Source of the DNA: a virus
DNA length: 27,402 bases
Virus record (IMG/VR): IMGVR_UViG_3300030108_001702
Span: 1 to 27,402 of that record
Direction: 5' to 3' (one strand)
How positions within the stretch are numbered: position 1 is the stretch's first letter; the number at the start of each line of letters is the position of its first letter. Of the stretch, positions 1 to 27,402 are shown piece by piece. The notes under the pieces are model-generated. The model had not been told where the DNA came from. It was given only the letters and a program-made list of their open reading frames with translations, and did not search any database. The position numbers and the translations under genes were made by a program.

Positions 1-28
1 TAATGATTGGCCTGTTAAACCATCATAG
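1..28 (+). CDS. 3' end of an upstream structural gene (partial)
   Basis: The first 28 bases read in frame 2 as NDWPVKPS followed by TAG at 26-28, just before the tail fibre gene. This is the most protein-like of the three frames. The gene begins outside the window, so its product cannot be named; its position before a tail fibre suggests a virion protein. The alternative is that this is untranslated leader, since a stop (TAA) also sits at 1-3 in frame 1. Confidence 0.4.
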
Positions 29-37
29 GAACTAGAT

Positions 38-1267
38 ATGGCGAGTTTTGATAACAATTTACGATTAGAAGAAATAACTACAGGTGCTGCCTCTGGTACG
101 TGGGGCACGAAGACTAATACTAACTTGTCCCTAATTGCTAAAGCTTTGGGGTATGCTACTGAAGCATCTTTTGGTTCTGATGCAGACGCAACCACCACCG
201 TAGCTAATGCGACAGATGATCCAGCCAGAGCTATGTACTTTAAGGTAACTAGTAGTGCTAGTCTAACAGCAACCAGAACTCTAACAATATTACCATTCAC
301 GATATCTAGGGTTATGTTTATAGAGAACGCTACCTCTGGGTCTCAGTCAATCACCATCAAGCAAGGGTCTGGTGCTACTGTTACTATAGCCACAGGAAAA
401 ACCAAGGTAGTTTACTTAGACGGTGCAGGTAGTGGGGCCGCTGTCGTTGATGCGTTAGCTCTATTGGAAAACTTCATAGCCACTGGCACAGCAGGTTCAC
501 TCACTCAATTAAACATTACAAGTCAAGGTGACCTTCGCTTGGAGGATTCGTCTGGTGGAGAGTACGCAGCGATACAAGCTGCTGGTACAACAACTACTTA
601 TACTATCACCCTACCCGCAGCAAAAGGCACAAGTGGGCAGGTGCTTACTCTGTCAGATGGAAACGGTGCGACATCTTGGAGTGATGCAGGTACAACTTCA
701 ACTATAGCTAATGGAGCAGTTACCGCAGATAAGTTAGCTACCGATGCAGTAACCACGATCAAAATAAAAGACTCAACTGGGTCAAGTGATGGAGTTACTA
801 CAGCAAAGATAGCTGACGATGCCGTGACTCTAGCTAAAATGGCTCCCGGCACTGATGGGAACATTATTAGTTACGATGCTAATGGAGATCCGGTGGCTGT
901 TGCAACGGGAAGTGCGGGACAGGTTTTAACTTCTGCCGGGGCAGGTAGCCCACCTACTTTTGCAACACCAGCAGCAACGACAGTGCCTTATACCGATTGG
1001 GCCATTATAACAGCAAGTGATAACCCTCACACAGCAACTAGTAAAGATCAGCTAATTATTAATAGTGCTTCTGCGTTTACCCTTACACTTCCAGCAAGTC
1101 CCAGTGACAACGATACAGTTGTGTTAAGTAACGCAGGGGCTGGCACAGTGACTGTAGGACGGAATGGCTCTAATATTGATTCTTTAGCAGAAGACGGAAC
1201 GCTTAATTCTGGAGCTTCTGTTCAATTAGTATATGCTGGTTCAACGATTGGATGGCACTCATTATAG
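38..1267 (+). CDS. Tail fibre protein, marine-phage type
   Basis: A 409-aa protein likely to form the host-contacting tail appendage. The N-terminal part (residues 1 to about 145), with NLRLEEITTGAASGTWGTKT near the start and MFIENATSGSQSITIKQGSG further on, matches in my memory the conserved N-terminus of fibres in many marine podo- and myoviruses. Residues 221-270 hold short repeats of the IADGAVT/TADKLA type, common in phage fibre shafts. The C-terminal part (about 320-409) is rich in beta-prone Ser/Thr/Gly and contains LTLPASPSDNDTVVL and VGRNGSNI, as in fibre tip domains. AGGA sits 8 bases before the ATG. It is followed at 10 bases by another small beta-rich protein. Strain-specific receptor binding is inferred, not shown. 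Confidence 0.85.
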   Translation: MASFDNNLRLEEITTGAASGTWGTKTNTNLSLIAKALGYATEASFGSDADATTTVANATDDPARAMYFKVTSSASLTATRTLTILPFTISRVMFIENATSGSQSITIKQGSGATVTIATGKTKVVYLDGAGSGAAVVDALALLENFIATGTAGSLTQLNITSQGDLRLEDSSGGEYAAIQAAGTTTTYTITLPAAKGTSGQVLTLSDGNGATSWSDAGTTSTIANGAVTADKLATDAVTTIKIKDSTGSSDGVTTAKIADDAVTLAKMAPGTDGNIISYDANGDPVAVATGSAGQVLTSAGAGSPPTFATPAATTVPYTDWAIITASDNPHTATSKDQLIINSASAFTLTLPASPSDNDTVVLSNAGAGTVTVGRNGSNIDSLAEDGTLNSGASVQLVYAGSTIGWHSL

Positions 1268-1276
1268 GAAACGATT

Positions 1277-1597
1277 ATGCCTGTTTTAGGAACGCAAGTT
1301 ATAAAATCAATACAACGTGGTAATGTTACTTTAAGCTCTGGAGGCACTACTTCTGTGACAATAACCGCAGTAGATATAAGTAAATCAATGTTGAATCTCA
1401 GCACTGCAAGTGGATCTAGGGGAGGCAAAGCAAACAACATTACAAACGATTATACTTCTTATGGCGCAGCCGTTGTAGCTGGAGGAAATTTAGATAGCTC
1501 TACCAGTATATTCATACGTGCTGGCACTGGGCTTGGCTCTTCTTCTTCAGTTGCCGCAGATTGTAGAGCTTATTGGGAGGTAATAGAGTATGCCTAA
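1277..1597 (+). CDS. Small tail-fibre-tip/adhesin-like protein
   Basis: A 106-aa, Ser/Thr/Gly-rich, beta-prone protein. The opening IKSIQRGNVTLSSGGTTSVT and the ending CRAYWEVIEY resemble the C-terminal adhesin-like domains that often end phage fibre proteins, here as a separate polypeptide. AGGAAACGATT precedes the ATG. It lies between the fibre and a fibre-assembly-like small protein and overlaps the latter by 8 bases, so it is probably expressed and assembled with the fibre. The role is inferred from composition and position; a minor virion decoration protein is the alternative. Confidence 0.7.
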   Translation: MPVLGTQVIKSIQRGNVTLSSGGTTSVTITAVDISKSMLNLSTASGSRGGKANNITNDYTSYGAAVVAGGNLDSSTSIFIRAGTGLGSSSSVAADCRAYWEVIEYA

Positions 1598-1757
1598 AAT
1601 ATATGCAAATCTTAATAGCGACAATATATGTGAAGCAATCATTGAATATCAAACGCCACTGGACAGCCCACCTTCTAGCTATAAGGAAATAGACACACAT
1701 GATGCTACCTTAATAGGCAAAAAGTGGAACGGCTCGTCTTGGGAAGAAGTTAGCTAA
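1590..1757 (+). CDS. Small protein (55 aa), fibre-associated
   Basis: ATG at 1590 overlaps the previous stop by 8 bases; the stop is TAA at 1755-1757. The product starts MPKIYANLNSDNICEAII, and its C-terminus contains LIGKKWNGSSWEEVS. A 'GKKWNGSSWEE'-type ending is common in small phage proteins next to tail fibres (assembly/chaperone-like or tip domains). The coding frame is clean and coupled to both neighbours. The function is unproven; a fibre assembly helper or tip subunit is the best guess. Confidence 0.65.
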   Translation: MPKIYANLNSDNICEAIIEYQTPLDSPPSSYKEIDTHDATLIGKKWNGSSWEEVS

Positions 1758-1921
1758 TGAACGAGTTAGAAGCTCACGAAAGAGAGTGTGCGGTGCGGTA
1801 TAAGAATATCGAAGAACGCCTTGACCGTGGCACAGAGCGTATGAACCGTATAGAGATGAGTGTCTATGCGTTATATCCTTTTCTGGTTGGACTTCTCATA
1901 GCCAGTAAATTCTTGGGGTAG
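1757..1921 (+). CDS. Small coiled-coil + single membrane segment protein (54 aa)
   Basis: It starts at the shared A of TAATG (1757) and ends with TAG at 1919-1921. Residues 1-34 are highly charged and helical (ECAVRYKNIEERLDRGTERM). Residues 36-50 (VYALYPFLVGLLIAS) form one hydrophobic segment near the C-terminus. This layout, a soluble amphipathic helix followed by one membrane span, is like the haemolysin XhlA/phage lysis-accessory group. It is the first of a run of small membrane proteins leading to the lysozyme, so a role in lysis is plausible. The family assignment rests on architecture only. Confidence 0.65.
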   Translation: MNELEAHERECAVRYKNIEERLDRGTERMNRIEMSVYALYPFLVGLLIASKFLG

Positions 1922-1927
1922 CTCCTC

Positions 1928-2479
1928 ATGTTCGCTGAACTCGCAGCGATTACTTCAGCAATATCTGCGATAAACAATACGATTGCAACCTTTAAAGAGG
2001 GCAAGGCTAATGCTCAAGATGCTGCTGCACTCTTAGGAAAGTTTAGTAACACTGCCCAAAAACTAGATGATTGGGAAAGAAAAAAGAAACTTAAACGCCC
2101 TTTAACTCCTAAAGAGGCGATGGATCTCTCTATAAAACGTAGAGAAATCAAGGCTGTAGAGAATAAAATTAAAGACCATCTAATGATGATGGGCATGTCA
2201 GATGTCTGGAGAGATGCAGAGCGCATAAGGAAACAGTCAGAAAAAGACCATCAACAATATCTAAAAGATATCCACAAGAAACGTAAAGAAAGACAACAAA
2301 GAATGAAAGATCGTTTTGCTGTTCTTTTTATTGTTTGTTCTATAGCCTTTGTAGGTTGGTCAGGTTGGTACGTGTATGAAGCCATACAAGATGCAAGATT
2401 AGATTCTGCAAAACAAAGACTGGAGAAAGCCAAAGAAAGACAGCGCAATCTCAGAAAATGCGGTAGATACAAATGCTGA
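1928..2479 (+). CDS. Coiled-coil protein with one internal transmembrane segment
   Basis: A 183-aa protein. Residues 1-45 are Ala-rich and amphipathic. Residues 46-128 are very basic and helical, with many KKRK-type clusters. Residues 130-150 (AVLFIVCSIAFVGWSGWYVY) are a clear membrane span, and residues 155-183 are a short basic coiled coil ending CGRYKC. The long N-terminal arm before the span makes a classical inner-membrane spanin (N-terminal span, long periplasmic coiled coil) a poor fit. No good Shine-Dalgarno is visible (GGGGTAGCTCCTC before ATG). The position in the lysis region suggests a membrane role; the function is unknown. Proteins of this type seem recurrent in marine phages, from memory. 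Confidence 0.75.
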   Translation: MFAELAAITSAISAINNTIATFKEGKANAQDAAALLGKFSNTAQKLDDWERKKKLKRPLTPKEAMDLSIKRREIKAVENKIKDHLMMMGMSDVWRDAERIRKQSEKDHQQYLKDIHKKRKERQQRMKDRFAVLFIVCSIAFVGWSGWYVYEAIQDARLDSAKQRLEKAKERQRNLRKCGRYKC

Positions 2480-2688
2480 TGGCGTTTCTTTTAGTTGTTG
2501 TTGTAGAAGGAGAGAATGTATCGGATAATAGGATGCTGTTTAAAGACATATATCGGTGTAATATATTTGCAACCGCTATTGAACAAGGTAAATGGAGTCC
2601 AAATGATAGGACTTACTACAGGCAACAAAATGTAACTGCTTACTGTGTACCTAAAATGGTTGGTGCTAATACTAAATTATTTGAGTAG
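2473..2688 (+). CDS. Small exported-looking protein of unknown function (71 aa)
   Basis: The ATG at 2473 overlaps the previous gene by 7 bases. Residues 1-11 (MLMAFLLVVVV) are hydrophobic, like a short signal or anchor. The rest is soluble, with FKDIYRCNIFATAIEQGKW and TAYCVPKMV, giving two cysteines (one in each) that could form a disulfide after export. There is no lipobox, so it does not look like an outer-membrane spanin lipoprotein. An alternative start is the second Met (residue 3). The location inside the membrane-protein cassette suggests an envelope role, but nothing identifies it. Confidence 0.65.
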   Translation: MLMAFLLVVVVEGENVSDNRMLFKDIYRCNIFATAIEQGKWSPNDRTYYRQQNVTAYCVPKMVGANTKLFE

Positions 2689-2696
2689 GAGATAAC

Positions 2697-3104
2697 ATGA
2701 GCGCAATACTTAGTTCCCTCGTTGGCCCTGTCACTGGGCTACTTGATAAATTTATTGAAGATAAAGACCAGAAAAACGCCCTCGCCCACGAAATAGCAAC
2801 TATGTCAGAGCGACATGCACAAGAACTTGCAAAAGGTCAACTAGAAGTCAACAAGGTAGAAGCGGCAAGTAAGAGCATGTTCGTTGCTGGATGGAGACCT
2901 GCCGTGGGATGGACATGCTGTGTTGCCTTGCTCTCAAACTACATACTCATACCTATGGCTAACTTTGGTTTGTTACTAGCCGAAATGGGAGTAGAAGTTC
3001 CTAGTCTTGATATGTCAGCCATGATGCCCGTATTGCTTGGTATGCTTGGACTCGGTGCTATGAGAACTGTAGAAAAAACGCAAAAAGTAAGTAGAGAAAA
3101 GTGA
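2697..3104 (+). CDS. Holin, gene-transfer-agent 3-TM family
   Basis: A 135-aa protein likely to permeabilise the inner membrane at lysis so that the signal-less lysozyme downstream can reach the wall. Residues 1-15 are hydrophobic or amphipathic. Residues 16-60 are a charged helix (DKFIEDKDQKNALAHEIA). The family signature FVAGWRPAVGW is at 62-72, inside or next to the first strong span (about 66-93). A second span lies at about 108-122 (MMPVLLGMLGLGAM), followed by a RTVEK tail. This is the pattern of the Pfam 'holin of 3TMs, for gene-transfer release' family as I know it. GTAGGAGATAAC precedes the ATG. It is one of three multi-span candidates in the cassette but the only one with a recognised holin signature. 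Confidence 0.85.
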   Translation: MSAILSSLVGPVTGLLDKFIEDKDQKNALAHEIATMSERHAQELAKGQLEVNKVEAASKSMFVAGWRPAVGWTCCVALLSNYILIPMANFGLLLAEMGVEVPSLDMSAMMPVLLGMLGLGAMRTVEKTQKVSREK

Positions 3105-3229
3105 TGAAAAGAGCAAAAAGCAGAATTAAAAAGGTAATCAAAGGTTTAGATAAAGCATCTAAGACGCACAAGACTCAAGCTAATTCTCTTAGAGCAGCAA
3201 TAAAATCTAAGAAACCTAAAAAGAAATGA
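3104..3229 (+). CDS. Very basic 41-aa microprotein
   Basis: ATG at 3104 (TGATG overlap with the holin stop) to TGA at 3227-3229, which overlaps the next ATG by 4 bases. The 41 residues include 14 Lys and 3 Arg against a single Asp, ending KSKKPKKK. It could bind nucleic acid or acidic membrane lipids. The coupled position between the holin and an EF-hand membrane protein makes translation likely. No family is recognised. Confidence 0.55.
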   Translation: MKRAKSRIKKVIKGLDKASKTHKTQANSLRAAIKSKKPKKK

Positions 3230-3549
3230 ATAAAAAGCTAGAGCCGGGATCTGAGTATAATAAATACGATGCTGATGGCGATGGTGTAGTGACAGATGCG
3301 GAACTCGCTACCACAGAAAGGTTACAAGCACTTGAGATTGCTAATGAAAAAGCTGACGCTCAAAAGAACATGTGTTGGTTTGCTTTGTTTGGCATGTTGC
3401 TGTACCCCTCTGGTATTGTAATTACATCGTTTCTAAAGTTAGACCAAGCAGCTTCTATACTAGGAGACATAGCCTCCGTATATTTTATATCCGTGTCTGG
3501 CTTGATTGCGGCTTTCTTTGGGTTTCAGAGTTGGAACGGTAAGAAGTAA
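3226..3549 (+). CDS. EF-hand membrane protein (holin-like, 2 TM)
   Basis: A 107-aa protein. Residues 15-26 form a textbook EF-hand loop with ligands D15, D17, D19, T23 and E26 (the 1-3-5-9-12 positions) and the invariant Gly at G20. A charged helix follows (28-47), then two hydrophobic spans at about 50-70 and 75-99, and a short charged tail ending NGKK. A small two-span protein next to a holin and lysozyme suggests a second holin or an antiholin; a Ca2+-responsive N-terminus is inferred from the motif. A single EF-hand usually needs pairing, so dimerisation would be expected if it binds calcium. It starts in an ATGA overlap with the basic microprotein and ends in a TAATG overlap with the 17-aa ORF. 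Confidence 0.75.
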   Translation: MNKKLEPGSEYNKYDADGDGVVTDAELATTERLQALEIANEKADAQKNMCWFALFGMLLYPSGIVITSFLKLDQAASILGDIASVYFISVSGLIAAFFGFQSWNGKK

Positions 3550-3602
3550 TGGAAATAGCAATAGTATTTATAATCGGTTATTTAATTGGTAAGTACGCAT
3601 GA
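3549..3602 (+). CDS. 17-aa single-span micro-ORF
   Basis: ATG at 3549 shares its A with the previous stop (TAATG). The stop TGA at 3600-3602 overlaps the lysozyme ATG (ATGA). The product, MEIAIVFIIGYLIGKYA, is almost entirely one short hydrophobic helix with a single Lys near the C-terminus. Without it there would be a 49-base gap in an otherwise overlapping gene run. Its exact fit to both neighbours argues for translation, either as a real peptide that modulates holin action or as a coupling device carrying ribosomes to the lysozyme start. Confidence 0.45.
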   Translation: MEIAIVFIIGYLIGKYA

Positions 3603-4081
3603 CGGTAGATGTTAAGAAGTTATACCAAGAGATAGCCAGTGATGAGGGTAAGGTACTTCATGCGTATCTCTGCACCGAGGGGCACCCTACCATAGGTATA
3701 GGCCATAAGATTCTTCATACTGATCCAGAGGCTGCCTTACCTGTTAGAAACGCTTATGATAGTGCGCCAAAAGAAGATAGTATTACAGAGCACAGGTGTT
3801 ACGAGTTATTTCAAGAAGATGTGCAACTTGCCATAGACGGATGCCGAAGAATATATTCTAATTGGGAGGAGCTACCTCAAGAAGCTCAACATGTACTTGT
3901 AAACATGTGCTTTCAGATGGGGCCAACTGGACTCAGTAAATTCAAACACATGAACCAAGCGGTAGAGGATCAGGCTTGGGGGCAAGTAGCTTTAGAGATG
4001 GATGACAGCAGATGGAGTAGGCAAACCCCAGAAAGAAGCAAGCGTTTAAGAATACGTATGCTTGAATTAGCGGATGTGTAA
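3599..4081 (+). CDS. Endolysin: T4-type lysozyme (GH24)
   Basis: A 160-aa muramidase that would cleave the N-acetylmuramic acid to N-acetylglucosamine bond of peptidoglycan at lysis. The catalytic-region motif is E16-8aa-C25-5aa-T31, followed by IGIGH, matching the GH24 E-D/C-T layout. Further family landmarks are NMCFQMGPTGLSKF (about 102-115) and SRWSRQTPERSKR (about 137-149), the equivalents of NMVFQMG and SRWYNQTPNRAKR in T4 lysozyme. The length matches T4 lysozyme (164 aa). There is no signal peptide or SAR segment, so release depends on a holin. Cys replaces the usual Asp at the second catalytic position, as in P1 Lyz. It overlaps the 17-aa ORF by 4 bases. Confidence 0.92.
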   Translation: MTVDVKKLYQEIASDEGKVLHAYLCTEGHPTIGIGHKILHTDPEAALPVRNAYDSAPKEDSITEHRCYELFQEDVQLAIDGCRRIYSNWEELPQEAQHVLVNMCFQMGPTGLSKFKHMNQAVEDQAWGQVALEMDDSRWSRQTPERSKRLRIRMLELADV

Positions 4082-5968
4082 ATGACGATACAGAAGTTAG
4101 CTCTGGAACCCGGTGTCAACAGAGAGAAAACTAGTTACAGTAACGAAAACTCTTGGTTTGAATGCGACAAGGTACGTTTCAGACAAGGGTACGCTGAACG
4201 TATAGGTGGCTGGACTAGAATATCAGCAAACAGCTTTCTTGGTGTATGTAGGTCGCTTTTTAACTGGATTTCTCTAGCAGGTGCAAACTACTTAGGGGTA
4301 GGCACTAATCTTAAATTCTATATAGGACAGGGTGGCGCATACTATGATGTCACTCCGTTACGTTCTACTACCGCTGCAGGAGACGTTACTTTTGCCGCAA
4401 GCAACGGGTCTTCTACCCTCACTGTGTCTGATACAGACCATGGCGCGGCAGCAGGTGACTTTGTAGAGTTTTCTGGAGCGACTGCCTTGGGCGGGCTAAT
4501 AACCGCTGATGTGCTCAACCAAGATTACGAGATAGCCACTGTAGTAGGGGCAAACAGCTACACTGTCACCGCTAAAGATACGTCAGGTAATACCGTGACG
4601 GCTAACTCAAGCGACTCTGGCAACGGTGGTGGGTCTACTGTAGGTAAATACCAAATATCTCCGGGGTCTGCCACTGCCATACCGCTAGTAGGCTGGTCAG
4701 GTGGTTCATGGGGTGCTGGCACATGGGGTAATGGTGAAGCATCGAACACTCAGATAAGACTATGGAGTCAGTCTGGGTTTGGTGAAGACCTTGTTTTTGC
4801 CCCTCGTGGTGGAGCCTTGTACTACTGGGATTCTTCTGCAGGTACGACAAATAGAGCCGTTTTGGTATCTAGTTTGGGAGGTGCGTCAGATGTACCTACT
4901 GTAGTTAACACTGTGCTTGTATCAGACGTAAGCCGTTTTGTATTTTGTTTTGGTGCTAACCCACTTGGGTCTTCCACACAAGATCCTATGTTAATTAGAT
5001 GGTCTGACCAAGAAAGCCTCGTTCAATGGACCCCTGCAGCAACTAATCAAGCAGGTAGTTTACGTTTATCAAAAGGCAGTTCTATCATCACTGCTCAACA
5101 AGCACGACAAGAGGTGCTAGTGTGGACAGATTCTTCTCTATATAACCTGCAATATGTGGGTGCGCCTATCGTGTGGAGTTCACAGATTGTAGGTGAGAAT
5201 ATATCTATTGCTTCTCAAAACTCTGTTGCCTACGCTAACGGTGCTTCTTACTGGATGGGTAGGGACAAGTTCTATATATACGATGGTAGAACCAGACAGC
5301 TACGGTGCGATCTGAGACGGCACATATTTAATGACATTAATACAGAACAGATAGATCAAGTCTTTGCAGGTACGATAGAAGCCTTTCACGAGGTATGGTG
5401 GTTCTACTGTTCGTCAGGTAGTTCTACTGTAGATAAGTACGTGGTGTACAACTATCAACAGGATATATGGTATTACGGCACTTTGACCAGAACCGCATGG
5501 CTAGACTCAGGGTTACGTCAGTTTCCTTTGGCAGCTACTTACAACAACAATCTGGTCGAGCATGAAAACGGTGTCGATGATAACGAAACTGCCACTCCTA
5601 CAGCTATCTCAGCCAACATATCCTCTGCCCAGTTTGACATTGATGACGGTGACAGGTTTGCGTTTGTTAGGCGTGTACTGCCTGATATTACGTTTGACGG
5701 GTCCACAGTGGACAATCCCACCGCCACACTAAGCCTTTCACCTTTTAATAACTCAGGCTCTGGTATCAACAGTCCTACGTCAGAGGGCGGCAGTAACAGT
5801 GGTTCAGTTACACGTACAGCCACCGCCCCTGTTGAGAAGTACACGGAACAGTTGCATATAAGAGTCAGGGGCAGACAAATGACATTTAAAGTAGAGTCCA
5901 CAGCACAGGGCGTAATCTGGCAGTTAGGCTCTCCTAGAATAGATATTCGTGCAGACGGAAGACGATAA
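4082..5968 (+). CDS. P22 gp10-like packaged-DNA stabilisation / tail accessory protein
   Basis: A 628-aa virion protein expected to sit below the portal and close the head after packaging. The N-terminus (LALEPGVNREKTSYSNE, then WFECDKVRFRQGYAERIGGW) is the typical start of this family. The middle region, with SDVSRFVFCFGANPLG, LIRWSDQESLVQWTP, SRQEVLVWTDSSLYNLQYVG-like strands (about 335-365) and YWMGRDKFYIYDG, reads as beta-propeller repeats. Residues about 99-193 look like an inserted beta-rich domain (NGSSTLTVSDTDHG, NSYTVTAKDTSG) that would explain the length beyond P22 gp10, about 470 aa. The ATG directly follows the lysozyme stop. Finding it after the lysis genes, not beside the portal, is a layout also seen in other marine podoviruses, from memory. 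Confidence 0.85.
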   Translation: MTIQKLALEPGVNREKTSYSNENSWFECDKVRFRQGYAERIGGWTRISANSFLGVCRSLFNWISLAGANYLGVGTNLKFYIGQGGAYYDVTPLRSTTAAGDVTFAASNGSSTLTVSDTDHGAAAGDFVEFSGATALGGLITADVLNQDYEIATVVGANSYTVTAKDTSGNTVTANSSDSGNGGGSTVGKYQISPGSATAIPLVGWSGGSWGAGTWGNGEASNTQIRLWSQSGFGEDLVFAPRGGALYYWDSSAGTTNRAVLVSSLGGASDVPTVVNTVLVSDVSRFVFCFGANPLGSSTQDPMLIRWSDQESLVQWTPAATNQAGSLRLSKGSSIITAQQARQEVLVWTDSSLYNLQYVGAPIVWSSQIVGENISIASQNSVAYANGASYWMGRDKFYIYDGRTRQLRCDLRRHIFNDINTEQIDQVFAGTIEAFHEVWWFYCSSGSSTVDKYVVYNYQQDIWYYGTLTRTAWLDSGLRQFPLAATYNNNLVEHENGVDDNETATPTAISANISSAQFDIDDGDRFAFVRRVLPDITFDGSTVDNPTATLSLSPFNNSGSGINSPTSEGGSNSGSVTRTATAPVEKYTEQLHIRVRGRQMTFKVESTAQGVIWQLGSPRIDIRADGRR

Positions 5969-6162
5969 TGACCATAGATACGACTGATTACAACATTACG
6001 TTTAGAGCACCTGCGCTACCGCTTCCCCCTTCGGAGTACGATCAGCGATATTTCGATGATATAAACAACGTACTCCGACTTTATTTTAATCAGCTAGACC
6101 AAGCCTTTCGTAGTGACAGGTTAGTGAGTCAAGCTGAAGCAAATGCGTGGTTTCTTAGTTAA
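5968..6162 (+). CDS. Small virion-type protein of unknown function (64 aa)
   Basis: A 64-aa acidic protein with the core LPLPPSEYDQRYFDDINNVLRLYFNQLDQAF (residues about 17-47). A Pro-rich leader precedes a predicted helix carrying YFNQLD. Short proteins with this 'YD.RY...L.LYFNQLD' pattern appear beside structural genes in many marine phages, from memory. It starts and ends in 1-base TAATG overlaps, so it is translated with gp10-like and the next gene. The likely role is a tail or connector accessory; no domain is recognised. Confidence 0.7.
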   Translation: MTIDTTDYNITFRAPALPLPPSEYDQRYFDDINNVLRLYFNQLDQAFRSDRLVSQAEANAWFLS

Positions 6163-6485
6163 TGGCTAATACTTATGTCAATGCAAAGGTAGACCTGACT
6201 ACCACTAATATAACCACGTTATACACCTGTGCGGCTTTGACCACGGGTATAGTAAAATCTATCTTAGTGTCGGAGGACTCTAACAATGCAGACACTATTA
6301 CGCTGACCATAACAGATGCTTCTAGTGCAGTATTTAGTATATATAAGACCAAAGCTGTTGGCGCTAACGGTACGGTGGAACTACTTACTGCACCCCTTGT
6401 GGTACAGGCAGGTGAGATATTAAAGGTAACTGCAGCCACAGCTAACAGACTGCACGTTGTAGCAAGCATACTGGAGATAACGTAA
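6162..6485 (+). CDS. Small beta-rich virion protein (107 aa)
   Basis: A 107-aa protein rich in Thr, Val and Ala, with alternating beta-strand-like patterns: TNITTLYTCAALTTGIVKSI, TITLTITDASSAVFSIYKT, and LVVQAGEILKVTAATANRLH near the end. This looks like a jelly-roll or immunoglobulin-like decoration or neck protein. It is coupled by TAATG overlaps to both neighbours in the structural region. No enzymatic motif is present. A virion decoration or tail accessory role is inferred. Confidence 0.7.
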   Translation: MANTYVNAKVDLTTTNITTLYTCAALTTGIVKSILVSEDSNNADTITLTITDASSAVFSIYKTKAVGANGTVELLTAPLVVQAGEILKVTAATANRLHVVASILEIT

Positions 6486-8710
6486 TGGCTAACGATATCC
6501 CCGGCAATCCTAATAACCCCAATAATTTCCCTATAATTCCCGGTAATACTTTAGAGCAAACAATGCCTGTATTTGGGGACTTAGCTTTGTTTCCTTCTAT
6601 AAAAAAGATATATCAAAAATATTTTCCTAATTTGGATTTATCTTCAGGCGACTACAAAGAGTTTAATTTAGAGCGAGATAAACTACCCCCAGAAGAACAA
6701 CAAGCCTTTATGACTGAGCTTCTAGCAGATCCTATGGTACAGGGAGCTATAAGTGCTCCTAAATCTACCGTTTCAGTTGGGCCAGACGCTCAAGTTTCAA
6801 GTATTGGGGGTTTAGCTCCAGACGAAATACCTCCAGAAGAAAGAACTCCAGAGAATAACTACGGGTGTCCAGTAGGTTATGTTCGTGATCCTGTAACGGA
6901 TGCATGTGTGAGCGTAAGAGGAGAAGATCCTGCCGCAGATCCTATTCCGGGGGATAAGTATGACCCGTTAGGGCAGCAACCCGGTCCTTTTGAACAAGAA
7001 GATATAGATGCAGCAAAAGATAGACAGTCTGCTATTGATGACATAAGAAACGGTGAACTTGATCCTGATGGCATGTCTGACGAAGACCTTGCTGACATAG
7101 GATTAACTCGTGATCAAGCTGAAGAAATATACGGTGAACTTGATAGTTCTCCAGAAGAACCTTTGGGCGATCCAGACGGCTCATCAAGCAATCCTTACAG
7201 AGATAGATTATTAGAAAAGTCATACACTAAAGAAACGTGGGACAGAGTATCAAAAGATTTTGAAGACGGGAAAGATATTCTTGCGTGTGTAGATGGAGTT
7301 TGTCATCTAGTAAATAAGCGCACTCACGATATAAGAAATTATGACCAATTTATTACTACAGAGACAGGCACGTACGGAAAGACTCGTGTAATTTTTTCTC
7401 CCAAAACTGGTGTTGATATAGATGCACCAGAAGAAACAGATCCAACAAATCAGCAAGATAGTGAAGATGAAGGCGGGGGTGGTATAGATAGTGGTGGTGC
7501 CCCTGAAGGAGGTCCAGCAGATCGGGGGGGTCAACCCGGAGAAAAAGGTGGAGAAGGCGAACCTCGTCCTGATGGAACACCTCGTCCTGATGATGGAGGG
7601 CCGAGTCCTGATGGAGATGAAGAAACAAGTCCCGTGCCTACATTACCGGGGGGAGCACAAACACCTGATGATGAAGGAAACAGAAACCCGCCAGAAGAAC
7701 CTATTTACACCGGAGATGAACCTTTAGGACCGAACGAAGTAGAAGTAGTTATATGGATTCCAGAAAACGAACGTACGCCAGAAAATATAGAGGCTTTTTG
7801 TGATGCGTACCCCGGCTTCTGTGAGGCTTGGGAAAAAACAACAGGGGAACCTTATGACGGTAGTCCTATGGCTACCAAACGCCCCATGACTGAAGAAGAG
7901 ATTTTAGAAAGAGAAAGAGAAAAAGCTGAACAAGAGCAATCTGAAGAACAACCCGGAGGGCAGTCTGGCGGTCTTGGGTCGCCTTCTTCTAACGCACGTA
8001 ATGCTTTTGATTGGCTTATAGAAACAGCGACAAGAGCAAGAGATGCAGCAGAAGCCGCAGATACAGATGCAGAACCAACAGATGCAGAACCAACAGATGC
8101 AGAACCAACAGATGCAGAACCAGAAGACTCAGATAGTGCTGACAGCGGTGATAGCGATACTGGCGACAGCGATGCTGATGACCAAAGCACCGAGGATGGT
8201 GGGGACGATGGTGACGATGGTGACGATGGTGACAGTGACGGTGATGACGGTGATGGCGATGCTGACGGTGATGCTGACGGAGAAGATGGTCAAGATGGTC
8301 AAGATGGCCCCGGAGAGGGTGAAAGCGACCAACCCGGAGACTCTGACGGAGAAGGCCCCGGTGAAGGCCCCGGTGAAGGCCCCGGTGAAGGCCCCGGAGA
8401 GGGAGACGGTGATGGAGATGACAGGGGCAGAGGCCAAGGTGGACAACGTATTATCCAAAGAAGACTCTCTACTTTAGAAGAAGATGATACAGAATTAGGA
8501 GAACTTGAATACTTTTACAACTGGGCTTCTATATTTGCCAACCCAGAACAAGCCAAACGCTATGCAACTGCAAGGCGTACAGTGACAGATTTATTACTAG
8601 ATAGACTAGAGAAAAACAAAAAAAGTCTGGATAATATTGGTAGAGTTGCAAATAATATTGACCAAACACCACAAACAGGTATTTTAAGCCTTAACAGAAG
8701 GATAAGTTAA
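6485..8710 (+). CDS. Large acidic, repeat-rich virion-type protein
   Basis: A 741-aa protein of unknown function. The N-terminal half (1-300) is Pro/Asp/Glu-rich but not repetitive. It includes a cysteine pair in CPVGYVRDPVTDAC (C128 and C141) and a second cysteine pair near residues 262-267 (ACVDGVC). Residues about 315-420 are Gly/Pro/Asp-rich linker, and residues 430-455 (FCDAYPGFCEAWEKTTG) hold two more cysteines. Residues 527-650 are extreme low complexity: TDAEP repeated four times, then Asp/Gly runs, then GEGP repeats. The last 85 residues return to helical sequence (LEYFYNWASIFANPEQAKRY). Cys motifs of the CP-G-Y-(x)n-C type recur in marine phage structural proteins, from memory. The position between tail and ejection genes suggests a virion role. 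The acidic stretch could bind Ca2+ or keep the protein unfolded for passage through the tail; both are inference. Confidence 0.75.
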   Translation: MANDIPGNPNNPNNFPIIPGNTLEQTMPVFGDLALFPSIKKIYQKYFPNLDLSSGDYKEFNLERDKLPPEEQQAFMTELLADPMVQGAISAPKSTVSVGPDAQVSSIGGLAPDEIPPEERTPENNYGCPVGYVRDPVTDACVSVRGEDPAADPIPGDKYDPLGQQPGPFEQEDIDAAKDRQSAIDDIRNGELDPDGMSDEDLADIGLTRDQAEEIYGELDSSPEEPLGDPDGSSSNPYRDRLLEKSYTKETWDRVSKDFEDGKDILACVDGVCHLVNKRTHDIRNYDQFITTETGTYGKTRVIFSPKTGVDIDAPEETDPTNQQDSEDEGGGGIDSGGAPEGGPADRGGQPGEKGGEGEPRPDGTPRPDDGGPSPDGDEETSPVPTLPGGAQTPDDEGNRNPPEEPIYTGDEPLGPNEVEVVIWIPENERTPENIEAFCDAYPGFCEAWEKTTGEPYDGSPMATKRPMTEEEILEREREKAEQEQSEEQPGGQSGGLGSPSSNARNAFDWLIETATRARDAAEAADTDAEPTDAEPTDAEPTDAEPEDSDSADSGDSDTGDSDADDQSTEDGGDDGDDGDDGDSDGDDGDGDADGDADGEDGQDGQDGPGEGESDQPGDSDGEGPGEGPGEGPGEGPGEGDGDGDDRGRGQGGQRIIQRRLSTLEEDDTELGELEYFYNWASIFANPEQAKRYATARRTVTDLLLDRLEKNKKSLDNIGRVANNIDQTPQTGILSLNRRIS
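8063..8122 (+). repeat. Tandem repeat, 15 bp x 4 (TDAEP)
   Basis: Four exact head-to-tail copies of ACAGATGCAGAACCA at 8063-8077, 8078-8092, 8093-8107 and 8108-8122, each coding for Thr-Asp-Ala-Glu-Pro in the 741-aa protein. Base-perfect copies imply recent expansion by slippage or unequal recombination. Confidence 0.95.
8204..8230 (+). repeat. Tandem repeat, 9 bp x 3 (Asp-Asp-Gly)
   Basis: Three exact copies of GACGATGGT, coding for DDG units, followed by degenerate GATGGTGAC/GCTGACGGT units to about 8310. This is the core of the Asp/Gly-rich stretch of the 741-aa protein. Confidence 0.9.
8351..8398 (+). repeat. Tandem repeat, 12 bp x 4 (GEGP-type)
   Basis: Three exact copies of GAAGGCCCCGGT (8351-8362, 8363-8374, 8375-8386) and a fourth differing only in the last base (8387-8398), coding for Glu-Gly-Pro-Gly units. 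It follows the Asp/Gly stretch of the same protein. Confidence 0.93.
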
Positions 8711-10056
8711 TGTCGAATGTGACGGGCGAAATGGAAGGTAGCCTTCCTCTTGGCATAGCAGGTTTAGCTTACGGGTTATTCTCAGGTAATCGAGCTAATT
8801 ATAACCGAGAGAATGCACCTCCAACAGGGTATCAAGGAGTGGTGCCTGATTATACTCTCGTTAGAGAAAATGTATTAGATACTTATGATCCTGATAGAGT
8901 TCCCGGCTCCAGAGGACAGCGTTATTTTTCTGATTTTGCTTTTGTACCCAGCGCATACACCGCGCCTACAGCTACAGGGCAGACGATCACCAGAAACGAT
9001 CCTCAAATATCTGCGGTACGGCAAACATTGTTTGACCAAGCCAATGTTGGTCCCGATAGTTTAAGAGCACAGAACTACGCACGTATGGGTAAAGAAGCTC
9101 CTGATATAGGAGATAGAGGCCCAACGGGTATAGACTCTGTATTGCAGTTACCTACTTCTGACCAAATTAATTACAGCATGGCCCCTTCTGTGCCTAATGT
9201 TGAAGATTTAAATATAACTGATATGAGCCAACCGCAGTTTTTTGGTAATGGCGTGGTTTACGTTCCCGGTTACGGTGTTGTTAATTATTATGATGAAGCC
9301 TCACTTTTAAACTATCTTGCTTTTAGAGATGGTAATTTAGGCACAGGTGAAGAGAGTGGACAAGGTACAGAAGAGACGGATACTCAGGGAGGCCAAACGG
9401 ATACAGGAGCAGAGGCGGGAGCACCGCCAGCAAGAGAAGATACGCCAGCAGAAGAAGAACCAACGCCTCCACCAGAAGAAGAAAGACCAGCAGACGCATA
9501 CGGTAACGTAGCTGATTCAGAATCTCCCTTTAACTTTACAGACGCCCCTGCAGATCAGACTACTTATGCAAATAGAGACGAAATAAGAAACATAGCGATT
9601 GATGATGGTTCTGGGTTACGAAGAATAGCCGTGCCTTTTGGTCGATTAACCGATAATCAAAGAGAACAACTTATACGTTTGTCTGTAGAAGAACCTAATT
9701 TAGACGTAAGGGCTAGACAAACGTACGAACTCTTAAAAGGATTCTTTGGATTAAAGAACGCTCAAGCTCAAGGTGGCGTAACGTCCCTCATGGGGGGTGG
9801 GTATTTAAGTGGTTCTACCGATGGCATGGCAGACATGATAGATGCTTCCATAGACAACACACAACCAGCCGCTTTAAGTGATGGTGAATTTGTTATTCCT
9901 GCAGATGTCGTTAGTCACTTGGGTAATGGCAACTCTGATGCGGGTGCAAAGGAGCTATACGCTATGATGGCAGATATAAGAAAAGATAGAACTGGAACTA
10001 CCCGACAAGGTAAACAGATAGACCCTAGTGATTACCTACCGAGAGGTATAGCGTAA
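8710..10056 (+). CDS. Virion structural protein with tape-measure-like C-terminal motif
   Basis: A 448-aa protein. The N-terminus has a Gly/Leu-rich segment (LPLGIAGLAYGLFSG, residues 12-26) and then TGYQGVVPDYTLVRENV and RVPGSRGQRYFSDFAF. This is a pattern I recall from proteins encoded next to ejection proteins in marine phages. Residues about 215-262 are a Glu/Pro/Thr/Gly linker. The C-terminal part (about 355-448) carries GGGYLSG, then DGMADMIDASID, then LSDGEFVIPADVVSHLGNG (391-397 = DGEFVIP). That GG...PA-LS-GEFVI pattern resembles the C-terminal motif of siphophage tape-measure proteins. TAATG overlaps couple it to both neighbours. It is probably a tail or ejection complex component; the exact role is unknown. 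Confidence 0.75.
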   Translation: MSNVTGEMEGSLPLGIAGLAYGLFSGNRANYNRENAPPTGYQGVVPDYTLVRENVLDTYDPDRVPGSRGQRYFSDFAFVPSAYTAPTATGQTITRNDPQISAVRQTLFDQANVGPDSLRAQNYARMGKEAPDIGDRGPTGIDSVLQLPTSDQINYSMAPSVPNVEDLNITDMSQPQFFGNGVVYVPGYGVVNYYDEASLLNYLAFRDGNLGTGEESGQGTEETDTQGGQTDTGAEAGAPPAREDTPAEEEPTPPPEEERPADAYGNVADSESPFNFTDAPADQTTYANRDEIRNIAIDDGSGLRRIAVPFGRLTDNQREQLIRLSVEEPNLDVRARQTYELLKGFFGLKNAQAQGGVTSLMGGGYLSGSTDGMADMIDASIDNTQPAALSDGEFVIPADVVSHLGNGNSDAGAKELYAMMADIRKDRTGTTRQGKQIDPSDYLPRGIA

Positions 10057-11165
10057 TGGACAAGAACTTTATAATAGAAGGCAAAGGATCAGGCCCACAA
10101 AAGAATAGAATGACGCAAAAGAGTGGTATTGCAACAAATATTACCCCTAGAGATCACATTGGCGCAGCTTTTGAACTACTCGATTCAGGCCGAATGAATG
10201 AAAGTCAAGCCTTGTCTTATGCTTTTGAACAATTAGATAAAGCTAAATCCCCCGAAGAATTAGAAATTTTAAAGAGACAAATAGAATCTAAAACCGCTAT
10301 GTCGATAGGAATCCCAAAAGGATTTTACGATAAATTAGATAGTTATTCTGTAAAAGGTCAAGGCACAATGAACTTTCAAACTGGTGGTGTTGTTCCTATT
10401 GAGAGAACGGGTACGGAGTCTACTTTATCTCCTTACGTAGGTGATTATGTGGTAGATATGCTAGGTCGGGGTAGGGCTGCGGCTTCTCAACCTTACACTG
10501 CATATACTGGACCTCTCACGGCTGGTGCTAGTGACCTACAACAACAAGCGTTTACAGGTATATCGGGACTAACTACTCCCACTGATATGGGATCTTTCTC
10601 TATTACTGACGAAGGGTTTGACATGGGTTCTTACATGAACCCCTATATAAGCAGTGTGCTTAACCCACAAATAGAAGAGATTAATAGACAAGCAGCCATA
10701 GGAAGATTGGATGCAAATAAGCGATTAACAGGTGCAGGAGCTTTTGGCGGGTCTCGTCAAGCTGTTATGGATTCAGAGTTAGAACGTGCCAGACTAGATG
10801 AAATAGCCCAGCTTACAGGAAGAACTTACGCAGACGCATATGACAAGGGTATTGCACAGTTTAACAGAGAAAGAGACAGAGCCACTGACTACGGGTTTGA
10901 TGTATTAGATGCACAACTAGGGGCAGGAGGCACACAAAGGGGTATTCTTGGAGAAGGTATCGCGGCTGACTACAAGCAGTTTATTGAAGAACGTGATTAT
11001 CCCTTGAAGACCGCGCAATACATGCAGTCGCTACTACAAGAATTACCTTTAGATTCACAAACATACCAATACACAGCGGCTGATCCCGTTGATGCAGGTA
11101 TAGCAGGTATAGGTGCAGGGATGGACCTTGTTGAGACTATAAGAGATATATTTGGACTTGGATAA
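10056..11165 (+). CDS. Putative internal virion / ejection protein (369 aa)
   Basis: A 369-aa protein starting in a TAATG overlap. An N-terminal helical part (1-95) is followed by MNFQTGGVVPIERTG (105 onward). Next comes a region with SPYVGDYVVDMLGRGRA and YTGPLTAGASDLQQQAFTGI, and then a long helical Ala/Arg/Glu-rich domain containing YMNPYISSVLNPQIEEINR, GAGAFGGSRQAVMDSELERA and AQLTGRTYADAYDKG. The same set of motifs is widespread in marine podovirus genomes, from memory, beside large ejection proteins. Its helical character and position fit a T7 gp14/P22 gp7-like role in the channel for DNA entry, but this is inferred. The C-terminus has Gly/Ala/Ile residues (AGIAGIGAGMDLVETI) that could insert in a membrane. 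Confidence 0.7.
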   Translation: MDKNFIIEGKGSGPQKNRMTQKSGIATNITPRDHIGAAFELLDSGRMNESQALSYAFEQLDKAKSPEELEILKRQIESKTAMSIGIPKGFYDKLDSYSVKGQGTMNFQTGGVVPIERTGTESTLSPYVGDYVVDMLGRGRAAASQPYTAYTGPLTAGASDLQQQAFTGISGLTTPTDMGSFSITDEGFDMGSYMNPYISSVLNPQIEEINRQAAIGRLDANKRLTGAGAFGGSRQAVMDSELERARLDEIAQLTGRTYADAYDKGIAQFNRERDRATDYGFDVLDAQLGAGGTQRGILGEGIAADYKQFIEERDYPLKTAQYMQSLLQELPLDSQTYQYTAADPVDAGIAGIGAGMDLVETIRDIFGLG

Positions 11166-11177
11166 AGAGGCGTAAGG

Positions 11178-13142
11178 ATGAATAATCCATTTGGGGATTT
11201 TGCAGGAGGTATAAACGATTTATACAAAGCTTATAGATCCAATCCTGCGCCACTAAGAAATCAAGTAAAAAAACCTAATATACCTAACCGTCTATCGAGA
11301 GCCATTGCACTTGAAATGGTAGACAAAGATATATCTGCAAAGTTACGCCAAAACAATTTAAACATGGCTGTGCCTACTAGTAGCGTCATAGAAAGATTAG
11401 AACAAAATGTTGCTGATAAGTACGACTCAATGGTTAATCGAACTTTAGCTACGATACAAAACCAAAATAGAAACAGAACTAGGGCGATGGACAACTTCTT
11501 TAACAGAGCCGCACGGTCACAACGAAGACCAAACCCTAGAGGAATGCTTCAAGGTGGTATTGTAAGTTTTCAGGAAGGCACAGGGGATCAAACTGTTGGA
11601 GATTCTGCCGCAGATCAAGAAATTGAACGAAACCAAGAACTATTTAACGAGCTATTAACTTATTTAAGTCCTGCCCAACGTGAAGCATTTGAAGCGGGGG
11701 GCAGCGAGCCGTCTTCTCTTACCTTAATAGCTCCTGAAGCTGTAGAAGCATTTAAAATAGATAAACTTAGAAAACCTGTTTTAACTCAAAAAAGATCCTT
11801 AGAAATTAAACGTAGACAAGAAGAAGCCGCAGAAAATTTAATTAAGGAAAACGAAAGAATAAGAGCAGAAAGAGAGGCAGAGGTAGCCGCTTATAGAGCA
11901 AAACAAGCTGCAAACGATCCTGAACGATTACTAGAACGACAACTTGGGTTAGGCACAACAGATTCAACGCCAGTAACAGAAGAAGCCCCAGCAGAAGGAA
12001 TGTCGGGATTAAAGGCATTAGAAGCACTTAATAAACAACAAGATGTTGCGGAAGAGAGAAGAGATCAAAGAAAAAAAGACAAGATAGAAGAATTAGCTGG
12101 GGAAAGTTTAGGAGCAGATCAAATCATTGAAGACGATCTCAAAGATAGAGCGAGAGATACAACGGGCGGTATAGCAAGTGGTGTTAATACAGTTTCTTTT
12201 GATCGCACTGGGCTTGATGCAGATATAGAAAGGGCAACGGGTATACAAGAAGGGGCACTTGAAAGAAGTAAAAACCAACTTGATTCGTTGTTAAATCAAA
12301 TACCCAGTAAAGCGGATGCTGAAGAAAGAGCAGAACGAAATAGAAGAGCAGTTCAGGGTATAAGTGATGCACGAACAGCTTTAGCGACAAAACAAAAACA
12401 GGCCATAGATGATTTTGCAAAACAACGCGGGAATCTTTCTAAGGAAGAAATAAGCAGATTACAAGATGAAATAGACAGATCAGAAGGCACAGGTAACTAT
12501 AGAAAAGCGGAAGCTTTAAAAAGGTTAAGAACCATATTAAGTTCTTTTGGAACAGGTAGTTTAACTGCTAGTAACAGAGCCGCTAACCAAGCAATGTTGA
12601 AGTATAGAGAAGATCAAGATACTTTTAGAAGAGAATATACGGAAGCAATCGGGGCTGAAAAGCTAAAAGAAGTAAACGCAAAGGCAGAAGATGCTGTAAA
12701 GAAAAATCAAATTGATGCAGATGCTTTAGATGGATTACAAAATACGCTCAAATTGCTTAGAGGGATAGACAAGGATCTTGCAGATTCTACAATAAATGTA
12801 CTTAATGCTAGAATATCTTTGGTAGATAAACTAAATAACGTTGATATTCAGAAAGCAGGTGTACAGGCACAGGCAATATTTGAAGGCTTGAAAGCTACCC
12901 TTAAAGGGTTTGACGTACAGATAGCAAATGCTAGAAATCAAAATCAGCTACTAGGTATTGCGGGTAGTCTCGCGGGTGACATGTTAGATAATATCGCTAA
13001 CTTAGAAGCAGCAGTTTCAATACTCCCAGATGACGCTACAGGTAAAGACAGATTAGTTGGCGAGATTGCAAGAATCAGAACAGAATACGATAAATTGCGT
13101 ACGGACCTGAGTCGAGCAGGTGTGCTTACTGGAACAAACTAA
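11178..13142 (+). CDS. Putative internal virion protein, long coiled coil (654 aa)
   Basis: A 654-aa protein, mostly charged alpha-helix. The N-terminal region (1-120) contains LSRAIALEMVDKDISAKLRQ and ends in RRPNPRG, followed by MLQGGIVSFQEG (about 123-134), a short Gly motif shared in style with the two preceding proteins. Residues about 215-260 (Arg/Glu/Ala-rich) and 340-560 are coiled-coil-like. The C-terminus is helical (LEAAVSILPDDATGKDRLVG). There is no enzyme motif. Two weak ribosome sites, AGAGG and AAGG, precede the ATG, with 12 bases after the previous stop. Lying directly before the giant ejection protein, it is plausibly a T7 gp15-like internal core component. Confidence 0.7.
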   Translation: MNNPFGDFAGGINDLYKAYRSNPAPLRNQVKKPNIPNRLSRAIALEMVDKDISAKLRQNNLNMAVPTSSVIERLEQNVADKYDSMVNRTLATIQNQNRNRTRAMDNFFNRAARSQRRPNPRGMLQGGIVSFQEGTGDQTVGDSAADQEIERNQELFNELLTYLSPAQREAFEAGGSEPSSLTLIAPEAVEAFKIDKLRKPVLTQKRSLEIKRRQEEAAENLIKENERIRAEREAEVAAYRAKQAANDPERLLERQLGLGTTDSTPVTEEAPAEGMSGLKALEALNKQQDVAEERRDQRKKDKIEELAGESLGADQIIEDDLKDRARDTTGGIASGVNTVSFDRTGLDADIERATGIQEGALERSKNQLDSLLNQIPSKADAEERAERNRRAVQGISDARTALATKQKQAIDDFAKQRGNLSKEEISRLQDEIDRSEGTGNYRKAEALKRLRTILSSFGTGSLTASNRAANQAMLKYREDQDTFRREYTEAIGAEKLKEVNAKAEDAVKKNQIDADALDGLQNTLKLLRGIDKDLADSTINVLNARISLVDKLNNVDIQKAGVQAQAIFEGLKATLKGFDVQIANARNQNQLLGIAGSLAGDMLDNIANLEAAVSILPDDATGKDRLVGEIARIRTEYDKLRTDLSRAGVLTGTN

Positions 13143-16100
13143 ATGGCTTCTGTAGCTGAGATAAAAACTTTTCTCGACTCTGCATCTGATGAGTTTAGAA
13201 AGTCTCCAAAATACCAACAAGTAGTGGATATATACGAAAGACGATCTTATAGAACGTACCGTCCCCCGAAACCTCCTCCTGAACCGGATATTATAGATCA
13301 ATTTGAAGAGTTTGCTAAAGGTATACCTGCGGGCATTGTAGGGCTTGGAGAGTTAGGTGCGTTAGGTATAGCCACTCTTTTAGACGAAGATAACGAACTT
13401 GCTGCGCGTAAAGCAATACAAGAAACAGCAGCCCCCATCAAAGAGTTTTTTAGTGCAGACAAGGGTTCAGAAGAAGCGGTAGGGCGTAAGTTTGGAGAAG
13501 CACTAGGTTCTTTTGCAGGATTAGGAATTACTTCTCTTGTGCCTTATGCAGGTGTTCCTTTGGCGGCAACGCTCGCTACAAGTGCTGGTGCTGGTGAAGC
13601 AAGTGAAAGGGCCAGAGCCGCAGGAGCAACTCAAGAAGAACGTAGTAGAGCCGCGTTACTCGGTACTGCTGTAGGGGCCAGTGAACTTATACCTATATTT
13701 AAACTGAAGAGTTTAAGAGAAGTTCTTGGAGACAACGCACTCCTTAACGGGGTAGAAAGAATAAAACGTGCCGCAACTGCGGGAGGATTTGAAGCAGCCC
13801 AAGAAGCCGCAGCGGGCATTGCACAGAATGCCATTCAACGTGGGTACGATCCTAGTCAAGATTTAATCAACGCTGATGTAGCAGAAGAAGGTACTTATGG
13901 TGGTGCGGTGGGTGCCACAGTACAGGCACTATTAGATTTATCACTGCCAAAAACTAGGAAAACAGGAGAAACTGGTCCGGTTGAAACGGGCGATCAGACT
14001 AAAGGAAAGACTGATGAAACGGTAAAAGGTGCGCTTGAAGGTCAATTTGATGACGATGCAGGTGGTGCAAAAGTAGAAACAAAAGAGACATTCCTTACTC
14101 AGGCACAGTTCGATAAACGTGTAAAAACGCTTGTAGACACTGAAAACGTCTCTGAAGAAGAAGCTAGAAGAACTGTTAGCTCTATAGCAACTTTGCGCCC
14201 TACAGAAAAAGAAGCCACTGATAAGATAAAAGGAAACTTAACTAGGGTAAAAAACTTATCAACTAGGGTTAACAATGACATAAAAACAATAAGTAATAAA
14301 AAATCTGACCCTAAAAAAGTAGAAGCTGCCAAACAAAGGCTGCTTGAGGACACAAAAACTTTAGGGCAAATCGGTCCTGAAGTTAATACCATACTTCAAC
14401 AGAGCGAGTTAAACCTAAAGAAGGGCGCAGTAAAGAAAGCATATGATTCTTATTTAGAAAAAGGGCCGTTACAAAAAGGCAATGAGCTATTAAAGAAAAG
14501 CAAACAATTTATTAAAGACAATAAGATACGCTCAACGCCAACGAGACTTAGAAAGTCGAAAGGTAAAATCGCTGATGGCGCAGTAGCTACAGGTACAATA
14601 GCTGATGGCGCAGTAACTGAAAACATAACCGCAACACCGGGTAAGGTTAGTGGTCCTACAGTAGATACTTCTAAGAAATTAAGTAGCGATGAAATCGAAT
14701 TAGCAGGGCTTAGAGAAACGCTAGATGGTCTCACTGGAGGTAAAGATGCAGAAGGCAACTATAGAAAAGCCACTATGGAGGATATGGATAGAATACTTAG
14801 TATTGAAGATCAAATAAAAGGAGTAGAAAAAAGAATTGCATCTGAAGCTCCCGCTGATACTACTGATACTACTGATACTACTGGTGCTACTGGTACTCCA
14901 GCCCCCGAAACATTCCTTAGCATAGAAACAGCAAAAGAAGATCCGAGTATAAAAAGAAGCGATACAAGTTTTATAGATAGTAGAAATAAAAAAGTACCTA
15001 TAGAGAAAACCACTACAAAAGATTTAAACGCTTACAACAATGTAAAAAATAATAAATTTACGAACGCCAAAGAAGAAGCGGCTCAAGCAATATTTGCACC
15101 TTACAAAACTATTCAAGATGGGTTTGACCATTTAGCATATCAAATTGCTGAATACCGAGCACGTATAGACAATAATGAAAGCCTATCAAGAAAAGAAAGA
15201 GCAGATTTGTTCTCTGAGTCTCCTTTTGAATTAGCTAGAAAACATGTGCTAGGTGAAGGAGGAGCCAAACCAAAAACGCCCTACAGTGATAGAGCACGAA
15301 AACATTTTATACTTTTAACTGATAATTACTATAAAGCACTTAATAAAAAATACATAAAAGAACGAAAACAAGCCGAAGCTGAAGCCGATGCTAAAGCCAA
15401 AGCCGAAGCTGAAGCCGATGCTAAAGCCAAAGCCGAAGCTGAAGCCCAAGCCGAAGCCGATGCTAAAGCCAAAGCTAAAGCTGAAGCCAAAACCAAAACC
15501 AAAGCCAAAACCAAAACCAAAACCAAAGCCAAAACCGCTGAAGAGAAAAGAAACGAAAAAAAGAAAAGAGAGATAGAGGCGGCACGGGCTAGAAAAGGTG
15601 GTGTAACAGATGAAACAGGCAATCTTAGAAATTTAAGCTTTGAAGAAATAGTTGCAATAAATAAAGAAAGGGCCAAAGAAAGAAGGGAAAAAGAAAAACA
15701 AGATAGATTAAAAAATCAAAATAACGAACGAAACGAAGCGTCAACAAAAGGAAGCGTTAGCCCCGTTAATAATGCCAAAATTGAAGCCGCGCAAAAAAGA
15801 GTTTTAGCAATAAATGCAGAGTTACAGACAACTCAAACCGAAATGGAACAAGCTATTACGGAAGGAGATAACAATAAAGCTAAAAAATTAGAAGGCAAAG
15901 AACAAAGACTAAAAAGAGAAAAAGCTAAACTTGTAAGGCAATTTCCTAGTATTGCAAACTTTGCGTTGCCAACAGAGGCGGTGCAAGAGTCTATAGAAAA
16001 CGTCAGCCCTAAAGTAGTTACTGCGCTGAAGAAAAACGATCTAGCCGCTGCGCTAGAGCAGATGTCTAATACAGCTACCTCTAACTACTTACGGATACTA

Positions 16101-19100
16101 AGCAAGCGTTTAGTGTCCCCGGTAACAGGTACGAAAGTTAAAGTAGTCAAGAACTTAAAGCTAAACGGCAAACCTGTGTCGGGGTCTTTTGATGCCACAA
16201 CTAACACCATATCGCTAGACAGCGTAACAGGAATCAACTACCACACAGTGTTGCACGAGGTAGGACATGCTCTGGGGCAATCTAATTTAGCTAATAACCC
16301 AACAAGTGCCTTCTCTGTGCAGATGAATAAACTTTATAACGAAGTGAAGGATCTGTTAGGTAGTGCATACGGAGTACAAGGAGGCGTACAAGAATTTTTT
16401 GCAGAGGGTATGAGTAACGAGTCTTTTAGAAAAGACTTAAATAAGTTACACATCAAGGGCGAACCCAAAAGTGTCTTGCAATATTTCCAAGAAATTACAC
16501 AAAACCTAATAAATAGAATATTCGGTAGGAATACTTACAAATCTAAAACGGCTTTGTCTGAGTTCAACGAGTTACTAGATACCGTACTGTCTCCTGATCC
16601 TGATGGACGAGGTGCTGAAAGGCTGTCTGCTGAAGCTGACTTAGAGGGAGTAGAACAATCTCTGGGAGTCATGGGATCTATATGGAAACAGCTACGCAAA
16701 AACCCTTTGAGCACTGGGGAGAGAAACAAACTTGCAGATGATTCAAGACAATTTCTTGAAGATGTGCCCAATGCAACAGGTAATTTAATGTTGAGTTTGA
16801 GGGGTCTGCAAGCCGTAGCTGATATATCTAAAAAATACTTTGGTGAATTAGGAGAATCACTTTACAGGGCCGTTAAAGAACAACGCGGGGCAATGCAGTT
16901 ATCAGATGAAAACGTAGACATTGTTGTAAATAGTTTGGCTAATATAGAGAAGAAATTCGGCAAAGAAGAATATGATCGTCTTTCTAAAGTTATTTATAGC
17001 GAAGAATACGGTGCCACCATATATCAAATTGATCCTACCTTAGATGATAACCAAGGGTTATTGCGGTATGGAGGTAGTAAAGCACAATATGCAAGATGGA
17101 AGAGAGTAAAGAAAGAATTTAATAACCTAGAAGGTGAAACCCAACGTGTTTACAAGCAAATGCGAGGGCTGTACAGAAGGCAGTATTTAAAACTAAGAGA
17201 CATACTTTATGATCGAATAGCCGCTACAGCAGGTAAAAAAGAAGCGGATAAGATAAAAAGTAAAGTTTTTGACAAGATATTTAGTAAGAACTTACTGGAC
17301 GTATACTTTCCTTTAGCAAGAGAGGGGCGGTATAAAGTTAAATATTTCACTAAGCCCACAAGCAAACGTGCGAAAAAAGACGTTTACAACATGGAGATGG
17401 TAGGCACTCTAGCCGAAGCCAACGACCTAGTAAAAGAACTAGAAGCTGATCCAGATGTCATAAGAGTAGAAAAACCAATAGACAGCAAGGTAGATGCAGG
17501 GTCACTCAGTGACAGAGTGCCACCAATAGGGTTTGTAAATGACATACTCACCGCGTTAGATAAAGGTCTAGCTCCTAAAAAAGGAGAGACAGAAACGCCT
17601 GAACAGCGAAAAATGCGAACACAGGTGAAAGAGCAAGTTGTAAATACGTTTGTTGAGACGCTTCCAGAGACTTCTGTTGCAAGGTCATTATCTAAAAGAA
17701 AGCAAATTGCAGGGTATAAAGAAGACCCTATGATAGCCTTGCGTACAAAAGCATACGATCTTGGTAGACAAGCCGTTCGTTTAGAAAGCAGTAAGAACAT
17801 ACTAGGGATAGAAAACAAAATCATAGAAGCTTATAAGGCTAAAGAAGATACTTTAGATAGGAGTCTTACTGGTAAATCTCTCACTCAAATATACCAAGAG
17901 TTACTGCTCAGAGCGGAGTTTGCACGTAATCCACCCCCCGACATGATAGCGCAGACAATAAACCAAGGAGCTTTTGTTTATACCATAGGATTTAACGCTT
18001 CTTCAGCCATAGTCAACCTATCTCAAGTGCCTTTGTTTGTGCTTCCTTATCTTGGTGGTAAGTACGGATACAGAAAAACTGTACCTGCAATGCTTAAAGC
18101 GGCACAAACAGTTACCAGATCGTTTAAAGATTTAGACGTAGGGTTAGATAATTTTTATTCGCGTGACTTTGAAGGAAACTACACGTTAGACCCTGACAAG
18201 GTTAAAGACATGAGTGCTGAAGACAAGAAGATGTTTAAAAACATGGAAGCACTTGTAGAATTAGCCACTAGGGAAGGCGCATTAACAAAGTCTTTCTTGA
18301 TAGATACTTTAGGGTTACAGAAAGAATCTTTTAAAACAGGAAGAGAAAGAACAGGATCTAGCCCAAGAAAAGTTTTAGATAAGATAACTGGCATCTCTGC
18401 CGCTATGTTTAACGTAGCAGAACGCTACAACAGACAGACTACTATGGTCATGTCTTATCAATTAGCTTTGGATAAAATTAGTGGAGGAAAAAAAGACTAC
18501 AAATTTACGAAAGAAGAACTAAACGCAGCCGCGCGTGAAGCTCTTGATGATACAGTAGATACTAACGGTGGGTCTTTCTTAGAAACTTCTCCAAGACTAT
18601 CTCAACAAGGTATAGGTAGAGTTGCCCTTATGTACAAGAACTACGGGCTACAGATGTACTATACAATGATTAAATCTGGGTACAAAGCTATGGGCAAAGC
18701 AGAGCTATCATCTGACCCAGAAGAAAATAAACGATTACGGAAAGAAGGCATAAAACAATTACTAGGCTTTCATGGGTCAGCTTTGTTCTTTGCAGGAGTG
18801 CAAGGACTGCCTTTGTATGGTGCGGTAAGTATGATTGCTAACGCATACCTTGACGATGATGAAGATGATTTTGATAAAATAGTAAGAGATTATATAGGTG
18901 AGGGTTGGTATAAAGGGGTAGTTAACCAACTCACAGGAGCAGACGTTGCTACAAGAATACGTTTGACAGGACTACTTATACAAGACAATAGATACAATAC
19001 TAAACCTTCTCCTGAAGAATTTATTGGATTTTACTTGGGTGGCCCCGCACTCAGCACCGTTAAACGTATTACAAGAGGTATAGAAGATCTTTCAAGTGGA

Positions 19101-19601
19101 GAGGTAGAGCGAGGAATAGAATCTATGCTCCCTGCAGGAATAGCAAACTTTTGGAAAGCTAATCCACTACTTAACGGTAGGTATGTACGTGAAGGCATAG
19201 TAACCCGAAGAGGTGATCCGATCTATGATGATATAAGTAGTGGCGAGTTAGCGGCTCAAATGTTTGGATTCGCTCCTAACGAGTACACGAAACGGCAAGA
19301 AGTAAACATGATCGAGAAAAAAATTGATCGTACTATTAATGAGAACAGAACAAAACTTCTTAGAGAGCTTTATGTAGCTACGAGACATAATGACGGAGAA
19401 AGAAGGAATGCAGCTTTTAAAGATATTCAAAAGTTTAATAATAAACATCCGACTTTTTACATAAGTATTAACACTATACAAAAATCCTTACGCTCCCATT
19501 TAAAAACATCTGCTTTGATGCACAATGGGGTTTTATTAAGTTCTGGTATGCGAAAGGCCATTGAAGAACAGACTGAGGCTTTAGAAACGCTATATGAATA
19601 A
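13143..19601 (+). CDS. Large polyvalent ejection protein with metallopeptidase domain
   Basis: A 2152-aa protein presumably stored in the virion and injected with the DNA. Residues 60-81 and 118-165 are Gly/Ala-rich hydrophobic stretches in a context (GATQEERSRAALLGTAVGAS, then GGFEAAQEAAAG) typical of the membrane-active N-terminus of phage large polyvalent proteins. Residues 280-940 are charged and repeat-rich. They hold two IADGAVT units (477-491), DTT x3 (572-580) and an Ala/Lys/Glu tract (about 743-800). Residues about 950-1130 form a zinc-peptidase-like domain: H1038-E1039-V-G-H1042, with a downstream EFFAE (E1084, E1088) able to give the third ligand. The C-terminal kilo-residue has the QGAFVYTIGFNASSAIVNLS region (about 1608), a hydrophobic patch near 1873 and a final helical domain (about 2040-2150). 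This resembles large polyvalent protein C-terminal domains (LPD38 type, from memory). It is the last gene of the arm. Confidence 0.85.
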   Translation: MASVAEIKTFLDSASDEFRKSPKYQQVVDIYERRSYRTYRPPKPPPEPDIIDQFEEFAKGIPAGIVGLGELGALGIATLLDEDNELAARKAIQETAAPIKEFFSADKGSEEAVGRKFGEALGSFAGLGITSLVPYAGVPLAATLATSAGAGEASERARAAGATQEERSRAALLGTAVGASELIPIFKLKSLREVLGDNALLNGVERIKRAATAGGFEAAQEAAAGIAQNAIQRGYDPSQDLINADVAEEGTYGGAVGATVQALLDLSLPKTRKTGETGPVETGDQTKGKTDETVKGALEGQFDDDAGGAKVETKETFLTQAQFDKRVKTLVDTENVSEEEARRTVSSIATLRPTEKEATDKIKGNLTRVKNLSTRVNNDIKTISNKKSDPKKVEAAKQRLLEDTKTLGQIGPEVNTILQQSELNLKKGAVKKAYDSYLEKGPLQKGNELLKKSKQFIKDNKIRSTPTRLRKSKGKIADGAVATGTIADGAVTENITATPGKVSGPTVDTSKKLSSDEIELAGLRETLDGLTGGKDAEGNYRKATMEDMDRILSIEDQIKGVEKRIASEAPADTTDTTDTTGATGTPAPETFLSIETAKEDPSIKRSDTSFIDSRNKKVPIEKTTTKDLNAYNNVKNNKFTNAKEEAAQAIFAPYKTIQDGFDHLAYQIAEYRARIDNNESLSRKERADLFSESPFELARKHVLGEGGAKPKTPYSDRARKHFILLTDNYYKALNKKYIKERKQAEAEADAKAKAEAEADAKAKAEAEAQAEADAKAKAKAEAKTKTKAKTKTKTKAKTAEEKRNEKKKREIEAARARKGGVTDETGNLRNLSFEEIVAINKERAKERREKEKQDRLKNQNNERNEASTKGSVSPVNNAKIEAAQKRVLAINAELQTTQTEMEQAITEGDNNKAKKLEGKEQRLKREKAKLVRQFPSIANFALPTEAVQESIENVSPKVVTALKKNDLAAALEQMSNTATSNYLRILSKRLVSPVTGTKVKVVKNLKLNGKPVSGSFDATTNTISLDSVTGINYHTVLHEVGHALGQSNLANNPTSAFSVQMNKLYNEVKDLLGSAYGVQGGVQEFFAEGMSNESFRKDLNKLHIKGEPKSVLQYFQEITQNLINRIFGRNTYKSKTALSEFNELLDTVLSPDPDGRGAERLSAEADLEGVEQSLGVMGSIWKQLRKNPLSTGERNKLADDSRQFLEDVPNATGNLMLSLRGLQAVADISKKYFGELGESLYRAVKEQRGAMQLSDENVDIVVNSLANIEKKFGKEEYDRLSKVIYSEEYGATIYQIDPTLDDNQGLLRYGGSKAQYARWKRVKKEFNNLEGETQRVYKQMRGLYRRQYLKLRDILYDRIAATAGKKEADKIKSKVFDKIFSKNLLDVYFPLAREGRYKVKYFTKPTSKRAKKDVYNMEMVGTLAEANDLVKELEADPDVIRVEKPIDSKVDAGSLSDRVPPIGFVNDILTALDKGLAPKKGETETPEQRKMRTQVKEQVVNTFVETLPETSVARSLSKRKQIAGYKEDPMIALRTKAYDLGRQAVRLESSKNILGIENKIIEAYKAKEDTLDRSLTGKSLTQIYQELLLRAEFARNPPPDMIAQTINQGAFVYTIGFNASSAIVNLSQVPLFVLPYLGGKYGYRKTVPAMLKAAQTVTRSFKDLDVGLDNFYSRDFEGNYTLDPDKVKDMSAEDKKMFKNMEALVELATREGALTKSFLIDTLGLQKESFKTGRERTGSSPRKVLDKITGISAAMFNVAERYNRQTTMVMSYQLALDKISGGKKDYKFTKEELNAAAREALDDTVDTNGGSFLETSPRLSQQGIGRVALMYKNYGLQMYYTMIKSGYKAMGKAELSSDPEENKRLRKEGIKQLLGFHGSALFFAGVQGLPLYGAVSMIANAYLDDDEDDFDKIVRDYIGEGWYKGVVNQLTGADVATRIRLTGLLIQDNRYNTKPSPEEFIGFYLGGPALSTVKRITRGIEDLSSGEVERGIESMLPAGIANFWKANPLLNGRYVREGIVTRRGDPIYDDISSGELAAQMFGFAPNEYTKRQEVNMIEKKIDRTINENRTKLLRELYVATRHNDGERRNAAFKDIQKFNNKHPTFYISINTIQKSLRSHLKTSALMHNGVLLSSGMRKAIEEQTEALETLYE
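14571..14615 (+). repeat. Direct repeat, 15 bp x 2, 30-bp period (ADGAV)
   Basis: GCTGATGGCGCAGTA occurs at 14571-14585 and again at 14601-14615 inside the giant ejection protein gene. The translated units (KIADGAVA and TIADGAVT) look like phage tail-fibre shaft repeats. Confidence 0.9.
14856..14882 (+). repeat. Tandem repeat, 9 bp x 3 (Asp-Thr-Thr)
   Basis: Three exact copies of GATACTACT (14856-14864, 14865-14873, 14874-14882) followed by degenerate GGTGCTACTGGTACT. It codes for a DTT/GATGT linker in the giant ejection protein, next to a Pro-rich turn. Confidence 0.93.
15371..15535 (+). repeat. Ala/Lys/Glu low-complexity repeat (30-bp unit x about 2.5, then 6-bp AAACCA-type units)
   Basis: A 30-base unit (AGCCGAAGCTGAAGCCGATG followed by CTAAAGCCAA) is repeated exactly at 15371-15400 and 15401-15430, with a partial third copy to 15446. 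It then degrades into AAAGCC/AAAACC hexamers to about 15535. It encodes alternating Ala with Glu/Asp/Lys, then Lys-Thr/Lys-Ala pairs, like the long charged helices of TolA-type proteins. Confidence 0.93.
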
Positions 19602-19622
19602 AAACCCCCCAGTTAAGGGGGG
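19600..19622 (-). terminator. Rho-independent terminator for the leftward (replication) transcript
   Basis: A perfect six-pair hairpin: CCCCCC at 19605-19610, loop AGTTAA, GGGGGG at 19617-19622. On the minus strand it is followed by TTTTT (19604-19600) and then ATT. On the plus strand it is followed by CTAATGCG with no T run, so it should stop leftward transcription before it enters the late genes. Confidence 0.8.
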
Positions 19623-19644
19623 CTAATGCGTGGGAGAACATGCA

Positions 19645-19661
19645 TGACAGTGGAACTGTCA
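19645..19661. other. Inverted repeat TGACAGT-GGA-ACTGTCA
   Basis: A perfect 7-bp inverted repeat with a 3-base loop lies between the two convergent gene arms. Neither strand has a T tract next to it, so it is not an ordinary intrinsic terminator. It could be a second hairpin in either 3' untranslated region, or a protein-binding site. Together with the C6/G6 hairpin it fills the 71-base intergenic gap. Confidence 0.6.
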
Positions 19662-19672
19662 AAGACATAATA

Positions 19673-19903
19673 TCACACCGTTCTCCACACTCGTAACCCT
19701 AAACAACCGTTTTCGACCCATATTTTAGTTAAAAACTGCCATTTTCTCTGTACAAATACGTCTTTTATCTGTTTTTTAGCTTTTTCCGTATTAATACAGG
19801 GTATAAAAATAGAGGCGTTTACGTGCATAGTATCCCAATCTACTACTATTTTTACTCCATCTGGAGACAAATCATAAGTCCGAAGTATCTCCGGTTTCGT
19901 CAT
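19673..19903 (-). CDS. Small protein of unknown function (76 aa), end of replication operon
   Basis: The product starts MTKPEILRTYDLSPDG, continues with KIVVDWDTMHVNASIFIPCI and ends LGLRVWRTV. The balanced mix of strands and one Lys-rich helix (NTEKAKKQIKDVFVQRKW) looks like a real folded domain. The gene overlaps the 3' end of the primase-helicase gene by 32 bases. Three in-frame starts exist (GTG 19912, ATG 19909, ATG 19903). The 19903 start is chosen because GTAGGTG lies 6 bases before it. No family is recognised; translation with the primase suggests a helper in replication. Confidence 0.65.
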   Translation of the reverse strand: MTKPEILRTYDLSPDGVKIVVDWDTMHVNASIFIPCINTEKAKKQIKDVFVQRKWQFLTKIWVENGCLGLRVWRTV

Positions 19904-22712
19904 TGTCATCACCTACCGTAAACTTCATAACTAATACGTCTGCTGGAGGTAGATTAAGTTTAGTGCCTTTACTCAAACGAACTTTCGCTCTCTTACCCTC
20001 GCAGTGTTCTTTTATCTGTTTCAATAAATATGCATAGTTTATCTGTTGTTCTCCACACCAAGTTTTTAATATCTTTGGTACCACATAAAACTTTTGTGTG
20101 TCAGTTTCGTATCTAGCTACCAACTTACCCCTAGCTATAGCATCAGGTATTACTAAAGTATCTAAACCATTTCCCTGTAGCTTTCTATTATCGTAGGTGC
20201 TTTCTATCTGTAGGATGTTACTTATGTGTTCGCTAAAGAAGTTATTCATGGTGTCAAATACCGAAGTGCCTGTATTCGTTTCCATATTGCGTTTGTTTTG
20301 AGCTATTAAAGTGTTAATAGTCCAATTAAATATTTTTTTAGTATCAAAGTTTACCAGCCCTATCCGCTTTGCAAGAATTAAACCTGATAGCGTAGCCGCT
20401 ATATGGGCTGACCAAAAACGATTCTCTGACTCTAACTTACCTATTGTGTCAACACGGTCTTTAACCTTCTTTGTTAAAGCTCTTACTTCATCTAAATTAT
20501 TCATCACATACTGCACAAAAGGCACAGCCGCCACGCCATAAGTACCTTTCTTAACTTTTTCCTCAAATGCGTAGGCTTCTTTAATTGATCCAAACAGATG
20601 CTTTACACTCGGTACAAAACACTCCAATACCCTCTGTGCCTCGGCTTTCGCCATAGCCTTTGCCATGCTGACACGTTCTATGATACTGGCGTTGCCTGTT
20701 GTTATCGCTAACAAGTGCCAAGGTCTCCCCCTGTACCGTTCTATGTTACCCTTAGACGACATACGGTTGCGTTGTTTACCAGAGGTAAATTGATACAGTA
20801 TCTGCGATGCTTGTTGCGGGGTTATATTAGTAATCTCATCTATCGCCCAAGGTAAGTTATGGTATACCTCGCCACGGTTCATTCTACTATAGTGCGTGTC
20901 CTCATGGTCTAACATCAACTTCTCTGGACTCCCCCATATACCCAAAGAAGCAAATACAGCACTAGTCTTACCTACACCAGACTCGTCACTATGAAGGTGC
21001 ATGGCCGCACAGTTGGCATTAAAAAACTCCATGAGCACAGAGCCAAAACCTGTGCCTAGTACATACTGGTATAATTCAAATCCCTCTCTGTCCCAGAAGG
21101 AGATTACTTGTTTCCACTCCTCTAATGTTCCTCTAGGTTCAAATGAATCAAAGTGCGCTATTGTCGAAGCGGTAGGGGGGTTAAACTCTATACTGTTAGG
21201 TAGTATCTTCTGGTTGCCTAGTATGAAAGCATCCATCTTTCCATCTGCCCATCCAAACTGTCTTTGGGCATCTTTTGCTATACTGTTTGATTGTAATTCG
21301 TTAATCCATGTGGTCGTATAAGCCATCAACTCATCCATCTTCATCACAGCTACCCCCTCTGCGGATAGCGTTTTACGAAATTCTTCCCTTGAGGTAATCG
21401 CACTCAAAGGTAACGTAAACTCTTTTACCCCGTCTTTAGGCAAGTGCAATCTCATTACCGCACACTCTCCTAACTCAGGATCACGCACTCTATCTGTTAC
21501 GTAGAGGTCATTATGATATATGCTCTTCTCGTCAAAGTCTCCGTCTGAATTAGTTGTCCTTAGAAATACACCCCCCTTGACACCACGAAAATATGGTTTG
21601 GGGTATATGGGTATCTCATAACTACTTACCTCTTCTTCATCTAGTGAGGATAACTTATACGATGTAGTATTTTCTGAATCAGGTTCAGACTCTTTGTATC
21701 TATTACCCAAAACAATGGGTGATTTTACTTTACCCCAGTTCGGACAGTTAGGGCATACATCGGGATTGAATTCATCAAACTTCGCACAAGTATATGGGCC
21801 TTTTATCGGACCAAACTTCTTTTCAGTCGCTTCTTGTGAATAGTCAGGATGCCTATTTGACAGGATATGAGAGGCTTTTTTACCGTCCACGCAGAATCTA
21901 GCAATAGATAGCCCCGCTCTCCACATCGGTTCACTGGTGTTTTCTTGATCCTTGATAATTATTTTTAACTGTTCGCACCCCCGCCCTGCTTTTGTTTTCT
22001 TTACTATGTCTAAAAAGCAAGACTCTCGATTTCCCATCAAAGCATTCATCACCGCATTACCACCGGACGGTGTTACCTTCGTTAAAGGGGGGACTAACTC
22101 AGTGCCTAATAATCTCGAAAAGTTATCAAAATCACGACATTCAATGTCAACATTACCTAACCCATGCACCTCAGAAGGAGGCTCGGTCTTGTGATTGTGT
22201 GTTAAAGGTACACGTAAAACCCTAGCTGTATCCGCAGTTACTGCAGGGTCAGCAAAAAAATTGTGTTCAGCACAAACCTTTTTAAACCGCTCCGCAGTCT
22301 GTATCCAATCTTCAGGCGTTATGTTGTCTGACATGGGCCAGTAAACATGTATACCTCTACCAGAGTCTACGGTAATTGGTTCTGGTAAACGTAAAGACAT
22401 GCAGAACTTCTGCAGAGCATCAACCGCTTCTATCTTAGAGCCATAGTCTTTACTTGGCCCACAATCTAAATCAAGAAACAAACTACGCATATAGCGCACG
22501 TTGGTCGCTTTTCTTGATCCTTCTTCTTCAAACGTAGCTAACGCAAAATAAACATCGTATCCGTCAACGTCTAGTTGTTCCGCATCATTTATTAGCGAGT
22601 GCGTATCTTTGTAGAACCTTTGCACTCTCTTGGATGTGGATGCGTTAGCGGCAAATAAACAGTAATAACCACTATCAGCTAATACCGCTTTTAAAAACTT
22701 ATCGGTATTCAT
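19872..22712 (-). CDS. Primase-helicase (PrimPol-type N-terminus, DUF927-type ATPase)
   Basis: A 946-aa protein that likely primes and unwinds phage DNA. The N-terminal primase domain (about 50-200) has the archaeo-eukaryotic primase pattern: LFLDLDCG with D81 and D83, DSGRGIHVYWPM with S117 and H122, then DTARVLRVP with R164. Cysteines C309, C320 and C323 (CPNCPNWGKVKSPIVLG region) look like a zinc-binding element between modules. The C-terminal half has a DUF927-like region and a P-loop ATPase. Walker A is SDESGVGKT (575-583, K582) and a Walker B-like stretch is LPWAIDEITN (D625, E626). A strong AGGTGG sits 4 bases before the ATG. A hairpin separates it from the upstream SSB-like gene, and its 3' end overlaps the 76-aa gene. 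Confidence 0.85.
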   Translation of the reverse strand: MNTDKFLKAVLADSGYYCLFAANASTSKRVQRFYKDTHSLINDAEQLDVDGYDVYFALATFEEEGSRKATNVRYMRSLFLDLDCGPSKDYGSKIEAVDALQKFCMSLRLPEPITVDSGRGIHVYWPMSDNITPEDWIQTAERFKKVCAEHNFFADPAVTADTARVLRVPLTHNHKTEPPSEVHGLGNVDIECRDFDNFSRLLGTELVPPLTKVTPSGGNAVMNALMGNRESCFLDIVKKTKAGRGCEQLKIIIKDQENTSEPMWRAGLSIARFCVDGKKASHILSNRHPDYSQEATEKKFGPIKGPYTCAKFDEFNPDVCPNCPNWGKVKSPIVLGNRYKESEPDSENTTSYKLSSLDEEEVSSYEIPIYPKPYFRGVKGGVFLRTTNSDGDFDEKSIYHNDLYVTDRVRDPELGECAVMRLHLPKDGVKEFTLPLSAITSREEFRKTLSAEGVAVMKMDELMAYTTTWINELQSNSIAKDAQRQFGWADGKMDAFILGNQKILPNSIEFNPPTASTIAHFDSFEPRGTLEEWKQVISFWDREGFELYQYVLGTGFGSVLMEFFNANCAAMHLHSDESGVGKTSAVFASLGIWGSPEKLMLDHEDTHYSRMNRGEVYHNLPWAIDEITNITPQQASQILYQFTSGKQRNRMSSKGNIERYRGRPWHLLAITTGNASIIERVSMAKAMAKAEAQRVLECFVPSVKHLFGSIKEAYAFEEKVKKGTYGVAAVPFVQYVMNNLDEVRALTKKVKDRVDTIGKLESENRFWSAHIAATLSGLILAKRIGLVNFDTKKIFNWTINTLIAQNKRNMETNTGTSVFDTMNNFFSEHISNILQIESTYDNRKLQGNGLDTLVIPDAIARGKLVARYETDTQKFYVVPKILKTWCGEQQINYAYLLKQIKEHCEGKRAKVRLSKGTKLNLPPADVLVMKFTVGDDNDETGDTSDL

Positions 22713-22722
22713 AGATCCACCT
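22713..22722 (-). promoter_or_regulatory. Strong ribosome binding site of the primase-helicase
   Basis: On the minus strand AGGTGGATCT immediately precedes ATG (22712). It is the best Shine-Dalgarno of the module. It allows independent initiation after the intergenic hairpin and fixes the start of the 946-aa protein. Confidence 0.7.
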
Positions 22723-22735
22723 AAAAATAAAGGAT

Positions 22736-22766
22736 GCTAGGGAGAGAGTAACTCCCTATCCCTAGC
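22736..22766 (-). terminator. Long hairpin between SSB-like and primase genes (attenuator/terminator or processing site)
   Basis: On the minus strand GCTAGGGA pairs with TCCCTAGC (8 bp). After a 2-base TA bulge, GGGAG pairs with CTCTC (5 bp, one G-T) around a TTA loop. This gives 13 pairs in 31 bases. It is followed by ATCCTTTATTTTT, a broken T-rich tail. It begins 9 bases after the SSB-like stop codon and ends before the primase ribosome site. It probably lowers read-through into the primase, or stabilises or processes the upstream mRNA end. Confidence 0.7.
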
Positions 22767-22774
22767 AAAGCTGA

Positions 22775-24076
22775 TTAGTCGTCAGTGAGCCACTCATCAA
22801 TCTGAGCGTCCAAATCATCATCCTTTACTTTCGGTGCAGGTTTTTCTTTCTTTGCCACCTTCTTAGGTTCTTCAGGTTCATCTTCAAAACCATCGTCATT
22901 CGCAGGTTCTGCAGTAGCTTCTTCTGCAAACGGACTTAGCTCCTCTTCAACAGCGAACTCTTCGTCTACTTCAAAAGGAGAAGCAACGTCTTTTCTAGGT
23001 GCCTCTTTGAGCACTTGTATCTCACGCAGTCTAAGACTCGTGCCGTTGCCATTTAGGTGATACGGTACAAAATCTACGTTGACAGTAATAATACTACCTG
23101 TAGTAAGTTGATACCCCTCGTCCATCGGTCTGTTGTTAGCATCCCAATGTTTTGGGGGTGTGGTTGGATTGCCACTGTATGCCGCTTTGATCTTTGTTTT
23201 TATTTGAAAAACAGCATCCTTATTTTTAATAGACCCTTCCAACACTTTAAAATTGTGCTTGAATGGGGGCCATTTCGGTTCTTTTTTCTCTTCATACGCT
23301 TTTTTCATAGCTTGCATGAGAGGGAGTGCCGTTTCGTAAGAAACTTTTAAATCGACTGTGTACTCCGCGCCATCATCTTTTGCTTGGCAAGGCACACTTC
23401 TACCTTCGGTATTGTCAAACCTGTAAGGTTTATCGAGTTTTGGGTAAAGTGCTTCCACTCTTCTGATTGTATAATCAGCCATATCTTCGTTCTCCGTTGC
23501 ATTAAAATTAAGTGTTATTGCTTTTATCGTATCGGGATGATTAGCCATCTCCTCCACTGTGCTTTTCTCTGTTCTGTCTATGGGTCTGACAGGTGAGAAA
23601 AATAACTTTGGTACCAAACTGTCAGTATCAAAGTAAATCTTTGTGTAAACACTTACACAAGATGTATCGTTCTTACTTAAAAACCGCGCGTATTCTTGTA
23701 ACGGCATGTGCCCATTGTTTTGCCGCCCGAAAATACTATTTGCAGGGACATGTAATTGATGCACTGCGTAGTCATTTTCAAAAAGAACAGCTAGTTTCTG
23801 TGAGAACCTACAGGCACGGCCACCGTTAGGCGCACTGCCACGTATATCGTGCTTGCAATCCATGCATCGTGTAGCTTGTCTCTTAGGAACTTCATCGTCC
23901 GGTCGCTGAGTATCAGAGGACCAACAAATAGGTACTTGTGGGTTGTTAGGGTCATATTCACCCTCGTAGTACGCCCGTTGTACTTGTGATGCGTTGACAA
24001 TGATACATTCGATTTCATCTTGGCAATGAATACCAAAAGTAAACTTGCGATCACGGATGCTAACTCTATCCATCAT
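22775..24076 (-). CDS. ssDNA-binding-protein-like, zinc-containing N-terminus
   Basis: A 433-aa protein. The N-terminal half has four cysteines spaced like a zinc site (C51, C71, C74, C89: PICWSS, RCMDCKHD, RACRF) and the block SIFGRQNNGHMPLQEYARFL. The C-terminal half has strands FKVLEGSIK, VFQIKTKIKAAYSG, YQLTTGSIITVNVDFVPYHL and TSLRLREIQVLKEAPRKD. These recall the OB-like DUF2815 family found in phage replication cassettes. The end is strongly acidic (DDDLDAQIDEWLTDD), as in many single-stranded DNA-binding proteins, where such a tail recruits partners. It starts in an ATGA overlap with the HTH gene without a clear ribosome site, so translation is probably coupled. Role by family resemblance, tail and neighbours; not proven. 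Confidence 0.65.
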   Translation of the reverse strand: MMDRVSIRDRKFTFGIHCQDEIECIIVNASQVQRAYYEGEYDPNNPQVPICWSSDTQRPDDEVPKRQATRCMDCKHDIRGSAPNGGRACRFSQKLAVLFENDYAVHQLHVPANSIFGRQNNGHMPLQEYARFLSKNDTSCVSVYTKIYFDTDSLVPKLFFSPVRPIDRTEKSTVEEMANHPDTIKAITLNFNATENEDMADYTIRRVEALYPKLDKPYRFDNTEGRSVPCQAKDDGAEYTVDLKVSYETALPLMQAMKKAYEEKKEPKWPPFKHNFKVLEGSIKNKDAVFQIKTKIKAAYSGNPTTPPKHWDANNRPMDEGYQLTTGSIITVNVDFVPYHLNGNGTSLRLREIQVLKEAPRKDVASPFEVDEEFAVEEELSPFAEEATAEPANDDGFEDEPEEPKKVAKKEKPAPKVKDDDLDAQIDEWLTDD

Positions 24077-24336
24077 ATATCATCGTCCAAACCTGTCCAT
24101 TTAAGCACTGGCATACCCTCTTCTTCAGCTAGAGTTTCTTGCCATTTTTGCGTGGTGTCAGACTTAGTTTCGCCTGTCAGAGACTTTTCAATCTCGTCAA
24201 GTTTGAAACGATAGGTATTACCTATCTTGATGTAAGTGTTTCTAGGTATGAGGTTTTTGCGTAGCCACACCCTCACTGTAGAAATACTTACGTCAAACTT
24301 TTTTGCGACAGCGTTAATAGTTACGTACTCGCTCAT
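24073..24336 (-). CDS. Small excisionase/MerR-type helix-turn-helix protein
   Basis: An 87-aa protein. Residues 4-52 (YVTINAVAKKFDVSISTVRV, then WLRKNLIPR, IGNTYRFKLDEIEKSL) form a winged helix-turn-helix of the excisionase/HTH_17 type, with the usual wing ending in a Lys/Arg-rich strand. The C-terminal 35 residues are acidic (AEEEGMPVLKWTGLDDDI). GAGAGGTAAGAA precedes the ATG. It overlaps the Gp157-like gene upstream (ATGA) and the SSB-like gene downstream. With no integrase seen in the window, a regulatory or replication-origin role is more likely than excision, but excision cannot be ruled out because the genome is incomplete. Confidence 0.8.
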   Translation of the reverse strand: MSEYVTINAVAKKFDVSISTVRVWLRKNLIPRNTYIKIGNTYRFKLDEIEKSLTGETKSDTTQKWQETLAEEEGMPVLKWTGLDDDI

Positions 24337-24749
24337 TTCTTACCTCTCGGTTTTTGAACAGTTATCGTATATTCCGCGTTTTGATTTAAACCCTGTGGTA
24401 TAAGTTCTTTATTCTCTTCAGAGTTCAAGAACTCTTCTAAGTTAGATTGAGATATTCTTTTTTGAAGGACTTCAGGTATTTGATGCTCTTTTATAAAAGC
24501 AAAAAATTTCTCCCAATCGCTTGTCCAATAAGAAACTTTCTTTTTTCTAATGAAAGTACCTTCAGCAGTTTTTACAGAATCAATATCGTTGACACGACAA
24601 TGATCTAAAAGAGCCGCCTTGATCTTATCTTGTTTAGCTGTAAGTCTCTTATCTTCTGCTTCAAAATCAGATTTAAGCTGACTGCGCTTATCTCGCAGGG
24701 TGCGGAAAGCCTTGACGAGCTTGGGTAAGCTCGGTACATTATTCTCCAT
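24333..24749 (-). CDS. Gp157-like phage protein (138 aa)
   Basis: A 138-aa protein. Residues about 10-60 are a charged coiled coil (LPKLVKAFRTLRDKRSQLKS and onwards). A beta-prone stretch follows, with KTAEGTFIRKKKVSYWTSDW (about 60-79), then a helical part (FFAFIKEHQIPEVLQKRISQ) and AEYTITVQKPRGKK at the end. This helix-then-beta design resembles the siphovirus Gp157 group placed in phage recombination/replication cassettes; resemblance is moderate. The ATG at 24749 is preferred over the upstream GTG (24767) because GGAGAAATGCA lies directly before it. A possible promoter precedes it. Confidence 0.65.
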   Translation of the reverse strand: MENNVPSLPKLVKAFRTLRDKRSQLKSDFEAEDKRLTAKQDKIKAALLDHCRVNDIDSVKTAEGTFIRKKKVSYWTSDWEKFFAFIKEHQIPEVLQKRISQSNLEEFLNSEENKELIPQGLNQNAEYTITVQKPRGKK

Positions 24750-24788
24750 TGCATTTCTCCGTTGCACCAGAATTAACTGGGAAACTTG

Positions 24789-24817
24789 ACTTTATTACTT
24801 AATTGTTAGCTAGTCAA
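24789..24817 (-). promoter_or_regulatory. Candidate sigma70-like promoter for the Gp157/HTH/SSB/primase genes
   Basis: On the minus strand TTGACT (24817-24812) is separated by 17 bases from TAAAGT (24794-24789), about 40 bases before the ATG at 24749. The -35 box matches consensus at 5 of 6 positions, the -10 box at 4 of 6. It lies in one of only two real gaps in the leftward gene run. The -35 overlaps one arm of a 7-bp inverted repeat (CTTGACT 24785-24791 and AGTCAAG 24812-24818 on the plus strand). Moderate support only. Confidence 0.35.
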
Positions 24818-26345
24818 GCAAATCTTTATATAAATCGATTATTTTTGTGTGAATGTTAATTCTACTATCTAACAGTGAGTAGATACGCTTTTCTACAGGC
24901 GAACTTTGTAGTTGCACCACCGTACACTTCTGATCTTGACCTGATCTATGTACCCTCGCGTTCGCCTGTGCATAGGTTTCTAAGGAACTTGTTGGTCCCC
25001 ACCATACCACCGTGTTAGCGGCTGTCAGTGTCACACCGTGAGCCGCAGACTGAGGCTGAATGATAAGCACCTTGGGGTCGGGCATAGTTTGGAATCGTTT
25101 AAATATCTCCGTCCTTTTGGGCGCAGATACGTCACCACGTATTATATCTGAGGTTATTTTATCTTTAGTTAGTTTGTCTTTTAATATATCTATGACATGT
25201 TTAAACGGCACAAACACCAAGACTTTTTTACTAGACTCATCTATAACTTCTTTCAGCACCTTATATCTGTGCGATATATCAAACTCAAGAGCTTCACCAC
25301 CGTCCGTGTACACCGCGCCACATGATATTTGCAACAGCTTATTCATGTTTACAGCCGCGTTGGGTGCGGTGATTTGTTCTCCTGCCGCTTGCATTACCAT
25401 TCTATCTTTTAGCTCTTGATAGTATTTCTTCTGTTGTCGTGACATCTCTACTTCACGTTTGGTATACACCATGTCTGGCAGATCGAGACATTCTTCTTTT
25501 GTAAAACGAATAGCGGGCTGAAGTGCTTTAAACACTGTATCTACTGAAGAATCTTTTGGTATCCACTTAAATTGTGTGATTTTCACCATCACCATGTCTC
25601 TAAATGAACTGTAAAATTTTGGTACCGCAGTTGGATTAATTAATTTAGCTAACCCGTACGCATCAAGTGGGCTTTGTGCCGCAGGGGTTCCGGTCATCAT
25701 CCATAACCACTTATCAGGAGTAAGTAACTTGTTGAGCACTTTCCATCGTTTAGTCTGTGCGTTTTTATAATGCGTGGCTTCGTCAACGATTATCAAGTCA
25801 AACCCACCGTTAGCGATATCATCTGCAACTACTTCTACGCCGTCATAGTTAATGATGACGTATTCTGCACCTTGATTAATTATCTTCTTACGTTTCTTTG
25901 CATCTCCGTAAGCAATGTCCACCGTGCGGTGCATAGCAAAGGTAAATAGGTCTGTTCGCCAAGCACTATCCATGATAGACAGTGGGCATATCACAAGCAC
26001 TCTATTTATCTTGCCTTCTTTCATAAGATAATCACTAGCCCAGATAGCACTAGCGGTCTTGCCTGTGCCTTGTTCGTTAAAGCAAAAAGCACGTTTGTGA
26101 AGGGTTAAGAAAGAGGACGTAGTTTTCTGATGCTCAAAAGGTTTTAACTTTCCTGCCCATTTATACCGCGACTCAATGGGAGAGGGTACTTTTATAGAGA
26201 GGTTATTAAGTACATGGGTTTCATCTAGCCCCCAGTTAACCAGCACCTGATTGTCTGGTAGCTTCTTACTTTTAGGTATAAGATCAACGACTTTATCTGG
26301 GTCACGTAGCCTTAGTAAGACGGCTCTATCTCTTACGATTTGCAC
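24810..26345 (-). CDS. SNF2-family DNA helicase/translocase
   Basis: A 511-aa SF2 ATPase that would remodel or translocate on DNA during replication or recombination. The motifs in order are: LKPFEHQ (68-73) at the Q/Ia region; Walker A NEQGTGKTASA with K96; DEAT box VDEATHYKN (D188, E189); motif III MTGTPAAQSP (217-225); helicase C-terminal VLVFVPFKHVIDIL (376-388); PQSAAHGVTLTAA (431-443); and motif VI YAQANARVHRSGQ (458-470, R464 and R467). The length and lack of extra domains match the short SNF2 helicases of phages. The start is GTG (26345), overlapping the HNH-like gene by 20 bases; no in-frame ATG is near. It lies in the cassette with the polymerase, nuclease and SSB. Confidence 0.9.
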   Translation of the reverse strand: MQIVRDRAVLLRLRDPDKVVDLIPKSKKLPDNQVLVNWGLDETHVLNNLSIKVPSPIESRYKWAGKLKPFEHQKTTSSFLTLHKRAFCFNEQGTGKTASAIWASDYLMKEGKINRVLVICPLSIMDSAWRTDLFTFAMHRTVDIAYGDAKKRKKIINQGAEYVIINYDGVEVVADDIANGGFDLIIVDEATHYKNAQTKRWKVLNKLLTPDKWLWMMTGTPAAQSPLDAYGLAKLINPTAVPKFYSSFRDMVMVKITQFKWIPKDSSVDTVFKALQPAIRFTKEECLDLPDMVYTKREVEMSRQQKKYYQELKDRMVMQAAGEQITAPNAAVNMNKLLQISCGAVYTDGGEALEFDISHRYKVLKEVIDESSKKVLVFVPFKHVIDILKDKLTKDKITSDIIRGDVSAPKRTEIFKRFQTMPDPKVLIIQPQSAAHGVTLTAANTVVWWGPTSSLETYAQANARVHRSGQDQKCTVVQLQSSPVEKRIYSLLDSRINIHTKIIDLYKDLLD

Positions 26346-26619
26346 TGGGCTTCTTCTTTTTGTAGTTTCTTGATCTATTCTTGCTTTTACTTTCTATTCG
26401 CACACCGTCTTTATTACTGCCGCCTTTGCTAAGTGCTTTCTTATGGGAAACGTCCTTACCTTCTCTCTTGTCGGCTTTTCCATTTTTGTTCTTGTCCACG
26501 CCTGTTTTATCAATCTTACGCCTCGCTCTCTGGCGTTCCATACGATTTTCATGTTCTCCCCTTGCTTTTTGTTGTTTATATTCTTTTTTATAAGGTCTTG
26601 GTTTATTTTTGTATGGCAT
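26326..26619 (-). CDS. Small HNH-like basic protein (97 aa)
   Basis: A 97-aa, extremely basic protein. The centre has GKDVSHKKALSKGGSNKDG (54-72) and then RIESKSKNRSRNYKK. The layout D-V-x-H with a later Asn (N69/N81) is that of small HNH-fold proteins common in marine phages, where the usual form is 'DVDHKDGNP...NLR..S...NRS'. H59 would be the catalytic or structural His; the second Asp of DVDH is Ser58 here, so nuclease activity is uncertain. The ATG at 26619 is chosen because GGGAGG precedes it by 5 bases and it shares a base with the nuclease stop (TGATG). A longer reading from 26643 would overlap the nuclease. Nicking, DNA binding or packaging roles are all possible. Confidence 0.7.
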   Translation of the reverse strand: MPYKNKPRPYKKEYKQQKARGEHENRMERQRARRKIDKTGVDKNKNGKADKREGKDVSHKKALSKGGSNKDGVRIESKSKNRSRNYKKKKPSANRKR

Positions 26620-27302
26620 CAATTCCTCCCGTTGTGAGCACATTCGAGGACTGCACAGTGCTTACGGCACAGCCCACTAGGTTTGGGGTTCCAAACATCG
26701 TTGTCTAACGCTTCCTGCATCAAAGTAAAAGAATCTGTCCACTTATTCCACAGTAATGTTTGATCTGTCTGTTTGTACTTACCTTTAACTAACTCATTGC
26801 ACACTACAAACAGCAACCCTGCACGTACTTCTTTGATCGCGGGGAAATGTTTAAACGTGGCAAGAGCCATAAGTTCTAACTGTCCTTTGTCTGCATACTT
26901 CGCAGACTTACCTGTCTTATAATCAATTACCCAAGCTAACTGATCGTCTGTGTCGAGTATCACTAGGTCTGCTATACCACGCCACCATACGTTATCAGCG
27001 TAAAAACCACACGGCTCAAGACTTTCTGTGAGTCCCATCTTAAACTCGCAGAGTTTCTCACCCTTCTTAGCCGTTAATGAATCTAAAGCAGACTGAACAT
27101 ACTCAAACGCTCTGGGCAACGGCTCTTTGTCACGTACGTACTTCTCAGCCGCCTCGTGCATCAGTGTGCCGTACCGCATGGCTTCTGTTTCCTTGTCCTC
27201 GTACTGTTTCAACACTTTCATGTGATAAAACTGCTTCGGACATTGTTCAAACGCTTTGGCCTTGCTGAACGACCAAGGCACAATGCTACTCGCATTCTCC
27301 AT
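26619..27302 (-). CDS. Fe-S PD-(D/E)XK nuclease, Cas4/RecB-like (DUF2800-type)
   Basis: A 227-aa exonuclease candidate for DNA end processing. The N-terminus WSFSKAKAFEQCPKQFY is typical of the family (C21). RYGTLMHEAAEKYV gives H49. IADLVIL gives D112. VIDYKTGK gives D127 and K129, the PD-(D/E)XK core. QLELMALA (Q141) matches the conserved Gln motif. C212, C216 and C221 near the C-terminus (GLCRKHCAVLECAHNG) together with C21 make the four-cysteine Fe-S cluster pattern of Cas4/AddB-type nucleases. A start at TTG (27332) is possible, but the ATG at 27302 begins at the natural family start and overlaps the polymerase stop by 17 bases. Partners are probably SNF2 and the SSB-like protein. Confidence 0.88.
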   Translation of the reverse strand: MENASSIVPWSFSKAKAFEQCPKQFYHMKVLKQYEDKETEAMRYGTLMHEAAEKYVRDKEPLPRAFEYVQSALDSLTAKKGEKLCEFKMGLTESLEPCGFYADNVWWRGIADLVILDTDDQLAWVIDYKTGKSAKYADKGQLELMALATFKHFPAIKEVRAGLLFVVCNELVKGKYKQTDQTLLWNKWTDSFTLMQEALDNDVWNPKPSGLCRKHCAVLECAHNGRN

Positions 27303-27402
27303 AGCTACTACCCACACCTGACTCGCAATCAATGGGCAAACCTTCTGCCCAATCGGGAGTCCATCTCATACATTCTTCGATGTACGACTGTGCCTCCGAA
27401 AC
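27286..27402 (-). CDS. C-terminus of a probable family A DNA polymerase (partial)
   Basis: Reading leftward from the window edge (27402) there are 38 codons, then TAG at 27288-27286. The product includes AQSYIEECMRWTPDWAEGLP and IDCESGVGSSYGECE. The combination of an amphipathic helix (EECM), PDWAEGLP and a final Gly/Tyr tail is how phage family A polymerases commonly end, with WAEGLP-type turns, from memory. The following genes (nuclease, SNF2, SSB-like, primase) support this. Only the extreme end is visible, so catalytic motifs cannot be checked and the call is provisional. Confidence 0.5.
   Translation of the reverse strand, partial: VSEAQSYIEECMRWTPDWAEGLPIDCESGVGSSYGECE

Follow-up and report, generated by a model that had tools for sequence, protein, structure and literature searches.

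Zincin domains in ejected phage proteins

Zincin metallopeptidase (MPTase) domains are the commonest domains of phage polyvalent proteins, occurring in about 36% of them, and 12 clades have been published, together with an HEXXXH variant (Iyer et al. 2017, PMC5512222). These authors suggested that such zincins process their own proteins before packaging, in the head, or after delivery or else that they attack host proteins (PMC5512222). The structure of the HExxH domain of N4 vRNAP has already been solved (PMC12633501). In the PhiM1 ejectosome, residues 268 to 528 of TEP were named "endolysin/exotransglycosidase-like" (PMC11440229), and a text search turned up neither a zinc site nor a protease described for this protein.

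The window (the whole stretch of DNA analyzed here) is an entire virus record of 27,402 bases, so the genome is probably incomplete. It carries a plus-strand gene (positions 13143 to 19601, identified from its open reading frame and family matches) for a giant protein of 2,152 amino acids. Like phage polyvalent proteins with an MPTase (PMC5512222), this giant protein combines LPD domains with a three-stranded sheet, an HExxH motif, and a Glu on the next helix. DarB-like proteins are among its PHROGs matches, but the methylase-helicase pair common in those proteins is absent. The C1 domain of N4 gp50 (residues 2124 to 2375; PMC12633501) likewise has an HExxH zincin fold followed by a large helical C terminus in an ejected giant protein; no significant match was found between the C-terminal part of the window protein and N4 gp50. 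A first-pass annotation had contrasted the domain, as a different solution, with the lytic transglycosylase of T7 gp16. Zincins in ejected giant proteins were catalogued in 2017 (PMC5512222), with the N4 domain as a solved case (PMC12633501), and the window domain is a further example of a described kind.

Layout of the giant protein

The Gly/Ala-rich, hydrophobic N-terminal region (residues 60 to 270; positions 13320 to 13952, plus strand) has columns conserved among relatives and contains hydrophobic segments at residues 61, 127, 170, and 250. It is followed by a poorly conserved, low-complexity linker with Lys/Ala/Glu-rich repeats (residues 280 to 940; 13980 to 15962, plus strand). The zincin domain, delimited by its AlphaFold2 model and fold matches (residues 956 to 1130; 16008 to 16532, plus strand), precedes an LPD39 domain (residues 1216 to 1385; 16788 to 17297, plus strand; Pfam PF18858, E value of 4e-8, exceeding the Pfam cutoff) and a tail-700 (PLxRFG) region (residues 1387 to 2134; 17301 to 19544, plus strand; NCBIfam NF032893, E value of 2e-95), which NCBIfam titles "PLxRFG domain-containing protein." The C-terminal half is homologous to giant phage proteins, and LPD39 is present in 16 of 21 relatives. 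Polyvalent proteins are recognized by several unrelated domains, LPD and MPTase domains among them; with a zincin fold, LPD39, and a tail-700 C terminus, the 2,152-amino-acid protein is a polyvalent protein. Zincin, LPD39, and tail-700 form a fixed module, N-terminal of which all sequence varies among relatives, the long variable linker lying directly upstream.

Neither an RNA polymerase nor, with Pfam and NCBIfam, a lytic transglycosylase domain was found in the protein. A lysozyme or transglycosylase reading was rejected, there being no such family match in this protein or in PhiM1 gp48. Residues 1390 to 1457 (positions 17310 to 17513) carry a PLxREG version of the PLxRFG motif; in the fold comparison, this segment matched 63 residues of the CapRel antitoxin-like region (Z score of 6.7, root mean square deviation [rmsd] of 2.2), which may be due to chance.

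Conservation of the HExxH site

The protein contains a single HExxH, H1038 to H1042 (positions 16254 to 16268, plus strand), within HEVGHALG, which begins at residue 1038 (base 16254); there are 12 histidines in the whole protein. E1084 (16392 to 16394, plus strand) and E1088 (16404 to 16406, plus strand) lie within EFFAE. In 20,000 composition shuffles, any HExxH arose in 0.56% of trials and an HExxH with a downstream E...E in 0.14%.

Relatives were gathered from viral contigs by two patterns outside the HExxH, TKVxVVK and FDxxTNTI, which yielded 80 loci. Every viral domain collected (the 80 loci and one further from the first scan) contained HExxH. Conservation was scored in 54 sequences of less than 90% mutual identity that were 31 to 47% identical to the window. 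H1034, H1038, E1039, H1042, E1084, F1085, E1088, and N1092 were invariant in all 54; F1016 and TNTI were also invariant, which is not independent evidence, as both stretches were search patterns. The first-pass annotation had placed a zinc site at H1038, E1039, and H1042 followed by E1084 and E1088 and had made the reading conditional on conservation in homologues; both the positions and the conservation hold in sequences selected outside the motif. To these site residues we add the invariant H1034, on the active-site helix (16242 to 16244, plus strand), and Y1076 (16368 to 16370, plus strand), which is kept in 50 of 54 sequences and aligns with the Tyr of the M34 peptidase active site.

A second test used loci fetched with the C-terminal part alone as the query. 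All 66 loci with at least 330 amino acids upstream of the C-terminal match contained HExxH, at a median of 182 residues ahead of the match, and 64 contained the downstream ExxxE. Because the 54-sequence and 66-locus sets overlap in part and come from related phages, the 66 loci cannot be counted as independent events. The expected ExxxE is missing from one member (L152) of the wider set. A DNA-level search against phages returned no match, and a scan of genome contigs returned one weak relative, which is without HExxH.

Predicted fold and the third zinc ligand

AlphaFold2, run on the 54 sequences, gave a model with a mean pLDDT of 79.9 and values mostly of 89 to 97 for residues of about 953 to 1120. 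Strands were predicted at residues 998 to 1002, 1010 to 1017, and 1022 to 1026, the last being the β-strand that had been proposed ahead of the HExxH. The motif itself lies on a predicted helix (1033 to 1051), and E1084 and E1088 lie on a second one (1081 to 1091), the arrangement expected from the first reading.

VIA-align 2 ranked PhiM1 gp48 first (8vb2, residues 289 to 516; Z score of 7.9, rmsd of 3.9, 142 aligned residues) and N4 vRNAP second (9pnt, residues 2124 to 2366; Z score of 7.8, 166 aligned residues); Z scores below 8 do not suffice as proof by themselves, but almost all of the leading rows are zincins, in agreement with the sequence motif and with the zinc peptidase assignment made at the outset. 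Lower rows included many M34 lethal-factor structures (Z score of about 5), SPRTN-type 6mdw (4.5), PPEP-2 (4.4), and ArdC (3.7). Against predicted viral structures, Foldseek found 20 matches below 1e-3 for the zincin domain, including "Internal protein D" of Bordetella phage BB8, large polyvalent proteins, and a core protein of Pseudomonas phage Ab05. Against the PDB, Foldseek gave no match below an E value of 0.06 for this domain, and a single-protein PDB search gave low-complexity matches only. For the C-terminal half, no solved relative was found: Foldseek searches of the PDB with the C-terminal 937 residues yielded nothing below an E value of 0.09, and VIA-align with residues 1216 to 2152, a comparison bearing on the C-terminal hub fold of T7 gp16-type ejection proteins, listed no T7 gp16, N4, or PhiM1 row; neither search gave a confident match. 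As modeled, the domain is an intact gluzincin-type zinc peptidase fold with a predicted complete HExxH...E site.

In the sequence profile alignment, YGxxxxEFFAE falls on the Y...E segment of M34 peptidases, and we take E1084 to be the counterpart of their third zinc ligand (PPEP, lethal factor). PhiM1 gp48 has HEAAH at residues 385 to 389, Y442, and E449, the last at the E1084 position; the position of E1088 is occupied by Gln in PhiM1 and by Trp in 9sfn (phiKMV type), while HExxH and the third Glu are kept. Because E1084 is aligned with the M34 third-ligand Glu and is kept in PhiM1 gp48, where E1088 is replaced, it appears likelier than E1088 to be the zinc ligand. M34-type gluzincins (Pro-Pro endopeptidases and lethal factor) share the HExxH, the Y...E spacing, and the EFFAE helix with the window protein, with fold Z scores of about 4 to 5.5, but they are secreted enzymes or toxin parts rather than virion proteins, and the best sequence E value is 0.03. 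The site pattern agrees with MEROPS M34 members, but similarity to them was not significant (best profile E values of 0.03 to 0.4), and we do not claim M34 membership for the domain. The original description, "gluzincin/metzincin-like," stands in its first half, on the fold and the distant Glu. Metzincins have the pattern HExxHxxGxxH; a distant Glu ligand does not fit it, and the metzincin label was rejected.

The endolysin-like domain of PhiM1 and phiKMV

A profile of the zincin domain searched against the whole PDB found PhiM1 gp48 as its best match (E value of 6e-4). In gp48 (L172:294-2884), HEAAH, Y442, and E449 occur in zincin spacing, and HEAAH and the Glu of EF are kept in four members of its family; no Pfam domain of any kind was found in this protein. 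The phiKMV gp37 family, for which many records read "peptidoglycan lytic exotransglycosylase" or "with endolysin domain," shares this HExxH segment, which occurs in about 95 of its records. PhiM1 residues 268 to 528 and the phiKMV gp37 family domain are thus probably the same zincin, as judged from profile, spacing, and fold match. We found no literature report of a zincin in this PhiM1/phiKMV domain (subscription journals lay outside our coverage). PhiM1 gp48 is a tetrameric ejection protein (8vb2; PMC11440229) of half the length of the window protein. In Pectobacterium phage Peat1 (L174:152-2884), annotation divides the internal core protein between two genes, with the break directly ahead of the zincin; the first part is 1,122 bases, and the HExxH lies at residue 57 of the second gene, through either a sequencing error or a real split.

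Relatives in named phages

The HExxH lies 1,066 to 1,194 residues from the C terminus in Rollin, POI1126, Skulduggery, Pavtok, VS-ABTNL-3, and RHph_TM29; some HExxH sites in phages with the same C terminus are not significant against the zincin profile. The giant proteins of Rhizobium phage RHph_TM29 (2,328 amino acids) and Pseudomonas phage Rollin (2,184 amino acids) resemble the window protein in layout, length, and place of HExxH, and their C termini are about 21 to 22% identical to it. In small-set searches, the zincin profile matched RHph_TM29 with an E value of 3.4e-14 and Rollin weakly (E value of 0.001). The Rollin protein (L086:6453-13007; HEMGH at residue 1052, tail-700 C terminus) is labeled an oligopeptide ABC transporter protein, apparently a misannotation. 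Vibrio phage douglas 12A4 (L091:5700-14780) has HELITH (HExxxH) where its relatives have HExxH, in keeping with the HEXXXH variant of Iyer et al. (PMC5512222).

Gene neighborhood and ejection

The giant gene sits among phage late (virion) genes and is the last of the structural module, after the tail and smaller internal protein genes. Ahead of it lie genes for a holin, an endolysin (3599 to 4081), and a tail structural ("stabilization") protein (4082 to 5968, plus strand; PHROG 3287 and relatives), followed by genes for proteins of 741, 448, 369, and 654 amino acids. By gene order, the 448-amino-acid protein (8710 to 10056, plus strand) belongs to the structural module and the 369-amino-acid protein (10056 to 11165, plus strand) is a candidate ejection protein. 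The 654-amino-acid protein encoded directly upstream (11178 to 13142, plus strand) is a candidate second ejection protein: among 35 relatives whose start is intact, 32 have an open reading frame of more than 400 amino acids at this place, and the remaining three are at contig ends. It has no family match, and a PDB profile search was also empty; with its poorly conserved relatives it shares the motif MAxGGIVxFxxG, with P118, G126, and G127 invariant in 31.

The module of the relative DSL-LC04 ends with a gene labeled "DNA transfer protein." In CRP-901, HTVC027P, and DSL-LC04, which are close in the tail protein, the last structural gene examined lacked HExxH; the giant protein and the tail module are therefore not simply inherited together. 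PhiM1 gp48 and N4 vRNAP, which are closest in fold, are both ejected (PMC11440229, PMC12633501). Homology and gene order together indicate that the 2,152-amino-acid protein, the largest presumed ejection protein of this short-tailed phage, is probably packed in the head and ejected into the cell with the DNA; the context supports ejection well.

Tail to tail with the giant gene, positions 19872 to 27332 hold minus-strand replication genes: a primase/helicase with DUF927, a single-strand annealing protein, an SNF2 helicase, and a PD-(D/E)XK nuclease, in an order that recurs in RHph_TM29. A minus-strand primase near the giant gene is common to the window, Rollin, and the RHph_TM29 group.

Possible roles of the zincin

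In the mechanism that we propose, zinc would be held by H1038, H1042, and E1084, with E1039 as the general base. The zincin would cut peptide bonds; the likeliest target is the long variable linker of the protein itself, or else a partner ejection protein, and the cut, made at any stage from before to after ejection, would separate the membrane-prone N-terminal part from the C-terminal core. We favor such a function in the protein's own life, self-processing or partner processing, and give it about an even chance of being right. The constant place of the zincin beside LPD39/tail-700, with everything in front variable, favors it over a host effector, a structural role, or a wall hydrolase. P1 DdrB, which carries such a domain, is processed before packaging (PMC5512222). 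Against self-processing speaks the delivery without any processing of three proteins that have related domains, N4 vRNAP and the plasmid-encoded ArdC and TraC1 (PMC5512222). No cleavage site was recognizable in the sequence of the 2,152-amino-acid protein.

The zincin might instead be an injected effector with at least one host protein, located in the envelope or the cytoplasm, as its target, for example, a defense protein. This alternative, put forward by Iyer et al. (PMC5512222), gains from fold relatives that include peptidases acting on foreign proteins and from the presence, in one family member, of an ART-PolyVal domain, whose kind is predicted to act on host proteins by modifying them. 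We nonetheless consider it rather unlikely, since the module is constant in place and strictly conserved across phages that must differ in host, whereas effectors usually turn over, and the sequence suggests no host target. Alternatively, the domain might serve mostly in the structure or packaging of the ejection protein, its peptidase activity weak or lost. This would accord with the N4 region including the MPTase domain, which is needed for encapsidation of a protein packaged uncut (PMC5512222), with the place of the PhiM1 domain in a folded ejectosome (PMC11440229), and with the missing ExxxE of L152; we judge it improbable, as the invariance of E1039 and all ligands, which a scaffold would not need, argues for catalysis rather than structure alone. 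Degradation of peptidoglycan or its cross-links in place of the T7 gp16 transglycosylase, suggested by the same place in the ejection module and by the term endolysin-like for the equivalent PhiM1 domain (PMC11440229), is highly improbable given a fold that resembles protein peptidases rather than wall hydrolases, a PhiM1 gp48 without a Pfam lysozyme or transglycosylase domain, and the separate endolysin gene in the window.

More broadly, we tentatively propose, at somewhat less than an even chance, that an intact zincin belongs to the standard ejection machinery of several short-tailed phage groups that are only distantly related (tail-700, phiKMV/PhiM1-like, and N4-like phages), where it would act at genome entry by cutting either the ejected proteins or a target in the host, and that the PhiM1 "endolysin-like" domain is that protease. 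The analysis suggests that this domain bears a wrong name, both in the ejectosome publication and in numerous GenBank records. The window family offers a strictly conserved, fully intact example for the role of zincins in ejected phage proteins, catalogued in 2017. Because phiKMV and PhiM1 are in culture and their ejection proteins of this kind have been solved, the connection to them makes that role directly testable.

Follow-up and report, generated by a model that had tools for sequence, protein, structure and literature searches.

Single-stranded DNA-binding proteins (SSBs) organise every replication fork, and to our knowledge few viral SSB families are known. T7 gp2.5 ends in a terminal phenylalanine, T4/RB69 gp32 has a cysteine metal-type site together with an acidic tail, and an acidic stretch followed by [IL]PF forms the C-terminal tip of bacterial SSBs. 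At the level of gene clusters, PMC8093625 reports a duf2800-gp2.5-polA module from Firmicutes phages and states, as data not shown, that most phages infecting Gram-negative bacteria have it too; an earlier reading of the present locus (the sequence-only reading) had pointed to similar sets in Firmicutes phages. The locus lies in a stretch of 27,402 nucleotides (IMG/VR record IMGVR_UViG_3300030108_001702; the window). It shares with the module a PDDEXK nuclease with a DUF2800 match, a gp2.5-type SSB, PolA and, in related records, the lack of a bacterial-type ssb. It differs in that the gp2.5 domain is fused to, or stands beside, a four-cysteine N-terminal domain (the N-domain), and in that its gene run also includes a PrimPol-DUF927 and a Gam-like gene.

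Pseudomonas phage Rollin (OR577172) and Rhizobium phage RHph_TM29 (MN988463) carry PolA, PDDEXK, SNF2, Gam-like, N-domain and PrimPol genes in the window's relative order, with PrimPols 25–29% identical to the window's. In both, a related giant gene lies on the other strand, at a distance of 11 kb in Rollin and 2 kb in RHph_TM29. Both are without a gp2.5-type OB domain, and neither gives a match to the nozzle, g448 and g369 families of the window; RHph_TM29 has a VRR-NUC and extra genes; a literature search on Rollin returned nothing relevant. The Pseudomonas podovirus KPP25 (Kochitakasuvirus) encodes PDDEXK, an SNF2-type helicase, PolA, Gam-like and N-domain proteins and an SU10-type portal, but in the order PDDEXK-SNF2-PolA-Gam-N-domain and without this PrimPol, the OB domain or a tail ending in WDD. 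DSL-LC04 and 023Pt_psg01 have SNF2, a nozzle protein of the window's family and proteins related to g448 and g369, but no match to the window's PrimPol and no N-domain. CRP-901 was rejected as a relative of the cassette, since SNF2 and PrimPol profiles did not find its helicase and primase, though its nozzle is related. The profile E-values for family presence across relatives include sequences used in building the profiles.

Gene content of a probable podovirus replication operon

The leftward run confirmed here comprises PolA, PDDEXK, a small HNH-like protein, SNF2, a Gam/Gp157-like protein, HTH, SSB and PrimPol-DUF927, all on the minus strand. This order holds in 36/36 IMG/VR loci over whatever part of it a contig covers, and a giant gene converges on the cassette in 29 of them; in the other seven the contig ends at most 430 bp beyond PrimPol, or before PrimPol. 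Most gene calls of the sequence-only reading proved right, although the two-domain fusion in the SSB gene had been overlooked. The window holds the C-terminal 38 codons and stop of polA (27286..27402), the remainder of the gene lying beyond it; these codons match the ends of full-length PolA at the same position in relatives, and PF00476 was found in 17 of 19 related records, the two misses being contigs that break inside SNF2 (G009) and just upstream of PDDEXK (G012). The region to the right of the window is known from relatives only, because the sole record found for this phage is the same 27,402-base fragment; a near-identity search of phage records with the window gave no match.

The call of a Cas4/DUF2800-like nuclease (26619..27332; the ATG at 27302 is the probable start, which makes the gene overlap the end of polA) is borne out by matches to PDDEXK_1 (4.6e-18), DUF2800 (28.0 bits, cut-off 21) and Cas4 (23.1 bits, cut-off 22.7). 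Its one N-terminal and three C-terminal cysteines follow patterns found in 77/79 and 78/79 distinct homologues (window included), a layout that we take to be that of Fe-S members. The small basic protein that follows (26326..26643; phrog_4590, 1.1e-7) has an HNH-like signature by eye in the alignment but no Pfam match, and of 20 family members one matches PF01844 (E 0.015) and one GH-E (0.065), both weakly, so that the HNH call is a weak one. The SNF2-family helicase/translocase (24810..26345) was identified by Pfam (4.7e-25), Walker A, a DEAT box and motif VI. Next lies a Mu Gam/Gp157-like protein (24333..24767; phrog_253, 6e-4; phrog_13900, 4e-16), a candidate for end protection. The proposed Gp157-like label plausibly fits at the superfamily level, since 21 family members gave weak matches (E≤0.1) to Mu Gam (9), the TOTE Gam/Gp157 model (8) and Gp157 (5), but the window protein itself stays below the Pfam cut-off (E 0.04); a PDB sequence search with the family gave nothing convincing.

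The HTH call was upheld by HTH_17 (1e-7), making 24073..24336 a HTH_17/MerR-like DNA-binding protein. At the left end of the run, the predicted PrimPol-DUF927 primase-helicase (19872..22712) matches DUF927 (2.9e-20) and phrog_25314 (1.2e-96). Its PrimPol part, though under the Pfam cut-off, matches phage primase families in PHROGs and has the AEP hDhD (∼80) and SGxGxH (∼117) motifs, followed by Walker A GVGKTS (∼579) and Walker B AIDE (∼622), which together agree with the earlier assignment. Among the relatives' PrimPols the Walker A pattern occurs in 77/86 and the strict Walker B pattern in only 23/86; a PDB sequence search with PrimPol found no match. Beyond this gene, at 19603..19624 on the leftward strand, lies an intrinsic-terminator-like hairpin with a T-run.

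The genome had been taken for podovirus-type, and its genes and those of relatives agree with this reading: a nozzle-type match in the window and an SU10-type portal in relatives. The portal model scored over cut-off in G010, G011, G014 and G006, weakly in G015, and was also found in RHph_TM29, KPP25 and psg01; the window is without a portal gene, and the search gave no match in G003, G004, G009, Rollin, DSL-LC04, LASTA and T7. The tail nozzle protein (4082..5968, plus strand; phrog_3287, 2.6e-62) takes its P22 gp10-type label from the annotations of its relatives, which name a stabilization protein or a needle head protein. Its family profile finds the nozzle-deposited chains 8zkm_E and 8zkk_O at 7e-15, in keeping with the claimed P22-like tail completion, but scores 9nwi_Y, deposited as capsid and scaffold protein, better (7.7e-28), and P22 gp10 itself is not among the matches. 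Family matches place LPD39 and a DarB-like C-terminal region in the giant protein of 2,152 aa (13143..19601, plus strand), which is convergent with the operon. As had been noted for the window, members of the T7-type replication set are missing: searches that detected both in T7 found single-subunit T7-type RNA polymerase and DnaB-type (gp4) helicase in 0/12 related records each, partial records among them. We conclude that the leftward unit is probably an operon for replication and recombination, in a podovirus whose genome size, judged from relatives, is about 60 kb; a compact replication operon is in itself of a kind already known.

Two domains and one tail in the SSB gene

By sequence comparison, the SSB gene encodes a 433-aa protein in which a predicted gp2.5/DUF2815-type OB domain is fused behind a four-cysteine domain of an uncharacterised family. 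The N-domain (23489..24076, minus strand, as are the other parts) was assigned by its family match to phrog_27714 and has an OB-like predicted fold in two models. Behind it lie the T7 gp2.5/Enc34/DUF2815-type domain, predicted to bind ssDNA (22982..23488; phrog_112, 7.7e-15), and a linker of low pLDDT leading to an acidic, Trp-bearing C-terminal tail conserved in the alignment (22775..22981). The OB domain profile finds 1je5 (T7 gp2.5) at 8.3e-4 and T7 at 2.8e-6, at a position that we take to be gene 2.5, and the predicted model fits 1je5 (Z 16.5), 5odl (Z 14.1) and 4klk (Z 13.4). The earlier description as a DUF2815-like SSB therefore holds for the C-terminal half only, and PF10991 itself reaches 18.1 bits against a gathering cut-off of 26. 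The fusion shares with T7 gp2.5 and the Enc34 SSB the OB fold of the C-terminal domain and an acidic aromatic tail, but differs from T7 gp2.5 in its extra N-domain and in having Trp a few residues before the end (..IDEWLTDD in the window) instead of a terminal Phe.

The cysteines of the N-domain, residues 51, 71, 74 and 89 in the window, are invariant in 24/24 aligned sequences, which include Xp15, KPP25 and a Firmicutes phage, and the pattern recurs in 116/116 IMG/VR N-domains and in 31/31 of a distant branch; we infer that the domain probably binds metal. A cysteine site of metal type and an acidic tail would be points in common with T4/RB69 gp32. At least 599 viral contig stretches encode a member of the family (phrog_27714/23155), to which neither PHROGs nor Pfam assigns a function. 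A search of genome contigs gave 20 pattern matches, none a relative. Within the literature searches made, the two identifiers were not mentioned and nothing relevant on the SSB was found.

Three architectures occur. In many relatives the N-domain stands alone and ends in an acidic ...WDD tail. In at least three branches, the window's included, it has a gp2.5-type domain as its neighbour or fused behind it. A Trp lies within the last 10 residues of 62/62 N-domain-only proteins, 7/7 fusions and 18/18 complete N-domain proteins with no architecture call; in split pairs it is found in 0/25 N-domains and 25/25 OB partners. The same position is rarely Trp in control proteins from the loci (Gam 0/113, SNF2 0/112, PDDEXK 0/87, HNH-like 0/90, HTH 1/116, PolA 1/68, PrimPol 2/84), and the giant proteins, with 24/76, have the full tail motif in 1/76. 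The tail thus sits on the separate OB gene where there is one and is gone from the N-domain, a transfer of the tail between proteins; the N-domain proteins of KPP25 and RHph_TM29 are without a WDD tail. Many of the loci in these counts are near-copies. Of the 116 records behind them, 22 have no architecture assignment and 79 are from the best 80 matches of one search with an N-only-led alignment, which biases the shares of architectures; the 35 loci found through PrimPol comprise 12 N-only, 17 split and 6 fused. A quick PrimPol tree requires at least five changes among the three states and does not give their direction; the N-only state may be the older one, the sole basis for this being that Rollin and RHph_TM29 are N-only.

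The distant branch was found with a protein of the Firmicutes phage THSA-485A. Here 24/30 complete N-domain proteins have PF in the last four residues, against 7/307 other ORFs, and the stricter end [DE]..[ILVM]PF, which resembles the tip of bacterial SSBs and is confined to this branch of the family, is present in 20/30 against 1/307. The PF end is missing from six of the 30, and two of these have a basic stretch at the C-terminus. In the window's own branch PF ends number 0/112, the ends being WDD-type tails; the WDD and PF patterns were both defined after the sequences had been viewed.

Candidate functions of the N-domain and origin of the operon

The N-domain models align best with a chain of the phiC31 integrase-RDF complex (Z 7.4–7.5), then with RB69 gp32 (Z 6.6–6.7), BRCA2 (Z 6.1) and T4 gp32 (Z 5.3), all below Z 8, a range in which a common arrangement could account for the similarity; Foldseek gave no match at E≤0.001, RB69 gp32 included, and the cysteine region of the models is of low confidence. 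The fold evidence alone is suggestive but falls short of deciding the matter. Kinship with T4 gp32 was not supported by sequence, with hhalign negative, no sequence or profile match, and PF08804 in 0/11 related records at E≤0.1 (T4 positive); nor was kinship with phiC31 gp3 (RDF), which falls in different PHROGs and gave no sequence or profile match, or with the window's own OB domain, for which the profile comparison was negative. A PDB sequence search with the N-domain returned two unrelated chains only (E 0.7–0.9). The OB profile had no match in seven N-only contigs of 58–65 kb or in Rollin, RHph_TM29 and KPP25, and bacterial-type ssb (PF00436) was found in 0/10 records, T7 among them, and 0/7, the window's own phage being incomplete. 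In N-domain-only contigs, from records not certified complete, no other recognised SSB was thus seen, three other SSB families being absent. Host SSB could serve in these phages.

The explanation that we consider best, and probable, is a podovirus replication and recombination operon whose 433-aa protein combines two ssDNA-binding modules with one recruiting tail, the N-domain with its tail being the only SSB candidate in many relatives. From their families, the PrimPol-DUF927 protein would prime and unwind, PolA would copy, and the handling of ends and recombination would fall to SNF2, the Gam-like protein and the PDDEXK nuclease. We infer that the 433-aa protein would hold exposed single strands through its OB-like four-cysteine N-domain and its T7 gp2.5-type OB domain, while the single acidic tail, like the acidic tails of SSBs generally, may bring in further replication proteins. 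The N-domain might instead assist the replication machinery as an adaptor or metal-site partner, such as a loader or an accessory of polymerase or recombinase, that docks through its own tail, with N-only phages using host SSB. It has no sequence link to any SSB, and its top fold match is to the phiC31 complex and not to an SSB; phiC31 gene 3, which we take to be the RDF, likewise lies in a replication region. We nevertheless regard an adaptor as unlikely, given that a gp2.5-type SSB, where there is one, takes over the tail (25/25 against 0/25), that the distant branch has bacterial-SSB-like ends and that the next fold matches are to named ssDNA-binding proteins or BRCA2.

It is also rather unlikely, in our judgement, that the locus holds nothing new, being a known PDDEXK-gp2.5-PolA-SNF2 module in an ordinary podovirus whose SSB bears a lineage-specific decoration. 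The duf2800-gp2.5-polA module is indeed in print (PMC8093625), most of the module is present in KPP25, Rollin, RHph_TM29 and Xp15, and published phages of the HTVC023P and CRP-901 types have other replication sets. However, a family so widespread among viral contigs has no function in PHROGs or Pfam, and decoration does not account for the transfer of the tail, which counts against this reading. The sequence-only reading had seen a clear mosaic. Recent capture of a Firmicutes siphophage cassette by a P22-tailed podovirus would fit THSA-485A, where SNF2, an N-domain homologue and DUF927 stand in one run, but appears very improbable. In the SNF2 tree, which has long-branch warnings and a midpoint root, the window is not nested among Firmicutes phages: it groups with Rollin, RHph_TM29, Xp15 and two Acinetobacter phages at 97/97, while three Firmicutes phages stand apart, and the proteobacterial phages Almagne and Serbin also fall outside the group. 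Fourteen phage records match the PrimPol, only Rollin and four RHph_TM phages being covered over at least 80%. The same-order set with related PrimPol and giant gene in Rollin and RHph_TM29, and the constancy of order and of the neighbouring giant gene across the IMG/VR loci, likewise tell against the mosaic.

Returning to the SSB reading, we favour on balance the wider proposal that phrog_27714/23155 is an undescribed, widespread viral family of four-cysteine OB-fold SSBs, the sole phage SSB in many phages, with tails of the WDD type in one branch and PF tips, as in bacterial SSBs, in another. The window's branch would be one where the family has been joined by a second, unrelated gp2.5-type SSB that carries the shared tail, as a separate gene or as a fused tandem SSB. 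If the N-domain is an SSB, a protein found on at least 599 viral contig stretches gains a function, and the tail, by changing its carrier, would show in a natural setting whether what stays constant in a phage SSB is the C-terminal tail and not the DNA-binding fold.

Tail carriage in a two-domain SSB

The 433-residue protein called an SSB in the window comprises two domains and a tail. The N-terminal domain (N-domain; residues 1–196) belongs to phrog_27714, a PHROG without assigned function that 24 of 24 aligned members match; no meaningful Pfam match was obtained among the members tested, and the PDB holds no sequence relative. Its four cysteines are invariant in 24 diverse members, and the four-cysteine pattern recurs in 116/116 IMG/VR proteins with this domain. 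The second, OB domain (residues 197–365) had been read from sequence as DUF2815-like, which proved right in substance: its score against PF10991, the DUF2815/Gp2.5 family (PMC8093625), falls under the Pfam cut-off, but phrog_112, profile matches (T7 at 2.8e-6; T7 gp2.5 chain 1je5 at 8.3e-4) and the predicted fold concur. Structure comparison of the model gave Z 16.5 with 1je5 (rmsd 3.7 over 154 residues), 14.1 with the Enc34 SSB and 13.4 with the DUF2815 protein 4klk.

The two domains occur in several architectures. Among 116 records, a sample biased towards the N-domain alone, we found 62 proteins with only the N-domain, 25 pairs in which N-domain and OB domain are separate genes and 7 fusions, the remaining 22 being cut by a contig end; the corresponding counts at 35 loci found through PrimPol were 12, 17 and 6. 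A tryptophan lies within the last ten residues of every N-only protein (62/62; 60/62 by a stricter motif) and of every fusion (7/7). In split pairs it is present in 25/25 OB partners and 0/25 N-domains. Control counts at the same loci were 0–2 for each other cassette gene and 24/76 for the neighbouring giant gene, with the motif in 1/76. The tail is thus carried by the protein that comes last in the pair. OB-bearing loci form three groups in the PrimPol tree: that of the window; L018–L023 with L034 and L035; and L024, L025 and L036.

The N-domain as a candidate ssDNA-binding protein

A Firmicutes phage homologue, in THSA-485A, ends in ..DEENIPF, and DD[IL]PF ends are the protein-interaction tips of bacterial SSBs. 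Searching with this protein yielded a distant branch of 31 viral loci (L151–L181), all with the N-domain and four-cysteine pattern (31/31). PF lies within the last four residues of 24 of the 30 complete proteins, as against 7 of 307 other ORFs of at least 100 residues from the same loci; a stricter [DE]..[ILVM]PF end, in many cases DDLPF-like, is found in 20/30 versus 1/307. No PF end occurred in SNF2 (0/14) or Gam-like (0/13) proteins of these loci. C-terminal ends (last 12 residues) are acidic, with a mean net charge of −2.7 versus +0.6; two of the 30 proteins have a basic stretch at the end.

Both the SSB-like tips of the distant branch and the tail that the N-domain has in common with a genuine gp2.5-type SSB favour an SSB reading, although such a tail indicates partners and is no proof of DNA binding. 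Neither gp2.5-type, bacterial-type nor gp32-type SSBs were found in seven N-only contigs of 58–65 kb, or in the phages Rollin, RHph_TM29 and KPP25. Two models of the domain, with the cysteine region poorly modelled, matched a chain of the phiC31 integrase–RDF complex best, followed by gp32 and BRCA2, at scores under the level where chance arrangements are excluded; Foldseek alone returned no match to the model at E <= 0.001, and profile comparisons of the domain with T4 gp32, phiC31 gp3 and the window's OB domain were negative. We consider the N-domain a probable, predicted ssDNA-binding protein. The phiC31 chain, from a solved structure, has no sequence similarity to the domain. Separately, phiC31 gene 3 (L149:4099–4833) includes a stretch rich in cysteine, and genes for an exonuclease, a primase and a polymerase are close by.

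A conserved leftward gene cassette

The window record, 27,402 bases with no longer IMG/VR record behind it, carries a rightward structural block on its left side; its leftward genes start at the right edge and extend as far as 19872. Rightward genes comprise a tail-fibre-like gene (38–1267), a lysozyme (3599–4081), a nozzle gene (4082–5968), the giant gene (13143–19601) and several without an assignment. Four of the block's genes, at 6485–13142 (741, 448, 369 and 654 residues), have no PHROG match at E <= 0.1. DSL-LC04 and 023Pt_psg01 encode relatives of the 448- and 369-residue proteins. In the related record G011, a 3,754-residue ORF (L044:493–11757) occupies the position of the 741-residue gene in the structural block, between relatives of the 448-residue protein and of g64.

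Most calls of the sequence-only reading for the leftward genes held up. Of polA, the window contains just the last 38 codons; nuclease, SNF2, HTH and DUF927 each have Pfam support, and PrimPol, Walker and SNF2 motifs are present. Profile support is weak for HNH; for Gp157 it is weak in the window protein itself and better across its family. That Gam/Gp157-like family (24333–24767; phrog_13900) is labelled 'minor head protein' in PHROGs though the gene lies inside a replication cassette, and the label looks wrong. The PDDEXK nuclease (26619–27332) has a one-plus-three cysteine layout resembling Fe-S nucleases of Cas4/AddB type, loose patterns being present in 77 and 78 of 79 homologues.

Spacing between the leftward genes is tight: the end of polA contains the likely PDDEXK ATG (27302), and the PDDEXK/HNH-like, HNH-like/SNF2, Gam/HTH and HTH/SSB pairs overlap. 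Directly beyond the giant gene's end lies a terminator-like hairpin on the leftward strand (19624–19603). Packing and hairpin together suggest that the leftward genes are likely one transcription unit.

In 36 related loci (35 from PrimPol searches, one from an SSB search) the order PolA–PDDEXK–HNH-like–SNF2–Gam–HTH–SSB–PrimPol is kept in 36/36, as far as the contigs reach, with the convergent giant gene next in 29; the other seven contigs stop within 430 bp beyond PrimPol or before it. At one locus (L030), PDDEXK (705–1450) and the giant gene (8443–13487) are each split over two frames that overlap, perhaps through frameshifts introduced in sequencing or assembly. On the polA side, an AAA ATPase adjoins a DUF2201 VWA/metallopeptidase gene in G011 (L043:863–4476) and in record G004 (L053:1339–3699); the RHph_TM29 annotation has an ATPase and metallopeptidase upstream of polA.

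Fourteen phage records match PrimPol, most of its length being covered only in Rollin, with 29% identity and 97% coverage, and in four RHph_TM phages, with 25% and 82%. Rollin and RHph_TM29 share the window's relative order of PolA, PDDEXK, SNF2, Gam-like, N-domain and PrimPol genes, with a related giant gene on the opposite strand, ∼11 kb past PrimPol in Rollin and ∼2 kb in RHph_TM29. The deposited annotations of the Rollin giant gene (L001:15452–22006; oligopeptide ABC transporter protein) and the RHph_TM29 PrimPol (L002:31228–34311; putative integrase) are likely misannotations. Xp15 and Acinetobacter phage HHU4 carry PolA–PDDEXK–SNF2–Gam–N-domain behind a different primase. No window-type PrimPol is present in KPP25, which does carry genes for a PDDEXK nuclease, an SNF2-type helicase, PolA, a Gam-like protein and the N-domain.

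Origin, podovirus context and proposed workings

The cassette had been likened to sets of Firmicutes siphophages. An SNF2 tree with 24 rows places the window and ten sampled relatives in one group with Rollin, RHph_TM29, Xp15 and two Acinetobacter phages (97/97); outside lie three Firmicutes phages, DSL-LC04, 023Pt_psg01, Almagne, Serbin and KPP25, the last on a long, unsure branch. A Firmicutes-siphophage source is thus not borne out, and the label reflects likeness of gene content. Since the N-domain extends to Firmicutes phages, namely THSA-485A (phrog_23155 plus phrog_27714) and Faecalibacterium phage FP_Epona, the module looks old.

The profile of the 4082–5968 family matched three deposited chains, two of them labelled nozzle proteins (7e-15) and the third labelled a capsid and scaffold protein (7.7e-28). 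Near-full-length G011 has a terminase, SU10-type portal and capsid protein; at E <= 0.001 such portals were detected in 8 of the 15 records searched, and seven of these scored above the cut-off. The suggested absence of T7-type replication genes was upheld for RNA polymerase (PF00940) and DnaB-type helicase (PF03796), each 0/12 in related records, several partial, with T7 positive for both. KPP25 is described as Podoviridae in the title of a cited paper, and electron micrographs of its close relative CRPAP1904 are reported to show a tail of 20 nm (PMC13340246); CRP-901 is described (PMC10149686) as without RNA polymerase and with structural genes like those of HTVC023P. This cassette within a podovirus is an already known kind.

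Acidic SSB tails recruit partners, T7 gp2.5 anneals and gp32 has a zinc site. In the scheme we propose, PrimPol–DUF927 would prime and unwind and PolA would extend, while SNF2, PDDEXK and the Gam-like protein may function at ends and during recombination; the tandem SSB would cover ssDNA and bring in partners via its tail. On the literature searched, and as far as we have found, a tandem SSB whose tail shifts between proteins is a novel variant of a known cassette.
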